Virus record (IMG/VR): IMGVR_UViG_3300032046_005540
Location: 62,001-126,000 of that record
Strand: one strand, 5' to 3'
Source: a virus
Length of the DNA: 64,000 nucleotides
Of the stretch, positions 1 to 64,000 are shown piece by piece (position 1 is the first letter of the stretch; each line of letters begins with the position of its first letter). The translations under genes and the position numbers were made by a program. Below the pieces are notes generated by a model that worked only from the letters and a program-made list of their open reading frames with translations, had not been told where the DNA came from and did not search any database.

Positions 1-782
1 TTACTACAAATAATAATACTAAAACATTTTTTAGTTGCTTTAAATTTAGAAATAGATGTTGACTTTTCATAAATATATTTAACATCAGGAAAACATTTTT
101 TTATACAATATTTTATATCATTTAAAATTTCTTTATTAGTATTAGAAATGCTAATTTGTGTTTTCTCTGTTACATTTCCTTCTGCAACTAAATAACCTAA
201 TAATCTAGCAAGTTCCTTTGACATCTTTTTAGGAACTTTTACATCTTTATATCTATTACATTTTCTCCAAAAATTAAAGGTATATAAAGGTGTTTTTGCA
301 TATCTTTCTTTGTACTGATGTAAAGTTATTTTATGAGTATGTAAATGATCTTCATTTATAAGTTTAAAAAATTTTCCACAAATTTCACATTTTATTTCTT
401 TTTCTTTATTACCTTTATATTCGTCCCAATAATTATAATTAAATTCAAAATTCTTCAAATTTCCAAAATAATTTTGTCCCTTTTGAATATAAACCCAATC
501 ACCTTCTTTTAAACTATTTAATTCTTTATATTCAATATTATTTTCCGAAGACATTGTTAATATTTTATGATCTCTCGTTCCAACTAAATCAAATCCAAAT
601 TTTGTAGTTATTTTTATGCTTTCTTTTTCACCAGAACACATTACATGAGATGTTATAGCCTTCCCAGTATTACCATACAATTGTATTTTTTTATTTAAAA
701 CAGTTTCCTCATTACACTGAACAACATCTCTTATAGGAATTATTCCCTTCTCAGTAAATATCAAAGTATCTCCAGAAACACA
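1..782 (-). other. Intein with LAGLIDADG homing endonuclease inside terL (C-terminal end outside window)
   Basis: Splicing block A is CVSGDTLIFTEKG, beginning with Cys233 of the host ORF (codon 780-782). Block B is seen as GTRDHKIL, with the usual G-T-x-x-H arrangement. Further on, ARLLGYLVAEGN matches block C of DOD/LAGLIDADG endonucleases. Between them is a zinc-finger-like CEIC...HLHTHK segment, probably a DNA-binding insertion. Inteins splice themselves out of the protein, and their endonuclease spreads the element to empty alleles. The C-terminal splice junction (HN plus C/S/T) is outside the window, so activity cannot be judged. Confidence 0.88.
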
Positions 783-1478
783 TTGAATTGCTTTTCCTCT
801 TTTAGTTGCTGCAGATGTAGTAACGGATTCAATACAAATTGAACCCCGTAAAAGGTTCTTTTTCATTGAACCTTTTGGTTTCCCTTCATTAAACTTTTTT
901 ATTTGAGAATTTAAAAACAAATCATAAGGAGAAAACACCCTCAATTCAGTTTCATTATCTTTTTCAAAGTCTATATACTTTTGAAAAAATTCAAGTTTTT
1001 TAATATTATCTTTTATAAGATTAAAGGTTTCTTTTGCTTGTTCTCCATCCGAAGCACAATTAAGAATATGAATTGGATGTCTTTCTCTTATATTATAATA
1101 TTTTTGAGGATTACCTTTACAAACAAGTTTATATGCTTCATATGAAGCAATCCAAGAAACTACAGAACTTTTTGATCCTCTCCTACCTATAACTAAAATT
1201 AAAACTTCAATTACTTGTTTTGCATTTCTATGTTCTAAATCTAAATCAATATTCCATTCAGTTTTTAGAATATCAATTATTTTCTGTTCTTCTTCAGTTA
1301 TAGGATACTTTTCCCACAATCCATATAACAACTTTAATACTAAACTTTGAAAAGGGAAAGGTCTTTCACCTAACCATTTATGAGAAGTAATAAAAGTTAA
1401 AGCATCTACTGGTTCAATCGGTGCGGTTAGTAAAACTCTTTCTTCGTATTTTTTATCTACTAAATCTTTGAAGGTCAT
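1..1478 (-). CDS. terL: Terminase large subunit, 5' part, interrupted by an intein (runs off the window)
   Basis: The protein starts at the ATG at 1478-1476 and is open to the window edge, so only about 492 residues are seen. Residues 98-105 (GRRGSKSS) form a Walker A motif of the arginine-rich kind used by phage terminase ATPases, which drive DNA packaging into proheads. About 130 residues later RGKAIQ is followed by C233, where an intein begins. In terminases the Walker B motif normally follows at about this point, so the intein probably splits the ATPase just before Walker B. The true C-terminal extein, including the nuclease domain, lies beyond base 1. A small-subunit candidate lies just upstream. 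The family call is strong from Walker A, context and position; the extein after the intein cannot be checked here. Confidence 0.85.
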   Translation of the reverse strand, partial: MTFKDLVDKKYEERVLLTAPIEPVDALTFITSHKWLGERPFPFQSLVLKLLYGLWEKYPITEEEQKIIDILKTEWNIDLDLEHRNAKQVIEVLILVIGRRGSKSSVVSWIASYEAYKLVCKGNPQKYYNIRERHPIHILNCASDGEQAKETFNLIKDNIKKLEFFQKYIDFEKDNETELRVFSPYDLFLNSQIKKFNEGKPKGSMKKNLLRGSICIESVTTSAATKRGKAIQCVSGDTLIFTEKGIIPIRDVVQCNEETVLNKKIQLYGNTGKAITSHVMCSGEKESIKITTKFGFDLVGTRDHKILTMSSENNIEYKELNSLKEGDWVYIQKGQNYFGNLKNFEFNYNYWDEYKGNKEKEIKCEICGKFFKLINEDHLHTHKITLHQYKERYAKTPLYTFNFWRKCNRYKDVKVPKKMSKELARLLGYLVAEGNVTEKTQISISNTNKEILNDIKYCIKKCFPDVKYIYEKSTSISKFKATKKCFSIIICS

Positions 1479-1489
1479 AAGTTTATTTA

Positions 1490-1843
1490 TTATTTTTCTC
1501 CTTTTTCAAATTCTTCTGGGTAATTTTCTTGATATTCTTGCCACAATTTTTGCATTTCTTTAAAAAGACTGTTATAGTGTTTTCTCTTTATAGAAGCAAA
1601 CCTATAATTTATCCAACGATCAAAAACTTCTTGTAAAGTTGTTTTTCCTTTTACAAGATTCTTTATAGCAGTTTGAAACCATCCTTCACTTTCCCAGTCT
1701 TCTCCCAAAAGAGTTACTACTTCCCCATAATCATCTTCAATATCATCTTTATCATATTTAAAGGCTCTTTTCCTCATACTTAATCTTTGACTCGATGTTT
1801 TTCTAAATCTTTTATTTTGATCTTGCGGTATAATTAAAATCAT
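1490..1843 (-). CDS. Hypothetical protein, 117 aa, next to terL
   Basis: A basic protein with a strong AAGGAGG ribosome binding site before its ATG. The first 30 residues are rich in Lys and Arg, the middle is acidic, and the C-terminal half looks helical (LFKEMQKLWQEYQENYPEE). It sits 11 bases upstream of terL and 23 bases downstream of the terminase small-subunit candidate, so it belongs to the packaging operon. I do not recognise a family. A small packaging accessory role would be a guess from position only. Confidence 0.75.
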   Translation of the reverse strand: MILIIPQDQNKRFRKTSSQRLSMRKRAFKYDKDDIEDDYGEVVTLLGEDWESEGWFQTAIKNLVKGKTTLQEVFDRWINYRFASIKRKHYNSLFKEMQKLWQEYQENYPEEFEKGEK

Positions 1844-1865
1844 TTTACTACCTCCTTATTAAAAG

Positions 1866-2798
1866 TTATTCTTCATTTTCATTATCAACAATTTTTGCAT
1901 CTGCGGTTACCATCATTTTTGGATCTAACAAAGGGGAAATTCTTTCATCAAGTTTTTCTACAAATCGTTCTCTTACCCTATCCCTAGTTAAAGGATCTTC
2001 TATTTCCTGAACTAAAACATCAACAAAATCTTCAATAAATTTTTCTATTCCATCTCTAAAATTCTGTATCATTAAAATGTTGACGTTGGTTACTCCAGGT
2101 CCTTGTTCTATCTTGATGTGGTTGAGCAAATCCTTGGTAAGGCCTTTCATAATTTCATCAATTGCAACTGTTAATTTATGTAAATCAAGTTTATCTAATT
2201 CGGTTCTTTCTTCTTTTTTCTTATCTTCTATATGTTTTTTAGCAGATAAAAGTTCCCACAAATTTCTTAAACGAGCATCATATAACAAATTAACTGTTTT
2301 TACTTTGTTTAAAGTTTCATCATATTTTTGTTGATATAACTTCATAACTGCAGGACTAAAATCTACTAAACTTAATTCCCTTTTATTAGCATCTATTTTA
2401 GCAACCATCCTCGGGTCACAATGTTTTCGATGACTATTAATATTTACTGGATTCAAATATATTTTATCTTTCCACTTTGCTATAATTCCATGATAAGTCA
2501 TTCCTCCTAAAAGATCCATAGTAATTTCATTACGATATTGAGATTTGCATATCTTACATTTTTTAGAAATACGAAGCAGGCCTGGAGTTTCTTGAATATA
2601 ATTACCACTCCCAGGATGCCTTTTCACTTTAGGCTGTTTACTTATTCCTTTTGTAGATCCAGATGAATTACCAAAAACTTTTTCTTCAAAAAGTCGTTTT
2701 TCATTTGGATCGTTTGGGTCAAAAAATTCCCAATGAATTGAATCTACTGACCCAGATGGAAGTGTATTTAAATCCTTTGGATTTTGTTCTTCGATCAT
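1866..2798 (-). CDS. Possible terminase small subunit (zinc and coiled-coil protein)
   Basis: This 310-residue protein has a potential zinc site made of C81 and C84 (CKIC) with H123, H126 and C127 (HRKHC). Between these is a helix-turn-helix-like stretch (MDLLGGMTYHGIIAKW). Residues about 150-220 are charged and helical, and the C-terminal third is acidic. Small terminase subunits bind DNA with an N-terminal helix-turn-helix, oligomerise through helices and are usually encoded just before terL, which fits this location. The assignment rests on domain order and position, not on a clear sequence match. It could be another DNA-binding packaging protein. Confidence 0.45.
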   Translation of the reverse strand: MIEEQNPKDLNTLPSGSVDSIHWEFFDPNDPNEKRLFEEKVFGNSSGSTKGISKQPKVKRHPGSGNYIQETPGLLRISKKCKICKSQYRNEITMDLLGGMTYHGIIAKWKDKIYLNPVNINSHRKHCDPRMVAKIDANKRELSLVDFSPAVMKLYQQKYDETLNKVKTVNLLYDARLRNLWELLSAKKHIEDKKKEERTELDKLDLHKLTVAIDEIMKGLTKDLLNHIKIEQGPGVTNVNILMIQNFRDGIEKFIEDFVDVLVQEIEDPLTRDRVRERFVEKLDERISPLLDPKMMVTADAKIVDNENEE

Positions 2799-2802
2799 AA
2801 AT

Positions 2803-2946
2803 TTAGAAAGTTACCTTCTCTTTTTTTCGTTTTAAATATCCACACTTCGGACATTTATAAAGAGATAATTTAACCCCTTTATTTAATGATCCAACTGTTA
2901 TACCATTTTTACACTGAACCATTTCAGTACCACATTCGCATTTCAT
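2803..2946 (-). CDS. Small zinc-ribbon protein, 47 aa
   Basis: The short ORF has two Cys pairs, CEC near the start (C3, C5) and CPKC (C32, C35), followed by a very basic tail (YLKRKKEKVTF). This is a minimal zinc-ribbon pattern. It fills the gap between a homing endonuclease gene, which ends at 2949, and the small-terminase candidate starting at 2798. It is one of several tiny Cys-rich proteins in this window. The function is unknown; nucleic-acid binding is likely for such folds. Confidence 0.6.
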   Translation of the reverse strand: MKCECGTEMVQCKNGITVGSLNKGVKLSLYKCPKCGYLKRKKEKVTF

Positions 2947-2948
2947 TT

Positions 2949-3776
2949 TTACCTCACAATCTTACTACAAATTATACTTTTTACTTTTTCTGTATTATTT
3001 AAAATATCACTTTCCCAAAATCTTAAAAGAATGAAGTTGTTTTCTTTTACTAATTTTTCATTTTTAATATCTTTTTGATATTGTTTTAATTGTTTTTCAC
3101 TTAACTTTATAAACTTTTTTGTATTTCCATGATAATAATCACCATCTACTTCAATTAAAAAATTTGTATTTAAAATATGAAAGTCAAAAAGATGATTTCC
3201 TAATCTAAACTGATGTTCAAAAGGAATGTTTAATTCATTTAGAATTTCTTTCATTTTAAGTTCAGGTTTAGTATCTTTAAAAGGTCCAGGATTATTTTGA
3301 ATCCGAAGTAAAACTCTTTCTCTATCTTTTCTTTTGAATTCTTCAGAATGATGGTGATTATAAAAAGGATTTTTATCCCCTTTTCTAAGGTCACTCAATT
3401 TTTTCCTTTCTTTTGGATCTTTCCAACGTTGTATTACTTTTTCTCGAATTTTTTCTCGAACCTCTGGTCTTTTAGCTGGGTTATTTTCACCCTTAAATTT
3501 TTCTCTTAATTTTGCAAGAATAGTTGGATTTTTAAGGGCTTCTTTTATTTTCTTCCTTACTTCAGGTCTTTTTGCAGGATTATTTTCTCCTATAATTCCT
3601 TTACATGCCTTACTATGAGTTCTTAAAGAAAAACCTCTCCTTATAATAGCATTTCTAATTGCTGTATCACTACAATTCCATTTCCTTGCTAATACTAAAG
3701 TGCTTGGCTCTTCTTTAGAAAAATATTCATCACAAATTTGTTGTTCTTTTTCGTTTGTAAATAATTTATTAATCAT
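2949..3776 (-). CDS. Free-standing homing endonuclease, NUMOD3-like repeats plus Vsr-like nuclease
   Basis: Residues 5-55 form a helix-turn-helix-like module (EQQICDEYF...KWNC...IIRRGFSLRTH). Residues 62-140 hold NUMOD3-type DNA-binding repeats (GENNPAKRPEVR twice, GDKNPFYNHHH). The C-terminal 100 residues carry EHQFRLGNHLFDFH and IEVDGDYYHG (E209, D211, H216), the signature of Vsr/EDxHD-type PD-(D/E)xK nucleases. Such enzymes are selfish: they cut alleles lacking them and spread by repair. The C-terminal domain is closely similar to that encoded at 11069-11977, and the N-terminal module recurs in two other genes here. It lies between a large modular-protein gene and the terminase genes. Confidence 0.85.
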   Translation of the reverse strand: MINKLFTNEKEQQICDEYFSKEEPSTLVLARKWNCSDTAIRNAIIRRGFSLRTHSKACKGIIGENNPAKRPEVRKKIKEALKNPTILAKLREKFKGENNPAKRPEVREKIREKVIQRWKDPKERKKLSDLRKGDKNPFYNHHHSEEFKRKDRERVLLRIQNNPGPFKDTKPELKMKEILNELNIPFEHQFRLGNHLFDFHILNTNFLIEVDGDYYHGNTKKFIKLSEKQLKQYQKDIKNEKLVKENNFILLRFWESDILNNTEKVKSIICSKIVR

Positions 3777-3790
3777 TTTTATCCTAAATT

Positions 3791-6700
3791 TTATAAAGAA
3801 AGTTCTAATTGTTCTCCTTCTGCAAGAAGACTACTTATAGACTTAATGTAACTCCATAAATTTCTCCCTAGCTCTTTTATGGAATCAAACACATCTGCCT
3901 TTTTAATAGTTCCTTCTCTTTTTGGAAATACAGTTAAAAGTCTTTGTTTTACATCTTTATCTAACGACGCAGCTCCACGTTCAGCTTTTTCTAAATAAGC
4001 TCTAGCTTCTTCTCCAAATTTCTCTAAAAGTTTCTCAACTCTCCATTTATCATCAGGTTTAAATTTTTTAGTTTTCATAGATGTATCCAACCATACAAAA
4101 AACTCCCCTACGTCAACTAATTTTTTTTCTGACTCACTTAACAAAGTAGCCAATTTCTCAATCGCTTGGCTCATTTCTTCAGCTTCTTTAACTGATTTAT
4201 GTTCCTCTTGAACCTTTCTAATTTCTTCTTCTACTTTTTGTCGAGCAGAATTTACAATTGCTTTTATTTCACCTAATCTTTGTTCGTGATCCTTAATTTC
4301 GTGGAAAGTCTCTTGCATTTTTGGAGTTGCCACAACAGCCTCTTCTACTTCTAACTCTGGTTTGTGTGGTTTTGTTTTTAAGGTCTTATACTCTACTTTC
4401 GGTTTTTCTTCAGTTTCTTCTTCTTGAGCAAATCTCAACGATTTCTTTTTAGAATCATACTTTTCTAAATAATTTTCTGTATTTTCAACCGCAGGCAAAA
4501 CAACTTCTTCTAATTCTTCTGCATGTTCTGCTTCATCATCAGCCATATCTTTTAAAGCTTTTTCTGCTTTAGGAGAATCAACTTCTTTTGCCATTTGATC
4601 ATACTTCTCTTCGCCTTCTGTTTCGTCCTTAATATCTTCTTTAACATCTTTTTCAGTAAGAGCTGCTTTTCGAATTTTTTGAATTATTTCATTAACTGAT
4701 TTACCTTGAGATATTTTTCTTTTAGCAGTTTTTTCTAAATCAGCTAAAGAAAATACATTTAATCTTCCATCATCTAAAATAACATTATATCCAGTGCCTA
4801 CAGTTCCTGATCTAAATTCATAATTAGGAGTAATTTCAGAAACTATTCCAGATAACCCACCAAGAGTTCTTACTTGATCTCCTTCACTTATAATTTTTTC
4901 TGCTGTTTTCTTTGAAGACCTTTTTTCATATAATCTAACATTTTCATCGTAAAAAGCTCCCTCATGTCCATCATCAAATCTTACCATATATTTATTCTGA
5001 ATTCCAGTCCAATCTACATCAAAAATTTCTCCTATCTTACCATAATCAACATGATCTTCTTCTACTACTTTTACTATATCTCCTATACTATAAGCAGCTG
5101 CTGTTTTCTTTTTTGAAGCATGAACTACAGGATAATGTTGATTTTTAAGTTTCTTGTCAAGAATTTCTTCTAACTCTTTTCTAGTCATTCTTGAAACTTC
5201 TGACATTACTTTTGTTAAATCAAAATCTGGAGGAAACTGACCTGCTCTTGCATAATCATTTATTAAAGTTCTTAATCTTGAAATAGGAATTTGTTTTCCG
5301 GTTTCATCTGTTTCATGATATCCAGTAGGTTCTGCTGTTTTCTTTATTGAAGATTTCTTACCTTTCATATGTTTAAACATTTCTACTTGTTGTAATCTTT
5401 CTTCTGCTTTCTTTCTTGAAGGGTAACAACCCATACTTCTACCAGATTCTGCTATTACACAAAATTCATTTCCTCTTTCAACTATTTTTGCTTCTTTAAT
5501 TGAAGCTTCTTTTGTTTCTTCCTCTTCAAACTCTTCATCCTCATCTTCTTCAATTAATTCTATTTGATTACCATTTACATACCAACCTCTTCCTTGCTCA
5601 TCTCCAACCCAACCTCTTCTTCCATCCCACTGAGATAAAGTAAAAACTTCTCCTGGTTTATCTTCATAAGCAGGTTTTAATCGAACTTGATCTCCATTTT
5701 GAAACTCATAATCTATTCCATCAGCAGTCTTTACAGGCTTTACAGAAGTTCCACCTCTAAACATTTTTTGAATTGCTCTTTCTTCTTCTGGAAGAATTCC
5801 TTGATTTGATTTTTCATAAGGAACACTAAAATCAGCATCAACTTCAGTTTGTTTTGCAACACTATAATCAGGATCTGATTCAGTAAAAGGAAATAAAGTT
5901 TTTTCATCTCTTAAACTTCTTTTAATTAAATTTTTAACTTTTTCTGCAAGCGTTGTAGTAGGAATTGCAGGAACAGCACCTGGAGTAGTTACAACTCCTG
6001 GAGTAGCTTGAATATTTAGATCCATATTAGGAATTGGAGCAGTTTTAACTCCTGTTTCATCTGTTAATACAGAAGCATCTCCTATAGTAGAATCAATTGT
6101 ATATATTTTTCCTTGATATTCAATTTGCTGACCAGGAGTAGGAATACCAGCTGCTGTTTTCTTAGAAGCTAATGCTAATAAATCTAACCTTTCTAATTTA
6201 TCAATAGAATTTTGATAAGCATCAAAAGCTTCTTGACGATTCATTCCAAATTCTTGTTCTAAATTTTTTACCATTTCTTCTAAAGTATAACCTCTTCTTA
6301 CTCCTATTCTAACTACATTATCTACACTATTTAATTCTTCTGCTGTTTTTTTAGAAGCAACCACTTCTCTAAATCTTGTAAAATCTCTTTCCTTAAAATG
6401 AATTTCAGGAGCACTAATTTTAGGTTCTGTAGCAGTAAATAATTTACCTGATAAGAAATCTGCAACTGCTTCTTTTGTAAAAGGAATTTCCCTTCCGTCT
6501 AAAGTAGAAAAAGTTTCAGGCAATACAACTTTACCAGCAGGAGTAATTCCAGCAGTAGCTAAAACTCTAAATCTTAAATCAAGATTATCGACTGCTTCTA
6601 TAGAAAATTCTGCTTCCCGAATGTTTTGTGGTCCTCCTTCTTTTACGCTACTTCTTGTGATTCCTCGTTGAAATCGAAGCTGAGGATTAAAGAAACCAAA

Positions 6701-7159
6701 TTTTTGGCAATATTTACCTAACTCGTGACAAATTTTTTCTAAGAGGGCTCTGTCAACCCAACTTTGGGGCGTGTAATTTGGCGTCACCCCTTGGTTCGGA
6801 TACACAGCAATTAAATTGGCTGCCCTATTAATTTTTGAATTTTGTTTTGTAGAAATTTTAATCAGCCGATCCACAATAAGAACTTTTCCACACTTAGGGC
6901 AAGAAATATAAGAATCTCCCCCCCGAGCTGATTCTACAATTTGTTTTTGCAAAAGATCCGCACTAAAAGAACTATGGCACCCAGAACATACATAAGAATA
7001 TGGTACTTGTTTTACAGATGATTTTGCATATTTACTAATTAAATTTTTTGTCTTTTCTGACAAAGGGTCCTTCTTTGTAGCTTCCTTTTTTATTTTTCTC
7101 TTATCAATCCAATCAGGAAGCTTGTTTTTATTTCCACCTTGTTTTTTTGGGACTAACAT
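3791..7159 (-). CDS. Large modular protein with KKTA-type linkers, zinc ribbon and KOW/SH3-like modules
   Basis: About 1122 residues from an ATG six bases after AGGAGG; a TTG two codons earlier is also open. A zinc ribbon lies at about 58-90 (CSGC...CPKC). Three short beta-rich modules resembling KOW/SH3 domains (GDQVRLKP, GDIVKVVEED, GDQVRTLGG) lie near 486, 692 and 758. A rubrerythrin-like stretch near 845-890 has E-E-x-x-Y and DEAEHAEEL. Between modules the motif ASKKTA or SSIKKTA recurs at about 268, 331, 603, 691 and 749, with weaker copies (ASIKEA, TIKKA). The C-terminus is coiled-coil. The gene lies upstream of the packaging genes, so a virion or internal head protein is plausible but unproven. 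Confidence 0.8.
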   Translation of the reverse strand: MLVPKKQGGNKNKLPDWIDKRKIKKEATKKDPLSEKTKNLISKYAKSSVKQVPYSYVCSGCHSSFSADLLQKQIVESARGGDSYISCPKCGKVLIVDRLIKISTKQNSKINRAANLIAVYPNQGVTPNYTPQSWVDRALLEKICHELGKYCQKFGFFNPQLRFQRGITRSSVKEGGPQNIREAEFSIEAVDNLDLRFRVLATAGITPAGKVVLPETFSTLDGREIPFTKEAVADFLSGKLFTATEPKISAPEIHFKERDFTRFREVVASKKTAEELNSVDNVVRIGVRRGYTLEEMVKNLEQEFGMNRQEAFDAYQNSIDKLERLDLLALASKKTAAGIPTPGQQIEYQGKIYTIDSTIGDASVLTDETGVKTAPIPNMDLNIQATPGVVTTPGAVPAIPTTTLAEKVKNLIKRSLRDEKTLFPFTESDPDYSVAKQTEVDADFSVPYEKSNQGILPEEERAIQKMFRGGTSVKPVKTADGIDYEFQNGDQVRLKPAYEDKPGEVFTLSQWDGRRGWVGDEQGRGWYVNGNQIELIEEDEDEEFEEEETKEASIKEAKIVERGNEFCVIAESGRSMGCYPSRKKAEERLQQVEMFKHMKGKKSSIKKTAEPTGYHETDETGKQIPISRLRTLINDYARAGQFPPDFDLTKVMSEVSRMTRKELEEILDKKLKNQHYPVVHASKKKTAAAYSIGDIVKVVEEDHVDYGKIGEIFDVDWTGIQNKYMVRFDDGHEGAFYDENVRLYEKRSSKKTAEKIISEGDQVRTLGGLSGIVSEITPNYEFRSGTVGTGYNVILDDGRLNVFSLADLEKTAKRKISQGKSVNEIIQKIRKAALTEKDVKEDIKDETEGEEKYDQMAKEVDSPKAEKALKDMADDEAEHAEELEEVVLPAVENTENYLEKYDSKKKSLRFAQEEETEEKPKVEYKTLKTKPHKPELEVEEAVVATPKMQETFHEIKDHEQRLGEIKAIVNSARQKVEEEIRKVQEEHKSVKEAEEMSQAIEKLATLLSESEKKLVDVGEFFVWLDTSMKTKKFKPDDKWRVEKLLEKFGEEARAYLEKAERGAASLDKDVKQRLLTVFPKREGTIKKADVFDSIKELGRNLWSYIKSISSLLAEGEQLELSL

Positions 7160-7169
7160 TGGCAACCTC

Positions 7170-8207
7170 CTATATATTATTTAAATTATTTTCAATTTCT
7201 TTCAAATCTTTTATAACAATTAACTTTAAATCTTTATATCCATATTCATCTAACAACTTTCTTCTCTGTAAATAATATTGTTCATCAGTTAATTTAAAAT
7301 CAAAAGAATGAAATTCTACAACAATTTTATCATTTACTAAAAAATCAAATCGCCCTCTAAAATTATGATCAATTTTAAAACCTAATTTCTTTAATTCTAT
7401 ATAACAATCTCTTTCTTGTATTGAAGGAAAAAATTCGTTATCATAATAACAATGATTCCCATGACCATTTTTTAAAGATTGTTGAATAGCTTTTGGAGTA
7501 CTGTTTGCTTTACTAATTTTTTCTCTTATTTTAGGATCTTTCATTATTTTCTGTAATTGAATACTTTTCCTTTTTCTTGCTTCTTTAGTTTGTGCCACTT
7601 CAAACTTTGTTCTCAAGGAAAACCCACAACGTTTAATAGCATCTCGAATAACACAAGGACTACAATTCCATTTTTTACTCAAAGTAAAAGCACTTGGTTT
7701 ATCTTCAGAAAAATATTCATTACAAATTTGCTGTTCTTTTTCTTTTGTAAAAGTCTTCTTTGTATCACTCATTTTCTTTTTTGTTTCTTCAGAACGAGGA
7801 ATACCTATTTTTTTATCTCTTATTTTTTTCTTAGATGCATCAGAAAGATGAGTACCATACATAGGGCTATTCTCCCCTTGCAAAGAGACACTAATTTTTC
7901 TTTTATGTTCTTCAGATTTTGGTTTACCTTTTAATTTTTCACTTATTTTCTTATTTCTTTCCGGTGAAAAAATTTTAGCAACTCTTTCGTCGGTCTCTTT
8001 AGTAAGATTTTTATTCCAAGCTTTTTTACCTTTACAAGATTCACTATGAGTTCTTAAAGAAAAACCATTTCTTTTAATAACATTGCTAATTGTTAAATGA
8101 TTACAACTCCATTTCTTTGCTAAAATAATAGTAGTTGGTTTTTCTTTTGAAAAATACTCATCACAAATTACTTTTTCTTGAATATCTGTGAATCTTCTTT
8201 TCGTCAT
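7170..8207 (-). CDS. Homing endonuclease-like protein with duplicated HTH module and a second type of nuclease domain
   Basis: The 345-residue protein has two copies of the helix-turn-helix module seen in the Vsr-type enzymes, at about 5-55 and 153-201 (each with YFS...KPxxxxLxKKW.C and GFSLRT). NUMOD3-like motifs (GENSPMYGTHLSD, SEEHKRKIS) lie between them. The C-terminal 100 residues differ from those enzymes: QERDCY at 264-269, GRFDF at 285-289 and VVEFH at 296-300. The same arrangement ends the protein at 20437-21231, so this gene looks like a domain chimera. The acidic residues would suit a PD-(D/E)xK-type nuclease. It separates the two large modular-protein genes, a typical mobile insertion site. 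Confidence 0.75.
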   Translation of the reverse strand: MTKRRFTDIQEKVICDEYFSKEKPTTIILAKKWSCNHLTISNVIKRNGFSLRTHSESCKGKKAWNKNLTKETDERVAKIFSPERNKKISEKLKGKPKSEEHKRKISVSLQGENSPMYGTHLSDASKKKIRDKKIGIPRSEETKKKMSDTKKTFTKEKEQQICNEYFSEDKPSAFTLSKKWNCSPCVIRDAIKRCGFSLRTKFEVAQTKEARKRKSIQLQKIMKDPKIREKISKANSTPKAIQQSLKNGHGNHCYYDNEFFPSIQERDCYIELKKLGFKIDHNFRGRFDFLVNDKIVVEFHSFDFKLTDEQYYLQRRKLLDEYGYKDLKLIVIKDLKEIENNLNNI

Positions 8208-8218
8208 ATATTTTCCTT

Positions 8219-11056
8219 TTAGAACACCACGGGCGTTGCGGGCTCTGATTTTTTCTCTGCACTACCTTCTCCAACTTCTTCTTCTTCTACTTCCTCTGTT
8301 TCAAGTTCCCCTTCAGTTCCTTCAGTTGTTGGAGCTTCTGCACCAATTGGTTCTTCTTCTTTTTCTATTTTTTCTCCTTCTTCACCCTCAAAACTTACGT
8401 GCACGTCCTTAGTTTTAGGATTTACAATTACATGAATTTCTTCTACTTCTTCTTCAGTTTCTGATTCTTCTTGCTCTTCAGGCTTCTCAGGAAGACGTGG
8501 GAACTTTGTTTCTTTAACGCTCCAGTTCATAGGAGTCAATTTATCCGATCCAGCACCGCCACCACCCCTCAATGCTTCCATTCCATCTGCTTTCTTCTTT
8601 ATACTTGTTTCCTTTCTTAATTCTTCAGGAAACAAAGAATTAAAAATTTGATGAAATTCTTCTTCGGTTACAATATAATTTTCACTATCAAGCCAATCTC
8701 TTAAACTTCGATCTATATCTTTAGAAGGAGTTGTTTCATCAATTCTATATGTTTCAAGGAAATCTTCTTTTATATGCCCAACTACTTTCTCTATAGGAAT
8801 TTCAACTGCTTCTTTTTTTATTGAAGCAATTGAAGATAATTTTCCTAAATGTTTTTCAACATAATTAATAAGATCCAATAATTTTCCAGAACGATATGTT
8901 TTTTCTCTTTCTGGAGACTTTTCTATTTTATCTGACTCTTCTTTATAATCAGATTGAAGACCATCTAATACTTCAAGAAGGTCGTCAAAATCATCCCAAT
9001 TTTCATGAATAAGTTTTAACCATTCTCTTGCAGGTTTAGAAGCTGTTTTCTTTTTCGAAGCTCTCCTTACTTGTTCTATATAACCACATCCATGACATTC
9101 CCACTGTAGTTCTCCTTCTGCTATATGACTTGCTCCTAAAGTCATTTCGGAACCACATTTCGGACACGTTTCAGTTTCAACTTTATAAGATTGTTTTGAA
9201 GCTTCTTTTTCAATTTGAATACCTTCATGCTGCAAAAAATTCAACACTAAAGCTTTATATTCAGGAGAATCATAAAGCCAATAACCACGAATACCTTTAA
9301 ATGCTTTTGCATAAGCATCTTTTGGTGAAAGACCAGACTGTACCAAAGATTTCACAGTATCTATAAATCTTTGGATTTCACTACTAAGAGGTAATTGTTT
9401 TGTTTGTTCTATTGCTTGGTTACACTGGTTTTCACCTTCACTTTGCAATTCTTGTTTTTTCACTATATCACTTGCCTGAAACTCAAAGGACTGCCAAATA
9501 TCAGAAGTCTCTTCTTCACCAGGTTCTTGAACATAAACTGCAAAATAACACATACCTCCATGCGTTATACTTACTTGAGTTAAAACCACTTTGTAACCAT
9601 TATCCAAAACCTTTTCTTTATGAACAAATTGACCTCTCTTTATCGATGCTTCTTTTTCAGTTTCTTCTTCAGGCTCTAAATCTACTTCTTCTAACTCTTC
9701 AGGCTCTTCTTTTGAAGGTTCTTTAGCAGGAGATGTTGGAGGACTTTGTAAAGATTTAAAATAATGCCTTAAATCTTTTGGATCATCCACCCACAAAGTT
9801 TGAACAACATTTTGTGCTTTTTTAATAGAAGCTGTTTCAGTCATCTGAAGTTTTTGGATCCTTCTTTCTACTAAATTAATCAAATCTTTAACTTCTTCCA
9901 TTTTATCTTGATAAAAACTTGGGTTAGCGTTATATTCAGATATATCAGTCTCCATTGATCTTAATCTACTCTGGAGTCTTTCCAAAAGATGATTAAGATC
10001 CTCTAATGAACCGGAACTATAGAAGTATTCATCTCTTTCACTTTCTAGAAAGGCAATCTTCGTTCTTTTCTCAGCAGCAACCTTATTTATTCTATTTTCA
10101 TTTGCAATCTTTTCTAATTGCCTTTTAGAATAAGAAGCACCACACTTACATTTAAACGTTCCTAATTTTTTCAACATTTGTAAAGACATTTTTGCATTAC
10201 ATATAGGACATAAAGAAACAGGCCTAATTATATTATCTTCAAACCAAGTTGAAGGTAGATCTTTAAAACTAACTTTAGAACGGTCTGGAACTGCAGCAAC
10301 TACTTCTCCTATTTTACCATTATATTTTTCATAAAGATTTCCATGAGGAACATCTATTTGAACAATAGTTCCAGGCGAATGGGAGGTTTTGGAGGAGGTT
10401 TTAGAAATTTTTAATCCATATTGATGCCCTGGAGGCGAAGATTTTCTTTCATATTCCTTAACTACTTCATTAAAAACTTTTTTCAACTTATCAAGATTAA
10501 GAGTTGAATACAAATCATTAACACTTTCAACATAAATATTTTTTTCTTCAACTTCTCGGTCATCAATAGAATTTTCCAAATCTTCTGCTTCATAAACTAC
10601 CACCCAAGAAGAAGGTTTCTCTTCAAAACCTTGTAAAGAAGATATAACAACATATCCATTTGGTAATTCTTTTCGATCAATAAAAACACCAAAAACCTCA
10701 GGGTCTTCAAATTCTTCTCCTGGAAGTTCTGCTGTTTTCTTAGAAGCCTTCACCTGCCTCACGATTCTATCATTATCTCCATCAGTATATACTACTATCC
10801 AAGCCTCATCCTCTCCGTTTGCATTTTTAATTGTTTCCTTCTTCCAAATCGATCCAGCGTCAGGCTCAATTGTTCTCCGAAAAATATCCCACGAAATTTT
10901 TTCAAAACCTTTTTCAGTAAAAGGCACTGCTCCACGTTTTCGTAAATCAGAAACTCTTTTCTGATATTTAATATCAGCAACAGCTTTCCTCATAAAATCA
11001 GGAATTTCATTCCCAAATAATCGACGAACTTTGTTTAAATAACTTTTGTTTACCAT
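8219..11056 (-). CDS. Large modular protein, 945 aa, sharing the KKTA-type linker motif
   Basis: The protein begins after a good ribosome binding site (AAGGAGAG). It has Cys pairs at 283-286 and 303-305 (CPIC, CKC) and at 631-634 and 654-657 (CPKC, CHGC), which suggest two zinc ribbons, and a KOW-like stretch near 228-270. It shares with the 1122-residue neighbour the motif ASKKTA (104-109), ASIKKA (409-414), ASIKRG (470), ASKKKTA (666-672), ASIKKEA (744-750) and TSIKKKA (817-823). The last 100 residues are extremely acidic, with many Glu runs. The two proteins look like related beads-on-a-string architectures. I do not recognise a named family; an internal virion or scaffold-like role is inference. 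Confidence 0.78.
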   Translation of the reverse strand: MVNKSYLNKVRRLFGNEIPDFMRKAVADIKYQKRVSDLRKRGAVPFTEKGFEKISWDIFRRTIEPDAGSIWKKETIKNANGEDEAWIVVYTDGDNDRIVRQVKASKKTAELPGEEFEDPEVFGVFIDRKELPNGYVVISSLQGFEEKPSSWVVVYEAEDLENSIDDREVEEKNIYVESVNDLYSTLNLDKLKKVFNEVVKEYERKSSPPGHQYGLKISKTSSKTSHSPGTIVQIDVPHGNLYEKYNGKIGEVVAAVPDRSKVSFKDLPSTWFEDNIIRPVSLCPICNAKMSLQMLKKLGTFKCKCGASYSKRQLEKIANENRINKVAAEKRTKIAFLESERDEYFYSSGSLEDLNHLLERLQSRLRSMETDISEYNANPSFYQDKMEEVKDLINLVERRIQKLQMTETASIKKAQNVVQTLWVDDPKDLRHYFKSLQSPPTSPAKEPSKEEPEELEEVDLEPEEETEKEASIKRGQFVHKEKVLDNGYKVVLTQVSITHGGMCYFAVYVQEPGEEETSDIWQSFEFQASDIVKKQELQSEGENQCNQAIEQTKQLPLSSEIQRFIDTVKSLVQSGLSPKDAYAKAFKGIRGYWLYDSPEYKALVLNFLQHEGIQIEKEASKQSYKVETETCPKCGSEMTLGASHIAEGELQWECHGCGYIEQVRRASKKKTASKPAREWLKLIHENWDDFDDLLEVLDGLQSDYKEESDKIEKSPEREKTYRSGKLLDLINYVEKHLGKLSSIASIKKEAVEIPIEKVVGHIKEDFLETYRIDETTPSKDIDRSLRDWLDSENYIVTEEEFHQIFNSLFPEELRKETSIKKKADGMEALRGGGGAGSDKLTPMNWSVKETKFPRLPEKPEEQEESETEEEVEEIHVIVNPKTKDVHVSFEGEEGEKIEKEEEPIGAEAPTTEGTEGELETEEVEEEEVGEGSAEKKSEPATPVVF

Positions 11057-11068
11057 ATTAATCTCTCC

Positions 11069-11977
11069 TTATAAAAAATTTATTAAAAACTTACTAAAAA
11101 TTATCCTTTTCACTTTTTCTGTATTATTCATAATATCGTTTTGCCAAAATCTTAATAAAACAAAATTATTAGTTTTTGCAAGTCTTGTATTTTGAGCATC
11201 TTTTAGTTTTTGTATTAATTGGTTTTCAGTTAAATCGTCAAATATTTCAGGATTACCATGATAGTAGTCTCCGTCAACTTCTATAAGAATATTGGTGTTA
11301 GAAATATGAAAATCGTAAAGATGATTTCCTAATCTAAATTGATGTTCAAAAGAAATAGTTAATTCATTAAGAATCTCTTTCATTTTAATCTCAGGTTTAG
11401 TATTTTTCCAAGGCCCAAGATTATATTGGTATCGTTGTAAAGCTTTTTCACTTATTTTTCTTTTTGTTTCTTCCGAATATGTGTTTCCATAATTAGGAGC
11501 TTCTTCACCAAACCTATGAACTCCGAACATTGGGTTATTTTCACCTTCATGGTTTTTTCTATATTCAGGATTTTTCCAACGTTCTTCAGCAGCTTTACTC
11601 ATTTTTTCTTTTGTTTCCTCAGAACGTTTTTGCCCGGTTAAAGAATCACTAATTTTTTGTTTTGTTTCTTCAGATTTTAGTTTACCTAAATTTGGACCTG
11701 TTTTTCCTAGCCAATAATAATGTTTACCTTTAGCAGAAATACTCATTTTTTCTTTAGTAGTATCTGAACGAACCTTTCCTGACCAATATCCAAGTTTCCC
11801 ATCAAGAGATTCTGCATGAGTTCTTAAAGAAAACCCATTTCTTTTTATAATATTACAAATAGTCATACTATCACAATTCCATTTTTTGCCTAAAAATACA
11901 ACACCTGGTTTCTTTTCTGAAAAATAATCGTTACAAATTTCAATTTCTTGTTCTTTTGTAAACTTTCTTTTACTCAT
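11069..11977 (-). CDS. Free-standing homing endonuclease, NUMOD3-like plus Vsr-like nuclease
   Basis: The preferred start is the ATG at 11977, giving 302 residues that begin MSKRKFTKEQ, aligned with the other family members; a longer frame extends upstream without support. Order: helix-turn-helix module (EIEICNDYF...KKWNC...GFSLRTH), several NUMOD3-type repeats (SEETKQKIS, GENNPMFGVH) and a C-terminal Vsr-like domain with EHQFRLGNHLYDFH and IEVDGDYYHGN. The C-terminal third is almost the same as in the protein at 2949-3776, which points to recent duplication or shared ancestry. The start overlaps the end of a 45-residue zinc protein gene. Confidence 0.85.
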   Translation of the reverse strand: MSKRKFTKEQEIEICNDYFSEKKPGVVFLGKKWNCDSMTICNIIKRNGFSLRTHAESLDGKLGYWSGKVRSDTTKEKMSISAKGKHYYWLGKTGPNLGKLKSEETKQKISDSLTGQKRSEETKEKMSKAAEERWKNPEYRKNHEGENNPMFGVHRFGEEAPNYGNTYSEETKRKISEKALQRYQYNLGPWKNTKPEIKMKEILNELTISFEHQFRLGNHLYDFHISNTNILIEVDGDYYHGNPEIFDDLTENQLIQKLKDAQNTRLAKTNNFVLLRFWQNDIMNNTEKVKRIIFSKFLINFL

Positions 11978-12107
11978 TATTTTCACTCTCTGAGCATTTT
12001 TTACAAATTTTTTTCCCATTTTTACCACTGTAAAGAACATTTGTTTTCTTTTTACAAATTTCACAAATTAAAGGAACAGATATTCCTTTTGCTTTCTTTT
12101 TTAGCAT
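11970..12107 (-). CDS. Small zinc-finger protein, 45 aa
   Basis: A short ORF with an AGGAGG site before its ATG. It has CEIC (C15, C18) and CKKC (C35, C38), a four-Cys zinc-binding pattern, and is rich in Lys. Its end overlaps the start of the downstream homing endonuclease by 8 bases. Similar mini zinc proteins occur elsewhere in the window. The function is unknown. Confidence 0.55.
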   Translation of the reverse strand: MLKKKAKGISVPLICEICKKKTNVLYSGKNGKKICKKCSESENNE

Positions 12108-12196
12108 ATTACCTCCTAAAAATAGACTTCTATCTAATCTTATTATGAGACTTTTTTAATTTTTTTGAAACAAAAACAGACTTTGGCCCGTGTTCA

Positions 12197-12460
12197 CTAT
12201 TCTTCTTTATCGGCAACAACCTCAAGGCCTAGGAGAACATCAGAAGAAATTTGCAAGTACAAACATAGTTTCTTAAAAGTAGATAATGAAGGAATCTTTT
12301 GAAGACTTTCATATTCTCTTAAAAGATTTGGATCTTTATTCAGTATTTTCGCCATTTGAGCTTTAGTATGGTAAGGTGATCTCATTTGCATTCGGCGTTC
12401 TTTTAATAGTTCATTATCAAAAATTTTCCAACCGTCAAATTTATCTACAATTTTTTCCAT
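12197..12460 (-). CDS. Cro/C1-type helix-turn-helix protein, 87 aa
   Basis: Residues about 25-80 follow the XRE/Cro fold: LLKERRMQMRSPYHTKAQMAKILNKDPNLLREYES with a C-terminal LSTFKKLCLYLQISSDVLLG, the usual helix 4-5 region of HTH_3 proteins. It is translationally coupled to the AAA+ ATPase gene upstream (TAATG overlap at 12460). It could be a transcription repressor or an adaptor for the ATPase. There is no toxin-like partner beside it. The fold call is good; the target is unknown. Confidence 0.75.
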   Translation of the reverse strand: MEKIVDKFDGWKIFDNELLKERRMQMRSPYHTKAQMAKILNKDPNLLREYESLQKIPSLSTFKKLCLYLQISSDVLLGLEVVADKEE

Positions 12461-13860
12461 TATTCAATCACTCCAGAATCTTCTTTGTAAGTATGTTTAT
12501 CAGCAGTAGAAATCTCAGGTTCTAAACACTCGTCTCTATTTTCTTCTCTTTGTCTAAATCCAGGAGTACCTTTCTTTTCTAACTTACTGAATTGTTTCAA
12601 AGTTTCAAAGGCTAAATTAAAATGACTTTGTTTCAAAATTACTTTATCATTTTCACCTAAAGAATTATCCTCAATAGCAAAACTCGAAGCAGTTATAATC
12701 AATTCTCTTAACAAAGCTCCAGTAAAACCTTTAGTCAAAACACTTAATTCTTTCCAATCAATATCTTCAGTTTTTAAATCTTTGCAAAAAACTTTAAGCA
12801 TTTTGAAACGTTCCTTATCTTCGGGCAAAGGTATTTTTATTACTCTATCAAATCTTCCAGGACGCTCTTTAATTGCTTTATCAAGCATTTCAGGGTAGTT
12901 AGTAGTCATTATAATCAACACTCCATTGTTTTCAACAAGACCATCTGCTTTATTAAGAAACTCTCCTAAAACTATTGAATTGTTGCCATATTCCCTAGAA
13001 GTTCCATAAAAATCAACATCTTCTAAAAACAAAATAGTAGGGGCAAGTTCATCTGCTAATTCAAATAACATATCAATGTGTGAAGTACGATCACTTTGAA
13101 AAAATTTAGGAGTAACCCAAACAAAAGTCACTCCTTCTGTTGTTGAAACTAAAACTTTTCCTAAAAGAGTTTTTCCAACTCCAGGATCGCCACATAACAA
13201 AATTCCTCTTTTTGCAGGAAGACCATTTTTTCGATATATTTCAAAATTTGCTAAATATCTTTCAATATTTCTTTTAATTTCTTCTTCTATATTCTTTGAT
13301 AAAATTATATCATCCCAAGTATAAACTCTTTTTAATTTTAAAAACCTTCCAAAAGGAGTGATCTTAGCCCCTTTTAAAAAATTCAAATATTTAACTTTAT
13401 CTTCTAAATCAGAAATAATTTGAGAGGCTTCTTCCTTATTTTCATTAGAAGAATAAACATAAACATAACCTGCATTACAACTTCTTTCAAAATCAATATT
13501 AACTACAAATTTTTTATTATTTTTAGTCAAAAAATAATTACCAACAGTAACTACATTAGCAGTTTCATCTTCACTTATTTCAACTTGTATTCTTTCAACT
13601 TCCATATCATAACCATCATAATCATAATTAAGTAATTGACTAACTACAAAATTCTTTTCTTTTAACAACTCTGGAAGGGAATAACAAACAATAGGCATTT
13701 TAAATTGAGAATATGTTTGTTTTGTAGAAAAAAGATTATCTAATTTAATTTCCAAAAAATCAATTACAAATTTGTTATGAGATTTGTAACGATGAAACGC
13801 CTCTTTCATAACTTTCTCAAACTCTTCTAAAGAAGCGTCTGTAAACTTTTTATTTTCCAT
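12460..13860 (-). CDS. AAA+ ATPase, classical AAA clade
   Basis: Walker A is at 224-231 (GDPGVGKT), Walker B at about 276-281 (ILFLEDVD), sensor 1 at TTN 319-321 and arginine-finger/SRH residues at RPGRFDR 333-339. This order places the domain near the Cdc48/FtsH/BCS1-type AAA proteins. The N-terminal 170 residues are unlike known protease or membrane domains and have no transmembrane segment. The C-terminal tail after about 425 is polar and probably disordered. It likely remodels a protein or protein-DNA complex. It is coupled to a downstream Cro-like protein and overlaps the gene upstream by 11 bases. The substrate is unknown. Confidence 0.85.
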   Translation of the reverse strand: MENKKFTDASLEEFEKVMKEAFHRYKSHNKFVIDFLEIKLDNLFSTKQTYSQFKMPIVCYSLPELLKEKNFVVSQLLNYDYDGYDMEVERIQVEISEDETANVVTVGNYFLTKNNKKFVVNIDFERSCNAGYVYVYSSNENKEEASQIISDLEDKVKYLNFLKGAKITPFGRFLKLKRVYTWDDIILSKNIEEEIKRNIERYLANFEIYRKNGLPAKRGILLCGDPGVGKTLLGKVLVSTTEGVTFVWVTPKFFQSDRTSHIDMLFELADELAPTILFLEDVDFYGTSREYGNNSIVLGEFLNKADGLVENNGVLIIMTTNYPEMLDKAIKERPGRFDRVIKIPLPEDKERFKMLKVFCKDLKTEDIDWKELSVLTKGFTGALLRELIITASSFAIEDNSLGENDKVILKQSHFNLAFETLKQFSKLEKKGTPGFRQREENRDECLEPEISTADKHTYKEDSGVIE

Positions 13861-14248
13861 TATTCACCTCACTTCTCCAAACTATTGAACCTACTACCAA
13901 AAGAGATGCTTCTGTTAACAAAGGATTTACATAAACAAAAATTTTTGCAACATCAGTTATTGGAGCCTTTCCATCAAGGATTCTCTTTTGCCACACAAGA
14001 GGAATTTGGGTTTTTACTTTTGAAAAAACCTCTTTCAAAACTTCTTCATTAACAAAAATAGCAATAGGTTTCCTCTTTTGTTTTAACAAAAGAATCCTTT
14101 GTTTTGCCATAGCATTAAATAATTCTTCATTACTTAAAATAACATCTCTTGCTTCTTCGAAAAACATTTTTAAACAAACATCTTGTTGTTTCAGTTTTTC
14201 AAGTGTTTGTTTCTCAATCCAATTATTTAGTATTGGTATTTTTATCAT
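13850..14248 (-). CDS. Hypothetical protein, 132 aa
   Basis: No family is recognised. The protein is mixed helix and strand, with a basic centre (LLLKQKRKPIAIFVNEEVLKEVF) and a hydrophobic C-terminal segment (EASLLVVGSIVW) that is short for a membrane helix. It overlaps the start of the AAA+ gene by 11 bases, which suggests translational coupling and perhaps a shared function. Upstream is a non-coding stretch that looks like the relic of a homing endonuclease. Confidence 0.65.
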   Translation of the reverse strand: MIKIPILNNWIEKQTLEKLKQQDVCLKMFFEEARDVILSNEELFNAMAKQRILLLKQKRKPIAIFVNEEVLKEVFSKVKTQIPLVWQKRILDGKAPITDVAKIFVYVNPLLTEASLLVVGSIVWRSEVNNGK

Positions 14249-14345
14249 TATCTCTCTCCGCAGATTATAATAGTTTTCAACTTTTCTTTTACAATCTTTG
14301 CATTATTTAAAATATCATCCTCTCATTTTTAGAACAATAATTCCG
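14249..14345 (-). pseudogene. Decayed 3' tail of a homing endonuclease gene
   Basis: This short intergenic stretch contains, on the minus strand, GATATTTTAAATAAT, identical to the segment coding for DILNN near the end of the endonuclease gene at 2949-3776. The frame continues as DDILNNAKIVKEKLK-TII to a TAA fused to the next start (TAATG), matching the DILNNTEKVKSII end of the intact gene. Upstream the similarity continues (FILLRF against FIVLKM), but it needs a small frameshift and meets stops. This looks like the remnant of a fifth endonuclease. The match is short, so this is a moderate claim. Confidence 0.45.
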
Positions 14346-14355
14346 AATAATATTT

Positions 14356-14766
14356 TTATTCATCTTTTTTTCTTAACTCTTCTAAACGTTGATCAATTAA
14401 TTCAATTATTTCATTTGCAAATTTTTCATCCTGAAATAGAAGATTTAACAGCGTCACAAATTTTTTAACTAAATCTTCATCACAAACAGTCACAATCGTG
14501 CTTTTATCTCCGACTATTCTTTCAAAATGTATCCAAGGTTTATTATGTTCTTTTGCTAATTTTTTAGTTTCATATGCTCTTGTTATTATAGAATTTTTTC
14601 TTCTTGTCTTTCCTTCTACAACAGCATATTTATATAAAATATCTCCTAAACGTTTTCTTCCACTATCGTCCCTGTTGTTTTGCCCCGAAAGCGGATTTCG
14701 ATGGACGTTAAACCACTGACCGATTTGTTCTTCAAAAGACTTAAATATTGTATTTCGTTTTGCCAT
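14356..14766 (-). CDS. Predicted PD-(D/E)xK nuclease, possibly resolvase-like
   Basis: A 136-residue protein with KSFEEQIGQWF at the start, then NPLSGQNNRDDSGRKRLGDIL and VVEGKTRRK. G-D-I followed by V-E-G-K is the D...E-x-K active-site pattern of the PD-(D/E)xK fold, as in phage Holliday-junction resolvases and VRR-type nucleases. The C-terminal half is helical and charged. It overlaps the start of the neighbouring DNA methyltransferase gene by 26 bases. With a methyltransferase partner it could also be a small restriction endonuclease, but its size and position among recombination genes suit a resolvase or repair nuclease. Confidence 0.55.
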   Translation of the reverse strand: MAKRNTIFKSFEEQIGQWFNVHRNPLSGQNNRDDSGRKRLGDILYKYAVVEGKTRRKNSIITRAYETKKLAKEHNKPWIHFERIVGDKSTIVTVCDEDLVKKFVTLLNLLFQDEKFANEIIELIDQRLEELRKKDE

Positions 14767-15475
14767 TATTCAACTCCAAAGTAATTCTTTGATTTGTTAT
14801 TTCAATAGCTTTCTCACTAATATCAACTCCAATATAATTTCTTTTACTTCTTATTGCGGCAATAATAGAACTTCCAGAACCTACAAAAGGATCTAATACT
14901 AAATCTCCTTCATTTGAAGAAGATATAATCATTCTATAAAATAATTCAACAGGTTTTTGAGTATCATAAACAGTTTTAATATCTAAATTTTTATAATTTG
15001 TTTGACACGCAGTAATCTTCCAAACATCAATTTGTTCAATATTATTATCTTTAGCTTTCTCTTTAACATTAATATCAAAATTTTCTTTTGCAAAAAAGAA
15101 AACAGGCTGATAACTATATTCCCATCTTTTTGAACTCCAAGACCTTCTTGCAATATTAGGTTGGTGCCAAATAATCAAATTTTTAAAATGCCAATATTTT
15201 TTATCAAGTCCAGATAATATTTCATAAGCTTTCCACATTCGTAAATGATTAAAACACATATACAAAGCTCCAGTATCTTTTAAAACTCTATACATTTCAA
15301 AAAACCACTTACTAAAGTTTTCCCAATAAACATTTTCCTCAACTTCTTCTCCAGGAAAACTTTTACCACAATGTTGTGGAGGGTCAGTAACTATTAAGTC
15401 AATGCTTTTAGAAGGTATTTGATTTGCAACATCAAACCAATCACCTAAAATTATAGTGTTTGTAATATTATTCAT
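14741..15475 (-). CDS. DNA methyltransferase, beta-class N6-adenine/N4-cytosine type
   Basis: Motif IV is TDPPQ (30-34) and motif I is DPFVGSGSS (195-203). The IV-before-I order with a target-recognition region between them defines the beta class, which transfers methyl from SAM to the exocyclic amine of A or C in DNA. The residue after DPP is Gln instead of the usual Tyr, Phe or Trp that stacks on the flipped base, which is unusual and may change specificity or activity. Phages use such enzymes to escape host restriction. It overlaps the predicted nuclease gene downstream. Target sequence unknown. Confidence 0.88.
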   Translation of the reverse strand: MNNITNTIILGDWFDVANQIPSKSIDLIVTDPPQHCGKSFPGEEVEENVYWENFSKWFFEMYRVLKDTGALYMCFNHLRMWKAYEILSGLDKKYWHFKNLIIWHQPNIARRSWSSKRWEYSYQPVFFFAKENFDINVKEKAKDNNIEQIDVWKITACQTNYKNLDIKTVYDTQKPVELFYRMIISSSNEGDLVLDPFVGSGSSIIAAIRSKRNYIGVDISEKAIEITNQRITLELNNGKTKYNI

Positions 15476-15481
15476 TTTATT

Positions 15482-15688
15482 TTACTCTTTCAACCATTTA
15501 ACAGAGTTTCTAATATGAACGATAAGATAAGCAGCCACACAAGGTGCCAATCCCCACTGTTTATCAATAACAACATAAATAATCCAAGCTATTTGAGTTA
15601 TAATTCCTACAATTGGAGCCCAACGCCACTTATTACCCATTAAAATTAAAACAAAAACACTTAATGTTCCTGCTATCCAACTCCACAT
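15482..15688 (-). CDS. Small membrane protein, 68 aa, two to three hydrophobic segments
   Basis: Nearly the whole protein is hydrophobic: MWSWIAGTLSVFVLILMG, then WAPIVGIITQIAWIIYVVI, then GLAPCVAAYLIVHI, ending in a basic stretch. Such a protein would sit in the inner membrane. The middle part, with its spaced Trp residues, recalls nicotinamide-riboside-transporter-like mini proteins of phages, but it is too short to claim that. It lies between the DNA methyltransferase and the Rad50-C half. A holin role is possible on topology alone, though there is no lysis gene beside it. Confidence 0.7.
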   Translation of the reverse strand: MWSWIAGTLSVFVLILMGNKWRWAPIVGIITQIAWIIYVVIDKQWGLAPCVAAYLIVHIRNSVKWLKE

Positions 15689-15690
15689 TA

Positions 15691-16335
15691 TTAACTCCTT
15701 ACTTTACTTTCTCCATTTTCATTTAAACTAACTTCGAATATCTTTGACGCATATTCTGAAAGGATATTATCGTGTGTAATTAAAATGATTTGCCTTCCAA
15801 ATGTTTTTGATAATTCTACCAAAAACTTTCCAAAATTGGGGATATACTGAGAGGAAATCATCTTCCCTGGCTCGTCAAGGAATAGAGGGCCTGAAATCTT
15901 TGAAAGCTCTAAAACTATTAATCTTAAAATTACAGACACTATATCCACTATACCTCCTCCATAAGTATTAAGAATATTTCCCATAATTTTCTTTCCACTA
16001 TCTTCCCATTCTAAATAAAAGTCAGCTTCAATTTGATTTCTACGAGAAACAAAATCAACTACAAATGTTATAGTTGGATCTTCGAATACAGAGCGCAATC
16101 CATGAGTGACCAATGTTTCAATTTCATCTTTAATCTTTTTTCGAGCAATAACACTTGCTTTTTCAAACAAAAGATTTACTTGCTTATAAACTTCTACTTT
16201 CTCTTCACTTTCTTTAAGAAAGTTTGTAATGTTTTCGAGAGATTTTTTCTTCTCTTCAAAACGTCCTTTTATACGTTCTAAAGCTAAAAATTCATCATTA
16301 AGAGAATTCTTTACTCGATTAAACTTATTTTCCAT
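15691..16335 (-). CDS. C-terminal half of a split Rad50/SbcC-like ATPase
   Basis: The 214-residue protein starts with a coiled coil and ends with the second half of an ABC/SMC ATPase: signature-like YGGGIVDIVSVILRL, Walker B GPLFLDEP and switch histidine LITHD. There is no Walker A. The missing half, with Walker A and zinc hook, is encoded at 19307-20440. In T4 and most organisms these parts are one protein (gp46/Rad50) that works with the Mre11/gp47 nuclease in DNA end resection. The Mre11-like gene lies between the two halves. The two polypeptides presumably join through their ATPase faces, which is inference. Confidence 0.82.
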   Translation of the reverse strand: MENKFNRVKNSLNDEFLALERIKGRFEEKKKSLENITNFLKESEEKVEVYKQVNLLFEKASVIARKKIKDEIETLVTHGLRSVFEDPTITFVVDFVSRRNQIEADFYLEWEDSGKKIMGNILNTYGGGIVDIVSVILRLIVLELSKISGPLFLDEPGKMISSQYIPNFGKFLVELSKTFGRQIILITHDNILSEYASKIFEVSLNENGESKVRS

Positions 16336-16570
16336 TTTTAATTTCCGAAAGTTTAGTTTCGATTTCAGATAGTTGAGAACTTATAGAATCTTCAAGTTTC
16401 TTTATTTCTGTTGCTAAATCCTCAGGAGTATAACCTAATTCTTTAATACGAGCAACTAATTCATCTCGTTGTTGCCTTAAAACTTTTAATTGTTCTTCTT
16501 TTCGAATTTTTTCAGATTTCAATTCTTCTACATTTGTTTTAAGTTTTTTTAACTTTTCGTGACTATCCAT
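16325..16570 (-). CDS. Coiled-coil protein, 81 aa, beside the Rad50-C half
   Basis: Almost all of the sequence is charged heptad-like helix (LKKLKTNVEELKSEKIRKEEQL and LEDSISSQLSEIETKLSEIK), broken by a GYTPED turn near the middle. This fits a short antiparallel hairpin. The gene overlaps the start of the Rad50-C gene by 11 bases, so the two are probably co-translated. It may supply part of the coiled coil that is short in the split Rad50 halves, but that is speculation. No catalytic motif. Confidence 0.65.
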   Translation of the reverse strand: MDSHEKLKKLKTNVEELKSEKIRKEEQLKVLRQQRDELVARIKELGYTPEDLATEIKKLEDSISSQLSEIETKLSEIKNGK

Positions 16571-16585
16571 TTTTATTCTCCTTTT

Positions 16586-16768
16586 TTAAGCACAAATCAT
16601 TCCCGTTTTTCCCCAATTAGCAACTACAATCTTCAGATCTTCCTTCGCCCTTTCTATATTTTTATTAGCTTTATCTTGACAAATATGCATTTCTTTTAAA
16701 GAGTGAGTAGAGAATAATTTATTACAAATAGGGCAATTATCAATCGTACTCGGATCTCTTCTCCACAT
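16586..16768 (-). CDS. Zinc-finger-like protein, 60 aa
   Basis: CPIC (C12, C15) is followed 12 residues later by H28 and C30 (HIC), a CCHC-type zinc site. The C-terminal half is helical and charged. It lies between the primase TOPRIM gene and the Rad50-related coiled-coil gene in a run of replication and recombination genes. It is unlike the CHC2 primase zinc domain, which is encoded elsewhere at 40557-41216. Function unknown. Confidence 0.6.
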   Translation of the reverse strand: MWRRDPSTIDNCPICNKLFSTHSLKEMHICQDKANKNIERAKEDLKIVVANWGKTGMICA

Positions 16769-16773
16769 AAATC

Positions 16774-17445
16774 TTATTCCTCCTTTATTAAACTTAAAAA
16801 AGCTTCTTTACCATTTTTCAAAACAAAACTATCAGGATCTTCACCTTCTGATAATTCAATATTTATTGCTTTTATTCCTATTCCTTGCAAATTAGTAATT
16901 GTTTTTTTTGCTGCTTTCTTTCCAGCAGCATCTGAATCAAATACAACAATAACTTTATCAATATATCGACACAACAATCTTGCTTGATCCACAGTAAAAG
17001 AAGAACCACTTAATCCTACAACATTAGTAATTCCTTCCTGAAACAACCTTAAAACATCAAACTGACCTTCAACCAAAATACCAAACTCTAATTCTTTTAT
17101 TTTATCCCGAGATTGAAATAAACCATACAATATCCTACCTTTTTGAAAAATGGGAGACTCTTTTGAATTTCTATATTTTGGAGATTCATCAGAAATAGTT
17201 CTACCTGTAAAACCTACAACATTACCATAAACATCAAAAAAAGGAAAAATTAAACGATTACTCAAATGCCATTCATATAAAGAATTTTCAGGAGCATATC
17301 CTATTTTAAAAGTTTTAATTGTTTCTTCACTAATCTTTCTACTTTCAAGATAATCCAAAACTTTTTTTGATTTAAATAATTCTTGTTGAAAGTATTCTAA
17401 AGCTTTTTCGTTTGTAGCTATTAAATGTTCTATTTCTTTATTCAT
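16774..17445 (-). CDS. Primase catalytic (TOPRIM) half, DnaG-like, without zinc domain
   Basis: Residues 28-60 (VLDYLESRKISEETIKTFKIGYAP) match the start of the DnaG polymerase core. The TOPRIM acidic residues are at E126-G127 (GILVEGQFD) and DSDAAG 170-175. The usual DnaG N-terminal CHC2 zinc domain and the C-terminal helicase-binding domain are absent; at 223 residues it is about one third of a full primase. A separate CHC2 protein lies 23 kb away, next to DnaB, so primase is split. It makes RNA primers for lagging-strand synthesis. Neighbours are the Mre11-like and Rad50-C genes. Confidence 0.85.
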   Translation of the reverse strand: MNKEIEHLIATNEKALEYFQQELFKSKKVLDYLESRKISEETIKTFKIGYAPENSLYEWHLSNRLIFPFFDVYGNVVGFTGRTISDESPKYRNSKESPIFQKGRILYGLFQSRDKIKELEFGILVEGQFDVLRLFQEGITNVVGLSGSSFTVDQARLLCRYIDKVIVVFDSDAAGKKAAKKTITNLQGIGIKAINIELSEGEDPDSFVLKNGKEAFLSLIKEE

Positions 17446-17448
17446 CTT

Positions 17449-17568
17449 TTACTTTTTCTCAATATTAAAATTATTTTTTAAAAATTTACCTTGAGATATA
17501 CTTAAAATAATCCCTATAACTACAGCACATCCCATTCCTATAAAATAAACCCAAGAAAGAGTATTCAT
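17449..17568 (-). CDS. Small single-pass membrane protein, 39 aa
   Basis: The ORF begins at an ATG after AGGAAAATTAAA and encodes one hydrophobic helix (WVYFIGMGCAVVIGIILSI) followed by a basic tail (GKFLKNNFNIEKK). It fills exactly the gap between the Mre11-like gene and the primase gene. The positive tail suggests N-out/C-in topology. It is one of several about 39-residue membrane peptides in the window. No function is recognised. Confidence 0.5.
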   Translation of the reverse strand: MNTLSWVYFIGMGCAVVIGIILSISQGKFLKNNFNIEKK

Positions 17569-17569
17569 T

Positions 17570-18517
17570 TTAATTTTCCTCCAGTTTGTTTTTTATTTCA
17601 TCCACTAAAGTTAAAGCTTCTTTAATAACTTCATCACTTACATTATCTTCTTTTGCTAACTTTAAGATCAATCCTTTTAAATCTTGTTCTTCTAAATCTT
17701 CAGTTCTCTTTGAAAGAACTTTCATAAAGTCTAAAATTCTCTCAGATGTTTCATTACCCAATTTAACAACATTTCTAAAAACATCCTTAGAAGGTTTTGC
17801 ACACGTTAAAGGAACTATTTGATAATCTATATCTTTTCCTTCTATATTTAAAATAACAACTGAAGGAGAGAAAATCCTCTCAATATTTTCAACTCTTCCT
17901 AAAGAACCAGGGTTAATAAACAAAGTTCCATTCACTCTTTGAGGTTCCCATCCAGGGTGAAAATGCCCAGATAAAAATAAATCAGCCTCAGTCTTTATAT
18001 CCTTTATCAAAGTATATTCATCAAAAAAAGGTTTATCAACAACCATTCCATGAACCACCTCTATCAAAACAGAATCCTTATCATTTTTTTCTAAAGAATA
18101 GTTTTTAGGATTTTCATCTAATCTATAAGAATGGTTTATACCAACTGCAAAAATATTTGGTGAAAGCTCAGTTGGAATAGATTCTAAAGGATCAATTACA
18201 TCAGCTGCAATCAATACTCCTAAAGCAGTCCTTGAAATAGTATGTTCATTATAGGCTATAGTATCATGAGAACCGGCGACACAAAATATAGGAACTTCCC
18301 AAGATTTAAAAATCTTTATATATTCCGATATAAGAGATTTCGAAGTATCAGGACTATGAAATATATCTCCTCCATGAATTACAACATTAATATTTTGATC
18401 CTTAATAATTTGTCCTATTTCAAAATGTTTTTCTTTCAACGCTTCTGGATAATCATCTTTACGACTACAAGGATTATTACCTCTTATATGAGAATCAGTA
18501 AGAAATAAAATTTTCAC
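17570..18517 (-). CDS. Mre11/SbcD/gp47-like nuclease
   Basis: The first 200 residues carry the calcineurin-type metallophosphoesterase motifs: FLTDSHIRG (DxH), VIHGGDIFHSP (GDxxD-like, with the second Asp replaced), VAGSHDT (GNHD variant), LSGHFHPGW (GHxH). The C-terminal 110 residues are charged and helical, as in the Rad50-interacting part. This is the nuclease subunit that acts with Rad50/gp46 at DNA double-strand ends during recombination-dependent replication. At 315 residues it is close to T4 gp47 in length. It lies between the two halves of the split Rad50, supporting a common complex. Confidence 0.88.
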   Translation of the reverse strand: MKILFLTDSHIRGNNPCSRKDDYPEALKEKHFEIGQIIKDQNINVVIHGGDIFHSPDTSKSLISEYIKIFKSWEVPIFCVAGSHDTIAYNEHTISRTALGVLIAADVIDPLESIPTELSPNIFAVGINHSYRLDENPKNYSLEKNDKDSVLIEVVHGMVVDKPFFDEYTLIKDIKTEADLFLSGHFHPGWEPQRVNGTLFINPGSLGRVENIERIFSPSVVILNIEGKDIDYQIVPLTCAKPSKDVFRNVVKLGNETSERILDFMKVLSKRTEDLEEQDLKGLILKLAKEDNVSDEVIKEALTLVDEIKNKLEEN

Positions 18518-18521
18518 TTAT

Positions 18522-18683
18522 TTATCCTTTTCTCTCATTTTGTTCCATTTGATAATCATCTTCAGAATCAATAGCCCGAACAATTTTCGCAATATAATTA
18601 GCTAAAATTTTTATTTTTTTGTTTTTATCATCACAAAGTTTTAATAAATTTTCTAACTCTTCTGTGGATTCTTCTATATACAT
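18522..18683 (-). CDS. Hypothetical protein, 53 aa
   Basis: A short acidic helical ORF (ESTEELENLLKLCDD...) with GAGGA eight bases before its ATG. A second ATG in another frame lies four bases upstream. It exactly fills the gap between the HD protein and the Mre11-like gene, which makes it credible. No family recognised. Confidence 0.5.
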   Translation of the reverse strand: MYIEESTEELENLLKLCDDKNKKIKILANYIAKIVRAIDSEDDYQMEQNERKG

Positions 18684-18687
18684 ACAT

Positions 18688-19299
18688 TTATTCCTCATAT
18701 TTTAATTCCATTCCAAAAGTATCAACCTTTGTTACTAACTCTTTTCTTGACGCAAAATAATCAGCCATATACACTATCAATTCTGGAATAGTATATTTTT
18801 CTATAGGTTTCTTAGCTATATCTGGTCCCCAAAAAGCCATATGGTATTTTATTAAATTAAAAATTTCTTGTTGCCAAAAGGTTACCTCTTCATTAGGAAA
18901 AGTTTCTTTATAATGTTGTTCAACTAATATTGGGTGATCTTCATAAGTCTTATAATCACTTTGCCCTTTACCTCCTTTGAAACCATCATGTAAAATACAA
19001 GAAGCAATTATATTATCAGACATTTCAATATTATTAGCTCCTAAACCTTCCTCTCTATATTTAAAAGCTTGCATAAATCTAATTGCAAACCATACAACAC
19101 GTTTTGTATGTATTAATAATCCACTTCTTACATTAGAACAAACTGGATGATATTTACCAGTAGTAGATGTAGGTCGAGTCCAAAAATGTTCTGGAAATAT
19201 TCCTAATACTTTCTTAACCCACTCTCTTTTTTCTTCGTTTTTAATTAATGCTAAAGTTTTTTCAAAAACTTTTTCTTTACTTTGTTTTGCTAGTTTCAT
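18688..19299 (-). CDS. HD-domain hydrolase
   Basis: The preferred start is the ATG at 19299 (203 residues), preceded by AGGAG; a TTG five codons earlier is also open. Residues suggest an HD metal-phosphohydrolase: SGLLIHTKRVVW (first His), ASCILHDGFKG (His-Asp pair), EDHPILV and a later KYHMAFWGPD. Such enzymes hydrolyse nucleotides or cyclic nucleotides with a bound metal. It sits between the Rad50-N and Mre11 genes, and its start is coupled to the Rad50-N stop. The substrate may be a nucleotide, but the sequence does not say which. Confidence 0.72.
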   Translation of the reverse strand: MKLAKQSKEKVFEKTLALIKNEEKREWVKKVLGIFPEHFWTRPTSTTGKYHPVCSNVRSGLLIHTKRVVWFAIRFMQAFKYREEGLGANNIEMSDNIIASCILHDGFKGGKGQSDYKTYEDHPILVEQHYKETFPNEEVTFWQQEIFNLIKYHMAFWGPDIAKKPIEKYTIPELIVYMADYFASRKELVTKVDTFGMELKYEE

Positions 19300-19306
19300 T
19301 TTACTC

Positions 19307-20440
19307 CTATACAAAACTTTTTATAATATTTTCAGATAATTCCTGTCCGCAGGTTGGACAAACTTTCAACTCAATCAGGAAAGATTGTAACTCATTTATT
19401 TTTGTATCAATACTTCCATCTAACGTTTTTATATTTTTTTCATATTCTTTAACTTTTTCAAAAACTACTAATTGTTTTTCTAAACTTTGTAAATTTTCTA
19501 ACTGACCTAAGCCTGTTTTAACAGAATCAAAAGTTATTTCAAAATCATCTAAAGATTTTAATTTATTTAGTTCATTTTGTAATGTTTTTTCTTTACTATC
19601 AAGAACATTTATATTTGTATACAAAGTCTTAATTTCTTGCAAAGAACTACAAACTTCTTCTACTTTATCAAAAGATATACTATCAACCTTTTTAAGACTT
19701 TCTAATTCTTTTTTAACAACTTTACCTTCATTTACTACTTTTTTTAAATTACTTTCTAATCTTTGTAATTCTTCAACCAAACTAAGATTTTTTTCAACCT
19801 CATCTAAACCTTGTTTTAATCCTTTTAAATCTTGTTCTCTCTTTTCAATATCAATAAATTCTGATAACTCCTTTTCTAATATTTCAACTTTTTCATTACC
19901 ATCTTTAATATCATTAGATAACTTTCTTAAATTTTTATTTACCTGAACAATAGCACTATCTAAAATATCAACTCCAGATAACTTTCCTAATACTCTTGCT
20001 TTTAAAGAAGGAGGAGAAGATAATAGAAAAGGACCTTCAAGTTGATCTGCGAAATTTAAATCAATTTTTGAGTTGTCAAATTCAACTTCAGGCATTTTCA
20101 ATGTTCTAATAACTTCAAGAGGAATTTCTTTTCCAAACTTAGCAAACAGTTCTCCATTTAAAGTATATTCATTTGTTTTAGTTTCTCCGGTAGAAGATGC
20201 AACAATTCGCCTTTCTATAGCATCCTTTTCAGTTTCAATACTAATAATACATTCATTTGCATCAACATTTACAAAATTATTTCCACTTGGAGAATCCCTT
20301 ATTACTTTTTTCAATGCTCTTAAAATAGATGACTTTCCAGAATTAGTTGGCCCTACAATAATATTCAAACCTTCATCAAATTCTAAAGTAGTATCTTTGT
20401 GAGATTGAAAATTTTTAATTTGTAATTTTTTTATTTTCAT
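19307..20440 (-). CDS. N-terminal half of a split Rad50/SbcC-like ATPase with zinc hook
   Basis: The preferred start is the ATG at 20440, overlapping the upstream stop as ATGA. Walker A is GPTNSGKSS (about 30-38), after the typical KIKKLQIKNFQSHKDTTLEF strand. A long coiled coil covers about 160-350, and CPTCGQ near the C-terminus is the zinc-hook CxxC. The protein stops about 14 residues after the hook, where a full Rad50 would continue into the returning coiled coil and the Walker B half. That half is encoded separately at 15691-16335. This is a clean split at the hook. The gene lies directly behind a homing endonuclease gene. Confidence 0.85.
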   Translation of the reverse strand: MKIKKLQIKNFQSHKDTTLEFDEGLNIIVGPTNSGKSSILRALKKVIRDSPSGNNFVNVDANECIISIETEKDAIERRIVASSTGETKTNEYTLNGELFAKFGKEIPLEVIRTLKMPEVEFDNSKIDLNFADQLEGPFLLSSPPSLKARVLGKLSGVDILDSAIVQVNKNLRKLSNDIKDGNEKVEILEKELSEFIDIEKREQDLKGLKQGLDEVEKNLSLVEELQRLESNLKKVVNEGKVVKKELESLKKVDSISFDKVEEVCSSLQEIKTLYTNINVLDSKEKTLQNELNKLKSLDDFEITFDSVKTGLGQLENLQSLEKQLVVFEKVKEYEKNIKTLDGSIDTKINELQSFLIELKVCPTCGQELSENIIKSFV

Positions 20441-21231
20441 ATTATACAATTAAATAATTTTTTTATTCTTTCTTTTTCTTCCCTGTTTAAATCTAACATC
20501 ACTATCAACTTTAAATATTTATAACCCATATTATCTAACAATTTTCTCCTATCTTTATAATATTCCTCATGACTACGCTTTTCAAAAAGCCAATTACAAG
20601 GATGGTACTCTAAAACTATCTCATCGTTTATAATAAAATCAAACCTTCCAAACTTTTTAACATTTACTTTTAAAACATCTCTTAACCAATAATAACAATC
20701 TCGTTCCTGAAGGGAAGCAAAAAATAAATTATTATCTGAATAACAAGCAATTCCAAAACCAGTTCCAATAGTAGAAAGTAATTTATCTGATGGATTTTCC
20801 CAAACTTTTTTTAGTTTATAAGACATTTCTTCTCTATTCTTCGGATCTTTAAAATACTCTTTCATTTTACAAGAATGTTTTTCCCTATTTTTTGGATCTT
20901 TAAGATATTCCTTCATTCCATAAGATTGTTTTTCTCTTTCTTTTGGATTTTCATATCTTTTCTTTTGAGCAATAGATTGAGCAACAGATATCTTTTCTCT
21001 CATTTTAGGATCTTTCCATCTTTCTTTTATTGCTTTTCTTATTTTTTCTTTAGTTGCTTCAGATTTTGGACCTTTATTTAATCTTTTATTAGCATCACTT
21101 ACTCTTTTTAATCTTTCGTCAGTTTCTTTCGTTAATCCTGTATTCCAAGAAATACGCCCTTTATTACCACAACTTCTACATTTATTAGCATATTTACTAA
21201 TTTCTTTCCCACAACTTATACAAAAATTCAT
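20437..21231 (-). CDS. Homing endonuclease-like protein with zinc ribbon, NUMOD3-like repeats and QERD/FDF/EYH nuclease
   Basis: The first 25 residues form a zinc ribbon (CISC...CRSC). Residues about 30-150 carry repeated helices (KDPKMREKIS, ENPKEREKQS, KDPKNREKHS, KDPKNREEMS) of the NUMOD3/IENR type. The C-terminal 100 residues have QERDCY, GRFDF and LEYHP, the same catalytic-looking domain as the protein at 7170-8207. The gene lies between tRNA-Leu and the Rad50-N gene and overlaps the latter by ATGA, a compact insertion typical of mobile endonucleases. No nuclease activity is proven for this domain from sequence alone. Confidence 0.72.
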   Translation of the reverse strand: MNFCISCGKEISKYANKCRSCGNKGRISWNTGLTKETDERLKRVSDANKRLNKGPKSEATKEKIRKAIKERWKDPKMREKISVAQSIAQKKRYENPKEREKQSYGMKEYLKDPKNREKHSCKMKEYFKDPKNREEMSYKLKKVWENPSDKLLSTIGTGFGIACYSDNNLFFASLQERDCYYWLRDVLKVNVKKFGRFDFIINDEIVLEYHPCNWLFEKRSHEEYYKDRRKLLDNMGYKYLKLIVMLDLNREEKERIKKLFNCII

Positions 21232-21253
21232 ACTTATATTTACTCCTAAAAAA

Positions 21254-21337
21254 TGCTGGAGACCGGAATCGAACCGATACGGTTAAATAACCAAAGGATT
21301 TTAAGTCCTTCGTGTTTACCAATTTCACCACTCCAGC
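21254..21337 (-). tRNA. tRNA-Leu, anticodon UAA
   Basis: The minus strand folds as a type II tRNA. The acceptor stem GCTGGAG pairs with CTCCAGC, followed by discriminator A. The anticodon arm is AAGGA-CTTAAAA-TCCTT with anticodon TAA. A variable arm lies at about GGTTATTTAACC, and the T arm is CGGTTCGATTCCG. The CCA end is not encoded; a run of six T follows. Leu UUA codons are very common in this AT-rich genome, so the tRNA probably supplements the host. A homing endonuclease-like gene follows 22 bases downstream. Confidence 0.93.
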
Positions 21338-21348
21338 AATATTCATTC

Positions 21349-21828
21349 TTAAAAATCAATATCATCATCCTTAATCGCAGACTTCTTCTTTTCTTCCTTC
21401 TTAGGCTCTTCTGCTTTCTTTTCAGACTTCTTTTCTTCAGTCTTCGGTTCTTCTTTAATCCGAGCAAGCTCGGCAGGTTTCAAAGGTCTTAACTTTACTA
21501 CATTATGATATTCTCCACTTTCTTCAACAAGAATACGACAGACCCGCCCAACCAAAATCTCAAAATCAAATACCTTCCCAATTTCAAGATCAAAATCCGG
21601 GTCAAGTACTAAAACCCATGTTGAAGTTTTATTATCAGGAGTCAATTTTTTACTTACCTGTCCAGTAACTTGCATTCCTTCATTCTCAGGATCATCGAGA
21701 ACTTCAAATGTAAAACGAACCAAAGGACCAAACTTACCCTCTTTTTCCTCTACCTTAACCAAACGAGCAGTAAAAGAACCTTCAGCAGCAAGCCAATCAT
21801 TCTTTTCGACTTCACTTTTAATTCCCAA
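21349..21828 (-). CDS. Single-stranded DNA-binding protein candidate with SSB-type acidic tip
   Basis: The preferred start is the TTG at 21828, because a perfect AAGGAGG lies eight bases upstream; a longer frame runs into the neighbouring gene and has no such site. The 159-residue product has a beta-rich core (GSFTARLVKVEEKEGKFGP, VRFTFEVLDD, GQVSKKLTPD) resembling phage OB-fold ssDNA-binding proteins. A Lys/Glu-rich linker leads to the tip DDDIDF, very like the bacterial SSB tip (DDDIPF) that recruits partner proteins. It sits downstream of recA. The family is inferred from tail and context. Confidence 0.62.
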   Translation of the reverse strand: MGIKSEVEKNDWLAAEGSFTARLVKVEEKEGKFGPLVRFTFEVLDDPENEGMQVTGQVSKKLTPDNKTSTWVLVLDPDFDLEIGKVFDFEILVGRVCRILVEESGEYHNVVKLRPLKPAELARIKEEPKTEEKKSEKKAEEPKKEEKKKSAIKDDDIDF

Positions 21829-21841
21829 TTGTTTCACCTCC

Positions 21842-22192
21842 TTAATTTTTTTTAAATTTTTTTGCCTCTTCTCTAAGCAATTCAGCAATTTTTTTACTTT
21901 CAGAATATGCTTGCTCACCAACAGGACCTTCTATACAAAATGTAACAGGAGACATTCCACAATCAGTTGTTACAAGCACTTTCCAACCATAAAAACCACA
22001 GTGACATCCATCAAAATAATAAAGTAATTTAGGCAATGCTTTTAAATTTTTTGCCCGAAACCAAATTTGGTATGGAGTTTTGTTATGACCACAACAAGAT
22101 TCTATAGTACGAATATCAGAGAGAAAATTCATAGCATCACATAACTCAATGCATTCTTTATCCATATCATTTATCATTTCTACTTTATTCAT
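21842..22192 (-). CDS. Conserved-looking phage protein, 116 aa, with CCGH motif
   Basis: The protein begins with NDMDKECIELCDAMNFL and has SCCGHNKTPYQIWF, then a Cys- and Gly-rich centre (GCHCGFYGW). The D-x-E...T-x-x-S-C-C-G-H pattern is reminiscent of small phage proteins of unknown function and faintly of the wybutosine protein TYW3. I would not assign that role. It is flanked by the SSB candidate and a coiled-coil protein. Metal binding through Cys and His is possible. Confidence 0.65.
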   Translation of the reverse strand: MNKVEMINDMDKECIELCDAMNFLSDIRTIESCCGHNKTPYQIWFRAKNLKALPKLLYYFDGCHCGFYGWKVLVTTDCGMSPVTFCIEGPVGEQAYSESKKIAELLREEAKKFKKN

Positions 22193-22223
22193 TTTCTTTC
22201 TAGTCTAAATATATTCTCTAAAA

Positions 22224-22796
22224 TTAAAAGTTAGTATTACTTCTACTTACTTTCCTTTGAATTTCTCCAATTTCTATCTGTGTTTGAATTACTGTTATTT
22301 GACGAGAAATGTTTTTATTAGTAACATCTAAATTATCTAATTTCTCTCTACATATTTTTGTATGAGTTTTTGCTTCATTTAATGCTTTTTCAACAACAGA
22401 TTTAAAATTTCCTACTTCAGTTATTTTTTCTTCGGCTGCCGCTTGTCTTAAATTTTGATTTCCGAGATCTGTTATTTCTTTTTGTCTTAACTGAACTCTT
22501 AAATGTTTATCAAATAAAGATTGAACATCTTTAAATAATGAATCAAAGACATTTTCATTCTTTATAGCATTTAACAAAATGGTAGTGGTTCGACTCATAT
22601 AACTATCAACTTTTGCTATCTTTTCATTTAATCTTCCTACACCTACAGAACTAGGATCTGAATCTAATCCAACTTTAAAATTATCTAACTCTTCCTTTAC
22701 TTTGGAATAATCTAATAATTGCATATTTTCAAATTCTTCTTGAAGTTCTTCTAATTTTTTTTGCCAAGGAATATTTTCAACAGTAATCTCAAGCAT
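22224..22796 (-). CDS. Helical protein, 190 aa, in the recA-ssb run
   Basis: Mostly charged helix with heptad-like Leu spacing (LEELQEEFENMQLLDY; AEEKITEVGNFKSVVEKAL; NKNISRQITVIQTQIEIGEIQRKV). No catalytic motif or known domain is visible. Its start overlaps the end of the next gene upstream by 8 bases, so the two are probably co-translated. The position between recA and the SSB candidate suggests a recombination accessory or mediator protein, but nothing in the sequence proves that. Confidence 0.65.
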   Translation of the reverse strand: MLEITVENIPWQKKLEELQEEFENMQLLDYSKVKEELDNFKVGLDSDPSSVGVGRLNEKIAKVDSYMSRTTTILLNAIKNENVFDSLFKDVQSLFDKHLRVQLRQKEITDLGNQNLRQAAAEEKITEVGNFKSVVEKALNEAKTHTKICREKLDNLDVTNKNISRQITVIQTQIEIGEIQRKVSRSNTNF

Positions 22797-23064
22797 TTAC
22801 TTTCTCCTGTATTTTTTCTAAAGATTTTCTAAGCTCAACATCTTTCTCGGCAGTCACTTTAATATCCTGATTTGTCAAAGCCTTTGCGGCACGGAATAAA
22901 GCTGCACTTACACTTTTAAGCTTTTCTTTGTCTTCTTCCTTATCTAAATCCAATTCAATTTCAGCTTCTAAAATTGTCGGGGGAAAATCCCAAAAACTAT
23001 AACTATAAGAACTTGAAATTTTACGTCCAAATCCTTTTGTAATTTTGATAATCTTTAGAGCCAT
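22789..23064 (-). CDS. Hypothetical protein, 91 aa
   Basis: The N-terminal half is beta-like (LKIIKITKGFGRKISSSYSYSFWDF) and the C-terminal half is amphipathic helix (DKEKLKSVSAALFRAAKAL). The ATG has a GGAG site. The 3' end overlaps the next gene by 8 bases. No family recognised. The small size and neighbours suit a DNA-metabolism accessory protein. Confidence 0.6.
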   Translation of the reverse strand: MALKIIKITKGFGRKISSSYSYSFWDFPPTILEAEIELDLDKEEDKEKLKSVSAALFRAAKALTNQDIKVTAEKDVELRKSLEKIQEKVNA

Positions 23065-23074
23065 CGTTTCTCCT

Positions 23075-23194
23075 TTAATTCCACACTAAAAGTAGTAAAA
23101 GAAGCCATAAATACTTTGGATTTTGAAACATTATCGAAAGAAATATAACACCTGCAATAAGAACAATATTTGAAAAAGCCCTTGGCCAATTCAT
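23075..23194 (-). CDS. Small two-helix membrane protein, 39 aa
   Basis: The ATG shares a base with the recA stop (TAATG). The product has two hydrophobic stretches (FSNIVLIAGVIFLSIMF and YLWLLLLLLVW) separated by QNPK, a likely membrane hairpin. I prefer this frame to a 69-residue alternative over the same DNA, which overlaps recA and is full of Phe, Cys and Lys with no structure. The layout, including the central QNP, recurs in the 39-residue protein at 46677-46796. Function unknown. Confidence 0.52.
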   Translation of the reverse strand: MNWPRAFSNIVLIAGVIFLSIMFQNPKYLWLLLLLLVWN

Positions 23195-24219
23195 TAAAAA
23201 TCCTCACTTTCTTTTTGTAACAAAACATTTCTTTTTTCCCAAACCTGATTATAAACCAAGTCATACATAACAGGATCTTTCAAAAGTTTTATAAAAGCTT
23301 CTTTACCATTTACAGAAACCTTCTCATCAGAAACAAGAGAATATTTATTTCCAATCCTCTTTATTACTCCCTTACCTAAACCTTCATCAAAAAGTAATTG
23401 TTCAAAATCAACTCCTTTTTCATAAAGAACTGGAAATTTACCACTTCTTCTTGGAGGAGCTAATTTATTTTTAACTACACATACATCAATACTATGACCT
23501 AGAAGGATTTCTCCTTTTTTAACATCTGATCCTGAAACTTTTTTAACTTTATATCTTTGTGCAGCATAAAACTTCAATATTTTACCCCCAGGAGTTCTTT
23601 CAGGATCTCCCCACATAACTCCTACAGCGTCTCTAACTTGATTTATAAAAATTAAACAAGTTTCAGTTTTACTTAATTCTGGAGCAATTTTCCTTAACCC
23701 TTTACCCATTATTCTTGCAAGTAATGCCATTTGTTGATCTTCCATAGCTCCTTCAATTTCTGCTTTCGGAACTAATCCTACAACGGAATCAATAACACAA
23801 TAAGCGTATAGACCACTACTAATAAAATCTAAAAGCATATCAAAAGCAGTTTCCGCACATAAATCCGCACCTGGTGCTTCAATCATATCAGTATCTATAT
23901 CATAAATTTCCATCCACTCTTTAGGTGTTCCAAATTCCAAATCAAAATAAGCCGAAGGTTTGTTATACTTTTTTTGAGCGTGGCCCATTGCTTGAAGAAC
24001 TAAAAGACTCTTACCACTACTTTCAGGACCAAAGATTTCAATCATATTTCCTTGAGGAAAACCTCCGATACCAGATGCAACATCTACAGTAATAATTCCT
24101 GTTGAATAAACACCTTTAGATTTTTCTTCACTTAAATCTCTCAAAGAACTTTTGTATTTACCCTCAATGTATTTTTTAAGTTCCTCCCTATCTGTAGGAA
24201 CTTCTTTATCTTTTTTCAT
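23194..24219 (-). CDS. recA: RecA/UvsX-family recombinase
   Basis: The preferred start is the ATG at 24219 after AAAAAGGAGAG (341 residues); a GTG ten codons upstream is also in frame. The core has TGIITVDVASGIGGFPQG, Walker A GPESSGKS, the polymorphic region, the VIDSVVGLVP strand (Walker B), the L1 region and INQVRDAVGVMWG (sensor and L2). These are RecA features. It forms filaments on single-stranded DNA and drives strand exchange for repair and recombination-dependent replication. It heads a run with an SSB candidate, Rad50/Mre11 pieces and primase. Length matches bacterial RecA. Confidence 0.95.
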   Translation of the reverse strand: MKKDKEVPTDREELKKYIEGKYKSSLRDLSEEKSKGVYSTGIITVDVASGIGGFPQGNMIEIFGPESSGKSLLVLQAMGHAQKKYNKPSAYFDLEFGTPKEWMEIYDIDTDMIEAPGADLCAETAFDMLLDFISSGLYAYCVIDSVVGLVPKAEIEGAMEDQQMALLARIMGKGLRKIAPELSKTETCLIFINQVRDAVGVMWGDPERTPGGKILKFYAAQRYKVKKVSGSDVKKGEILLGHSIDVCVVKNKLAPPRRSGKFPVLYEKGVDFEQLLFDEGLGKGVIKRIGNKYSLVSDEKVSVNGKEAFIKLLKDPVMYDLVYNQVWEKRNVLLQKESEDF

Positions 24220-24261
24220 TAAAATACTCTCCTTTTTTATGCTTCCCACCTCTTACATCGC

Positions 24262-24426
24262 TCAGCAACTACTTCTCCTACTTTCAATCGATAGATCAAC
24301 TATATTTTTATCATTACCAAAAAATTCAGACATTTGAATAGTAGGATCATAAGCAGTCAACCACCCAATTCTATATCTTACAATACAACCTGCAGACTTT
24401 TTACAATTTTCACAATTCTTATTCAT
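24262..24426 (-). CDS. Small Cys-containing protein, 54 aa
   Basis: An ORF with AAGGAGTG before its ATG, starting 5 bases after the stop of the transglycosylase-like gene. CENC (C5, C8) and C14 near the start may bind metal. The middle (RIGWLTAYDPTIQMSEFFG) is unfamiliar. It fills the gap before recA. Function unknown. Confidence 0.5.
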   Translation of the reverse strand: MNKNCENCKKSAGCIVRYRIGWLTAYDPTIQMSEFFGNDKNIVDLSIESRRSSC

Positions 24427-24430
24427 TTCT

Positions 24431-25225
24431 TCACTCCTTATTATATTCCTCCATAGTTTTTATATTTTTCAAAGCAAGTTGTAAGATTTCATCTGAAACT
24501 TGGACATTAAAATAATCTTCTGGTCTTTCTGGAACAACAAACTTTGCAGGTAATGTCTCTTTAATATCAATACCTTTAATAGCACATTTAAATGCTGTTG
24601 AAGAATCCACACTTCTAATAAATCCAAAAAGTTTTAAAAATTCAATCTCATGTGGATGACCTCCAATACCTAAACAATGAAAACTTTTACCAGAAGCAAG
24701 TAAATTGAAATGTTGATTAACATAACTTATAACCGTAGGTCTTAAAAGACTTTGAGGTAATTGCCAAAATTCAAAAGTTTTACCTATGGCTCCATACGAA
24801 AAACCTATAGTATCAATCTCTTTAACTTCTAACAATTTCGAAAAACATTCCATATATTCTCTTTCAGTCTTTCCTTGAGGAACTGCCATTAAACTTTTTG
24901 GACGATAACTCTTATTTTCCAAATCATTCAAAGCATCAACAACTCGTTTAATAGTAATTTCTCCATCCAAATAACAATCAGGTAAAACCATTTCAGAAGC
25001 ATGAACTAACTCAACTGCTTTAATAACTTCATCAAGAGGAGCAGCATTTCCATATTCAAATACACCATTATCCATAATGATAAAATCTCCTTTTAAACTT
25101 CTTTCAAGGTATGTTTCCTGATATTTTTTATTTTTTAAAACCTCTTGAGAAATTAACAAATGCATAGAAGAATTTTGATTACAAACTTCTATATAATCAG
25201 CTGGAACAATATGACAAATTTTCAT
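24431..25225 (-). CDS. dpdA: DpdA-like DNA 7-deazaguanine transglycosylase candidate (TGT superfamily)
   Basis: At 264 residues the protein looks like a compact TIM-barrel transglycosylase: FIIMDNGVFEYG at 48-59, VLPDCYLDG at 80-88 with D83, LMAVPQG, DTIGFSYGAIG, LGIGGHPHEI near 200 and RSVDSSTAF. Tandem strands ending in Asp, plus a GxGGxP loop, recall the tRNA-guanine transglycosylase superfamily. Phage DpdA members of it swap guanine in DNA for preQ0. The same genome encodes all steps to preQ0 (35447-39481), which gives such an enzyme its substrate. The family call needs a profile search; the pathway link is inference. Confidence 0.62.
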   Translation of the reverse strand: MKICHIVPADYIEVCNQNSSMHLLISQEVLKNKKYQETYLERSLKGDFIIMDNGVFEYGNAAPLDEVIKAVELVHASEMVLPDCYLDGEITIKRVVDALNDLENKSYRPKSLMAVPQGKTEREYMECFSKLLEVKEIDTIGFSYGAIGKTFEFWQLPQSLLRPTVISYVNQHFNLLASGKSFHCLGIGGHPHEIEFLKLFGFIRSVDSSTAFKCAIKGIDIKETLPAKFVVPERPEDYFNVQVSDEILQLALKNIKTMEEYNKE

Positions 25226-25239
25226 TTTATTTCTTTCTT

Positions 25240-25773
25240 TTATATCATTTTAGATAATTCACAAACTTTTTCAACTCTTCGTTGAATTTCTCCTGTTATT
25301 ATATAATACATATGATGATTATTAAAAGAATAAATTTCATTCAATAATTTTTTAATTTCTCTATCAACATCTTTTTGAAATTGAAAATCTTCATCTCTAA
25401 CACTATCTTTTTCCAAAGAAAACTCTATTGGAATATAAAACACGGCACCTGCAAATTGGTCTCTTTCTATTTGACATAATCTTTTCATAAGATTTATAAC
25501 GGGTTCAGGTAATTTATTACTTATAGCATAAGCAGTTTGTCTTATAATACTATCTACAGAAATAAAACTAGGTTTTCCACATACTTTTTGTAAATATCTT
25601 TGAACTGTTTCTATTTGACTAACAATATCACTTGTTTTATTTATTTGAAACCCTTCTTGCTTTGCTTCACGATGAATTCCATCTATAATTTCACAATAAG
25701 GAAATAACTTTTGAATTTCCTTTGCTAAAGTAGTTTTTCCTGTTCCGTGAGCACCTACTAATAAGATTTTCAT
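25240..25773 (-). CDS. P-loop nucleotide kinase-like protein, 177 aa
   Basis: It begins MKILLVGAHGTGKTT, a Walker A (GAHGTGKT) at residues 7-14, followed by EIIDGIHREA, SVDSIIRQTAY and a C-terminal YYIITGEIQRRVEKV. This layout fits the AAA_28/NadR-like ATPase-kinase group of phage and bacterial proteins. It may phosphorylate a nucleoside, nucleotide or cofactor. It stands between the transglycosylase-like gene and a small membrane protein, close to NDP kinase, so nucleotide metabolism is a fair guess. The substrate cannot be read from sequence. Confidence 0.72.
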   Translation of the reverse strand: MKILLVGAHGTGKTTLAKEIQKLFPYCEIIDGIHREAKQEGFQINKTSDIVSQIETVQRYLQKVCGKPSFISVDSIIRQTAYAISNKLPEPVINLMKRLCQIERDQFAGAVFYIPIEFSLEKDSVRDEDFQFQKDVDREIKKLLNEIYSFNNHHMYYIITGEIQRRVEKVCELSKMI

Positions 25774-25791
25774 AATCTCTTCTCCTCCAAA

Positions 25792-26052
25792 TTAAGTATA
25801 ATAATGATCAAGGAAAGTATCCTCCTGAGGTTTTACATGTGAGACTTTCAAACAATATAAATGATACAGAGCATAACCAATCACATCGGGTATACGAAAT
25901 AAAAAACATAAAGCAAGTACAACAAAAGCAAAACCAAAAACTGGGTCACCCCATTGAAGATGAAACAAATACACAGGAATCACAAAAATTCCAATACAAA
26001 TAAATCCTCCAACAAATCCAAAAAACATTGTTAAAAAAGAATGGTCTTTCAT
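25792..26052 (-). CDS. Small membrane protein, 86 aa, two transmembrane helices
   Basis: The preferred start is the ATG at 26052, one base after the ndk stop; a longer frame would cover 147 bases of ndk and is unlikely. Two long hydrophobic segments are visible: FLTMFFGFVGGFICIGIFVIPVYLF and FGFAFVVLALCFLF. They are followed by an amphipathic tail. It is probably an inner-membrane hairpin. Function unknown. The gene is packed tightly between ndk and the kinase-like gene. Confidence 0.7.
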   Translation of the reverse strand: MKDHSFLTMFFGFVGGFICIGIFVIPVYLFHLQWGDPVFGFAFVVLALCFLFRIPDVIGYALYHLYCLKVSHVKPQEDTFLDHYYT

Positions 26053-26053
26053 A

Positions 26054-26473
26054 TTATTTATCTCCAAACAATATTTTGAACTCTCTTTGAAAAGATTGTA
26101 ATGAATCTGAAACATGAACTGCATTTTTAGGTAGTTCCGTTCCAAACATTTGTCTAATAGTTCCAAATTTAGCTTTTTTAGGATCTGTATTTCCAACAAG
26201 TTCTCTTAAATGTAAAATAGTTTCTTCAAAATTCTTTTCTGGATGAGATACTATTAAAGTAACTACAGGATCTGAAGTTACAAACTTAAGGTTTCTTACA
26301 AAAAAATCTTTGCCTCTATGTTCATAATAAAGGTCCCTAGCCTGAGTTAATGTCAAAGTCCTAAATTTCATGTGATCAATCTTATAACCATTGTCCTCAA
26401 GAATGGTAATTATTTTTCCTACATTACCTGCTTGCACAGCATCAGGTTTTATTATTACCAAACAAAGGCCCAT
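26054..26473 (-). CDS. ndk: Nucleoside diphosphate kinase
   Basis: A full-length 139-residue NDP kinase. IKPDAVQ near the N-terminus (residues 8-14), a long helical middle and KNAVHVSDS with the phosphohistidine H120 are the family signatures. The enzyme transfers phosphate from ATP to other (d)NDPs to make dNTPs. Normal bacterial enzymes have H-G-S-D; here the Gly is Val, a mild change beside the active site. Phages seldom encode this enzyme because the host has one. Together with dUTPase and the kinase-like gene it suggests control of the dNTP pool. Confidence 0.92.
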   Translation of the reverse strand: MGLCLVIIKPDAVQAGNVGKIITILEDNGYKIDHMKFRTLTLTQARDLYYEHRGKDFFVRNLKFVTSDPVVTLIVSHPEKNFEETILHLRELVGNTDPKKAKFGTIRQMFGTELPKNAVHVSDSLQSFQREFKILFGDK

Positions 26474-26486
26474 TACAACTCCTTTT

Positions 26487-26633
26487 TTAAGTTACAAGTT
26501 CTTTATTTAATGTGTAAAGTCTTTTAAACGCTTCTTCTCGCAACTTTTCACAATGTAATCTTTGAGAATCCAATTCATCAATTTCATTGTATATTTTTTC
26601 TTTTCCAAGTTCAATTTCTTCTTTTCTATTCAT
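26487..26633 (-). CDS. Small helical protein, 48 aa
   Basis: A charged helical ORF (RKEEIELGKEKIYNEIDELDSQRLHCEKLREEAF) that starts right after the stop of the upstream gene and ends shortly before ndk. No family or motif. It is listed because it fills an otherwise empty 160-base gap in frame. Confidence 0.45.
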   Translation of the reverse strand: MNRKEEIELGKEKIYNEIDELDSQRLHCEKLREEAFKRLYTLNKELVT

Positions 26634-26966
26634 TTAATCCATCACCTTTTTTGCTTCCTCTGCAAAATGATCATATTCTATAACATTATCAATTGCATAA
26701 TCTCCAGTAGGAATTGTTATAGGATTGTGAGTGTTATGTTTTAAAGTAACTGGTTTTTCTACATGCAAAAACAAATTATCTTTTTCATCACAATACAAAT
26801 CAGACAACTCTTTCTCTACAATTTGATGGCAATGACCAGTTACTTCTCCTTCTGCCAAAATCCTATGATTTAAAGGTTTTAGGTTTGCAGGAAAAGTTTC
26901 AATTTTCCTAACAATTACATCTCCTTGTTGGAAAAATTCTCCAACATTAACTTTACTTCTCTTCAT
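26634..26966 (-). CDS. Conserved phage-type protein with GEVTGHCH motif, 110 aa
   Basis: The sequence runs from QQGDVIVRKIE through AEGEVTGHCHQI to a long beta-rich part (LHVEKPVTLKHNTH, ITIPTGDYAI). The G-E-V-T-G-H-x-H pattern with QGDV is a recurring feature of small phage proteins of unknown function that I recall from many genomes. The two His may bind metal in a cupin-like barrel. It sits downstream of the repeat-bearing DUF6745-like gene. No reaction is known to me. Confidence 0.7.
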   Translation of the reverse strand: MKRSKVNVGEFFQQGDVIVRKIETFPANLKPLNHRILAEGEVTGHCHQIVEKELSDLYCDEKDNLFLHVEKPVTLKHNTHNPITIPTGDYAIDNVIEYDHFAEEAKKVMD

Positions 26967-26982
26967 CTTACTTACCTCCTCT

Positions 26983-28137
26983 TTAAGTTAAAATTAAAGG
27001 TTTATTTTTTGTTTTATTTCTAAATTCTAATGCTTGTTCTACAGTAGTAATTTCTGGAGAAACTCCTTCCAAATGCCAAACCTTCTCAGAAGGATTAAAC
27101 ATTCTAAGATAGGGTCTAACTCTTTCATCTCCTAAATCAAGATTGTATAAACAATATCCTTCTGAACCTTTATCATCTAAAACTTTAGCTTTAAGTTCAA
27201 AAAGAATTTTTTCAATTCCTATCTTTCTAACTATTTCTCTTCTAACTTCTGTATTTTGTTCTTTAAGAAGAATATGGGAGTCTAATTTATCAGAGGGAGT
27301 TAAAACTATTTCTTTAGAAACTCTAACACCATTCAAAACATAAACTTCAAATTTAGGTTCTCCGGCATAAAGAATTGCTGGTCTATCTTCTGCATGAAGA
27401 ATTCCGTTCTTCATATAAATTTCTCTTGGGTGATCACAAATAATAGTAATATTTTCTAAAGGATAGAAAAATCCCCATTGAGTAGTTTTCATATATAAAC
27501 CAAACAATGGAGAAAATTCAATTCCAAGTTCTTTATTCATAAAATCATAAAATGCAAAATAACCTACAAAAAAATGACCATCAATATATGGGTAAACAAA
27601 ATCTTTAACCTGACTCCTAACCTGATTCCCAACCTGACTCCTAACCTGACTCCAAACCTGATTCTCAACCTGATTCCTAACCTGATTCTCAACCTGATTC
27701 CTAACCTGACTCCAAACCTGACTCCCAACCTGATTCTCAACCTGACTCCTAACCTGACTCCAAACCTGATTCCTAACCTGATTCTCAACCTGATTCTCAA
27801 CCTGATTCCTAACCTGATTCTCAACCTGACTCCAAACCTGATTCTCAACCTGATTCTCAACCTGATTCTCAACCTGATTCCCAACCTGACTCCTAACCTG
27901 ACTCCAAACCTGACTCCAAACCTGATAAAATAAAAGAACAGCTAACCAAGTAGATAAAGGATTATCCATATAAACTATAGGAGCAGGTTTATAACCAAGT
28001 ATCTTTTCTCTTATAAAATTTGGAGTTATTAAATCCTTTTCTACGGGGTCAGTAGAAAGTCCTATTTTTACCCATTTTTCTACATATTCAGGAAATTTAG
28101 ATATTTGTTCTTTAGTTAAAGAATTTATTTGTTTCAT
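26983..28137 (-). CDS. DUF6745-like protein with an internal array of 27 four-residue repeats
   Basis: The 384-residue protein has a leader with a PTPxxx-like KWVKIGLSTDPVEKD, then from about residue 72 an array of 27 tetrapeptides of form QV[W/R/E/G][S/N]. After this comes a domain with FAFYDFMNKELGIEF, ICDHPREIYMKNG, LHAEDRPAI and PEITTVEQALEFR. The tail resembles the DUF6745 proteins of bacteria and phages, which often carry such Gln-Val repeats. The repeats would give a regular beta stack or coil with Val every four residues. A conserved promoter-like element precedes the gene. Function unknown. Confidence 0.75.
   Translation of the reverse strand: MKQINSLTKEQISKFPEYVEKWVKIGLSTDPVEKDLITPNFIREKILGYKPAPIVYMDNPLSTWLAVLLFYQVWSQVWSQVRSQVGNQVENQVENQVENQVWSQVENQVRNQVENQVENQVRNQVWSQVRSQVENQVGSQVWSQVRNQVENQVRNQVENQVWSQVRSQVGNQVRSQVKDFVYPYIDGHFFVGYFAFYDFMNKELGIEFSPLFGLYMKTTQWGFFYPLENITIICDHPREIYMKNGILHAEDRPAILYAGEPKFEVYVLNGVRVSKEIVLTPSDKLDSHILLKEQNTEVRREIVRKIGIEKILFELKAKVLDDKGSEGYCLYNLDLGDERVRPYLRMFNPSEKVWHLEGVSPEITTVEQALEFRNKTKNKPLILT
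27601..27924 (-). repeat. In-frame 12-bp tandem repeat, 27 units (CAGGTTxxxAxx)
   Basis: On the plus strand the unit reads AACCTGATTCTC with variants (ACTCCT, ACTCCA, ATTCCT, ATTCCC). On the minus strand each unit encodes Gln-Val plus two variable residues. The 27 units fill exactly 324 bases with no frameshift. Pos 1-6 of the unit are constant, while the third-residue codon varies between Trp, Arg, Glu and Gly. The copy number is likely to change between isolates by slippage. There are no spacers, so it is not a CRISPR array. Confidence 0.95.
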
Positions 28138-28160
28138 TATTGTTTCTCATATTTTATGTT

Positions 28161-28181
28161 CAATATATTATACACAAAAAG
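28161..28181 (-). promoter_or_regulatory. Promoter-like element (TTTTTGTGTATAATATATTG), copy 2
   Basis: The minus strand carries TTTTGTGTATAATATATT, with a perfect TATAAT, starting 44 bases above the DUF6745-like gene. The same 18-base core occurs at three other gene starts in the window (28952, 49370, 50368). This copy lacks the upstream CTCCT box found in those three. It likely marks a transcription start inside the long minus-strand run. Confidence 0.65.
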
Positions 28182-28207
28182 TAGAATGTAGGTGTAAACT
28201 AAAACTA

Positions 28208-28930
28208 TTACTTAACTATTTGAAATGTTCCCTTTCCAACCTTTTGGATTTTATATCCTTTCTTTTGCAATTGTTTAACCTTTTGGTAAACATTTTGATA
28301 ACTCTTTCCGGTCATTTTTGCAATTTTCGTTATAGGTGTTCCTTTTTCAAGTTCTTTAAGAATAACATAATTCTTTTGAACGTTTTCCGGAGCTTGTTCT
28401 TCCTCCTTAATATTTTTCAGTTCTTCAATATATTCAGGAGGTGCTTCTTCATTTGTTATAGCTATAGAAATTTTTGTAGATTTAATCAATCTGTTAATAA
28501 AATGATCTTCTGAAGGTAATGTTTGAAGGTCTGTTACTTCCAAAGGATAATCTGGAAGTAAATCTAACTCAGTTTGCCATGGTGTAAAAACAATAACCCG
28601 CAATACTTCCTCTTGACTCTTCATTTCCTTGATCTTTTTCTCAACAGCCTCTTTTTGAGAAGTATTCAAAGTAACTCCATCATAAACCATCTTAATACCA
28701 AATTGAACTGGACCTTGCCAATCATCAGGCACTTCAACACCATAACCTTTAACCATTTCAATCACAGTAGTTTTAATCTCCTCGGTATTATCCTTTATCA
28801 CCTTCCTTATTGCACGAACCGGATAAAACCCCCGTAAAGATCCAGCTTCTTTAGTATCTGCTTGTTTTCCACCTCTTGTCAAATAGATACTATTTATCTT
28901 TGCGTCTTTTGCTAAAATTTTTTCTGCCAT
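28208..28930 (-). CDS. Helix-turn-helix protein, 240 aa
   Basis: The last 65 residues form a winged or simple helix-turn-helix: KNYVILKELEKGTPITKIAKMTGKSYQNVYQKVKQLQKKG. The first 170 residues are mixed alpha/beta, with no catalytic motif visible (VRAIRKVIKDNTEEIKTTV; VIVFTPWQTELDLLP). It is flanked on both sides by copies of the conserved promoter-like element, one of them directly in its leader inside an inverted repeat. It may be a regulator acting on these promoters, but this is only inferred from position. No named family recognised. Confidence 0.7.
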   Translation of the reverse strand: MAEKILAKDAKINSIYLTRGGKQADTKEAGSLRGFYPVRAIRKVIKDNTEEIKTTVIEMVKGYGVEVPDDWQGPVQFGIKMVYDGVTLNTSQKEAVEKKIKEMKSQEEVLRVIVFTPWQTELDLLPDYPLEVTDLQTLPSEDHFINRLIKSTKISIAITNEEAPPEYIEELKNIKEEEQAPENVQKNYVILKELEKGTPITKIAKMTGKSYQNVYQKVKQLQKKGYKIQKVGKGTFQIVK

Positions 28931-28951
28931 TTTAACACCTCCTAGTTTTAC

Positions 28952-28980
28952 ATTAATATATTATACACAAAATCTAGGAG
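28952..28980 (-). promoter_or_regulatory. Promoter-like element with CTCCT box, copy 1
   Basis: The minus strand reads CTCCTAG-ATTTTGTGTATAATATATTAAT. TATAAT is perfect. The CTCCTAG arm is an inverted repeat of CTAGGAG further down, which contains the ribosome binding site of the helix-turn-helix gene starting at 28930. If transcription began upstream of the arm, the mRNA could hide its own ribosome binding site. If it begins after TATAAT, the CTCCT box would be part of the promoter. Confidence 0.68.
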
Positions 28981-28990
28981 AAAAGAGCCT

Positions 28991-30082
28991 TTAATTTTCA
29001 CTAACCTTACTTTGTTCCACCAACATTGATATCATTCTACCACCAATTGCTTGTAATTGAAGAGCCGTATCCCAAGGATATCTTTTACTTGAATCAGTTA
29101 TCCTATTATGTGAAGCATAAGCATTAACATCCGTAGGTTCTGCTTCTTTCAATGCTTCAACAAACAATTGCCTGTTATGAGCTCTCTTAAAAGAAACTAA
29201 ATGAAGAACTGCTTTTCTTCCATCTTCATTTTTATCAATAACAGAATCCGCCTGTTCTGGGCCTGCAACTCTACTTACCGCTTTCCAAACACTTTCAACT
29301 TGAAAATCTGTCAAATAAGTTTCGGGCATCTTATTATAAACTTCAGATACCTTATCAAAATTAACTTTCAAATTTTGAAGTTTATTCAAAAAATGGTCAA
29401 GGTCTTTTTCTATAGAAATCTTTCTGTTTGCATCTCTCCTAACTGATCCCCAATCATCAGTCAATGTGGCTCCGTTAACACAAGAAAGTCTATAAAGATA
29501 TAACTTACCTACAGCGTCTCTAAATCCTGTATCAGAATTAACCACTCTAAATCCTATCTTTGTAATATCTCCAACTTTTGGTTCTAAAGGTTTTATAGAA
29601 GGGTCTACAATATTAAGATCAAATCCCTTATAACATAATCTTATAGATTCTAAATCAACTGGTTTATCTTTAAACATTTTATCTAATCCATATAAAAGAG
29701 TTTCGTTAGAAAAAGGTTTGTAATTGCTCTTTACAATATTGATAATCTCATTTTCTGTTCCTACAAGAAGAGAAATCATATCTCCTCTTTTCTCTTCAAG
29801 TAATCGAGAAATATTCTTTAGAAGTAAATCGATAGGAATTTTGCGGGCAAATGGATCTGGAATACCTAAAAGTCTACACAAAGATTGTAAACTCCATTGA
29901 GTCATTTTTCTAGACTCACTTTCTACTGTTAAATTTGCACTTCCATTAAAAGAAACAACAACATTTCCTAAAGAAGTAGGATGAGCTTTTGTTCTAAATT
30001 CTTTAACCGTGCTAAAAGCTTCGTCCATAGTTTTTATACTAACATATTCCTTTTCTGGAGCAAAAGCTAATTCTTCATACAT
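28991..30082 (-). CDS. DUF932-family phage/plasmid-like protein
   Basis: The 363-residue protein carries the traits of the DUF932 family: an N-terminal beta-rich half (NVVVSFNGSANLTV; TQWSLQSLCRLLGIP), a central FRVVNSDTGFRDAVGKLYLYRLSCVNGAT and a helical C-terminal half ending in WDTALQLQAIGGRM. DUF932 proteins are common in phages and plasmids. They have been proposed to resemble OB/ssDNA-annealing proteins, but their role is not established. It stands between the metallopeptidase gene and the promoter-like element before the HTH gene. Confidence 0.75.
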   Translation of the reverse strand: MYEELAFAPEKEYVSIKTMDEAFSTVKEFRTKAHPTSLGNVVVSFNGSANLTVESESRKMTQWSLQSLCRLLGIPDPFARKIPIDLLLKNISRLLEEKRGDMISLLVGTENEIINIVKSNYKPFSNETLLYGLDKMFKDKPVDLESIRLCYKGFDLNIVDPSIKPLEPKVGDITKIGFRVVNSDTGFRDAVGKLYLYRLSCVNGATLTDDWGSVRRDANRKISIEKDLDHFLNKLQNLKVNFDKVSEVYNKMPETYLTDFQVESVWKAVSRVAGPEQADSVIDKNEDGRKAVLHLVSFKRAHNRQLFVEALKEAEPTDVNAYASHNRITDSSKRYPWDTALQLQAIGGRMISMLVEQSKVSEN

Positions 30083-30111
30083 TTTTTATCTCCTTTCAAC
30101 TATAATAATGT

Positions 30112-30540
30112 TTAATTTTCTTTTTCAAGATTTGAAAATTCTTGTTCTGCTTTTTCCCAATCTACTCCTACTTTTTTCAAAATACTTCGAAAATCTTCAA
30201 TATCATGACGTTTTAAACAATAAGTTCCATTATCTCGTTTTTTGATATGCATTAATTCATGAAACAAAAGAAGATTTCTTTTCCCAAGACCAGATTTATC
30301 ATATCCTTCTTTCCACACAATTATTACTAAAGGGAAAAACCCTAACACCTGAACATATTCTGGCACCAAACAAATTTTTGCCTGATAATGGGGAGGCGTT
30401 TCACTTATATTCCACACCAATCCTATATCTTTTATAGCTATTTCATCGAGTTCTTCTTTAAATTTGCTATTTAACAATTGCACCACTACCTCTTTTAATT
30501 CAGGTGCAGGAATATATTTTGCTAAAAATGTTTTTGTCAT
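30112..30540 (-). CDS. Putative zinc metallopeptidase, phage type
   Basis: HELMH (in LLFHELMHIKKRDN) is a zincin HExxH motif, followed by a third His in LKRHDIEDF. The first 80 residues (YIPAPELKEVVVQLL; VWNISETPPHYQAKICLV) fit the small putative phage metallopeptidases. Their targets are unknown; a role in host takeover, virion processing or antidefence would be guesswork. The gene has its own AGGAGG site and a plausible promoter 33 bases upstream, and it follows the DNA polymerase gene. Confidence 0.75.
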   Translation of the reverse strand: MTKTFLAKYIPAPELKEVVVQLLNSKFKEELDEIAIKDIGLVWNISETPPHYQAKICLVPEYVQVLGFFPLVIIVWKEGYDKSGLGKRNLLLFHELMHIKKRDNGTYCLKRHDIEDFRSILKKVGVDWEKAEQEFSNLEKEN

Positions 30541-30572
30541 ATCTTTACCTCCTTAATTTTAATGTTCTCTTA

Positions 30573-30600
30573 AATATACAACTTCACTTTAAAACATCAA
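30573..30600 (-). promoter_or_regulatory. Possible sigma70-type promoter before the metallopeptidase gene
   Basis: In the 74-base gap after the DNA polymerase gene, the minus strand has TTGATG, a 16-base spacer and TATATT, about 33 bases above the ATG. It does not carry the TTTTGTG core of the four conserved elements. Boxes of this quality occur by chance in AT-rich DNA, so confidence is modest. Confidence 0.35.
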
Positions 30601-30614
30601 CTAAATATTTTCCA

Positions 30615-33134
30615 CTATTCTTTAATTTCTTCCAATTTCCTCCACTTTTCTCCTACTTTAATATCAACTTTCATAGGAACTCTAATAGATCCTTCTATTG
30701 TATTATAACCTCTAACAACTTCTTCTTTTGCTATTTGAACAATAATATTCCTTTCTTCTTTAGGAAATTCATAAATTAAAGAGTCATGCACAGTAAGAAC
30801 TAACCTTATTTTACTATTTAATTGTTGTAATCTTTTATCAACTCGAATAGCAGTTATAGCAGTAATATCTGCAGCCATTGATTGTATTGGACTGTTGACT
30901 GCTTGTCTCATTGCTTCACTTTTATCTTTTTCATCATGCCTCTCCATATTTTTACTCCAAGGAATTTGAGCCGCAGGAAGTCTCCTTATACGTCCAAAAG
31001 CATTTACTACTTCTCCGTACTCCTGAGCTACTTTCTTAATATTAACTATCCATTCTTTTGCTTTTGGATAACGATCAAAAAATATTGTCCTAATGCGTTC
31101 CGCATCTTCCTCAGACATTCCATGTTCTGCAGCCAAACTTTTTGCACCTCTTCCATACATAATCCCAAATGTTGAATTTTTTGCTTGTTGTCTTTCGTCT
31201 TTTGTTATTTCTTCAATTTTTTTATTAAAACAAACAGAAGCCGTTTGTTTATGAACATCTATTCCAGAATTGATTGCTTCTATCATTTTCTTATCGTTCG
31301 AATAATGACCCCAACATTTAAATTCTGCTTGGGCGAAGTCAATTTCACATAATTCATATCCTAGTTCTGCAATAAAACATTCTTTAATAACACTATCTCG
31401 AGGAATGTTTTGTAGGTTAGGATTACTACTACTAAGACGACCAGTTACGGTTCCATCTACATGGTAATCAGTATGAATTCTTCCGTTCTCATCAACTCTT
31501 TCAAGCATTCCAATAACATAAGTGCTCAAAAGTTTACTCAAGTCTCTATGTTCTTTTAATTTAACTAATTCAGGAGATTTATCTATTAAACTATCTAAAA
31601 CTTCTGCGTCTGTAGAAAAACTCTTCTTACCACTTTTTCCTCCCTTAGTCATTTTTATAGGTTCAAATCCAAGAACATTAAATAACAATATTCTCAAATG
31701 ATCAGAAGACCTTAAATTAAAAGAAGTAGGTTTTGTATATTTTTGTATATATTCTTCTTTAGGTAATCTCTTAGATTTTAAACTATCAAATCTTTCTTCA
31801 ATCTTTTTTGCAGACCTATTATATAATGCTTTCTCAACTTTTTTAACCGCATCAGTTCCTCGAAATTCTTCTTCAATTTTTTTCAATCGTTTTTCATATT
31901 CAACTCTTAATTCTTTAAGACGGTCTATATCTAATTTAACTCCATAATATTCTGTTTCTAATAAAACTTTTTGAAAAGGTATAGTAATTTTATTAAATAA
32001 TCTCATTAAACCTTGTTTTTTAAGTTCAAGTTTAAATTTTTGGTAACATCTAAAAGTAGCATCTGCGTCGGCCGCAGAATACTTCCAAAGAACTTCATTT
32101 GATATAACTGCATAGGAAGTATTTTTATTAAGTAGATATTTTGACAACTCTTCATCATATTTCCCCATATCAGGAAAATAACGTAAAACCATTGTATCTA
32201 ATCCATGACCCTCTCTTCCAACATTTTCATCTAACAAATGATGAGCCAACATTGTATCAAATGTAAAATTATTTAATTTAATTTCGTTAGATTTTAAAAA
32301 TTGAATATCAAATGATAAGTTCTGACCTATTTTACCAATATTACTTTCTAAAACTTTTTTCAATTGATCTATTATCCATTTTTTTTCTTCAGGTTTCCAA
32401 AATTCTTGACAATGTTGTTGCAATATAGGAAGAACAACTCCAGTTCTTTCTTTCCAAGAAAAACTACAACATAAAATTTTATCTTTCCAAAAATCTAATC
32501 CAGAAGTTTCAGTATCAAAAGCAAAAATATCAACACTATTTAATTTATCAAAAAACTTTTGAGCTTTTTCTATTGTATCTATAATAACATATTTTGGAGG
32601 ATCAGGCTCTACAGGATTCTTTAACCATTCTACAACATTCTTTAAATGATCAACCATTACTCCTTGTAATCCTAAACGTCTACAAATATATGCTGGATGA
32701 AAAGTAGGCATTATCCAACAATTATATTTTTCACTCCAATGTTTTGTTCCTGCCCAAGAAGTACTACCTTCAAGACCTTGAATAGCTTGTAAAGCAATAC
32801 CTCCCAAAGGAACTATAATTTTAGGTTTTACTTTTTGAATTTCTTCTTCAAGGTATGGAAAACAAGCTTTTATTTCTTCAGGCTCTGGATCTCTATTTTC
32901 AGGAGGACGACATCTAACCGTATTGCTGATGTATAAATATTTTCTATCTAATTTTGCTTCCTTTAAAATAATATCAAGGCGTTTACCAGCAACTCCTACA
33001 AAAGGTTCTTTTTGTAAGTCCTCTTCTTTCCCTGGTGCCTCACCCACTAACATAATATCCACAGGGATAGGACCCACACCTTGAATACAAGGATTTTTAC
33101 AAGTCTTAAACAATTTACATTTATTACAACTCAA
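30615..33134 (-). CDS. Fusion of family 4-like uracil-DNA glycosylase with PolA-type DNA polymerase
   Basis: The start is a TTG at 33134 after GGAGATAAATA. Cys-rich SCNKCKLFKTCKNPC follows directly, as in iron-sulfur uracil-DNA glycosylases. VGEAPGKEED, SNTVRCRPPENRDP and TFHPAY complete that domain (1-185). FAFDTETSGLD at about 205 starts a 3'-5' exonuclease. The polymerase domain has motif A DFAQAEFK, motif B RQQAKNSTFGIMYG and motif C VHDSLIYEFP. The 839-residue protein replicates phage DNA. SPO1-like phages also fuse a glycosylase-like domain to PolA. Motif B has the usual Phe. Confidence 0.95.
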   Translation of the reverse strand: MSCNKCKLFKTCKNPCIQGVGPIPVDIMLVGEAPGKEEDLQKEPFVGVAGKRLDIILKEAKLDRKYLYISNTVRCRPPENRDPEPEEIKACFPYLEEEIQKVKPKIIVPLGGIALQAIQGLEGSTSWAGTKHWSEKYNCWIMPTFHPAYICRRLGLQGVMVDHLKNVVEWLKNPVEPDPPKYVIIDTIEKAQKFFDKLNSVDIFAFDTETSGLDFWKDKILCCSFSWKERTGVVLPILQQHCQEFWKPEEKKWIIDQLKKVLESNIGKIGQNLSFDIQFLKSNEIKLNNFTFDTMLAHHLLDENVGREGHGLDTMVLRYFPDMGKYDEELSKYLLNKNTSYAVISNEVLWKYSAADADATFRCYQKFKLELKKQGLMRLFNKITIPFQKVLLETEYYGVKLDIDRLKELRVEYEKRLKKIEEEFRGTDAVKKVEKALYNRSAKKIEERFDSLKSKRLPKEEYIQKYTKPTSFNLRSSDHLRILLFNVLGFEPIKMTKGGKSGKKSFSTDAEVLDSLIDKSPELVKLKEHRDLSKLLSTYVIGMLERVDENGRIHTDYHVDGTVTGRLSSSNPNLQNIPRDSVIKECFIAELGYELCEIDFAQAEFKCWGHYSNDKKMIEAINSGIDVHKQTASVCFNKKIEEITKDERQQAKNSTFGIMYGRGAKSLAAEHGMSEEDAERIRTIFFDRYPKAKEWIVNIKKVAQEYGEVVNAFGRIRRLPAAQIPWSKNMERHDEKDKSEAMRQAVNSPIQSMAADITAITAIRVDKRLQQLNSKIRLVLTVHDSLIYEFPKEERNIIVQIAKEEVVRGYNTIEGSIRVPMKVDIKVGEKWRKLEEIKE

Positions 33135-33137
33135 TAT

Positions 33138-33287
33138 TTATCTCCAAAATATTTGTTTTAATGTTTTCAAATTAAAATACTTTTTATGTTTTAAAATCGA
33201 AATAAATTTCTTATTTAGATGAAACCATTTTATCCACAAATATAGAATAAATCCTACCCAAAGAAATATCAATAAATAATTTAGCAT
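33138..33287 (-). CDS. Small single-pass membrane protein, 49 aa
   Basis: The start codon overlaps the last codons of the FmdB-like gene (ATG inside GGATGCTAA). The product has one hydrophobic helix (YLLIFLWVGFILYLWI) and a strongly basic tail (KWFHLNKKF...KHKKYF). This suggests a membrane anchor with a cytoplasmic basic end. It precedes the polymerase gene by 3 bases. Function unknown. Confidence 0.5.
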   Translation of the reverse strand: MLNYLLIFLWVGFILYLWIKWFHLNKKFISILKHKKYFNLKTLKQIFWR

Positions 33288-33532
33288 CCTGTTCCTTTCT
33301 TTCCTGGTAAAACTTCATCTGCTTCTTTATAATATTGTTTAGCGTCTTTTTCTCTTTTCAAATCATTGCTTGGAAAATCATGCCCTTTAAAAATAGGAGG
33401 ACCAGCTCCTCCAGTAATAAGACTATGAACTTCTTCGCCACATTTAGAACATTTATCAATATGTTCTTCTTCCATTAACATTTGTTTTTCCCACCGTTCC
33501 CCACACTTACATAAAAATTCGTATGTAGCCAT
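33281..33532 (-). CDS. FmdB-type zinc ribbon protein, 83 aa
   Basis: It opens with MATYEFLCKCGERWEK, then CSKCGEEVHSLI, a four-Cys zinc ribbon of the FmdB/CxxC family, followed by a disordered tail (FPSNDLKREKDAKQYYKEAD). Such proteins are widespread in bacteria and phages, and some are proposed regulators. The last codons overlap the start of a small membrane protein gene. The role here is unknown. Confidence 0.72.
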   Translation of the reverse strand: MATYEFLCKCGERWEKQMLMEEEHIDKCSKCGEEVHSLITGGAGPPIFKGHDFPSNDLKREKDAKQYYKEADEVLPGKKGTGC

Positions 33533-33534
33533 AT

Positions 33535-33744
33535 TTACCTCTTTAAATATTCTTTATATGCTTTTTGAAGTTTATCAATAAAAGATTTTAATTCACGAGA
33601 AGTTATAAAAAACATATCAGCTACACCTTTTTCTTTCAAAAACTTAATAAAATCTTTATGCATTAACTCTACTTGAAGAGTTCCATCCTTTGTAGGAATA
33701 ATAGATAATTCCATCTCAGGAATAAGGTCGTCTTTTATTTCCAT
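33535..33744 (-). CDS. Hypothetical protein, 69 aa
   Basis: The preferred start is the ATG at 33744 because AAGGAGG lies 5 bases upstream, directly after the dut stop. A longer frame overlaps dut without a ribosome binding site. The product is alternating strand and helix (LIPEMELSIIPTKDGTLQVEL; FIKFLKEKGVADMFF). No family recognised. It shares a transcription unit with dut and the FmdB-like gene. Confidence 0.6.
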   Translation of the reverse strand: MEIKDDLIPEMELSIIPTKDGTLQVELMHKDFIKFLKEKGVADMFFITSRELKSFIDKLQKAYKEYLKR

Positions 33745-33757
33745 TTTATACCTCCTT

Positions 33758-34180
33758 TTATTTACCACTACTTCCAAAACCTTTTTCTCCTCTATCACTT
33801 TCAGAAAGTTCTTCAACTTGTTTAAATACTACTTGTGGAATAGGTTCAACAAAAGCTTGCCCAACTTTATCTCCAATTTTAACACAATAAGGTTCATTAC
33901 TATGATTATACACAATAGTGCCTAATACTCCTCTGTATCCGCAATCTATAGTTCCATTATGCATTTGTATACCTTTTATTCCTTGACTACTTCTTGCTCT
34001 CAAAAATAAACCATAACCAAGAGGAGGCTCTACAACAATTCCAATACTAACTTCTCTCCAACTATGGGCAGGAATAATTACTTCCTCCACAGAATATAAA
34101 TCAAAGCAGCTATCAGATTCATAAGTCTTTGTAGGTAATTTTGCATTTGGATGAATTAATTTACATTTAACAACTATCAT
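33758..34180 (-). CDS. dut: dUTP pyrophosphatase
   Basis: All five trimeric-dUTPase motifs are visible: SDSCFDLYS, RARSSQG, GTIDCGYRG with the catalytic Asp, VGQAF(V)E and the C-terminal RGEKGFGSSG that closes over the nucleotide. The enzyme splits dUTP to dUMP and pyrophosphate, keeping uracil out of DNA. In motif 1 the usual A-G before the Asp is replaced by SDSC. Length (140) is normal. It is coupled by ATGA to the HAD gene upstream. With the glycosylase-polymerase fusion, it suggests an active anti-uracil strategy. Confidence 0.93.
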   Translation of the reverse strand: MIVVKCKLIHPNAKLPTKTYESDSCFDLYSVEEVIIPAHSWREVSIGIVVEPPLGYGLFLRARSSQGIKGIQMHNGTIDCGYRGVLGTIVYNHSNEPYCVKIGDKVGQAFVEPIPQVVFKQVEELSESDRGEKGFGSSGK

Positions 34181-34542
34181 CTTCCCTCCATCAATAAATT
34201 TACTATTCTAACTATTTCTTCCCAATTGTTTTCAAATCTAACTGCTCGATCATCAATATAAACATCGGCAAATACTTTGCCTTGAGAACCATCATCAACT
34301 TCATCAAAAGGTATATTATTTCTTTCTAAAAAATCTTTTATTATTCTTACTTGAGTAAGTCTTTCTGCTAAATTTGGATGTAATTTCGTATTGGCTCTGC
34401 AAGAAGTTATAATAATATAACATCCTATTTCTTTCAATAGTCTAATACAACGAATAGCATTTTCTTTCAAAGGACCTATATCTGGATATTCATTTTCAAC
34501 TATTGTTCCATCAAAATCTATAGCAACTACAAAAGGTCTCAT
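34177..34542 (-). CDS. HAD-superfamily phosphatase-like protein, 121 aa
   Basis: The N-terminus FVVAIDFDGTIVEN contains the DxDGT motif of HAD hydrolases, with the nucleophile Asp. CYIIITSCRANT gives motif II (Ser/Thr), and VFADVYIDDRAVRF gives the acidic motif IV. Members of this short type remove phosphates from nucleotides or sugars. It overlaps both neighbours by ATGA, so it is translated with dut and the DUF366-like gene. The substrate cannot be told. Confidence 0.8.
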   Translation of the reverse strand: MRPFVVAIDFDGTIVENEYPDIGPLKENAIRCIRLLKEIGCYIIITSCRANTKLHPNLAERLTQVRIIKDFLERNNIPFDEVDDGSQGKVFADVYIDDRAVRFENNWEEIVRIVNLLMEGR

Positions 34543-35108
34543 TGGACTCCTTTCACCTTATAGCAAGCTTCTTGAATATCTCGAAATTCTTTTGTAAATC
34601 TATCCATTAAAATAATAGCAAAAGATTTTACATCATATCCTAAATCAGGAAGATCTTCTAAACCAATAGCTAATACAGGACAATTTTTTCCAACTTTAAT
34701 ATTTAAACCTACATGGATAAGACCTGAAACTGGAGACGAAGTAGCAATAGAAACAGAAAGTTTTTTACAATCAACAAAAATATCATCTCCTTCACGACGA
34801 AGTTTATAAGATTCTGGTATTGTTAAACTTCTTAAAAAATCAATAGTTTGTGTAATAAAAAGTCTTTGCCAAACAACCATTTCTCTTAAAGAAATATCAA
34901 AAATCTCAATTATGAAATGAAGCATACTCTCACTACTAATAAAATCATTCTTTAATCTATCCTCACAATCTACCAAATGTTCTTTAACTTCCGCAGGGCC
35001 TATAAAACTTACAATACTATTTCCTTTTACTCCATGTGCGTAGGCAAAGTGAGAGTGTAATTGAGAACCATCATATTTTATTTCTCCATTTAAAGATCTA
35101 AACTTCAT
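34539..35108 (-). CDS. DUF366-like protein, 189 aa
   Basis: The sequence LHSHFAYAHGVKGNSIVSFIGPAEVKEHLVDCEDRL, followed by SSESMLHFIIEIFD and VWQRLFITQTI, resembles the DUF366 family of bacteria and archaea as I remember it: Gly-(N/D)-Ser-Ile-Val...GP...HLVD..D...S..MLHFI(V/I)E. The function of DUF366 is not established to my knowledge. Here it is set in the preQ0 run between QueC and dUTPase, which suggests work on a purine or pterin, but this is inference. The C-terminal half is beta-rich (LSVSIATSSPVSGLIHVGLNI). Confidence 0.6.
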   Translation of the reverse strand: MKFRSLNGEIKYDGSQLHSHFAYAHGVKGNSIVSFIGPAEVKEHLVDCEDRLKNDFISSESMLHFIIEIFDISLREMVVWQRLFITQTIDFLRSLTIPESYKLRREGDDIFVDCKKLSVSIATSSPVSGLIHVGLNIKVGKNCPVLAIGLEDLPDLGYDVKSFAIILMDRFTKEFRDIQEACYKVKGVQ

Positions 35109-35119
35109 AATTTTATCTC

Positions 35120-35434
35120 CTATTTTAATGTAGAAATATATTCAATAGCAAGTTTAAGTTCATCAACAATCTTCTTAGCAAACTCTACCTCAATTCCACC
35201 AACAACAGAACTATCTTCATCTTCATAAAAATTTCCTTTACCAGTTTTTACTATACTTACAAAGTTAATATAAGGCTTACCCGATCGAATATTAATTTTA
35301 GCAACATAAGTTAATCCATCTTCACCTTTAATTTGCTTTTTTTCTTCAGTAAGATTCCAACATACACCAACGGAATCACCAACCATATGCACTTCTTTTT
35401 CATTAACGAAATAAATTCTAGGTTCTATTTCCAT
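35120..35434 (-). CDS. Hypothetical protein, 104 aa
   Basis: A beta-rich protein (IYFVNEKEVHMVGDSVGVCW; YVAKINIRSGKPYINFVSIV) ending in a long helix (FAKKIVDELKLAIEYISTL). No family recognised. It lies between the DUF366-like gene and queC, so it belongs to the preQ0 transcription unit, though a role there is not shown. Confidence 0.6.
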   Translation of the reverse strand: MEIEPRIYFVNEKEVHMVGDSVGVCWNLTEEKKQIKGEDGLTYVAKINIRSGKPYINFVSIVKTGKGNFYEDEDSSVVGGIEVEFAKKIVDELKLAIEYISTLK

Positions 35435-35446
35435 AACATCTCCTTT

Positions 35447-36133
35447 TTAAGATATTAAATATTCCAAAGGATCTATTAAACCATTTGCCCTAAATGCTTC
35501 TAATCTCTCAACACAAGCAGAACATTTACCACAAGCTGGTCTTAAACCTTTATAACAAGAATGAGTTAGTTTATAAGGAACACAAAGTTTTATTCCTAAA
35601 GCAACTATTTCTTTTTTAGTCATATCAATAAATGGAGTTTTTATTTCAACTTGAACTCCATGGGTAGAACCTAAACTCAAAGTCTTTTCCAAGGCATCAT
35701 AAAAATCTCTTCTGCAATCTCTATAAACCTCAAAATCTTCTTTCACTGGGGTCATAAAAATTGTTATAGGATTCAAATCTAAAGATTCTCCATATGCTGC
35801 TGCAAGAGTAGCTAACATAGTATTTCTAAAAGGAACTACTGTTTGAATTTGATCTTTCATTTCTTCTGGAACTTTCCAATCCTTATCAGTTAATGCGCTA
35901 TGGCCTATTTGAGCTAAATCAAAATTTAAAATCTTTAAGTCTCCCACTCTTTTTTCTCCATATTTATTTTGATACCTTGCCCAAATAAGCGTTGCTGAAG
36001 TTATTTCAGCAACAGAATGTTTTTGTCCATAGTTAATACTTAAAGGATAAAGCGTCCATCCTTCTTTTAACATATGAGCAAATAATGTAGTAGAATCTAA
36101 ACCACCACTTAAAAGAAATATTCCTTCCTTCAT
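35447..36133 (-). CDS. queC: 7-cyano-7-deazaguanine (preQ0) synthase
   Basis: LLSGGLDSTT is the PP-loop (SGGxDS) of ATP-dependent synthases, and VPFRNTMLATLAAAYGESL is typical of QueC. The C-terminal zinc site is CYKGLRPACGKCSACVER. QueC turns 7-carboxy-7-deazaguanine into preQ0 with ATP and ammonia. The length (228) is normal, with no extra Gat domain as seen in the Gat-QueC fusions some phages use. It is the last of four preQ0 genes in the cluster together with queD, folE2 and queE. Confidence 0.93.
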   Translation of the reverse strand: MKEGIFLLSGGLDSTTLFAHMLKEGWTLYPLSINYGQKHSVAEITSATLIWARYQNKYGEKRVGDLKILNFDLAQIGHSALTDKDWKVPEEMKDQIQTVVPFRNTMLATLAAAYGESLDLNPITIFMTPVKEDFEVYRDCRRDFYDALEKTLSLGSTHGVQVEIKTPFIDMTKKEIVALGIKLCVPYKLTHSCYKGLRPACGKCSACVERLEAFRANGLIDPLEYLIS

Positions 36134-36135
36134 TT

Positions 36136-36603
36136 TTAGTTCTCCTTCTCATATGGAAATTTAATCCAAACATCTTTATCTTCACTTGCAGCAAAATAAT
36201 CAGGATCAAATTTTGAATTCTTTTTATAAAATAATACAGAAGTCCGAATGTTTTTGAACCCTTTTTTTCTATATAAATCCACAACGGCTTTCATCGTTTC
36301 TCCTGAATCTACTAATTCATCTACAATCAAAATTCTGCTTTCTTTTATAACATCAGGGAAACACAAATAAGACGGAGATCCTATTTTTAATTTAGATTGT
36401 TTATTTTCTTTAGTATAAGAACTTGTAACAACAATATCTAAAGGAATATTCCAACTATGAGACATAAAAAGTGCTGGAATAATACCCCCGCGAGAAATTC
36501 CCACAACAAGATCAAACTTTTCCTGAGCTTTGTTAGATATAATATCTATAAGGCGGTCAACTAACTGAAAGTAATATTCCCAAGAAATTTCTTCTTTTTT
36601 CAC
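36136..36603 (-). CDS. Purine-type phosphoribosyltransferase
   Basis: LVVGISRGGIIPALFMSH and ILIVDELVDSGETMKAV are the two signatures of type I phosphoribosyltransferases, the second being the PRPP-binding loop. The hood and length (155) resemble xanthine/guanine enzymes (Gpt). It would salvage a purine base with PRPP. Sitting between queC and queE, it may feed GTP for FolE2 or act on a deazapurine base; neither is shown by the sequence. Confidence 0.82.
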   Translation of the reverse strand: MKKEEISWEYYFQLVDRLIDIISNKAQEKFDLVVGISRGGIIPALFMSHSWNIPLDIVVTSSYTKENKQSKLKIGSPSYLCFPDVIKESRILIVDELVDSGETMKAVVDLYRKKGFKNIRTSVLFYKKNSKFDPDYFAASEDKDVWIKFPYEKEN

Positions 36604-37274
36604 TAAACACCTCTTTTATCTTTATCCCAAATTATTTTATGCATTTGAAGACTATACCGAACGTCTAATTGATCCTTCAAAATCCATTCTGCTAATGTTT
36701 TTGGATCCATCTTTCCCCAAACAGGAGAAAATACATATTGTTCTTGTTTTATTGTTTGAGAATTATATTTTAATATAACCATTTTCGCATAGTCATAATC
36801 TTCCCTGTCCCCAATAATAAACTTTATTTCATCACACGGACGAAGATAATAAAAATTTGTCCAACACATTCCTTTTTCCATTCCAGAAAAAGGACATTTT
36901 ACATCCATACAAACAACACTAATATAAGGAATATATTTATAAATAGAAAGACTACCATTAGTTTCAAGAATAATATCTTTATCTAATTCTTTATTTATAA
37001 ACTTAACAAGATCAAAACAATTTGGAGACTGGAGAGGCTCCCCACCGGATAATAAAACTCTTTTACAATAACGATATTTACTTATTTCTGATGCTATTTT
37101 ATTGAACGTCATTATCTTTCCTTCTTTATAAGCCCATTTGCTGTCACAAAAAGAACAACGTAGATTACAGCCTGTTAACCTAACAATAACAACAGGCAAT
37201 CCTTTAGTTTTACCTTCTCCAGAAAATGTATAATATATTTCATTAACTTTTATCCTTTTTGTTCCTTCTTTCAT
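36603..37274 (-). CDS. queE: 7-carboxy-7-deazaguanine synthase (radical SAM)
   Basis: The start YYTFSGEGKTKGLPVVIVRLTGCNLRCSFCDSKWA contains the radical SAM CX3CX2C cluster motif and the FSGEG lead of QueE. VLLSGGEPLQSP and LETNGSL are further QueE landmarks. It rearranges 6-carboxy-tetrahydropterin to 7-carboxy-7-deazaguanine. The gene overlaps RNase HII by ATGA. The 223-residue length is normal. Confidence 0.92.
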   Translation of the reverse strand: MKEGTKRIKVNEIYYTFSGEGKTKGLPVVIVRLTGCNLRCSFCDSKWAYKEGKIMTFNKIASEISKYRYCKRVLLSGGEPLQSPNCFDLVKFINKELDKDIILETNGSLSIYKYIPYISVVCMDVKCPFSGMEKGMCWTNFYYLRPCDEIKFIIGDREDYDYAKMVILKYNSQTIKQEQYVFSPVWGKMDPKTLAEWILKDQLDVRYSLQMHKIIWDKDKRGV

Positions 37275-37906
37275 TTAATTATTCCCTCCTCCAACCAAGT
37301 TTTAATAGGATCAAACGTTTTTCTATGAAATGGAGTAATACCATATTTTCTAATTGCTTCAATATGTTTCTTAGTTCCATATCCAACATTTGTTTTCCAA
37401 CCATACTTTTCATATTCAGGAAACTGATCAACTAAACTTTTTATATACCTATCTCTTAATACCTTAGCAATAACAGAAGCAGCCATAATAGAAGGTTCTT
37501 TTTCATCTCCTTTTATTATCCATATTTGATGTTCAAAAGGAATATTTAAAAGTTGTTTTTGATTATATAATTTACCGTCTATCAAAACAGTATCAGAAAT
37601 TGTTTTACCTGCTGTTTGTAGTTTTGGAAGAACTTCAAAAATTGCTCTTTGCATAGCTAACCTTGTTACATTAAGAATATTTTTTTCATCTATTTCTTGT
37701 ATGTTTGCAGAACCAGTTGCAAAAACAAGACCAAAATCTTTAAACTTTTGAAAAAGGTCTTCTCGTTGTTTCAAAGTTAATTTTTTAGAATCATTTAATC
37801 CATCAAAAGAAGGGTAAGATTCCCACAAAACAGCACCAGCAACTACGGGCCCTGCCAAGCACCCTCTTCCAACTTCATCACACCCAATTACAGAATTTAA
37901 TTTCAC
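37271..37906 (-). CDS. rnhB: Ribonuclease HII
   Basis: The best start is the GTG at 37906 with AGGAGG nine bases upstream (211 residues); a longer frame runs into the neighbour. VIGCDEVGRGCLAGPVVAGAV contains the catalytic DE, KEPSIMAASVIAKVLRD the later acidic and Ser site, and GITPFHRKTF the typical end. The enzyme cuts RNA in RNA-DNA hybrids, for example primers. It sits inside the queuosine gene run, between queE and folE2, perhaps simply by operon shuffling. Confidence 0.92.
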   Translation of the reverse strand: MKLNSVIGCDEVGRGCLAGPVVAGAVLWESYPSFDGLNDSKKLTLKQREDLFQKFKDFGLVFATGSANIQEIDEKNILNVTRLAMQRAIFEVLPKLQTAGKTISDTVLIDGKLYNQKQLLNIPFEHQIWIIKGDEKEPSIMAASVIAKVLRDRYIKSLVDQFPEYEKYGWKTNVGYGTKKHIEAIRKYGITPFHRKTFDPIKTWLEEGIIK

Positions 37907-37907
37907 T

Positions 37908-38231
37908 TTACTTCCTCCTAAATTTTTTAAATTCTGAAGCTCGATATCTTCCAATCTCTTTATCAAGAGCAATTTCTAATGTTTTTTCTTTCGAAATAAC
38001 TTCAACCGGAGAAGTATCTATACTATATCCATCCCACGTTGTAAGAATTTCTTTTTCTTTACACCTATCACAACACATCGCAAATTCTAATTGCAATGGT
38101 TTTTTTCCTTCCTTTCTAAACTTTTCCTCTTCTTCTTCAGTTAAAGGGCTTAAACATACTTGATCCATTTCACAAAACTTTTTACGTTTCCTACAAAACT
38201 CACAAGTTATTAAAACATCATTATAACTCAT
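37908..38231 (-). CDS. Cys-rich hypothetical protein, 107 aa
   Basis: CEFC (C10, C13), a C20 and CCDRC near residue 53 make a probable zinc site. A Glu-rich stretch (LTEEEEEKFRKEGKKP) sits between them, and the tail is basic. It lies between folE2 and rnhB. No family recognised. The stop codon includes the ribosome binding site of rnhB, so the two are coupled. Confidence 0.65.
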   Translation of the reverse strand: MSYNDVLITCEFCRKRKKFCEMDQVCLSPLTEEEEEKFRKEGKKPLQLEFAMCCDRCKEKEILTTWDGYSIDTSPVEVISKEKTLEIALDKEIGRYRASEFKKFRRK

Positions 38232-38232
38232 T

Positions 38233-39033
38233 TTAGAAATCCCAATTCTTTTTAAAATATGCTACTGCATTATGTTCATGGATGCTTTCATATGACATTA
38301 CTTTAATACTATATCCCTCAATGCCAGATATTTTATTTAAAGCAATAGCAACATCTCTTGCTACATCCTCTACAAATTTTGGATTTTTAAATGCCTTTTC
38401 CGTAACCCATTTTTCATCTGGGCGTTTTAAAACAGGATAAATATCGCAACTTCCCATTGACTCAATCAAAGAAACAACATCTTCAATCCATAAAGGTTTA
38501 CCTAAAAACTTCAATCTTGCAGTTACTATTGCTCTCTGATTATGAGCACCATATTTACTTATTGCTTTACTACAAGGGCATAAAGTAGTTATTGGAACTG
38601 AAACTTCAAGGTAAAAATCATATTTATTAGATGTTAATCGACCTACAAAAGCACAAGAATACCCTTGGATCCCATTTACTCTTTTTACTGGAGATTCTTT
38701 AGGAATAAAATATTTAAACCTAAAAACAGCATAAGCGTCCTTTGTTTTAAGTTTTCTTTTTAACTCTTCTAAAAATACTCTTAACTTTCTTGAATTTATT
38801 GTTTTATAACGATATTGCATTAAAACCTCAGAAAACCTTGACATATTAATCCCTCTAATCTCTTTCTCAAGGTCTCCATACATTGAAACAATCGCTTGAG
38901 TTGTTTGATATTGTCTCTTTTGTTTTTTAGCAACTAATATAGGAAAACTAACATCTTCAATACCTACTCTATAAAGAGGCACTCCTCGTTTATCTTTTAA
39001 CGCTTGAATATCCGGTAATTGTTCTTCAACCAT
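38233..39033 (-). CDS. folE2: GTP cyclohydrolase FolE2 (type IB)
   Basis: The preferred start is the ATG at 39033 after AAGGAG (266 residues); a longer frame enters queD. LPDIQALKDKRGVPLYRVGIEDV and CPCSKAISKYGAHNQRA, with a metal-binding Cys, are FolE2 hallmarks. HEHNAVAYFK ends the protein. It converts GTP to dihydroneopterin triphosphate, the first step to preQ0 and folate. Type IB enzymes can use metals other than zinc. Gene order queD-folE2 then queE-queC gives the whole route from GTP to preQ0. Confidence 0.93.
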   Translation of the reverse strand: MVEEQLPDIQALKDKRGVPLYRVGIEDVSFPILVAKKQKRQYQTTQAIVSMYGDLEKEIRGINMSRFSEVLMQYRYKTINSRKLRVFLEELKRKLKTKDAYAVFRFKYFIPKESPVKRVNGIQGYSCAFVGRLTSNKYDFYLEVSVPITTLCPCSKAISKYGAHNQRAIVTARLKFLGKPLWIEDVVSLIESMGSCDIYPVLKRPDEKWVTEKAFKNPKFVEDVARDVAIALNKISGIEGYSIKVMSYESIHEHNAVAYFKKNWDF

Positions 39034-39052
39034 AGCTTCTCCTTCCAATTTT

Positions 39053-39481
39053 TTATTCTCCATATATAGCACTCGATTTAGGACCTTCAAACACTTCAAC
39101 ACTTATAAGTTTAACAGGATAAAACTCAGATTGAAAATTGTAAAACAAAAATTGTGCCATATGTTCTGCCGTAGGATTTCCTTGCATAGGATAAATTTGT
39201 TGCCCTTGATCTTTTGAAATAACATTCTGACAATGTAAAATTTCTATAAGAGGATCAGCAAAATTCAATATAAGTCCATGATCCCAATGTTGATCAATCC
39301 ATCCTTGAATTACTTTTTTTACAACAGAAAAATCAACTACCATTCCATCTTTATTAAGATCTTCACTCTCAAATGTAAAAATAGCACGCCAAGAATGGCC
39401 ATGGATACGCCCGCAAGGTCCTTCATAATTTAATAACCTGTGAGCCGCATCCCATTTAACTTCCTTAGCAATCTTAAACAT
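39053..39481 (-). CDS. queD: 6-carboxy-5,6,7,8-tetrahydropterin synthase
   Basis: FKIAKEVKWDAAHRLLNYEGPCGRIHGHSW shows the zinc His residues and the catalytic Cys (GPCGRIHGH) of QueD. DGMVVDFSVVK, HWDHGLIL and PTAEHMAQFL follow as in the family. It makes 6-carboxytetrahydropterin from dihydroneopterin triphosphate. Length 142 is a little above the usual 120. The start overlaps the sigma-like gene by 8 bases, so the preQ0 genes follow it directly. Confidence 0.93.
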   Translation of the reverse strand: MFKIAKEVKWDAAHRLLNYEGPCGRIHGHSWRAIFTFESEDLNKDGMVVDFSVVKKVIQGWIDQHWDHGLILNFADPLIEILHCQNVISKDQGQQIYPMQGNPTAEHMAQFLFYNFQSEFYPVKLISVEVFEGPKSSAIYGE

Positions 39482-40082
39482 ATTTTTCCTCCATCAATTT
39501 TTTTAATACAGGTCTACATTTTTTTATTCTATTACGAACTGCCATTCCAGTAATACTTAACTCTCTTCCTATTTGTTCATAATTTGTAATACCTTTCAAC
39601 ATTACCTCAATAACTGCTTTTGTTTTGTTGTCTACATTCTTTGTTAATTTTTCAACTAAATCTTTTGTTTCAAGTTTTTTAACAAAACCACAATCATTTA
39701 TAAGTAAATGTTCTTGAACTTGATCAATATCAACCAAAGGTGCTTTTAAACTTTTAATAAAATTACAAGAAAAATTATAAAGTTGTTTTTTCATTAAATA
39801 ATTAAAACACATTCCTTTTTTTGGCTTCCATCCTCGAAGCAATCTCAACAAATCAATTTTAAGTTCTTGACTTAACTCCTTTGCATTTTCTGTATTTTTG
39901 CAAAAAGAATTTGCAACTTTTTGTATATACTTAGAAACAATTTGAATTAAAGTATTTATATACTTTTCATCTCTTGTCTCATAAAACCTTTCAGCAAGCC
40001 AATCAGCTTTCGTCATAGAAGAATCTTGAGAAGAATTTTCTGGAATTGTAAAAATATTATTATCAACCTTTATATGTATCAT
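39474..40082 (-). CDS. Sigma-70-family-like RNA polymerase sigma factor
   Basis: Residues about 45-110 look like region 2 (LIQIVSKYIQKVANSFCKNTENAKELSQELKIDLLRLL...GMCFNYLMKKQLYNF). Residues about 160-200 look like region 4 with a helix-turn-helix (ITNYEQIGRELSITGMAVRNRIKKC). The 202-residue size is like ECF or phage late sigma factors. It would direct host RNA polymerase to phage promoters. It overlaps the upstream gene by 20 bases. The four TTTTGTGTATAAT elements are candidate targets. The call is from pattern only. Confidence 0.6.
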   Translation of the reverse strand: MIHIKVDNNIFTIPENSSQDSSMTKADWLAERFYETRDEKYINTLIQIVSKYIQKVANSFCKNTENAKELSQELKIDLLRLLRGWKPKKGMCFNYLMKKQLYNFSCNFIKSLKAPLVDIDQVQEHLLINDCGFVKKLETKDLVEKLTKNVDNKTKAVIEVMLKGITNYEQIGRELSITGMAVRNRIKKCRPVLKKLMEEKYV

Positions 40083-40557
40083 TATGTTCCTTTGATAAAA
40101 GGGTTAAATACTTTGCTAACTTTTTGTCAACTTTCAAAGAGTCAATACTAAAAAATGCTAGACTTTCCTTTTCAGAAGCTTCTAAAAAATTAATTGGTGT
40201 TCTCATATCTTGTTTTATTTTTGTAATATAAGCATTTGAAGCATTTCTAAAAGCTTCAACTTTTTTTGGAAGTTTATTATCACTATTCACATATTGTAAA
40301 ATCTTTTTAGGTCCACAAACAGTAAAAAAATTAATTTCTTTAAAAAAAGAAGGATTCTGCGTCATAAATTCAAATAACAAAAGAAGAGACATAAAATCTA
40401 ATAATACTAAATCTTTATCAAAAACTATTGAACGATGTAACAACCCCCACTCAGGTATTACAAAACTACATATTCCTAAACCTTCTTTATCACCTTTTAT
40501 TTTTTTATGAGAACCTTTGAAATAAAATTTCATAAATACCTCTACTTTATAATACAC
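40063..40557 (-). CDS. Hypothetical protein, 164 aa
   Basis: Mixed alpha/beta protein (KFYFKGSHKKIKGDKEGLGICSFVI; LLDFMSLLLLFEFM). An internal ATG at residue 9 (MKFYF) is another possible start, because the first codons overlap the end of the primase zinc gene. No known domain. It lies between the primase zinc protein and the sigma-like gene. Confidence 0.6.
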   Translation of the reverse strand: MYYKVEVFMKFYFKGSHKKIKGDKEGLGICSFVIPEWGLLHRSIVFDKDLVLLDFMSLLLLFEFMTQNPSFFKEINFFTVCGPKKILQYVNSDNKLPKKVEAFRNASNAYITKIKQDMRTPINFLEASEKESLAFFSIDSLKVDKKLAKYLTLLSKEHNDTYKG

Positions 40558-41216
40558 TAAACGGAAAGAAGATTATCAAACTTTTCTAAAAATTTCAAAT
40601 AAAAAGAGTGTAATTTCTTAATCAAAGACTCAAGATCAATATTCTTTTCTGCTTTATAGTAACAAAGATATAGATCAAACCAATATTGACTTTCGTCATA
40701 CCATTGCCATAAATCTTTCAATCTTTTATAACACACCTCATATTCTTTAGAAGACAATTTATACAAAAGAACATTTTCTAATATATAATGCTTTTCTTTA
40801 ACTTTATTAAATATTTGACTTTCAATACTCTCACGAACTTCTCGAAATTTCATAATAGTTGTATCATCAGTTTTTGATTCAAGATTTTCCAACTTTCTTT
40901 TTAAAGTATCTAACGAAAAATTATTTTCATATCCAACCTTTTCAGCTAAAAAATGAACTGTTTCTTGAAACGATTTATGTTCTATTTCCATTACAAAATC
41001 AAAAACACTTGAACCTTTCTTACAACCAAAGCAATACCAAGTATTAGTTAAAGGAAATACAAAAAAACTCTTTGTTCTATTATCTGGGTGAAAAGGACAT
41101 AAAGATACATAATTATCTCCTGATTCTTCCAAAGGAATATTATATTCCTCAACTAAAGAAACAATATCAACTTTTTCTATGAGTTCACTTAAATCTATTT
41201 TTTTAAAATTAATCAT
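40557..41216 (-). CDS. Primase zinc-binding (CHC2) half, DnaG-like
   Basis: The N-terminal 100 residues are a textbook CHC2 zinc domain: VEEYNIPLEESGDNYVSLCPFHPDN with C40 and H43, then WYCFGCKKG with C62 and C65, and IEHKSFQETVHFLAEKVG. In DnaG this domain reads template DNA for primer start sites. Here it is followed by 120 residues of helix instead of the catalytic core, which is encoded 23 kb away at 16774-17445. It neighbours DnaB, which would hold the two parts together at the fork (inference). Confidence 0.87.
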   Translation of the reverse strand: MINFKKIDLSELIEKVDIVSLVEEYNIPLEESGDNYVSLCPFHPDNRTKSFFVFPLTNTWYCFGCKKGSSVFDFVMEIEHKSFQETVHFLAEKVGYENNFSLDTLKRKLENLESKTDDTTIMKFREVRESIESQIFNKVKEKHYILENVLLYKLSSKEYEVCYKRLKDLWQWYDESQYWFDLYLCYYKAEKNIDLESLIKKLHSFYLKFLEKFDNLLSV

Positions 41217-41220
41217 TCAA

Positions 41221-41481
41221 CTATTTCTCGTTTTTTAATTTAGATTCCATCAATAAGTCATCAATTACTTTTCGACTTCTCTCAAAAGTTAATCCAACTT
41301 TCAATCCAGTAGAATATGTATTTTGACAAACATCTTTTTCAAAAAAGTCAAGAATTTCCTTACTTGGTAAAGAAACATTTCTATCAGTTTGAACAAATCT
41401 AATCTCTACCGATGGGATAAGACTATTAATTTCTAAAGTAAATAAATATAGTTTCCCATCCTCTGATTCAAAATATAACAT
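41221..41481 (-). CDS. Hypothetical protein, 86 aa
   Basis: A beta-rich start (MLYFESEDGKLYLFTLEINSLIPSVEIRFVQ) is followed by a helical tail (FERSRKVIDDLLMESKLK). No family recognised. It lies between the primase zinc gene and dnaB, so an accessory replication role is possible but unsupported by sequence. Confidence 0.6.
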   Translation of the reverse strand: MLYFESEDGKLYLFTLEINSLIPSVEIRFVQTDRNVSLPSKEILDFFEKDVCQNTYSTGLKVGLTFERSRKVIDDLLMESKLKNEK

Positions 41482-41496
41482 TTTTATTTCCTCCTT

Positions 41497-42888
41497 TTAG
41501 AAGTCTTGTTCATCTCTTTTTGCTTTCTTCCAAATTTCTTGTAATTTATCTAAATCACCTATAAAATTTACACCAAAATCAGCAAATAATTCAATAGCTT
41601 TTGATTCACTATATCTACTCGCTACAATCTTTAAATAAACTTTTTTAGCGTGTTGAGTTGCCATTTCTTGTGCATTATTAATTCCATGCCAAATATTAAG
41701 GATTAAATCACAATGGGCTGCAGCCATATCTGAAAGAGCTACGTGTTCAGTATCCACTTCTTCCCTTTGAACATCTAAAGACCTTCTATTTTGTTGTGCC
41801 GCGGTCAATATAGATACCTTATAAGCTCTCGCAATCTCTTTTAATTCTCGAAATACATTATCATATTTTTCTGACCTATCTCTAAACTTTTCATCAGGTC
41901 TCATTAAATTAGCATAATCAATTAAAATATTATCAGGCTTAACTCCAAACACTTTTTTATGTAATTCTATTTCATAACCAACCCTCGAAGGTGTTATTCC
42001 TCGAGAAATATCAACTACATAAAAAGGACATTTTCTTTCTTTAAGATGCTCTAAAGTGTTCCTATAAATCTTTTCCTCTTCCTCAGTTAATTTAGCATCT
42101 CTTAAATCATTAAAAGAAATGCCGGTATATCTACTTTCCCACATTAATTGAAGCATTGCTAATTCCATTTCAATAGTAATATACATAACTTTATAACCTA
42201 AATCCGCGTCATTACATCCTACATTAAATAGAAAACGGCTTTTGCCTCTTTTCATTCTTCCAAAGACCATTGCAAGTTTTGAAGGAAATTGACCTCCAGT
42301 TGTTTGATCTAATTCAGTCATTCCATAAGGAATTCCTTTGTATTTTTCTGGATGTTCTTTTTTATCTAAATATTCTTTCCATCTTATCTCAGGATCTTCA
42401 TCAAGAAGAAGTCTACGAGTAACTTCATTTGAAGAATCGAATGTTTTAATATTTAAAATCTTTCCAGTAATATCTGACAAAGAATTAGAAATATTTCGGT
42501 CATTTGCTAAATCTTCTACCATATCAAAAGCAGTATTGTATAGTTCTCTTTTAATTTCTAATTCTTTCAACTCATCCAAATAAAACCTGAACCCAGAATC
42601 ATCTACAAATGTTTTTGATAACTCTCCATGTAAAGTTAATAAAGTAAATTGAAGATCAGTAGAAAACTCTTTTTCATTTCTTTTCAAAAACTTCTCTAAA
42701 ATATCGTAAGATAAAGTTTTATGATATTTTTCAAAATATCTACTTATTAAGTCAAATAACTTTTTATGATTTTCATCACAAAATGTTGAAACTTTAATTT
42801 TAGAAAGAGTTTCCTCTATATAACTAACATCTTTAAGTAGATATGAAAGAATAGTTTTTTCAACTACATTATCATTAAATTTTACCAT
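41497..42888 (-). CDS. dnaB: Replicative DNA helicase, DnaB family
   Basis: The 463-residue protein has a DnaB-type N-terminal helical domain (DNVVEKTILSYLL), a linker and the RecA-like motor: GRMKRGKSRF (Walker A), VMYITIEMEL, PDNILIDYANLM (Walker B), SILTAAQQNR (motif 3) and an arginine-finger region (VASRYSES). It unwinds DNA at the fork. A helicase loader (45044-45787) and primase zinc half (40557-41216) are close by. Its stop precedes the hypothetical 86-residue gene. Confidence 0.92.
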   Translation of the reverse strand: MVKFNDNVVEKTILSYLLKDVSYIEETLSKIKVSTFCDENHKKLFDLISRYFEKYHKTLSYDILEKFLKRNEKEFSTDLQFTLLTLHGELSKTFVDDSGFRFYLDELKELEIKRELYNTAFDMVEDLANDRNISNSLSDITGKILNIKTFDSSNEVTRRLLLDEDPEIRWKEYLDKKEHPEKYKGIPYGMTELDQTTGGQFPSKLAMVFGRMKRGKSRFLFNVGCNDADLGYKVMYITIEMELAMLQLMWESRYTGISFNDLRDAKLTEEEEKIYRNTLEHLKERKCPFYVVDISRGITPSRVGYEIELHKKVFGVKPDNILIDYANLMRPDEKFRDRSEKYDNVFRELKEIARAYKVSILTAAQQNRRSLDVQREEVDTEHVALSDMAAAHCDLILNIWHGINNAQEMATQHAKKVYLKIVASRYSESKAIELFADFGVNFIGDLDKLQEIWKKAKRDEQDF

Positions 42889-42890
42889 AT

Positions 42891-43628
42891 TTATTCACTT
42901 TTTTTAGACTTTGGAAAGTTTACAAAAAATGGCATCGCAACATCAAAAGTAAGTCTTGGATCTTTAAAACTTTTAACTACTTCATAATAAGATTTCAAAG
43001 GCATTCCATTCCACTTTTTTTCATTCCACAACTTATTTAACTTTGTACCCTTTGCAGGCCTACAATACATTGCGTGAACTTGAATAATATTAGGAAGAGA
43101 CAAAGATTGTTCTAATGATTCTCTAAACTCCTTTATAGCAGTTTCATTATCTGTTACATAAGGTTTTGCTAATATATAAATAATATACTCAAAATTTCTA
43201 TTTTCACTAACTAACTTTTTTACATCTTCAAAATCAAAACCCTTTCCAATCTCTTTACTTCTATTAGGAAATACCGTCTCTAAACCAATACAAACTTCCA
43301 TTTCAATTTCAGGTTTTTCATTTGGAATAAATTCAGGTCTTGATTCTACTCTTAATTTTTTAACGCCATTTTCTTTTAAATACTTGATAACATCTCTCCA
43401 AGAAACTTGCATTTGTTCTAAATCAAAAAAGGATCCAGAATTAAAAATTCTAAAGTATTCAGGATACCCTCCATATGTTTCTTTACATGTTTTGAATTGG
43501 TCCCAAATATCTTCAGGAGTTGTTTCTGGATCCGTATCTTTTTTGAATCCACAGAAAATGCATCTACCCCATCTACAAGGCTTTACTCTTAAGCAAATTG
43601 TATTTTTATCCATCCAAACACATTTCAT
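42891..43628 (-). CDS. RaSEA-like radical SAM protein (archaeosine formation)
   Basis: CX4CX2C at C18, C23 and C26 (PCRWGRCIFCGF) is a radical SAM cluster site. NSGSFFD (63-69), VESRPEF (94-100), IGLET (114-118) and GKGF (128-131) match the conserved string of the archaeal RaSEA family (SGSFLD, ESRPEF, IGLET, KGF) as I know it. In archaea RaSEA partners with ArcS to make archaeosine in tRNA from a lysine adduct of preQ0. An ArcS-like gene lies just upstream. At 245 residues it is shorter than archaeal members. A DNA target is inference. Confidence 0.8.
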   Translation of the reverse strand: MKCVWMDKNTICLRVKPCRWGRCIFCGFKKDTDPETTPEDIWDQFKTCKETYGGYPEYFRIFNSGSFFDLEQMQVSWRDVIKYLKENGVKKLRVESRPEFIPNEKPEIEMEVCIGLETVFPNRSKEIGKGFDFEDVKKLVSENRNFEYIIYILAKPYVTDNETAIKEFRESLEQSLSLPNIIQVHAMYCRPAKGTKLNKLWNEKKWNGMPLKSYYEVVKSFKDPRLTFDVAMPFFVNFPKSKKSE

Positions 43629-43773
43629 TCATATCCTCCCTCTCTTCTAATCTCCTCAACTCAATATCTATCTCTTTAAGTTTTTTACTTTTTTTATCAA
43701 GTTCTTTTTCCAAATGAACAATTTGAAGTTCTAATTGACCTTTCTTTCTTTTCAAACAATTGTAGTCTTTCAT
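43606..43773 (-). CDS. Small coiled-coil protein, 55 aa, between ArcS-like and RaSEA-like genes
   Basis: The start overlaps the ArcS-like stop (ATGA). The product is a charged helix (KRKKGQLELQIVHLEKELDKKSKKLKEIDIELRRLEE) with no motif. Its end overlaps the RaSEA-like start by 23 bases. It could be a linker subunit of the pair or an accidental open frame; coiled-coil regularity and coupling favour a real gene. Confidence 0.48.
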   Translation of the reverse strand: MKDYNCLKRKKGQLELQIVHLEKELDKKSKKLKEIDIELRRLEEREDMNEMCLDG

Positions 43774-44561
43774 ATTATCCCCTTTATTTTTTCAGCTTCG
43801 GTAGGAGTATCAATCCCACACAATTTAATAATTTCTAAAAATGGTTCATACCTATGAAAATTCCTATATTCGTCAAATTTATTAATTGAAAAATACTTTT
43901 TACATCTTAAATAAACTTGCCACAAATCCGGATACGAATTATTATATTTAAGAACAAACGGATGTTCCCAAAATTCTTCAGGAACTACTCCAATAGTAGT
44001 AATTACTACTTTATAATATTCGTCTAAATTTTCTATTTTCGCATATATCTCCTTATGAGTTTTTGAAGTGTTATAAGGTCTTTCAGCAGAACAAGACAAA
44101 AGTAAACATTTCTTTTTATCAGTTTTAAAACTACTCATTTGATCTAACAATTCACGAATATACAACCTATTATAAGAATGGAAACTTGATACCATTATCT
44201 TTTTATCTTCAGGTAAAATATCTTTAGTAACCCCTTTCAAATCAACTTGCATTAGAATATCAGAACAAATAGGAGTAAAAGAAGCAAACATTTCTATTAA
44301 ATCACGAAGACAACCTTTTTCTTTTGCCCTCTCTATCCAATTCAAAATTTCTTCAATAGAATAAATAGACCATAATCCATAATTAATATCTTTGTGAACA
44401 CTTTCTTTTTCAACCTCATGACCAAAATAAATCAAAAACGGAACTTGACTTAATGGTGCGTTCTTTACAAACCACTTCTCTTTCAACCCACGAGAAGCAA
44501 AAGATTTGAGTGCGGTTCCATTATAAACAAAAGGATATTTTTTAAAATCAACGGTTTTCAT
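43770..44561 (-). CDS. ArcS-like (DUF5591) protein, archaeosine synthase family
   Basis: The key motif is CSAERPYNTSKTH at 157-169. It corresponds to the ArcS signature PC-x3-KPY-x2-S-x2-H (C157, RPY 161-163, S166, H169), with Arg for Lys and Ser before the Cys. VVITTIGVVPEEF and YPDLWQVYLRCKKYF follow, as in the DUF5591 domain. Archaeal ArcS adds lysine to preQ0 in tRNA. This protein lacks room for the PUA domain of archaeal ArcS, so tRNA may not be its target. The gene is followed by a radical SAM partner, and preQ0 is made by neighbouring genes. Confidence 0.75.
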   Translation of the reverse strand: MKTVDFKKYPFVYNGTALKSFASRGLKEKWFVKNAPLSQVPFLIYFGHEVEKESVHKDINYGLWSIYSIEEILNWIERAKEKGCLRDLIEMFASFTPICSDILMQVDLKGVTKDILPEDKKIMVSSFHSYNRLYIRELLDQMSSFKTDKKKCLLLSCSAERPYNTSKTHKEIYAKIENLDEYYKVVITTIGVVPEEFWEHPFVLKYNNSYPDLWQVYLRCKKYFSINKFDEYRNFHRYEPFLEIIKLCGIDTPTEAEKIKGII

Positions 44562-44728
44562 ATTGCCTTAATAAAAGTTTTTATTGCTTTACAAATTTCA
44601 CAATGAGTAACAAAAGACTTTGCAGGTTTATTCTTTCTTTTAAATCCTAAAAATTTTCCTCTCCATTCCGCCACTATATCGATTTTTACATTACCACATT
44701 GCTCACATTTGTATGAAATAGCTTTCAT
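44558..44728 (-). CDS. Small zinc-ribbon protein, 56 aa
   Basis: CEQC (C8, C11) and CEIC (C43, C46) form a four-Cys zinc ribbon around a basic centre (EWRGKFLGFKRKNKPAK). Its stop overlaps the start of the ArcS-like gene as ATGA, and an AGGAGG site precedes it. A nucleic-acid-binding helper of the ArcS-like protein is imaginable (inference). No named family. Confidence 0.58.
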   Translation of the reverse strand: MKAISYKCEQCGNVKIDIVAEWRGKFLGFKRKNKPAKSFVTHCEICKAIKTFIKAI

Positions 44729-44729
44729 T

Positions 44730-45044
44730 TTATTTACCTCCTAAATTTTCAAATTCCTCGCAAGCTTTTTTAAAAACTTCTTTTTTTGTTTTTCTATTAT
44801 AAATAAAACTTTTACTGCCTAAACATTCTTCTACTTCATTCTCTTCGATTTTTTTAAATATTATAAATTCAGGTTCATAATATTTTGAATCTCCTCTACC
44901 ACACCAAGCAGTTTTTCCACCTACCTTACATAACATACCAATTTCTGTTTCTTTTATAATTTCTACATTCGCTCCGAAATCTACCCCAGGCACTTCTATA
45001 CAATTTTTTCCTTTTTCGTTAGTATATCTTTTTATAGTAGCCAT
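44730..45044 (-). CDS. Hypothetical protein, 104 aa
   Basis: A compact beta-rich start (TIKRYTNEKGKNCIEVPGVDFGANVEII) with GGKTAWCGRGDSKYY and a basic helical end. No family recognised. It is coupled to the DnaC-like gene upstream (shared base at 45044) and has a good AGGAG site. Its position suggests a small accessory protein of replication or modification. Confidence 0.6.
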   Translation of the reverse strand: MATIKRYTNEKGKNCIEVPGVDFGANVEIIKETEIGMLCKVGGKTAWCGRGDSKYYEPEFIIFKKIEENEVEECLGSKSFIYNRKTKKEVFKKACEEFENLGGK

Positions 45045-45787
45045 TATTTTTCTCCTAACAATTCTTTTTTAATATCTTTTAAAATCTCAGGACGAAAACT
45101 TTCACCAACTAAAGGAACATTGATCAATCTCTCTGAAAAAATTTCATAAATAGTTTTACCAAAGCCTTCTAAAACTTTTGAAGGTTCCTTATTAGAAGTT
45201 ACAATAAATGGTTTTCCCGAATAATACCTTTTCTTAAACAACTCATCTAACAAAGTATCAATCAATTCTGTTTTATATTTTTTGTCTATTTCATCTACGA
45301 GTAAAAAATCCACATCTTCTATAATATAGAAAAGAAATTCTTTTGTTCTCATATCTCTTAATGCGGTATGAGCTAAATTTATCAATTCCGAAAGAAGAAT
45401 AAAATGAGCTTTATATTTTTGAGTCAAAGCCTTTTTCAAAATTGAACATCCAATAAAACTTTTACCAACACCATAAGAACCATGAATAAACAAACCAGAA
45501 CCTGTTTCGACAACTTTAGATAAATTTTCCGAATACTTACCAATAATTTCTAATGAACCGCTATTTTTATCTAAAAATGGTGAAGTAAAGTATTTAAAAT
45601 CAAGTTCCAAATCCCAATAACTTCTAGGAATATTTGCATTAAGCATATCTACATAACGCCGAAACTCATCAATACAACTACACAATTTAAAACCTTCAGG
45701 AGTTAAATAACGACCTTTACCTTCACATTTAGAACAATTGTCTAAAATCTTTATTTTTAATTTTTCTACATCTTGAACGGAATACAT
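45044..45787 (-). CDS. DnaC/DnaI-like helicase loader (AAA+)
   Basis: A zinc-like CSKCEGKGRYL...CSC at residues 18-39 leads into an AAA+ ATPase: GSYGVGKSF (Walker A), FLLVDEIDK (Walker B), PFIVTSNKEP (sensor 1) and FSERLINVP (arginine finger). The layout fits the DnaC/IstB group that loads DnaB on DNA. With 247 residues it is of normal length. DnaB is encoded about 3 kb downstream. An IstB transposon helper is unlikely because no transposase is near. Confidence 0.85.
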   Translation of the reverse strand: MYSVQDVEKLKIKILDNCSKCEGKGRYLTPEGFKLCSCIDEFRRYVDMLNANIPRSYWDLELDFKYFTSPFLDKNSGSLEIIGKYSENLSKVVETGSGLFIHGSYGVGKSFIGCSILKKALTQKYKAHFILLSELINLAHTALRDMRTKEFLFYIIEDVDFLLVDEIDKKYKTELIDTLLDELFKKRYYSGKPFIVTSNKEPSKVLEGFGKTIYEIFSERLINVPLVGESFRPEILKDIKKELLGEK

Positions 45788-45816
45788 TTATTCCTCTTTA
45801 CTTTTATCAAAACAGA

Positions 45817-45972
45817 TTAATTACCTTCTTTAATTCCCAGTTCCTTCCATTCTCTTTTTTTCAATATATCACAAGCTTCACCTAAACATAAGTTAAATTT
45901 TTCACATATTTGACATATATCCAACCCTTCTTTGAATGCTTTATAAACTTGATCTTCTAATGTCTGTTCCAT
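45817..45972 (-). CDS. Small helix-turn-helix-like protein, 51 aa
   Basis: The preferred start is the ATG at 45972 after AAAGGAGAT; a longer frame overlaps the L,D-transpeptidase gene without a binding site. DQVYKAFKEGLDICQICEKFNLCLGEACDILKKREW reads as two helices separated by a turn, like the recognition part of an HTH. It could be a tiny regulator. Confidence in function is low. Confidence 0.55.
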   Translation of the reverse strand: MEQTLEDQVYKAFKEGLDICQICEKFNLCLGEACDILKKREWKELGIKEGN

Positions 45973-45983
45973 TTTTATCTCCT

Positions 45984-46526
45984 TTATCTTATAATAACCT
46001 TTGTTCCAACCATTACATTTCTCCATACTATTTCTAAATCTATATCCTCTAATCTAATACAACCATGCGAAACTCTTCCCTGAACTCTTGCTCCTCTAAT
46101 ACCATGAATTCCCACTTCACCTCCTAAATCTAACTTATACTTTCCTAAATGATTCCTTATAATTCTACTTGGATCATTAGGTGGAGGAATTGGTTTTCCT
46201 TCTTCTATAAATGCCCAATCTGGTTTTCTCCAAATTGGATTTCGAATTTTAGCTACAACCTTTCTTTCTCCCGAAGGAGTTCCAAATTTCCAAACTTTGT
46301 TTCCATATTTAAGAATTTTCCCTGTTCCTATTCCACATTTAGCTTTCCAAATTGTATCAGCATCTATTATCAAATATAAAGTCTGAGAGGTCTTATCAAT
46401 TAATATATAAGTTTTAGTTGAGTCTATTGTTCGGTCATGGTAATCTACTATTCCAACTCCATAACTTTTTTGGAAGCTAAAAAGTAAACTAAAAATAATA
46501 AGACTTAAAAAAATAGTTTTAGACAT
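45984..46526 (-). CDS. L,D-transpeptidase (YkuD domain) with signal peptide
   Basis: The first 22 residues are a signal peptide (KTIFLSLIIFSLLFSF). The YkuD core has YILIDKTSQTLYLI at the start, and HGIRG (141-145) plus SHGCIRL (153-159) with catalytic C156. These enzymes form 3-3 cross-links in peptidoglycan or attach proteins to it outside the inner membrane. Phage genomes rarely encode one. It may reinforce or remodel the host wall, or act against lysis by others. A lipoprotein and a possible outer-membrane barrel are encoded about 2 kb upstream. Confidence 0.88.
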   Translation of the reverse strand: MSKTIFLSLIIFSLLFSFQKSYGVGIVDYHDRTIDSTKTYILIDKTSQTLYLIIDADTIWKAKCGIGTGKILKYGNKVWKFGTPSGERKVVAKIRNPIWRKPDWAFIEEGKPIPPPNDPSRIIRNHLGKYKLDLGGEVGIHGIRGARVQGRVSHGCIRLEDIDLEIVWRNVMVGTKVIIR

Positions 46527-46537
46527 AATTCATCTAT

Positions 46538-46633
46538 TCAAGAAAATAACCAATCTATAAATTTACTAACAAACCACCAAATACCAAAAACCATTAATAT
46601 ACCTATAATAGGAATAAACAAAAGTAATACACC
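46538..46633 (-). CDS. Possible tiny membrane peptide, 31 aa
   Basis: A GTG-started frame, hydrophobic throughout (FLFIPIIGILMVFGIWWFVS) and ending in DWLFS. It lies between a 39-residue membrane protein gene and the L,D-transpeptidase. No good ribosome binding site is visible at the right distance, so it is only a candidate. Confidence 0.28.
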   Translation of the reverse strand, partial: GVLLLFIPIIGILMVFGIWWFVSKFIDWLFS

Positions 46634-46676
46634 TTTAAATATCATATACTTTTCCTTTTCGTTGTTTTCTTCTTAT

Positions 46677-46796
46677 CAAAAAATACACTAACAAAAATAC
46701 AATAACAACAGGATTTTGAATACATAACCAAAGAGTAGCTACACAAAGTATAATTGTTAAAAAGATATGTAAAAATTTTAAAAATATATTAATCAT
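46677..46796 (-). CDS. Small two-helix membrane protein, 39 aa
   Basis: The ATG shares a base with the stop of the previous gene (TAATG). Two hydrophobic segments (FLHIFLTIILCVATLWLCI and VIVFLLVYF) flank QNPV. The layout equals the 39-residue protein at 23075-23194, including the TAATG coupling and the QNP turn. The two may be relatives or similar by chance; such short sequences prove little. Function unknown. Confidence 0.48.
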
Positions 46797-46996
46797 TACT
46801 TTTCTTCTTTTTTCTTAAGACGAACAAATTTCATTCCTTGGTTTTCATAAACTTCAGCAGAACCTTCCAACAACAATATTGGTAATTCATTAAGATCCAC
46901 AAATCCGTTTGAATATCTTCCATCAATCCAACGGATATCTTCTTTTTCTAAAATCTTCAAAATGTTCTTTTTTGTCATTAGTTCTCCTTTTACCAA
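46796..46996 (-). CDS. Hypothetical protein, 66 aa
   Basis: A small protein with ILKILEKEDIRWIDGRYSNGFVDL and IEVYEN-like C-terminal basic tail (VRLKKKEEK). An internal ATG at residue 7 (MTKKN) is another possible start, preceded by GGAG. It overlaps the upstream gene by 7 bases. No family recognised. Confidence 0.55.
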   Translation of the reverse strand: MVKGELMTKKNILKILEKEDIRWIDGRYSNGFVDLNELPILLLEGSAEVYENQGMKFVRLKKKEEK

Positions 46997-47220
46997 TTAA
47001 TGAAGTCATCTTTCTCTTTTGCAACCTCTTCGTTAAGAGAGTCTAAAGATATCTTTATACAATCTTTAAAACCATAAGCATACATTTTATCGTCTACAAC
47101 TTCTCCCTTTTCGTCAAAAGCGAAGAATGAACCTACAAAACAAACTTCTCCTTTGTATTTCTCTATAAAATCTTCAATTGCTTTTTCTATTGCTTGAAAG
47201 TTATTTTTTGCTTTTTTCAT
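46990..47220 (-). CDS. Hypothetical protein, 76 aa
   Basis: Short alpha/beta protein: a helix (NFQAIEKAIEDFIEKYKG), a strand pair (EVCFVGSFFAFDEKGEVV) and an acidic end. The layout is seen in small phage proteins of unknown role. It overlaps the 190-residue gene upstream by 20 bases and the next gene by 7. Confidence 0.55.
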   Translation of the reverse strand: MKKAKNNFQAIEKAIEDFIEKYKGEVCFVGSFFAFDEKGEVVDDKMYAYGFKDCIKISLDSLNEEVAKEKDDFINW

Positions 47221-47773
47221 TTTTATTCACCTCCTCTTTTCCTAAAGATTTTTTCAACTTCTCTTTTAACTCTTCTCCAGATAATTGACTCTTCGGTAAA
47301 TTTTCAATTTTAGTATCCTCTATCCTATTATACACCCTTTCACTTCGCTTGGAGACAAAATTTTTATAATTTTTTAGTTGATCGTCACTTGTTATCAATC
47401 CCATCTTAATTTTGTAATTCTCGTTTGCAGTTTCAAATAAAAAATCAATAAAGTCCTTAAATTGTTCTTTGGATAAATTTTTGTTCCTTTTCCAAAAGTT
47501 AGTAATTTTGAACGCCTCCAACCTAAAGGAAGCTGAAGATTCCATAACATATGTTTCTCCATAAGCTTCTTTATACTTCTTTAGAAAATAACGGATAAAG
47601 TGTTGACAATTCCATTCTTCCACATGAATATTCAAATCCATATCTTTGTGGTTCTTTGTGGAAAACACTTTAGGTTCTTCAAAGTCAAGCTGGTTCTTTA
47701 GGCGTTTAAGCTCCTTTTGCTGCTTTTCTAAAGTATGTAGTAGTAGGTTATATTCGATAGGGTCAATTTGCAT
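47201..47773 (-). CDS. Hypothetical helical protein, 190 aa
   Basis: Begins with a coiled coil (LLLHTLEKQQKELKRLKNQL), continues with a mixed region (HVEEWNCQHFIRYFLKKYKEAYG; FKDFIDFLFETANENYKIKMG) and ends in a Lys/Glu-rich tail. No catalytic motif. The middle has some resemblance to replication initiator or helicase-loader helices but too little to name. It lies among small proteins upstream of the L,D-transpeptidase gene. Confidence 0.62.
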   Translation of the reverse strand: MQIDPIEYNLLLHTLEKQQKELKRLKNQLDFEEPKVFSTKNHKDMDLNIHVEEWNCQHFIRYFLKKYKEAYGETYVMESSASFRLEAFKITNFWKRNKNLSKEQFKDFIDFLFETANENYKIKMGLITSDDQLKNYKNFVSKRSERVYNRIEDTKIENLPKSQLSGEELKEKLKKSLGKEEVNKNEKSKK

Positions 47774-47793
47774 TTAAGTTTCTTATTCCACTT

Positions 47794-48114
47794 TTAATTT
47801 TGAAGATATTTATCTATTACCTTTTTAAACTCTTCGTTCATTAAAACATTATTTTTTTCAAGTAACTTTTCCGCTAACTCTTTAAAAATATCTAAAGGTA
47901 ATCCCGTCCCTAAAAGCCCTTTTTTAAAAGGAACACTTTGTCCTTTTGCGTCTTTTACATTTTTCCAATCTAATACACTATATTTTAAAAAAGTCAAAAT
48001 TCGATTTATAGGGGAACCTTTTAATTTAAGCCAATTTATACCAGCTACAGGAGTAAGTTTTTGACAAATAAAAGTTGCACCCTCAATTTCAATAGTAAAT
48101 TTTTCATTAATCAT
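47794..48114 (-). CDS. Hypothetical protein, 106 aa
   Basis: FTIEIEGATFICQKLTPVAGINWLKL opens the protein, and the rest is helical (LPLDIFKELAEKLLEKNNVLMNEEFKKVI). The layout of a small beta start and a helical rest recalls phage tail assembly chaperone-like proteins. That is only an impression, and there are no tail genes nearby. A clear GGAG site precedes its ATG. Confidence 0.55.
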   Translation of the reverse strand: MINEKFTIEIEGATFICQKLTPVAGINWLKLKGSPINRILTFLKYSVLDWKNVKDAKGQSVPFKKGLLGTGLPLDIFKELAEKLLEKNNVLMNEEFKKVIDKYLQN

Positions 48115-48170
48115 AAAATTATATTCTCCTTTCTATTCTATAAATAGTTATGAATAATCCCCTTTATTTA

Positions 48171-48614
48171 TTATTTAATGATCTCTCGGTCTTCGGCAAC
48201 CCAATCTAACCAACTAACTCCTGTATGGGGGTTATTTCCAGCATCAACCAAAAAATGTTTGAAATATTTCTTCTCTGGATAGTTAAGGTTTGTTTGATTT
48301 AAGAATGCTTCTTTTGAATCAAATATCTCTATAAAAACCCATCCGTTACTCTCTGCCATATAGTTAGTTTTAAGATAAGAGGCAAGCGTTAGAACTTCTT
48401 CTTTAGTAGCTTTTTCAGATACTAAAATTACTTTTCGTGATCCAAGTCCATAGTCCCTAAATACTTCATATTTAATGAGAAGTTGTTCTACTTTTTCTTG
48501 CAATTGATATTGCCCAGATGGCAAGTTGTTATTTTTAGGATCATTTCCACAAGAAAGACTGAAAAGAAATATTCCTAACAAAAAAATACCCAAAACTTCT
48601 TCTATCCATTTCAT
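48171..48614 (-). CDS. Lipoprotein, 147 aa
   Basis: The preferred start is the ATG at 48614, eight bases after a perfect AGGAGG; a longer frame overlaps the barrel-like gene. The first 22 residues (MKWIEEVLGIFLLGIFLFSLSC) form a type II signal peptide with lipobox LSLSC. The mature part is soluble (VEQLLIKYEVFRDYGLGSRKVILVSE; WVFIEIFDSKEAF). It would be anchored in a membrane of a Gram-negative host. Phage lipoproteins often block superinfection or protect the envelope, but this protein has no recognised family. Confidence 0.75.
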   Translation of the reverse strand: MKWIEEVLGIFLLGIFLFSLSCGNDPKNNNLPSGQYQLQEKVEQLLIKYEVFRDYGLGSRKVILVSEKATKEEVLTLASYLKTNYMAESNGWVFIEIFDSKEAFLNQTNLNYPEKKYFKHFLVDAGNNPHTGVSWLDWVAEDREIIK

Positions 48615-48640
48615 AACTTTTCCTCCTTTTTTTAATGCTT

Positions 48641-49348
48641 TTACATCCTTCCAATAGGTAGAACACAACCAATACCTATACCTACATCCCAATTACCATG
48701 ATTTTTAGAATACATATCATAACCAAAATTCAAATTTAAAGGGCCCATTCCAACAATACATCCAAAAGATATTCCTAATTTATTATTAGACTTCATTGAT
48801 TCTTCATCTGGATTATCTTTAAGAAGATAGTCATTTTGCCAAACCCTAAATGTATCATCATGATATTTTCGATAATTTGTCCAACCATACCATCTTAAAG
48901 CCACATACGGGATTACTATATTACCCCCATATTTTTTAAAAATTTCTGGAGTATAGTTATCTCCCAATAAAATAGAATGAGATACACCTATACCTACAGA
49001 ACGAGATTCTTTTTGAATTCCCATGAATTTACTTTTATAAAAATGTTCCACTCTATCTATAGAAAAATTATAAACTTTATTCTGATCAACAAATTTACTA
49101 ACTTTCCCATCAAAATATAAACCCCACTCATGAGGTCCTGTAACTACAAAATAAAATCCTAAAGGTTGCTCTGGAAATCCTCCCACATAACCTACACCTA
49201 TATAACTTGGGGTACTTTCCAACTCTGCTCCATGAGATTTTGAAACTCCTAACAAACATACACATCCTGCACATACACAGAATAACAAGAAAATCAATGC
49301 TAATACTACTCCTATTGTTGCTCCAAATCCTTTTCTTACACTACCCAT
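48641..49348 (-). CDS. Possible secreted or outer-membrane beta-barrel-like protein
   Basis: A hydrophobic segment near the N-terminus (VVLALIFLLFCVCAGCVCLL) is followed by a mature part rich in alternating polar-apolar strands with many Tyr and Gly: YIGVGYVGGF, GFYFVVTG, EWGLYFDG, SVGIGVSHSI, NWDVGIGIGCVLPIG. Such strands are typical of outer-membrane barrels. This would be unusual for a phage, where one possible role is altering the host surface. The promoter-like element at 49370 lies directly upstream. A simple secreted beta protein is an alternative. Confidence 0.55.
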   Translation of the reverse strand: MGSVRKGFGATIGVVLALIFLLFCVCAGCVCLLGVSKSHGAELESTPSYIGVGYVGGFPEQPLGFYFVVTGPHEWGLYFDGKVSKFVDQNKVYNFSIDRVEHFYKSKFMGIQKESRSVGIGVSHSILLGDNYTPEIFKKYGGNIVIPYVALRWYGWTNYRKYHDDTFRVWQNDYLLKDNPDEESMKSNNKLGISFGCIVGMGPLNLNFGYDMYSKNHGNWDVGIGIGCVLPIGRM

Positions 49349-49369
49349 GACTTACCTCCTTATTTAATG

Positions 49370-49400
49370 TTAATATATTATACACAAAATCATAGGAGGG
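49370..49400 (-). promoter_or_regulatory. Promoter-like element with CTCCT box, copy 3
   Basis: The minus strand reads CTCCTATG-ATTTTGTGTATAATATATTAAC, 22 bases above the barrel-like gene. The CCTCCT arm is complementary to the AGGAGG binding site downstream. The core TTTTGTGTATAATATATTAA is identical to copy 1. It probably starts a transcript reading into the barrel, lipoprotein and later genes. Confidence 0.68.
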
Positions 49401-49429
49401 AGTGCTATTTATTTACTTTTTTAAAGTCT

Positions 49430-49954
49430 CTATAATACAATTTTTAATACTTTCTTCTCCTTTAAATCTAATTCATTCTCCAATCTACTATTCAAATGTC
49501 TTTTCATATCAAAACATCCTTTTGCCCCTTTAAACCAAAACTCAAATCTGTCTTCATGCAATTCTGCTTTTTTCAAAATTCTTTTTGTATTATGATAAGG
49601 AGCCAAAACAACAACCCGATTATATTTTGAAAAATCAGGGTGACTTTGTTTTATTTTTTCACTCATTTCATTCATAGTTTTCTTATTAAATTCATCAATT
49701 CGTTGCCTTTCTTCTTTAGATATATCTCTCATATATCGGGGGTATTCTTGCCAAGTATCATTGTATGGTTCAATTAAAGTATCAGGATTTAAAAACCCAT
49801 ATTTAGAAGATAAAATTACAATATCTGCTTTCAATTGTTCTGCGATACTTTTACATAATCTAAATTGAGGAGATATAGAATAACATTCTATCGCTTTTGT
49901 GGGTGCTTTTGTTTTACTTTTAGAACAACCAATAATACATAAAATTTTATTCAT
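49430..49954 (-). CDS. DUF6884-like protein, 174 aa
   Basis: LCIIGCSKSKTKAPTKAIECYSISPQF and DIVILSSKYGFLNPDTLIEPYNDTW match the DUF6884 pattern: C-S-x-x-K early, then Y-x-S and (L)SSKYG(L/F)L...P...YD. These proteins are found in phages and bacteria and have been linked to nucleic-acid base modification and YaaA-like folds, without established reaction. RVVVLAPYH follows. The conserved CSxSK near the N-terminus recalls the Cys motif of the ArcS-like protein, which is notable in this genome. It overlaps no gene and follows the GIY-YIG-like gene by 7 bases. Confidence 0.65.
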   Translation of the reverse strand: MNKILCIIGCSKSKTKAPTKAIECYSISPQFRLCKSIAEQLKADIVILSSKYGFLNPDTLIEPYNDTWQEYPRYMRDISKEERQRIDEFNKKTMNEMSEKIKQSHPDFSKYNRVVVLAPYHNTKRILKKAELHEDRFEFWFKGAKGCFDMKRHLNSRLENELDLKEKKVLKIVL

Positions 49955-49961
49955 TTCTAAC

Positions 49962-50342
49962 CTAACCTCTATTAAGTGGGGGGTGTGTAAAATGATCTCC
50001 TTCGAATTTTTTCAACAACATATTTTCTAAATCTCTCGCTTCTTTTTTAGTATCAACAGAAATAATTAAAACATACTTTTTCCCTTTTACTCGTAAAAAT
50101 CTATTTATTCTTTTATTTGTTTCTTGAGATGGTCCAGGATTATAATATCCACTCCACCTTATTCTTACATCATCGTCTGCTTTTCCAAGATATAAAATAT
50201 CCGATCCTCCCACTGGATGATTAAGAACTTTATCCCAAAAAATAACATAAACCGCAGGGCATTTAGGAAATGTTCCAATGTTTTCCCTAGTAAGAAGAAA
50301 ACATTTACACTCATACATTTCCTGTAACTCTTTGCTGTTCAT
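49962..50342 (-). CDS. GIY-YIG-like nuclease domain protein, 126 aa
   Basis: PAVYVIFWDK corresponds to the GIY strand and ILYLGKADDDVRIRW to YIG, with the Arg. KKEARDLENMLLKKF carries the catalytic-type Glu, and HPPLNRG ends the domain with the Asn. This is the order of GIY-YIG nucleases. It has no DNA-binding extension like typical homing endonucleases, so repair or defence against other elements is possible too. Copy 4 of the promoter-like element lies directly upstream. Confidence 0.72.
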   Translation of the reverse strand: MNSKELQEMYECKCFLLTRENIGTFPKCPAVYVIFWDKVLNHPVGGSDILYLGKADDDVRIRWSGYYNPGPSQETNKRINRFLRVKGKKYVLIISVDTKKEARDLENMLLKKFEGDHFTHPPLNRG

Positions 50343-50367
50343 AATCTCCTCCTTTGTTTTTGTTCTT

Positions 50368-50395
50368 TAATCTATTATACACAAAATACAGGAGA
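50368..50395 (-). promoter_or_regulatory. Promoter-like element with CTCCT box, copy 4
   Basis: The minus strand reads CTCCTGT-ATTTTGTGTATAATAGATTAAAG, 26 bases above the GIY-YIG-like gene. One base differs in the core from copies 1 to 3 (TAATAGATT instead of TAATATATT). The CTCCT box sits ten bases before TATAAT, as in copy 1. The helicase gene ends 60 bases before, so transcription can be restarted here. Confidence 0.66.
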
Positions 50396-50454
50396 TAGAT
50401 GCCCCCTATTATAATAAAATACAATAAAATCCACTAAATTTAACACTTTTATTA

Positions 50455-51936
50455 TCAACGTTTTACCTCTTTTATTACCACCCTAAACAATGCCTCTGAT
50501 TTATAAAGTCTTTTCCGCTTATTACTATGAGTCTTTAAATACTTATAAGGATCAAGAAAGTCAACCACTATCGCTGAAGTCTTTTCTTCAGTTTCTGTTT
50601 TGTAAGGTGTTAAACACCTAAGACGCTGAAATACTTTGATAGCAGACTTCCCTCCAGCAGCAATTACTACAACATCTAAATTTTGAACGTCAATCCCCTC
50701 ATCGCCTAAAGTTGTAATCAAACATAACAACCTTTTATCTTTTAAATCCTGAAATGTTTTTATTCTAAAATCAGTTTCGTCATTACCTTGTAAAAATATA
50801 GAGCTAGGAATTAACTCTTGAAGAATTTCTCCATGCTTTATTTTACTAACTAATACCATTGAAGACTTTCCTCTTTCCATCAAATTCTTTACCACTCTAC
50901 TTATAATGTTATTACGAAGGGTATTCTCCACAATACATTCTTTATAAATCGTCGTATAAGCCTTACTTGAAGGTCCAATGTTTTTAGGAAGTTTAATTAA
51001 ATGTATAGTAGGAGCAACTAAAAACCCACCTTTGATCAAGTCAGAATAACTAATTTCATATATCAAAGGACCAACTAAACCTTCAATATATAAATCAGTA
51101 TTATCCTCTCTAAATAAAGTTCCACTTCCACCGATTATATATTCTGCTTCTTTAATTTGGGTTAAAACAAATCTGTAACTTGCTGCCGAACAATGATGTG
51201 ACTCGTCCACCCAAACAAATTTCATCTCCTTAATTAACTTTTTTACATTTTCTTTTTCAGCAACTTTTGTAAGAGAAACCTCTTTCTTTTCTTTAGGTTC
51301 TAATGTATACTTTTTATCATAAGCAGAAATTGCAGATTGAATTGTTATAATCGTAACTCCGTCAAATTTAATATCACATTGACCATCTCCAACTATTCCT
51401 ACAGGAACTTGAGGCAGAAACTTTTGAAACTTTTCTTTCGTTTGATATGCAATATCAATACTTTGACAAAAAATAACAAAAGGAAAGATATTCAATCGGG
51501 CACAAACCATAGTCATTAATACCGTCTTTCCACTTCTAATCCTTGCCCAAATTCTTCCTCTTTTATGTTTTAGGATAGCTTCAACTGCATCCTTTTGATA
51601 AGGCCTTTCTTCAACACCTACTAACTCAAGAAGCTCTCCTTTTGTATAAATAGGTCTAAAATCTTCTATTTCATATGGAATAGAACTAGATTTTAAAACT
51701 TCTAAAACAATTGGTAGATGACCAGTTAAAAACTTACCAGAAGCTTTTGAAAACAAATGTTGTTGCCCATCCCATTGTTCTCGAACATATTTATTTTTTG
51801 AGGTAGCTTTTATAAAGAAACTATGTTGCACTTCATAAGCAAGTAAATTGTAGAGATCTTCAAAAATTTCTTTGGAAGGACTGAGAGGAATAAGTTGGGA
51901 ATACACTACACCTATCTTTACTTTGTAATTTTCCAT
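50455..51936 (-). CDS. SF2 DNA helicase, UvsW-like
   Basis: Motifs in order: ARIRSGKTVLM (Walker A), FVIFCQSIDIAYQT (Ia), VWVDESHHCSA (DESH, motif II), GGSGTLFRED (III), LLCLITTLGDEGIDV (V) and FQRLRCLTPY (VI, with the usual RxGR arginine layout reduced). At 493 residues it is near T4 UvsW, a branch-migration helicase that unwinds R-loops and recombination intermediates. The N-terminal 100 residues resemble the UvsW accessory domain. It is accompanied by RecA and Rad50/Mre11-like proteins elsewhere in the window. Confidence 0.85.
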   Translation of the reverse strand: MENYKVKIGVVYSQLIPLSPSKEIFEDLYNLLAYEVQHSFFIKATSKNKYVREQWDGQQHLFSKASGKFLTGHLPIVLEVLKSSSIPYEIEDFRPIYTKGELLELVGVEERPYQKDAVEAILKHKRGRIWARIRSGKTVLMTMVCARLNIFPFVIFCQSIDIAYQTKEKFQKFLPQVPVGIVGDGQCDIKFDGVTIITIQSAISAYDKKYTLEPKEKKEVSLTKVAEKENVKKLIKEMKFVWVDESHHCSAASYRFVLTQIKEAEYIIGGSGTLFREDNTDLYIEGLVGPLIYEISYSDLIKGGFLVAPTIHLIKLPKNIGPSSKAYTTIYKECIVENTLRNNIISRVVKNLMERGKSSMVLVSKIKHGEILQELIPSSIFLQGNDETDFRIKTFQDLKDKRLLCLITTLGDEGIDVQNLDVVVIAAGGKSAIKVFQRLRCLTPYKTETEEKTSAIVVDFLDPYKYLKTHSNKRKRLYKSEALFRVVIKEVKR

Positions 51937-51941
51937 TTTAC

Positions 51942-52163
51942 TTAGACTTTTTCTACACCTTCTATACTTTTAATAGAGTCTTTATAATACAAAACAGTTC
52001 TTTCTTTAATATAAGAATCCTTACTTGGTATAAACTTCATACCAATAGAATCTAAGTCATTCCAAACAAGAATTCCAAAAAATAACTCTCCATTTTCATT
52101 TTTAAAAGTAACTTTTACTTTACTATTTATAAGAGAATCCAAAAATTCTTTACTATTCATCAT
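51942..52163 (-). CDS. Hypothetical Sm/SH3-like protein, 73 aa
   Basis: A short beta-rich protein: SKVKVTFKNENGELFFGILVWNDLDSIGMKF and ERTVLYYKDSIKSIE. The twisted strand pattern with N-E-N-G and IGMKF is that of small SH3/Sm-like barrels. It overlaps the gene upstream by 11 bases. Function unknown; an RNA- or DNA-binding role is a guess. Confidence 0.6.
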   Translation of the reverse strand: MMNSKEFLDSLINSKVKVTFKNENGELFFGILVWNDLDSIGMKFIPSKDSYIKERTVLYYKDSIKSIEGVEKV

Positions 52164-52437
52164 ACACCGCCTTTCTCATAGTATCTATATCATTTTGTGG
52201 AAATTCTTCACTTGTAAGATAAATAACACCAATAGGTGTTTCTACTAATACTTTCAAAAGAAGCCCTCGATAACTTGTACAATTTGTAAAATCAACCAAA
52301 GAACATTTCTCTTTTAAAATTTTTTGTAATTCCTCTAATGTATCCGGATGTAAATAAAGGTATTTAGGCCTTTCTCCAGTCGCTTCAATAAACTTTTCTA
52401 TTGCTTCCTCTAATTTATCTAACATATAAGTATCCAT
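52153..52437 (-). CDS. Hypothetical protein, 94 aa
   Basis: The sequence has the pattern LEEAIEKFIEATGERPKYLYLHPDTLEELQKIL, then VETPIGVIYLTSE. Helix-strand-helix with P-K-Y-L-x-x-x-P is often met in small phage proteins of unknown function. It overlaps the next gene by 11 bases. No family recognised. Confidence 0.6.
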   Translation of the reverse strand: MDTYMLDKLEEAIEKFIEATGERPKYLYLHPDTLEELQKILKEKCSLVDFTNCTSYRGLLLKVLVETPIGVIYLTSEEFPQNDIDTMRKAVYDE

Positions 52438-52482
52438 TTTTCTCCTTTACTTAAAATACAATCGCTAAACAAAACATTAACT

Positions 52483-52608
52483 TTATTTCTTTTCTTCTTT
52501 TGGATATAATCCTTTTTCTCGAAGGCGCTGTAATAAGTTTTCAAATGGTCTATAAGTATGGCCTTGTAGTCTTTTTTCTTTCTTTTCAAACCTTTTATCT
52601 TTATTCAT
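52483..52608 (-). CDS. Small basic protein, 41 aa
   Basis: A Lys/Arg-rich ORF (MNKDKRFEKKEKRLQGHTYRP...) with helical rest (FENLLQRLREKG). It fills the 178-base gap before the 94-residue gene. High charge suggests nucleic-acid contact. Only weak evidence beyond an open frame and fitting position. Confidence 0.42.
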   Translation of the reverse strand: MNKDKRFEKKEKRLQGHTYRPFENLLQRLREKGLYPKEEKK

Positions 52609-52615
52609 TTCTTAC

Positions 52616-53386
52616 TCACTTTATTTCTTTAAGATGATTAAACATAGATTGAGGAATCGATAAGTAAACACCATCTACAATATTTTTAACAACATCAATA
52701 ACCTTATTTGCTTGCAGTAAAGTATAAGTTGTAAAATCTTTATCCGAAATCTCTTTAAATGTATTTAAATAATCTTCAGGAATAACAACACCAGGAATTT
52801 TTGATAAATTATCTAAATGATTTTTAGATTTTGGAATCATTATACCTAATAACACAGGTAAATTATATGGTTCTATTTCTTTTAAAAATTTTAATGCTTG
52901 ACTTATAGTAAATACAGGTTGCGTTTGAAGGTAATCAGCACCAGCATCTATTTTACTTTGTAAATATTTGTGATCTATATTATTCGGATCTACGGCAACA
53001 CCAACCAAAATATTATAAGACTTTACTAACTTAATTACATCAACTATACACGCCCCACTCCAAAATCCTTTACTATGAGGATCCCCAGATAAAACAAGTA
53101 TTATATTTACACCAATTGATGCTGCCTGAAGCATATCAGATCTTATTATAACTTCAGATCTCCCAGAAAGAGGATAATGAACAATTACTTTAAAGCCTTC
53201 GGATATCAAATATTGTGCAGTATAAAGAGCTGGTAATTTAGGTTTTCCCATTGGATTAGAAACAACACTAATAGTATCAATACCTACTTCTTTAAGTATT
53301 TTAATATGTTGAGATAGTTCTTTTAAATTTCCACTACCCGGAGGAATAATTTCAACAACTTTTGTAAAATTTGAAAACAATTTCAT
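52616..53386 (-). CDS. Methylenetetrahydrofolate reductase-like protein
   Basis: A TIM-barrel protein with EIIPPG at 12-17 (E12 matches the catalytic Glu of MTHFR), the LSGDPH loop at 99-104 and KIDAGADYLQTQPVF at 145-159, the three landmarks of the MTHFR family. The family reduces 5,10-methylene-THF to 5-methyl-THF with FAD, feeding methionine and SAM. The GDPH has His where GDP(P) is normal. It stands at the end of a gene run with several SAM methyltransferases, so it may support methyl supply (inference). It overlaps the CgeB-like gene by ATGA. Confidence 0.82.
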   Translation of the reverse strand: MKLFSNFTKVVEIIPPGSGNLKELSQHIKILKEVGIDTISVVSNPMGKPKLPALYTAQYLISEGFKVIVHYPLSGRSEVIIRSDMLQAASIGVNIILVLSGDPHSKGFWSGACIVDVIKLVKSYNILVGVAVDPNNIDHKYLQSKIDAGADYLQTQPVFTISQALKFLKEIEPYNLPVLLGIMIPKSKNHLDNLSKIPGVVIPEDYLNTFKEISDKDFTTYTLLQANKVIDVVKNIVDGVYLSIPQSMFNHLKEIK

Positions 53387-54372
53387 ATTTGCCTCATTAC
53401 TTCTAAATATTGGTTAACTCTAGTGGTAATTGTATGATTTTTCATTACTTCTTCCTGACCACATTTTGCTATTTGTTCTCTTTCATCGTCATGTTCTAAA
53501 TAATATATAACTTTAAATTTTAAATCTTCAATTGTTCCATCATAAGTTACTAAATGTTTCCCAGGAATAAAAAACTTTTCAAGATTATCCATAGGAGGAC
53601 AAATGAAAAAACATCCACAACCCATTGCTTTAAAAATTCTATCCGAAATTTTCCAACCCATATTATCTTTTATTACATGAAGAGTATCAAATGTTATTTT
53701 AGATTGCCTATAAACATTAGTCATTTCAGAACCATAAAGACATTGGTCGGAAGAATTTTCAGATATATTTCCAATAACCTTAACTTTACAAAAATCTTTT
53801 AAAGTATTAATACATTCCTCTCTCCTAAAAATGTTACGGCCTCTTTGCGAATTGCCTATAAAACAAATGTCATAAATTTCATAATTAGTATCTAACCTTT
53901 CAATTAAAGGTTTATAATATGTTTGATCATAATATTGGGGCAAAAACACTGCATTTTTTGCATAATCTTTTAATATTTCTGCCATTCCTTCAACTGATGT
54001 TATAATTAAATCAAATACTCCTTTATATCTACCCCAATATCCTAAATCATTTTTTGGTTTATAAGCATCAGCATTCCATAAAACTAACTTAAATCCCAAT
54101 TGTGATATTTTTTCAAAAAACTCTCTTGGTTCAACTCCTGCTCCAGTTACAAATACATAATCTGGATTAAATAATTTTACTGATTCAACCATATGAGTTT
54201 CATAGTTATATTTGGCAGTACCAGGAGGCAAAGGATGTTCATAGGGTAAACATCTTTCTGGCTCAATTAAACATTTAACTAAAACTTCATAGCCCAAATC
54301 TTTCATTTCCCGAGCAATCAAAAGACCATTTTGATAAGGCAAATTACAATAAACAAATGTTACTATTTTCAA
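53383..54372 (-). CDS. CgeB-like glycosyltransferase, paralogue 1
   Basis: The protein has an N-terminal Rossmann-like half (KLVLWNADAYKPKNDLGYW; TSVEGMAEILKDY) and a C-terminal GT-B half with DRIFKAMGCGCFFICPPMD, LEKFFIPGKHLVTYDG and a repeat-like EDLKFKVIYYLEHDDEREQIA. That C-terminal pattern is the Glyco_trans_1_2/CgeB signature. It shares this with the genes at 55391-56347 and 56344-57285. Acceptor and sugar are unknown. ATGA overlaps with both neighbours show tight coupling. Confidence 0.78.
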   Translation of the reverse strand: MKIVTFVYCNLPYQNGLLIAREMKDLGYEVLVKCLIEPERCLPYEHPLPPGTAKYNYETHMVESVKLFNPDYVFVTGAGVEPREFFEKISQLGFKLVLWNADAYKPKNDLGYWGRYKGVFDLIITSVEGMAEILKDYAKNAVFLPQYYDQTYYKPLIERLDTNYEIYDICFIGNSQRGRNIFRREECINTLKDFCKVKVIGNISENSSDQCLYGSEMTNVYRQSKITFDTLHVIKDNMGWKISDRIFKAMGCGCFFICPPMDNLEKFFIPGKHLVTYDGTIEDLKFKVIYYLEHDDEREQIAKCGQEEVMKNHTITTRVNQYLEVMRQI

Positions 54373-55394
54373 AAATCACCCCCATCAATCACTTTTTGAA
54401 AAACATCTAAATACTGGGATTTTAAAACATTCCAAGAAAATTTATTCTCAATAATTTCTCTATTCCTTTTAGATACTTCTTTTAAATCAATGTTCATTAC
54501 AAAATTTATCTTAAAAACGAAATCATCTAAATCTGGTTCATAAACAACCTTTTCTTCACCAAAATGTGAATTATTTTTAACTTTTATAAGAAATTTTTTA
54601 TCTTCAACAACTTCATTCATTGGAGGAGCATCAGTTGTTATAACAGGAAAACCACAAGCCATTGCTTCATATATAGGAAGGCCATTTCCTTCAAAATGTG
54701 ATGGTGCTAAATAAATATCTCCTTCTTTATAAAGATCCATTATTTCAGGTTTTTCACCTACTCTTAAATCAACACCCTCAAGGCAGCCATATTTTTCAAG
54801 AGGAACTTGAGAATTTATAATTAACTTCACCTTCTCTTTATCTAACTTTTGAAAAGCTCTTAAAACTAAATCAGTACCTTTTCTTTTAAAATCTACATAA
54901 CCAGCATTATGTAATAATACTTTGTTTTCCCCTCTTTGAATAAATTTAAAATAATCTGTATCAATAGGATAAGGTAAATAATAACATTTCCATCCTTTAG
55001 ATTTTATTATATTATAACTCCACTTATTAACACAAAGCCACAAATCTACAAAATCTTTATACTTTTCAAGAATAGGTGTTCTTACACTATCTAACATAGG
55101 AATATAAACAATTTTAATTCCTTTTTCTTTTAAAATTTTTAAATAATCCCAACAAAAAGGATATTCTATTATCAAAACAACATCTAAACCAAAATTTATA
55201 AATTTTTCTAAAGCTTCTTTACTCAGATTTTCTTTTGAAGTTATTACAAAACTACATCTTAAATCATTTAAATTAGTGCCTTTTGCTTCCCATCTTATAA
55301 CAAGTTGACTATTAATTTCAAGATGTTTCCTAAAAAATTTTAACATTACTCCTAAACCAGAGTTATTAGCATATCCTATTGTGCCTATTCTCAT
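54369..55394 (-). CDS. GT4-family glycosyltransferase
   Basis: LLHNAGYVDFKRKGTDLVLRAFQKL and HFEGNGLPIYEAMACGFPVITTD contain the two landmarks of GT4 enzymes: the Gly-rich nucleotide loop and the E-x7-E element (E...E). The second Glu is in EAMACG. It transfers a sugar from a nucleotide-sugar with retention. It lies between two CgeB-like paralogues and is coupled to both by ATGA overlaps. The acceptor is unknown. Confidence 0.82.
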   Translation of the reverse strand: MRIGTIGYANNSGLGVMLKFFRKHLEINSQLVIRWEAKGTNLNDLRCSFVITSKENLSKEALEKFINFGLDVVLIIEYPFCWDYLKILKEKGIKIVYIPMLDSVRTPILEKYKDFVDLWLCVNKWSYNIIKSKGWKCYYLPYPIDTDYFKFIQRGENKVLLHNAGYVDFKRKGTDLVLRAFQKLDKEKVKLIINSQVPLEKYGCLEGVDLRVGEKPEIMDLYKEGDIYLAPSHFEGNGLPIYEAMACGFPVITTDAPPMNEVVEDKKFLIKVKNNSHFGEEKVVYEPDLDDFVFKINFVMNIDLKEVSKRNREIIENKFSWNVLKSQYLDVFQKVIDGGDF

Positions 55395-56347
55395 AATTTT
55401 AGTTTTTTCTTAATAATTGAAAGGTATCTACCAACACTTTTATCAATAGTATATTTATCAAAAATTTCTTTTTGCCCTTTTAATGCTATCTTTTCTCTCG
55501 CATCTTCGTGTTTTAAATAATAATCAATTTTCTCTAACATTTCTTCTTTAGTATGAAAAACATCAAGATGTTTTTTAAGAATAAAAAGCTCTTCAATTCC
55601 TGGAATATATTCAGTTAAAAGAAAACATCCACATCCCATAACCTGATACATTCTAACAGAAAATTGTAGGTTGTAATTTAATTCTCCTCCAGAAATCATA
55701 TTCAAACCTATTTTAGATTTCTTATAACAATCTGCTATAAATTTTCCATCATAATTAATAACACTTCCTAAAGAACTAAATCCCCATCCAACAATTATTG
55801 TTCTATATCCCTTTTTAACTATTTCTTTAAGGTATTCTTCTCTTTGTAGAGAACAAGGCGTTTTATTACCTACAAAAATAACATCATCTGCTTTTGCTAA
55901 AATATTATCTGATTTATAATAAGTATGATCAAAAAAATGAGGACTCCAAACAACTTTATCTGTATAAGGTTTTGCAATCTCAATATGCCCTTTCATTGTA
56001 GTTATAAATAAATCAATAATATCAAACGCTTCTAAAAATAAATGTTTTGAATTTTTTTGATTAAGCCAATAAGCATCTGGATGCCATATTACAATTTTTG
56101 CTCCCAAACTTTTTAAACATTTAATAATATCAAAGCCTCGATTTATTCCTCCAGTCTGAAATACAAAATCAGGTTTAAATTCTAAATAAAGAATTCTAAT
56201 TTGTTCTGCTGATTGATCAAAAAATCCAATAACAATTTCATGCCCTTGTCTTTTTAACTCTTCTACAATTCTAATACCATCCTGATATTCATTCAAACCA
56301 TTGCAAGTTTTAAAAGGAAACCTTTTTACAATCACTAATATCTTCAT
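55391..56347 (-). CDS. CgeB-like glycosyltransferase, paralogue 2
   Basis: The N-terminal half has VIVKRFPFKTCNGLNEYQDGIRIVEELKRQGHEI and ending FVFQTGG, and the C-terminal half SVRMYQVMGCGCFLLTEYIPGIEELF with KIDYYLKHEDAREKIALKGQ. It is clearly paralogous to the next upstream gene: both carry FQTG, PHYFD-like PHFFDHTYYK and MGCGCFLLTEYIP. This suggests a local duplication. Likely makes part of a repeating glycan. Function by family only. Confidence 0.78.
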   Translation of the reverse strand: MKILVIVKRFPFKTCNGLNEYQDGIRIVEELKRQGHEIVIGFFDQSAEQIRILYLEFKPDFVFQTGGINRGFDIIKCLKSLGAKIVIWHPDAYWLNQKNSKHLFLEAFDIIDLFITTMKGHIEIAKPYTDKVVWSPHFFDHTYYKSDNILAKADDVIFVGNKTPCSLQREEYLKEIVKKGYRTIIVGWGFSSLGSVINYDGKFIADCYKKSKIGLNMISGGELNYNLQFSVRMYQVMGCGCFLLTEYIPGIEELFILKKHLDVFHTKEEMLEKIDYYLKHEDAREKIALKGQKEIFDKYTIDKSVGRYLSIIKKKLKL

Positions 56348-57285
56348 AAATATACTCTCTTTTTAATTACATCTAAATATTGATTTACACGGGCATCAAT
56401 GTCATGTTTTTCCATTACCTCTTGATATCCTTGTATAGCTATTTTTTCTCTAATCTTTGGATGTTCCAAATAATAATCAATTTTTTCTATCATTTCTTCT
56501 TTAGTATGGAAAACATCGAGGTGAACTCCAGGAATAAACATTGTTTCAATATTAGGAATGTATTCAGTTAAAAGGAAACATCCACTTCCCATAACTTGAT
56601 ACACTCTAACTGAAAATTGTAAATCACAATTAAATATACCTCCAGAAACTATATTTAATCCTATTTTAGAACTTTTATATGCTTTCGCAATATGCTCTCC
56701 ATTCCAATCTGCTTTAGTTTCTTCATCATTAATAGTAAAACCATGCCCGACAACTTTTAACTTATACTTTTTCTCAAGCTCTTTTAAATATTCTTCTCTT
56801 TGAGGAGATGCTTCAGTTTTTCCTCCAATAAAACAAATGCCATTTTCTTGCTTAATATTCTTATTTGTTTTAAAAAAAGTTGAATCAAAATAGTGAGGAG
56901 CCCAAACTACCTTATCAGTATAAGATTTTGAAACTTCAACATGACCTCTCATTGTAACTAAAAACAAATCAAACACGTTAAAAGCATCTAAAAAATAAGA
57001 TCTGGAAGGTTCTCTAAATAACCAATAAGCATCAGGATACCACATTACTAATTTTGCACCTAAATCTTTTAAACTATTTTGAACTCCAAGGTTACCTTTT
57101 GAATGTCCCATTCCTGTTTGAAATACAAAATCAGGCTGAAATTTTCTATATCTTGATATATAATCTTCTATTGATTTTCCAAAAGAAGCAGTATGAGTTT
57201 CATGACCCAATCGAGATAACGACTCTTGTATTCGTATTCCATCAGAAAAAGAATTTTTAGTTTCTATGATTAACATTATTTTCAT
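56344..57285 (-). CDS. CgeB-like glycosyltransferase, paralogue 3
   Basis: The preferred start is the ATG at 57285 (313 residues), which follows AGAAGG and the FkbM-like gene stop; a longer frame enters that gene. The GT-B C-terminal half shows VRVYQVMGSGCFLLTEYIPNIETMF and KIDYYLEHPKIREKIAIQGYQ. Compared with paralogue 2 the strings PDAYW, DLFxTTMKGH/DLFLVTMRGH and VVWxPHxFD are shared. Probably a sister enzyme adding a similar sugar. Confidence 0.78.
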   Translation of the reverse strand: MKIMLIIETKNSFSDGIRIQESLSRLGHETHTASFGKSIEDYISRYRKFQPDFVFQTGMGHSKGNLGVQNSLKDLGAKLVMWYPDAYWLFREPSRSYFLDAFNVFDLFLVTMRGHVEVSKSYTDKVVWAPHYFDSTFFKTNKNIKQENGICFIGGKTEASPQREEYLKELEKKYKLKVVGHGFTINDEETKADWNGEHIAKAYKSSKIGLNIVSGGIFNCDLQFSVRVYQVMGSGCFLLTEYIPNIETMFIPGVHLDVFHTKEEMIEKIDYYLEHPKIREKIAIQGYQEVMEKHDIDARVNQYLDVIKKRVYL

Positions 57286-57287
57286 AT

Positions 57288-58034
57288 TTACATACCTTCT
57301 ACAAAAGGATCTACATCTCTCCATAAGAGTAAAATACATGGCCAATCTTTAGTTTTATTCATTAATTGTTTACTAGATCTTAAATCAATTATACCATCCT
57401 TACATATTCTACCATATGAAAAACCTAATTTTTCAACTAAATTAAAAAATTGTAATTCAGTAAAACCAGCTAATTCGTAATGACGATTACTGAGTTCACA
57501 CACCATTACTAATTTAGAACTGCGATTAATAAGATTTTGAAGTCCTTCAATTACCCCAACCTCAGCACCATCTACAACAATTTTAATAAAATCTGCTTTC
57601 TCAACATTTTGTAAAATATCATCTCCAACAGCTACTTCTAAATCTAATTCTTTTTTATTTTTATAATAAGAAACTCCAGTCTTATTATGTAATCCAAAAT
57701 TAAAAGGTTTAATATTTTTATATAATTCTGAATTCTTTACAAGAACCTCATAAGTACCGAAAAATGGTTCAAAAGCATAAATAATTCCTGTTTCTCCTAT
57801 TTTTTGAGAAGCCATTACAGAATATATTCCTACATTTGCACCAACATCAATACAAGTCATTCCTGGTTTTAAATATTTACCTACAACATCAAGTTTTTCA
57901 TTTTCATAAGTACCTAACTTAATACATTTGCTAACAAAATAATCACTACCCACTCTAACTTTTTCATCTTTTTTGGCTTCATCATCTTTATCAAGAAGCC
58001 ACATTTTTCCTACAAAAGTATCAACTAATTCCAT
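57288..58034 (-). CDS. FkbM-family SAM methyltransferase
   Basis: The preferred start is the ATG at 58034 (AAGGAG site, 248 residues). TCIDVGANVGIYSVMASQKIG is the SAM-binding motif I, and ADFIKIVVDGAEVGVIEGL (FkbM-typical IKIDVEG variant) follows. FkbM enzymes O-methylate sugars or other hydroxyls. It lies between a CgeB-like glycosyltransferase gene and two related class I methyltransferases, so it probably decorates the same glycan. The frame overlaps nothing important. Confidence 0.83.
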   Translation of the reverse strand: MELVDTFVGKMWLLDKDDEAKKDEKVRVGSDYFVSKCIKLGTYENEKLDVVGKYLKPGMTCIDVGANVGIYSVMASQKIGETGIIYAFEPFFGTYEVLVKNSELYKNIKPFNFGLHNKTGVSYYKNKKELDLEVAVGDDILQNVEKADFIKIVVDGAEVGVIEGLQNLINRSSKLVMVCELSNRHYELAGFTELQFFNLVEKLGFSYGRICKDGIIDLRSSKQLMNKTKDWPCILLLWRDVDPFVEGM

Positions 58035-58045
58035 TATTATTCTCC

Positions 58046-58786
58046 TTACGGTTTTTGTAAAACTACTCCTACAGGCATGCATCTCGACACATACATTGGA
58101 TATGTTTTACAAAATTTTGAAAAAAGAGTATCAAAATTATCAAAATTATCTTTATCATTTAATAATTTTAAACCAGTATCTTCAATTAATTCTTTAATTT
58201 TGTCTGGAGTATAACATGTAATAATTGGATCCGCAGGACTTCCATACCATGTCTTAAACTCTTTGTAAGCTTCTAAAGTAAAAACAATTCTACCCCCAGG
58301 TTTTAAAATTCTATCTAATTCTTTAAATATAATTTTTGCATCTTCTATTGGATTATGCTCTAAAGAACTACAAGAAACAATATGATCAAAAAAATTACTT
58401 TCAAAATTTGTACATTTTAAATTTTGACAAGAAAATCTCAGGTCTACATCAAATTGTTTTTCTTTTTCTTTTGACCACTCTTCAATATGACTACCTCTTC
58501 TATCTACAGTATATAATTCATAACGTTTTGCTAAAAAAATTTGAAAAACTCCTCTACCACATCCAGCATCCAAAATTTTATCTTTTGGAAGAAATGCAGC
58601 CTCTGGTATTGCTTTTACTGGAAGATGCCAGTATATCCAAGGATAGTCTAACATATATTGGCTTATAGCAAGGCTTTCTTCAGCTTCTTTAATGCTATGG
58701 CTTGTTCTACATATTTCAATCAATTCCTCATTTACTCTTTGATATTCAAATGTATTTTTCAAATCAATATCTAATAATTCTATCAT
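58046..58786 (-). CDS. Class I SAM methyltransferase, paralogue A
   Basis: KILDAGCGRGVFQIFLAKRY is motif I. HIVSCSSLEHNPIEDAKIIFKELDRILKPGGRIVFTLEAYKEF shows motif IV and the post-motif of UbiE/Methyltransf_11-type enzymes. The C-terminal part has DPIITCYTPDKIKELI and a Cys near the end (SRCMPVGVVL). Together with its upstream neighbour (58804-59526) it forms a diverged pair sharing SSLEHN and PIITCYT. The substrate is probably a sugar or lipid-linked glycan (inference). Confidence 0.82.
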   Translation of the reverse strand: MIELLDIDLKNTFEYQRVNEELIEICRTSHSIKEAEESLAISQYMLDYPWIYWHLPVKAIPEAAFLPKDKILDAGCGRGVFQIFLAKRYELYTVDRRGSHIEEWSKEKEKQFDVDLRFSCQNLKCTNFESNFFDHIVSCSSLEHNPIEDAKIIFKELDRILKPGGRIVFTLEAYKEFKTWYGSPADPIITCYTPDKIKELIEDTGLKLLNDKDNFDNFDTLFSKFCKTYPMYVSRCMPVGVVLQKP

Positions 58787-58803
58787 TATTTTACTCCTCT
58801 TAT

Positions 58804-59526
58804 TTATTTTGTTTTTGAAAAAATTACTCCTAAAGGAATAAATTCCCTACTTTTACATACCGAATATTCATTAAATATATCTACAATAATTTCTTCAATT
58901 TGATTAAAATTATTACCAGAATTAAACAAATATAAATTTGTATTTTCAATTAATTCTTTTATTTCTTTTTCAGTATAACAAGTTATAATAGGATCTCTAA
59001 CAGATGGATAAATAACTTTAAATTTTTTCCAAGCAACCAAAGTAAAAATAATTAATCCCCCAGGCTTCAAAATTCTATCCATTTCTTTAAATATTAATTT
59101 AACATCCTCAAAAGAATTATGTTCTAATGAACTACATGAAACTATATAATCAAAAAAATTATCTTCATAATTAGTATTTTTTAAATTTTCTTCTTTAAAA
59201 TTAATTTTTATATTAAATTGTTTTTCTCTTTTTACTATCCAAGAATTATAGATTTCTTTTCTCTTATCACAATTATAAACTTCTGCTCCTTCCAAAGCTA
59301 AATATAATTGAAGCGTTCCTATTCCTCCTCCAGCATCCAAAATTCTCTTTCCTGAAATTTCTGGTAAATGAATTATAATCCAAGGATAATCAAGCATATA
59401 TGATGATATTGCTAATCCTTTTTTACCTTGCAATTTAGTTACTTGTGTATAAATATTAAGTAATTTTTTACTTATTTCTTGATATTCTTTTCTATTTTTA
59501 ATGTTAGAGTTTAATAACTCAATCAT
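58804..59526 (-). CDS. Class I SAM methyltransferase, paralogue B
   Basis: RILDAGGGIGTLQLYLALEGA is motif I and YIVSCSSLEHNSFEDVKLIFKEMDRILKPGGLIIFTLVAWKKF follows, with DPIITCYTEKEIKELI near the end. The same strings as in the neighbouring gene show duplication. The first 50 residues (IKNRKEYQEISKKLLNIYTQ) also align. The product is of unknown specificity within a glycan-type gene block. Confidence 0.82.
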   Translation of the reverse strand: MIELLNSNIKNRKEYQEISKKLLNIYTQVTKLQGKKGLAISSYMLDYPWIIIHLPEISGKRILDAGGGIGTLQLYLALEGAEVYNCDKRKEIYNSWIVKREKQFNIKINFKEENLKNTNYEDNFFDYIVSCSSLEHNSFEDVKLIFKEMDRILKPGGLIIFTLVAWKKFKVIYPSVRDPIITCYTEKEIKELIENTNLYLFNSGNNFNQIEEIIVDIFNEYSVCKSREFIPLGVIFSKTK

Positions 59527-60770
59527 TATTCTCCTCCATATACTTTATTTACAATTTCAATCAAATTTTCCGAAACATAATCAATTTCAGACATTGTTAT
59601 TTCTGTTGCAGTAGGGATATAAAATCCTGTTTCCATATATTCTTCAGCTTTTGGATATCTTTGTCCTTTAAATTTTTCATAATAAACTGGCTGAAGATGC
59701 ATTGGAACAAAAAAAGGTCTTGTTTGAATTCCTTTATCCGCTAACATCTTTCTTACTAAATTTTTCTTTCTACCATCTCTAGGAGATAAAATCACCTCAA
59801 ACATCCAACAAACTGGACATACATCTGACTCTGGAGGATAGTTTGGTATTACTATGTGCTTTTCTCCTTGAAAATTTCTAATATATGAATTCCTTGTTAT
59901 CTTCCTTCTCTCTATTATTTCATCTAATCTTACTAATTGAGCCCTTCCCAAAGCTGCCTGAAGAGCAGTTAATCTATAATTAAATCCAACAAGTCTATGA
60001 TAATAATGTCTTTCAGAACCAAAAGCATGATTTATTAAAGTTCTAACACGATTAGCAACATCAGCATCATTTGTTGTAATCATTCCTCCTTCCCCGCATG
60101 AGACTAATTTCGATGCGTGTAAAGAATATGCAGCAATATCTCCTATTCCTCCAACTATCTTACCTTTATAAGATGCGCAATGACCTTCAGCAGCATCTTC
60201 AACTACAAGGAGATTATAGTTATTTGCAATTTCTAAGATTTTTTCCATCTTACAAGGATACCCAGAAATATGAACTGGAATAATTGCTTTTGTTTTTTTA
60301 GTAACTTTATTTTCAATTTTATTCACATCAATATTTAAATGTTCATCAGCATCTACTAAAACTGGAGTAGCTCCACAATAAATTACTGTTGCAATAGTAG
60401 CTATAAAAGTATAAGCTGGAATAATAACTTCATCTCCAAGTCCTATACCAAAAGTTGTTAATGCTAAATGTAAAGCGCTAGTTCCATTAGAACAAGCTAC
60501 TGCATAATTAACGTCCATCTTATCAGCAAATTCTTTTTCAAACTTTTTCACTTCTGGCCCTATGGAAGAAATCCATCCAGACTCTACTACATCATAAATG
60601 TATTTCTTTTCCAAACTACCAATAAAAGGTTCACAAACATAAATTTTAGCTTTCCCCATTGGTCTTTTATCTTTCAAAATTTCTTTAACTTCAGGTTCAA
60701 TATCTGGAAAAACTAATCCAAGTTCTTTTTCAAATTCCATAGAAGCTTTTTCAGGCAATTTTAAAAGCAT
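59526..60770 (-). CDS. DegT/DnrJ/EryC1-type PLP aminotransferase
   Basis: The preferred start is the ATG at 60770 after AAAGGA (414 residues); a frame 11 codons longer overlaps the previous gene. ACSNGTSALHLAL binds PLP, VEDAAEGHCA is the conserved D...H segment and SLHASKLVSCGEGGM carries the PLP lysine (about K221). These aminate keto-sugars attached to nucleotides, giving amino sugars. It probably supplies a sugar for the adjacent glycosyltransferases. An extra 40 N-terminal residues precede the normal start of the fold. Confidence 0.9.
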   Translation of the reverse strand: MLLKLPEKASMEFEKELGLVFPDIEPEVKEILKDKRPMGKAKIYVCEPFIGSLEKKYIYDVVESGWISSIGPEVKKFEKEFADKMDVNYAVACSNGTSALHLALTTFGIGLGDEVIIPAYTFIATIATVIYCGATPVLVDADEHLNIDVNKIENKVTKKTKAIIPVHISGYPCKMEKILEIANNYNLLVVEDAAEGHCASYKGKIVGGIGDIAAYSLHASKLVSCGEGGMITTNDADVANRVRTLINHAFGSERHYYHRLVGFNYRLTALQAALGRAQLVRLDEIIERRKITRNSYIRNFQGEKHIVIPNYPPESDVCPVCWMFEVILSPRDGRKKNLVRKMLADKGIQTRPFFVPMHLQPVYYEKFKGQRYPKAEEYMETGFYIPTATEITMSEIDYVSENLIEIVNKVYGGE

Positions 60771-60783
60771 TTTTTCTTTCCTT

Positions 60784-61287
60784 TTATTTAATAGCCACAA
60801 CACAAATATTAGTTTGAGAACAATGCCGACTATAAGGGGGTTTATTAATTTGTTTTATATTTTTAAATCCCGCTTCTGTCATAAACATAGAAAGATATTC
60901 AAAATCAAATGCTATGTATTTACGCATTCCTTCTTCATCCTTTCCAAAGAACCCCTGAACTAATCTTCCCATTGGAAGTATTCCATCAATAACTGGAATT
61001 TTTCCAGCAAGATATTGTTGCATAATAGGAACCATATTATCTACTTCTATAATAATTTGACTTCCAGGTTTTAAAACACGATACCAATTTTTTAAAGCAA
61101 TTGACACATTACTTCTTGAAAAAGTATGTAAACAATGAGATGCATAAATAAAATCCACAGAATTATTTTCAAAAGATTTCAAATAAATAATATCTTCAAT
61201 CTGAACACCTTCAAAAGGGACAAGGTCAATGTTTATAAACCCAGGAAGAATTGTTTTATGACAACCAAGATTTAGTTTTATTTCCAT
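60784..61287 (-). CDS. Short class I SAM methyltransferase-like protein, 167 aa
   Basis: It opens KLNLGCHKTILPGFINIDLV, the truncated motif I typical of small methyltransferases that start directly with a G-C variant. DFIYASHCLHTFSRSNVSIALKNWYRVLKPGSQIIIEV is the motif IV/VI region. The end (RHCSQTNICVVAIK) is Cys-rich. The family handles sugars or small molecules. It lies directly upstream of the aminotransferase gene. Confidence 0.78.
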   Translation of the reverse strand: MEIKLNLGCHKTILPGFINIDLVPFEGVQIEDIIYLKSFENNSVDFIYASHCLHTFSRSNVSIALKNWYRVLKPGSQIIIEVDNMVPIMQQYLAGKIPVIDGILPMGRLVQGFFGKDEEGMRKYIAFDFEYLSMFMTEAGFKNIKQINKPPYSRHCSQTNICVVAIK

Positions 61288-61299
61288 TCTTTTTTTTCT

Positions 61300-61884
61300 T
61301 TAAATATTAATTTCAATCAAAAAAGCACGTTTTCCAGTTGGAATATCTATTTTCTTTGCTATTATACGTTTAATTTTATAAGGCTTATTAATAAATTCAA
61401 AATCTTTTTCTAAGAAAAAGTGTTTATGATCTGGGCTCCAAAAACTGCCCAAAACTAGAGTAGTTAAAACAACTTTATGTTTAGCTAATTTTATCATATT
61501 AAAAATAGCCTTTTTATAATCCACAATATGTTCAACAACCTCAAGGGCAACCACAACATCATACGATTTTGATAAATTAACATTAAGTATATCTTGAAGA
61601 TAAAAAGTATAATCATAATTTTTCTCTTTACAAACTTCCTTCATTGTTACTAAATCATCTTCTTTAATATCCAACATTTCAACTTTTTTCCCTCGACTTA
61701 ATAAATATAAAGAAAAATCTCAAAGTCCTGGGCCAACCTCTAAAAAAGTATCAAATGGATTTATAATTTCAAGAACTCTTTGATGTAATTCACTTAAAGG
61801 GGCTTGTCCATATTCATCCCACCCTTCTTCAAAAGGTTTTTCTAACATTGCATATAAACAATCTTTAGTAGAATATTTTATCAT
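61300..61884 (-). pseudogene. Class I methyltransferase gene interrupted by an in-frame TGA
   Basis: From the ATG at 61884, which overlaps the stop of the upstream glycosyltransferase as ATGA, the frame encodes MIKYSTKDCL...DTFLEVGPGL, meets TGA at 61720-61722 (codon 55) and continues in the same frame as DFSLYLLSRGKKVEMLDI, VVVALEVVEHIVDYK and further methyltransferase sequence. The stop falls within SAM motif I (E-V-G-P-G-x-G), where Gly (GGA) is expected, so one base change would restore it. Either the gene is dead, or TGA is read through, or it is a sequencing error. A shorter frame from 61677 is open but lacks the motif. Confidence 0.78.
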
Positions 61885-62939
61885 TTTATAATCTTTTCTA
61901 AAATAGTAAGAATTTGTTGAGCTACTACATTAGGGGCAGCATTATTTTTTATCCATTCGTGTCCTTCTGTAGCAAAGGCTACCGCCTCTTCGTAGTTACT
62001 ATAAATCCACTTTATCTTATCCCCCATTGCTTGCCAATATCCTGGTTCTATATAATATGAATATGATCCTTCAGTAACTCTTTGAACAGGATAATCAAAT
62101 ATAATTGAAGGTTTCTTACAATATAATGCTTCTGTCGAAGGAGTACCAGCAGCAGTGTCCCACATTTGAGTAAAAATATGAAGTTTACATTTCTTCATCA
62201 ATTCTGCTTTTTTCTTATCCTGAATATATCCTAAAAACTCCACATCTGCTCCTAAATCTTTTGTAAGTTTTTCTAATTCTCCTCTTAAACCCCCATCAGA
62301 AGCAATTACTAACTTCTTACCCGCGTAATGGCAAGCTCTAATTGCAAGATCAACTCTTTTCATAGGAGCTAATCTACTAACCATAAAAATAAAATTTTCT
62401 GTTTCTTGCCCAGGAATTAAATCAAAAAGTTCTATATCCGTTGGATAAAAATTACAAAAACAATCCTTTCTTCCAATTAATTTTTTAACCTGTTCTGGAA
62501 TAACTGGATTTATTCCAGTTAAATAATTAATTTTTTTATAAGCTTCTAAAAAAGGTCTTTGAATTATACAAAGGCGTTGATATTCTTGAGGAGAAATATA
62601 TTCTAAATTTGAGCCTTCAGCAATATCAAGAATTTGTTGTAAAGCAGGAATTTTATATCTTTCTTGGTATTTAAAAGTTTCTATAGAACTTCCTTGCTGA
62701 GTTCCAAAAATTACATTAAACTTTTCGCTTTGCCAAATATTTTCAAATTCACTCCAAGTATAAAAACGAATATTATTTTTAGTAAATTCATCATCATTAG
62801 TTCTATCCGAAACAGCATTGCTATACTGCGGATTAATGAAAACAACATTATGCCCTTGTTTTGAAAAATAAATTGAATACTTGTTTAACTGTACAATATT
62901 CCCTGATGAAATTACTAATATTTTCATTTTATTTTCCAT
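61881..62939 (-). CDS. GT4-family glycosyltransferase
   Basis: FIFMVSRLAPMKRVDLAIRACHYAGKKLVIASDG and LHIFTQMWDTAAGTPSTEALYCKKPSIIFD show the two GT-B half domains of GT4 enzymes, with the E-x-like donor loop (PSTEAL). The N-terminal half has KILVISSGNIVQLNKYSIYFSKQGHNVVFI. It is the head of the block after a partial enzyme at the window edge. The substrate sugar is unknown. Its stop is coupled to the damaged methyltransferase gene. Confidence 0.82.
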   Translation of the reverse strand: MENKMKILVISSGNIVQLNKYSIYFSKQGHNVVFINPQYSNAVSDRTNDDEFTKNNIRFYTWSEFENIWQSEKFNVIFGTQQGSSIETFKYQERYKIPALQQILDIAEGSNLEYISPQEYQRLCIIQRPFLEAYKKINYLTGINPVIPEQVKKLIGRKDCFCNFYPTDIELFDLIPGQETENFIFMVSRLAPMKRVDLAIRACHYAGKKLVIASDGGLRGELEKLTKDLGADVEFLGYIQDKKKAELMKKCKLHIFTQMWDTAAGTPSTEALYCKKPSIIFDYPVQRVTEGSYSYYIEPGYWQAMGDKIKWIYSNYEEAVAFATEGHEWIKNNAAPNVVAQQILTILEKIIK

Positions 62940-63915
62940 TCAACACCTCTTCATAAACTTTAGAATATTGTCTACCAATTGTTTCATATGAAAAATATTT
63001 TTCAATCCATTTTCTAGCTCTATTTTCAAGATCATATGAAAAATCATAATCTTTAATAATTTTTATAAGATCATTTCCAAGAGTTTCCTCAGATGAACTT
63101 AATACAGGAATATGTTCCCCAATTTTTCCATCAGAAAGTTCCATACACCTTTTTTCACTAACATAAGTAACTACAGGAATTCTCATAGCCATTGCCTCAA
63201 GACTAGACCTGCCAATATAACCAACAATCTTACTAATCTTAATTCCATGATAATAACAACTTGAAGTGCTAAGACGCTCCAAAAATTCCTTATGAGAAAT
63301 TGCTTTAGATGCATTATCCCAACATATTTCTTTTTTTCCTAAAATATGTTTTTCAAATAACTCTCTATCTTCTTGGGAAGTTCTAAATGCAAATCCAAAA
63401 TAAGTCGTAATTTTACCAGTCATTTTTATATAGCTTGGAATCAAAGATTTTGTATCTACAGCATGAGGAATAAATGTAGAATCTATTCCATCTTTAAATC
63501 TTAACATAGGATTTTGAACAACCAATTTCCATCCTTTAGATTTCATAATTGGATTTAATACTTTATGATCGTTTCTATATTCTGTTCCAGTCATTGTAAC
63601 TACAATTGGTTTGTCTAAAGGAATTTCAATTCCTGACCAATCAGAATTTGTAGGAATATTATTCCACACATTAATAATATCAGCACTTCTTATTAAATCC
63701 ATAACCAAATCATAATTTTCAAGTTTATTAGCAACTGCTCCAGGATGAGAATAACAATGGCATGGAATTATAATATCATGAGGAAAATCCCAAGGATGCT
63801 TACTAAGAGAGATATGCCTTGTATAGAACTCCTCAGAAACTGAATTTACTGCTTTTGAAACTTGACAACCAGATCCCGCATAATCACTTTGACATAAAAT
63901 TACAACATTTTTCAT
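62929..63915 (-). CDS. Glycosyltransferase-like protein, GT-B fold
   Basis: VVILCQSDYAGSGCQVSKAVNS begins a Rossmann-type half, and GYIGRSSLEAMAMRIPVVTYVSEKRCMEL with LENRARKWIEKYFSYETIGRQYSKVYEEV forms a GT-B C-terminal half. It overlaps the next glycosyltransferase by 11 bases. Family specificity unclear; a Glu-x-(A)-M-A pattern suggests GT4. It likely adds a sugar to the same glycan as its neighbours. Confidence 0.75.
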   Translation of the reverse strand: MKNVVILCQSDYAGSGCQVSKAVNSVSEEFYTRHISLSKHPWDFPHDIIIPCHCYSHPGAVANKLENYDLVMDLIRSADIINVWNNIPTNSDWSGIEIPLDKPIVVTMTGTEYRNDHKVLNPIMKSKGWKLVVQNPMLRFKDGIDSTFIPHAVDTKSLIPSYIKMTGKITTYFGFAFRTSQEDRELFEKHILGKKEICWDNASKAISHKEFLERLSTSSCYYHGIKISKIVGYIGRSSLEAMAMRIPVVTYVSEKRCMELSDGKIGEHIPVLSSSEETLGNDLIKIIKDYDFSYDLENRARKWIEKYFSYETIGRQYSKVYEEVLNGK

Positions 63916-64000
63916 TTCACCAATTCCTCTAAAATACCTTTAGCTATATTAAAATTTATTTTTAATACTTTTTGAGAAACATTATAACTTGCCTCACAAA
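63912..64000 (-). CDS. C-terminal end of a coding gene running off the window
   Basis: The last 29 codons before the TGA at 63912-63914 encode CEASYNVSQKVLK...NFNIAKGILEELVK, a helical end like those closing glycosyltransferases. Its stop overlaps the next start as ATGA, the coupling seen throughout this block. Too little is present to name it. Confidence 0.55.
   Translation of the reverse strand, partial: CEASYNVSQKVLKINFNIAKGILEELVK

Follow-up and report, generated by a model that had tools for sequence, protein, structure and literature searches.

The virus studied here probably encodes a pathway for modifying the bases of its own DNA, in which a preQ0 gene run, a short transglycosylase (g116) and a pair of ArcS- and RaSEA-like enzymes are predicted to form 2'-deoxyarchaeosine (dG+). 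The window, i.e. the entire stretch of 64,000 nt that was analysed, covers positions 62001–126000 of a 168,267-bp viral record (G+C content 30%). Sequence and structure comparisons revealed the respective protein families, intact motifs, a TGT fold, synteny and recurrent gene associations, from which we infer the individual reactions, their order, DNA as the substrate and dG+ as the product. In the proposed scheme, FolE2, QueD, QueE and QueC would convert GTP to preQ0, which g116 would exchange for guanine in the virus DNA. The ArcS core would then place lysine onto preQ0, after which the RaSEA-like enzyme would cleave the lysine adduct to yield dG+. The displaced guanine would be converted to GMP by a phosphoribosyltransferase (PRT), thereby refilling the pool of GTP, which is also the substrate of FolE2, and DUF366 may help at the QueC stage. 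dG+ would be the likely end product in the virus DNA, since the ArcS/RaSEA pair (42891–44561) shifts the expected product from preQ0 or queuosine to archaeosine in DNA. The outcome would be restriction-resistant virus DNA; protection against restriction by DNA bases of the 7-deazaguanine type has been published (PMC6884629). In this way the virus probably hides its DNA from the defences of the host, along a path that had not been described for any virus before. 7-Deazaguanine DNA is already known from phages and the preQ0 run by itself is of a known type; its pairing with ArcS and a RaSEA-like enzyme would be new in a bacterial virus. If the assignment is true, this pair would explain a possible complete conversion to dG+, and archaeal tRNA chemistry would have moved into virus DNA.

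Table 1. Genes of the candidate DNA modification pathway and neighbouring genes (window coordinates).
Feature	Position	Strand	Evidence
Short transglycosylase of the DpdA/TGT superfamily (g116), 264 aa, predicted	24431–25225	-	Phage homologues, modelled fold, invariant residues
P-loop kinase-like protein	25240–25773	-	Pfam AAA_28 9.6e-9; adjoins g116
Family A DNA polymerase with N-terminal uracil-DNA-glycosylase-like part	30615–33134	-	Similar to UDG protein of virus L014
DUF366 protein	34539–35108	-	Pfam 3.3e-54; predicted biotin/lipoate-ligase-like fold
QueC (preQ0 synthase), Gat domain not fused	35447–36133	-	Pfam QueC 4e-53; TIGR00364 at its cut-off
Gpt-like 6-oxopurine PRT	36136–36603	-	Pfam 4.5e-22; PDB archaeal purine PRT 6.7e-18
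QueE	36603–37274	-	Radical SAM 7.5e-13; PHROG QueE-like 2.9e-35; NCBIfam TIGR04349 1.5e-59
RNase HII	37271–37972	-	Pfam 3.4e-31
Cys-rich 107-aa ORF	37908–38231	-	No family match
FolE2 (GTP cyclohydrolase IB)	38233–39102	-	Pfam GCHY-1 1.6e-80; NCBIfam FolE2 above cut-off; PDB FolE2 1.4e-53
QueD (6-carboxytetrahydropterin synthase)	39053–39481	-	Pfam PTPS 3.5e-30; TIGR03367 8e-23; CGRIHGH motif
RaSEA-like radical SAM protein	42891–43628	-	TIGR01210 4.4e-30; CRWGRCIFC cluster motif
Putative ArcS core (DUF5591)	43770–44561	-	Pfam DUF5591 1.3e-8, over cut-off; ArcS equivalog models 2.3e-14

A GTP cyclohydrolase, QueD, QueE and QueC were all found with their motifs intact, and the GTP-to-preQ0 gene set is complete in this virus. 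The E-values of the genes in the run are far from chance level (Table 1). The original prediction of four full-length genes in a single run, with FolE2 in place of FolE, agrees with these profile matches. The active-site motifs that it had described were read directly in the sequence, with no losses seen: CPCSKAISKYGAHNQR in FolE2, AAH...CGRIHGH, WDH and EVFEGP in QueD, the CX3CX2C cluster motif as CNLRCSFC in QueE, and SGGLDSTT together with the four-Cys site SCYKGLRPACGKCSAC in QueC. FolE2 probably starts at the ATG at position 39033 (38233–39033, 266 aa), as judged from the Shine-Dalgarno sequence GGAAGGAG upstream of this codon. Among the 61 clusters of viruses carrying the g116 family (see below), FolE was found in 39 and FolE2 in 6, so that FolE2 is a minority yet repeated choice in these viruses. 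FolE2 matches in two Staphylococcus phage records were left out of the argument. The suggestion that FolE2 may allow the pathway to work without zinc is weak. The CxxxHGH motif of QueD and the four-Cys motif of QueC, which are zinc sites within these families, are both kept, and the use of FolE2 alone would thus not free the overall pathway from zinc.

All genes of the run lie on the minus strand and are tightly packed, in the transcription order QueD, FolE2, small ORF, RNase HII, QueE, PRT, QueC, small ORF, DUF366, HAD-like gene and dUTPase-like gene. Since adjacent genes between 33.5 and 45.8 kb overlap or are spaced by at most 29 nt, the genes of this region are likely cotranscribed. The Gpt-like PRT and RNase HII were found inside the run, as expected from the original prediction; RNase HII is a replication gene interleaved with the others and is not thought to be part of the pathway. 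DUF366, which had been placed in the same run, proved to be a real partner, being a QueC neighbour in bacteria as well, but it is located outside the interval 35447–39481. The 107-aa ORF gave no match in family profile searches. Contigs of two related viruses, G001 (73 kb) and G002 (107 kb, partial), carry the same run, with ~50–78% identity for most genes; the QueE protein of G002 is an exception, showing 26% identity to its counterpart here. An unrelated virus (L014) carries the gene order QueD-QueE-PRT-FolE2-UDG-QueC. The record is that of a tailed virus, for which a bacterial host is suggested by Shine-Dalgarno sequences, an L,D-transpeptidase, a sigma-factor-like protein and a DnaG-type primase. 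A 5.2-kb contig from a Cloacimonadota bin shares eight-gene synteny with the run (59–78% identity) and is taken as a hint at the host range, with binning errors being possible.

Searches of the whole genome with the Pfam TGT and NCBIfam DpdA models detected no transglycosylase. The DpdA model barely detected the DpdA protein of phage 9g and missed that of Dp-1, and in view of this poor sensitivity the negative result was not trusted. The transglycosylase candidate g116 was located via the gene order of the phages immuto (Flavobacterium) and phiST (Cellulophaga), combined with BLASTP. It aligns to the annotated DNA guanine transglycosylase of immuto (E 2e-14) and to phiST gp042 (E 3e-16). Its AlphaFold2 model (pLDDT 96.6) was compared with the PDB using Foldseek. 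All 50 of the best matches listed were TGTs, the top one being Zymomonas mobilis TGT (E 2.4e-7, probability 1.00, TM ~0.6 by query). Residues D52, N53, Q117, R162, H183, G186 and D207 are invariant across 37 members of the g116 family. When this family was aligned with the 9g DpdA family by hhalign (E 3.9e-6), DNGVF fell on DSGAF and VDSST on CDSSS, positions that we take, from textbook knowledge of TGTs and by inference, to be the general-base and nucleophile regions. Judging from the modelled TGT fold, the conserved catalytic-type Asp and the QG base-site motif, g116 is assigned to the TGT/DpdA superfamily. DpdA3, DpdA4 and DpdL have reportedly been described in a 2023 NAR paper.

To survey the family, which is a large one in viruses, 80 of at least 479 loci were kept and collapsed at 90% identity into 61 clusters; the loci were picked by sequence pattern and not by context, with two of the five seed proteins coming from annotated preQ0 phages. 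Genes for preQ0 synthesis were present in the fetched flanks of 50 of the 61 clusters, and in 27 of 30 when loci of at least 14 kb were considered. This linkage fits the prediction that g116 swaps preQ0 into DNA; that g116 falls below detection by the Pfam TGT model and the curated NCBIfam DpdA model counts against it. Neither g116 nor the ArcS/RaSEA pair, nor the viral nature of the record, had been noticed in the original prediction.

Profile and motif comparisons show that the protein at 43770–44561 carries a DUF5591 domain with an ArcS-type signature and represents the core of ArcS rather than the full-length enzyme. Both ArcS equivalog models align over ~130 residues, covering the DUF5591 part only (score 52.9 bits, cut-off 440), and no PUA domain was found in the viral protein by profile search. 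The signature, which we take to be PCX3KPYX2SX2H and which is also seen in archaeal AF0587, aligning at the same region, reads SCSAERPYNTSKTH here, where S replaces P and R replaces K; PC is retained in the relative from G001 (PCSAKRPYNVSKTH). The core is predicted to transfer lysine onto preQ0. The RaSEA-like gene is separated from it by just one 55-codon ORF, and the pair is kept in G001 at 75% (ArcS) and 68% (RaSEA-like) identity. The RaSEA-like protein scores 105 bits with TIGR01210, about half of the curated threshold (212 bits). Since the PDB entry that matches it best is a queuine lyase, some other radical SAM lyase function is possible; cleavage of the lysine adduct to G+ is the predicted activity. 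In T. kodakarensis, ArcS moves lysine onto preQ0 in tRNA and RaSEA then completes G+ (PMC11298593). A tblastn search for RaSEA over 50,697 phage records returned none, a RaSEA profile search was negative in eight phages with this pathway (VH7D, CP21, HCTV-16, immuto, phiST, 9g, Youna2 and BSP7) as well as in Vibrio phage nt-1, and a literature search on phage RaSEA yielded nothing relevant.

Phage nt-1 carries FolE, QueD, QueE, QueC, DpdA2 and ArcS, the latter with a DUF5591 core encoded beside the preQ0 genes and 26% identical to the protein found here. Its DNA contains mainly dPreQ0 and some dG+ (PMC6884629). By analogy, the virus studied here could contain only dPreQ0 in its DNA, with ArcS and RaSEA contributing little, and G002, which has kept the preQ0 set and the transglycosylase and lacks ArcS and RaSEA in its 107-kb partial contig, points the same way, as the G002 virus may stop at preQ0. 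We regard such an outcome as unlikely. The absence of a RaSEA match in nt-1 could explain its low dG+ content, whereas here a RaSEA-like gene adjoins ArcS and is conserved in G001. The nt-1 data thus fit a need for both enzymes, with the comparison resting on a single phage.

Formation of dG+ by the complete set would liken this virus to Escherichia phage 9g, in which a preQ0 set and DpdA lead to dG+ in DNA. Phage 9g uses FolE, QueD, QueE, Gat-QueC and a longer DpdA, Gat-QueC being typical of the known dG+ phages, whereas FolE2, a plain QueC, a short and distant DpdA and separate ArcS and RaSEA-like genes are found here. Phages immuto and phiST share the g116 family and a PRT, but contain FolE instead of FolE2 and gave no ArcS or RaSEA match; immuto additionally carries QueF. 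The two-enzyme finishing pair is common to this virus and the euryarchaeal ArcTGT-ArcS-RaSEA pathway for archaeosine in tRNA. In contrast to the archaeal enzyme, ArcS of the virus has, according to the models, neither the PUA domain nor most of the TGT-like part, and it is accompanied by a DNA-type transglycosylase.

Alternatively, the gene set could boost host tRNA modification (queuosine or tRNA archaeosine) and not act on virus DNA, given that preQ0 is also the precursor of queuosine and that such a role was proposed by Hutinet et al. for phages without DpdA. However, the virus carries a member of a DNA-type transglycosylase family and gave no match to QueF, and the lack of a detectable PUA domain in ArcS makes tRNA targeting less likely. 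Moreover, bacterial hosts are not known to have archaeosine in their tRNA. A tRNA function therefore seems very unlikely, and modification of virus DNA remains the preferred reading.

The alignment of the PRT revealed VDELVDSGET, YKK and WIKFPYE, corresponding to the PRPP loop, the Lys and the Trp-Ile base-site residues of Gpt-like enzymes. Genes for this protein occur in 17 of the 61 transglycosylase-bearing clusters, in 16 of which the distance to the next preQ0 or transglycosylase gene is at most 181 bp, mostly with overlap of the stop-to-stop frame. The immuto gene is located between QueE and FolE, and that of phiST near a ribonucleotide reductase gene, away from the phiST preQ0 genes. The PRT is hence a recurrent pathway partner across unrelated viruses, which extends its original designation as a partner. 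As it accompanies a base-exchanging enzyme, guanine recycling is its simplest role, and the odds slightly favour salvage of the guanine displaced by DpdA. The main alternative substrate is preQ0. An initial idea that the PRT might stand in for a missing DpdA lost ground once the DpdA was discovered. No relevant literature on phage PRTs associated with DpdA was found.

With preQ0 as the substrate, a nucleotide-level route can be envisaged, in which a preQ0-specific PRT would make the preQ0 ribonucleotide, ArcS and RaSEA would convert it to the G+ nucleotide, and a kinase, a reductase and a polymerase would carry the product into DNA, generating 7-deazaguanine DNA independently of base exchange. 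ArcS accepts the preQ0 nucleoside and efficiently uses its 5'-monophosphate, not the preQ0 base, but with a high reported Km of 433 μM for the monophosphate (PMC11298593). Many viruses have the PRT gene within their preQ0 run, and a P-loop kinase-like gene adjoins the transglycosylase here, both of which fit this route. Conversely, the PRT has kept its Gpt-type residues, and its co-occurrence with the transglycosylase family, which is present here, makes a bypass unnecessary. Archaeosine formation on a free nucleotide and its subsequent polymerisation are accordingly rated as quite improbable, and base exchange by g116 is retained as the preferred mechanism. Relatives of the P-loop protein are encoded near DpdA or QueF genes in several viruses; the idea that all genes next to the transglycosylase are homologues of this P-loop gene did not hold, with relatives ('kin' matches) nearby in 8 of the 61 clusters.

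Together with the PRT and the P-loop protein next to the transglycosylase, DUF366 provides a third testable partner; it represents an uncharacterised ligase-fold family that is a QueC neighbour in many bacteria. Its AlphaFold2 model (pLDDT 94) retrieved the uncharacterised structure 2ddz first, followed by LplA/BPL proteins (E 4e-7 to 1e-5), in Foldseek searches. The residue K116 is invariant in 26 sequences and, by motif resemblance, appears to correspond to the lysine of the ligases. The model thus suggests an LplA/BPL-like fold with a conserved Lys and a putative ligase role. Literature searches on DUF366 and COG2029 returned nothing relevant. A function as a QueF substitute was rejected because QueF is also present in 9 of 12 DUF366 genomes, and a match in the record 'Microcystis phage MaAM05' was disregarded, as it has bacterial genes as neighbours. 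DUF366 is taken to be a QueC-linked accessory protein, and our guess is that it carries out an adenylation or a ligase reaction around QueC; among 51 bacterial DUF366 loci, QueC lies within 150 bp in 29, and any preQ0 gene lies within this distance in 33.

One gene of the related virus contig G001 was matched by all seven ORFs of a multi-copy paralog family of the virus, each of them 263-368 aa long. The present virus has a close relative in the 5.2-kb contig L148 from a Cloacimonadota MAG, with eight genes in the same order at 59-78% identity. Locus L023 (MW495066.1), titled Microcystis phage MaAM05, looks like a bacterial or contaminated record, because FliM, SecDF, FabI and similar genes are present in its viewed stretch.

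The block of 240-470-aa proteins may represent a sugar or surface-structure module. This long block is kept in G002, a second related virus contig.

DUF366, whose fold is that of biotin/lipoate ligases, is a candidate for a missing player in queuosine metabolism.

Features of the virus and their coordinates.
Feature	Position	Remarks
Paralog ORFs	g003, g014, g090 (window 2949-3776), g094 (window 11069-12064), g199, g214, g216	match to G001 10171-11088
N6/N4 DNA methyltransferase	window 14741-15475	
P-loop kinase-like protein	window 25240-25773	adjoins transglycosylase
Polymerase with fused uracil-DNA glycosylase-related domain	window 30615-33134	
DUF366	window 34539-35108; also bacterial loci L149-L199	PDB 2ddz; biotin/lipoate-ligase fold
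Block of 240-470-aa proteins	window 52616-63915; genome 114.6-140.7 kb	glycosyltransferase, methyltransferase, aminotransferase matches

DUF366 and QueC are neighbours in many bacteria, Bdellovibrio among them. In several viruses (L103, L107, L113, L116, L133), relatives of the P-loop kinase-like protein are found immediately upstream of QueF. Between QueE and the phosphoribosyltransferase of locus L011, a distant relative of the N6/N4 DNA methyltransferase is inserted (L011:11483-12268). The preQ0 run of an unrelated virus (L014) contains a stand-alone uracil-DNA glycosylase (L014:10828-11394); its counterpart in the present virus is a domain of the polymerase fusion protein.

Follow-up and report, generated by a model that had tools for sequence, protein, structure and literature searches.

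A phage gene pair related to archaeal ArcS and RaSEA beside a preQ0 pathway: a putative two-step route to deoxyarchaeosine

Described routes to archaeosine in tRNA and phage DNA

The closest described counterpart of the locus reported here is the archaeal ArcS-RaSEA system, which acts at tRNA position 15 (T. kodakarensis, PMC11298593). In that organism, ArcS is inactive without its RaSEA partner and accepts both the preQ0 nucleoside and its 5'-monophosphate, with the phosphate accelerating the reaction and a Km for the nucleotide of 433 uM (PMC11298593). For phages, Hutinet et al. 2019 (PMC6884629) predicts 2'-deoxyarchaeosine (dG+) from ArcS, QueF-L or Gat-QueC and describes the characterised DpdA proteins as acting on DNA. 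It also reports dPreQ0, dG+ and dADG in the DNA of Vibrio phage nt-1, along with an ArcS homologue, and describes what ArcS does in phages as 'less clear'. An earlier note on the present DNA knew of phage routes that use Gat-QueC; as the nt-1 ArcS homologue shows, others have been proposed. Since phage ArcS homologues were already known, the new element here is RaSEA. We found no discussion of RaSEA in the excerpts of Hutinet et al. 2019, and no link of RaSEA to a virus in the literature covered, which excluded Cui et al. 2023 (PMC10516641).

The window analyzed in this study is a stretch of 64,000 nucleotides, bases 62001-126000 of a 168,267-base (168 kb) IMG/VR record, and the features discussed below are collected in Table 1. 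Genes for terminase, portal, major head protein, tail sheath, and baseplate mark the record as that of a sheathed-tail phage. Its host may be bacterial, to judge from an L,D-transpeptidase-like gene identified by eye, and one tRNA-Leu is encoded within the window. Several other aspects of the genome were observed in passing. In both the terminase (1078 aa) and the portal protein, the middle part matches intein- or endonuclease-containing families, which suggests inteins, and many short HNH/NUMOD homing-endonuclease-like genes were seen by eye, scattered through the genome. Near the end of the window, a block of genes that by eye resemble those for glycosyltransferases, methyltransferases, and aminotransferases probably serves glycan synthesis.

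Three phage systems invite comparison. With the locus studied here, nt-1 shares preQ0 genes, the presence of a transglycosylase, and a DUF5591 protein of small size (VPFG_00169, 226 aa), but no RaSEA-like gene was found in it, its DpdA is of another family, and its DUF5591 protein is only distantly related to ours. A separate observation concerns VPFG_00173, which lies directly after QueC in nt-1, starts with MCG, and by eye resembles a stand-alone class II glutamine amidotransferase; it could be part of a split Gat-QueC that explains nt-1 dG+. The DpdA/Gat-QueC route of phage 9g shares the presumed product, dG+, and a role in DNA, but relies on Gat-QueC amidotransferase chemistry, whereas the QueC found here is plain. 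Finally, Vibrio phages vB_VcorM_GR7B and GR11A have an ArcS-like protein beside QueC, the closest relative outside the two phages described below (E 4e-14), but no RaSEA; instead, lysine 2,3-aminomutase and acetyltransferase-like genes lie nearby. In GR7B, the ArcS-like gene is accompanied by two QueC-like genes and, some genes on, by the lysine 2,3-aminomutase and GNAT-like proteins, which perhaps point to a beta-lysine-derived deazaguanine.

Table 1. Coordinates of the features discussed, in window numbering unless another sequence is named
Feature	Coordinates	Strand	Evidence
ArcS-like protein, 263 aa	43770..44561	minus	PF17884, NF040592, alignment to archaeal ArcS, motif
55-aa coiled-coil-like ORF	43606..43773	minus	sequence reading
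RaSEA-like radical SAM protein, 245 aa	42891..43628	minus	TIGR01210, phmmer, motifs
DnaB-like gene	41497-42888
DnaC-like loader gene	45044-45787
L,D-transpeptidase-like gene	45984-46526		by eye
QueD (6-carboxytetrahydropterin synthase)	39053..39481	minus	PF01242 3.5e-30; TIGR03367 8e-23
FolE2 (GTP cyclohydrolase IB)	38233..39102	minus	PF02649 1.6e-80; NF010200 above cut-off
QueE (7-carboxy-7-deazaguanine synthase)	36603..37274	minus	TIGR04349 1.5e-59; PF04055
Purine phosphoribosyltransferase-like protein	36136..36603	minus	PF00156 4.5e-22; PDB 1vdm purine PRTase 6.7e-18
QueC without Gat domain, 228 aa	35447..36133	minus	PF06508 4e-53; TIGR00364 at cut-off
DUF366 protein adjoining QueC	34539..35108	minus	PF04017 3.3e-54; PDB 2ddz 1.2e-25
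DpdA-like (DNA-)guanine transglycosylase, 264 aa	24431..25225	minus	nine-member profile vs PDB 7ui4; hhalign
P-loop kinase-like protein (AAA_28), adjoining DpdA-like gene	25240..25773	minus	PF13521 9.6e-9; conserved in related phage
Nucleoside diphosphate kinase (NDK) near DpdA-like gene	26054..26473	minus	PF00334 1.5e-39; conserved in related phage
Genes whose homologues flank the pair in the related phage	21349-21921 and 19307-20449
Repeat-bearing protein	26983-28137; related phage 16543-17844		short-repeat runs
HNH/NUMOD homing-endonuclease-like genes	2949-3776, 7170-8207, 11069-12064, 20437-21231; many more outside		by eye
Glycosyltransferase-, methyltransferase-, aminotransferase-like block	53383-63915		by eye
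Terminase; portal	242-3478 of its piece; 1-2196 of its piece		mid-parts match intein-/endonuclease-containing families
nt-1 VPFG_00169; VPFG_00173	14416-15096; 18099-18707 of its piece
GR7B ArcS-like to lysine 2,3-aminomutase/GNAT-like region	19866-28421 of its piece

A conserved pair of short ArcS-like and RaSEA-like proteins

Both ORFs of the pair proposed in the earlier note are present, exactly at the coordinates it gave, on the minus strand, which it had not specified. The ArcS-like protein matches Pfam DUF5591 (PF17884) with an E-value of 1.3e-8 and 35.2 bits, above the gathering score of 26, and its counterpart in a related phage scores 38.2 bits, so the proposed ArcS family holds at the level of homology. 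Against the two NCBIfam ArcS models it reaches 2.3e-14 (NF040592) and 6.4e-13, with scores of 52.9 and 48 bits that fall far under the equivalog cut-offs of 440/600 bits. The archaeal signature PC-x3-KPY-x2-S-x2-H that the note had recognized is present in part: C157, R161-P162-Y163, S166, and H169 are in place, but the Pro before C157 is Ser in the window (SCSAERPYNTSKTH). The related phage has Pro at this site (PCSAKRPYNVSKTH), and both phages keep the Cys, PY, Ser, and His while substituting Arg for Lys; the strict pattern occurs in neither.

For comparison, 14 archaeal ArcS sequences bearing the signature were taken from 30 genomes gathered with an archaeal 16S probe. Alignment to archaeal ArcS takes in the last part of the TGT-like region, then the linker and DUF5591; the phage protein is without the ~100-240 residues that precede the signature and the ~150 that follow it in archaea. 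The N-terminal TGT-like and C-terminal PUA-type regions of archaeal ArcS are missing. The domain architecture of ArcS is established and PUA is a known RNA-binding domain, from which we infer that the phage protein has shed tRNA recognition. An AlphaFold model based on the two-sequence alignment was poor (pLDDT 39). DUF5591 was not found in 299 genomes of one bacterial phylum, and archaea also encode short stand-alone DUF5591 proteins (213-227 aa, AF0587-like).

The RaSEA-like protein matches the RaSEA model TIGR01210, the profile check suggested for it, with an E-value of 4.4e-30 and 105 bits (79.5 bits in the related phage), under the equivalog cut-off of 212. It carries the radical SAM site C18-x4-C23-x2-C26, a spacing also seen in several archaeal members, as well as NSGSFFD (63-69), VESRPEF (94-100), and IGLET (114-118), all as originally read; these make up the RaSEA motif set of radical-SAM Cys, SGSF[FL]D, E[ST]RPE, and GLET. 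The ArcS and RaSEA motifs occur nowhere else in the ~90,000 ORF residues of the two phage records, and a chance match was rejected on this basis. The comparison set of archaeal RaSEAs comprised the 17 sequences over the TIGR01210 cut-off in the 30 genomes. The phage protein aligns to archaeal RaSEA over its full length by phmmer, and its closest match among the 17 comes from a Methanosarcinales genome with neighbouring ArcS and RaSEA (E 4.3e-27, 85 bits). A C-terminal C-x2-C...C-x-C motif, found in 14 of the 17, is absent from both phage proteins, and the N-terminal extension of the RaSEA of one archaeal genome (G001) has no counterpart in the window. A frameshifted longer RaSEA in the window was considered and rejected on sequence. 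In one Methanoculleus genome, a second RaSEA paralogue that clears the TIGR01210 cut-off is diverged and reads NDGNIF instead of TSGSF.

The phage proteins are much shorter than those of archaea (263 and 245 aa against about 520-700 and 320-415), and they are accompanied by a DpdA-like protein where archaea have ArcTGT. Because they fall under the equivalog cut-offs and some defining domains are missing, we class neither as a complete ArcS or RaSEA; the family assignments of the earlier note are supported as statements of homology. PHROGs offers no functional name for either protein.

Distinguishing RaSEA from the queuine lyase QueL required particular attention, as QueL (PDB 6p78) alone among solved structures gave the radical-SAM protein a strong match (7.7e-10). 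The two are homologous and similar in length (QueL chain, 251 aa), share C-x4-C-x2-C and NSGSFF, and cleave, in the phage case by prediction, a C-N bond at a 7-deazaguanine substituent. QueL has no ESRPE, however, and the phage protein is closer to the best archaeal RaSEA: phmmer gives 4e-27 for archaeal RaSEA vs 1e-13 for QueL, and the same 133 residues score 67.7 bits against the best (Methanosarcinales) RaSEA vs 43.2 against QueL, with some archaeal RaSEAs scoring below QueL. Furthermore, neither phage record shows QueF or a canonical TGT. The QueL fragment itself scores 63 bits on TIGR01210, and therefore this model alone does not separate the two. A maximum likelihood tree does not place the phage proteins within archaeal RaSEA; they join the QueL fragment with weak support (64/91) on long branches, possibly through long-branch attraction. 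Since neither the model nor the tree separates QueL, RaSEA function is argued mainly from the ArcS partner.

The genes run, on the minus strand, from the ArcS-like gene through a 55-aa ORF to the RaSEA-like gene; the small ORF shares 4 nt with the end of the former and 23 nt with the start of the latter, so that translational coupling through it is possible. IMG/VR pattern scans, which used the single proteins and phage-plus-archaeal alignments, returned a single further viral contig that carries both genes (73 kb); the earlier note had suggested a search for such phages. In this related phage, 70 bases separate the ArcS-like gene (77% identical) from the RaSEA-like gene (69% identical) that comes after it, and the 55-aa ORF was not found at this position. 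Gene-by-gene comparison showed the two phages to be otherwise in collinear blocks. The pair lies between DnaB-like and DnaC-like loader genes in the window, and between homologues of other window genes in the related phage, which holds an MT-A70-like gene (by eye) in the corresponding slot. The same order at a different genome position indicates that the pair moves or is kept as a unit, and conservation, joint relocation, and gene overlap together argue for a joint function; this evidence supports functional coupling of the two proteins. Among the archaeal genomes searched, three (G011, G012, and G024) likewise have ArcS and RaSEA side by side, in some cases in the same order. Both phages also have a protein, otherwise conserved, with a short repeat in long runs (NQVENQVWSQVRNQV; NQIGNQVRNQI).

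Relatives elsewhere were scarce. The phage RaSEA-like protein found no tblastn match among phage (50,697 records) or plasmid records, archaeal RaSEA found none in any of the 50,697 phage records, and a pattern scan of genome contigs with the two-phage RaSEA alignment gave no relative.

PreQ0 genes and a DpdA-like transglycosylase

FolE2, QueD, QueE, and QueC were all found by family profiles, confirming the full preQ0 pathway of the earlier note, and its plain QueC (228 aa, no Gat domain) was likewise upheld. A purine phosphoribosyltransferase-like protein and a DUF366 protein flank QueC in both phages and are candidate accessory members of the cluster. No QueF/QueF-L, canonical TGT, or GATase_6 was found in either phage record, each of which may be a fragment. 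With plain QueC and no GATase_6 in the records, the locus does not fit the Gat-QueC type, and other known G+ synthases were not found in either record.

As a single sequence, the DpdA-like protein had no match in Pfam or PDB. A profile built from nine aligned phage members has the solved DNA-guanine transglycosylase 7ui4 as its top PDB match (E 0.0021); the H-LG and S-D-S/T motifs line up between them, in agreement with the earlier reading; hhalign against DpdA2 of nt-1 gave an E-value of 0.0014 at 18% probability. In phages of Weizmannia, Bacillus, Cellulophaga, Flavobacterium, and Chryseobacterium, the gene for the family member sits within or close to a preQ0 cluster; in Vibrio D479 and Aeromonas Ahp1 it has GTP cyclohydrolase nearby. 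The Flavobacterium phage member is annotated as DpdA. A viral scan with the protein returned nothing. Its AlphaFold model from a two-sequence alignment was poor (pLDDT 46), and although a Foldseek search with it listed TGT structures along with aldolase barrels, the E-values above 0.02 were too high for us to give this any weight.

In each of the nine members, a P-loop kinase-like gene either adjoins the DpdA-like gene or lies three genes from it; the kinases are of different families, several being annotated or matched as dNMP kinases. In both phages, an NDK and a kinase share a run with the DpdA-like gene. These neighbours raise the alternative that modification occurs at the nucleotide level.

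A proposed pathway and its alternatives

The earlier note's idea of an archaeal-type two-step synthesis on DNA is partly supported. We propose that both proteins work like ArcS and RaSEA, and we regard two-step synthesis of deoxyarchaeosine as the most likely function of the pair, with confidence just on the favorable side of even. FolE2, QueD, QueE, and QueC would make preQ0, which the DpdA-like transglycosylase would exchange for guanine. The ArcS-like protein would then join lysine, via its epsilon-amino group, to the preQ0 nitrile, and the RaSEA-like protein would cut the lysine C-N bond to leave the formamidine of archaeosine. Both would be stripped catalytic cores; the regions they have lost are linked, at least partly, with recognizing tRNA, as would suit enzymes that act on something else. 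That target would most likely be the phage's own DNA, which the phage probably disguises in this way as a shield against host nucleases. The sequences show the genes, their homology, the conserved pairing, and no other known G+ synthase in the two records; the individual reactions, whether they take place on DNA or on a nucleotide, and the protection of phage DNA are what we infer. Since T. kodakarensis ArcS takes the preQ0 nucleoside and its 5'-monophosphate, a core without the tRNA-binding parts is chemically plausible. Against this pathway, contacts between RaSEA and ArcS might need the missing cysteine motif and the flanking domains of ArcS. The scores far under the equivalog cut-offs, the position of the radical-SAM protein in the tree, the Ser in place of Pro in the window's ArcS motif, and the poor AlphaFold model of the ArcS-like protein also speak against it.

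The same two-step chemistry might instead take place on nucleotides before replication. The DpdA-like protein would swap guanine in a deoxynucleotide, or the purine phosphoribosyltransferase would make the nucleotide; the ArcS-like and RaSEA-like proteins would work on the monophosphate, and the P-loop kinase and NDK would complete the triphosphate for the phage polymerase. The kinase neighbours in nine of nine members, the NDK and kinase in the DpdA-like run of both phages, the phosphoribosyltransferase inside the preQ0 cluster, and the activity of T. kodakarensis ArcS on the 5'-monophosphate are all in keeping with this. However, the characterised DpdA proteins use DNA (Hutinet et al. 2019), large phages commonly encode nucleotide kinases, those found here belong to more than one family, and the reported nucleotide Km of ArcS is high. 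We consider such a route unlikely, if still worth serious attention, and its fullest form, in which dG+ is built on mononucleotides, kinases give dG+ triphosphate, and the polymerase replaces guanine wholesale, decidedly doubtful.

Synthesis on DNA also has to be weighed against readings that change the product or the target. The radical-SAM protein may be a QueL-like C-N lyase or an enzyme for another adduct, in which case the product would be another 7-deazaguanine, such as the preQ0-lysine amidine or a further changed group. The solved relative 6p78, the TIGR01210 score of QueL, the weak tree joining, the short length without the cysteine motif, and the lysine-derived groups hinted at by the GR7B genes all lend themselves to this reading; RaSEA better accounts for VESRPEF, for GLET, and for the higher score over the same region, nothing in the records indicates a queuosine-type substrate given that QueF and canonical TGT were not found, and the linkage with the ArcS core is tight. 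On balance, we find it rather improbable. Modification of tRNA, for example at position 15 of the phage tRNA-Leu or in host tRNAs, would follow the known role of archaeosine and both archaeal enzymes, and the window does encode that tRNA. Yet no archaeal or bacterial TGT was found in either record, the sole transglycosylase is DpdA-like, and the ArcS PUA-type region and RaSEA C-terminus are gone, making this highly unlikely. That the pair consists of captured archaeal fragments with no joint function would account for two truncated, divergent proteins, but the ORFs are intact in two phages at 69-77% identity, keep their catalytic motif residues, and have relocated together, and we give this idea almost no credence.

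In these two phages, ArcS-like and RaSEA-like proteins pared down to their catalytic cores occur together with the whole preQ0 pathway and a transglycosylase, which makes ArcS-RaSEA-dependent deoxyarchaeosine synthesis testable in E. coli with three genes. We know of no solved structure of the complex that carries out the ArcS-RaSEA radical-SAM reaction, and the pair provides small enzymes for its structural study. If the doubtful mononucleotide form were true, it would give phage deazaguanine DNA its first finishing step by a radical-SAM enzyme. If the preferred two-step synthesis is correct, it would add a further finishing chemistry for phage deazaguanine DNA and would mean that an archaeal tRNA pathway has been redeployed in viruses of bacteria.
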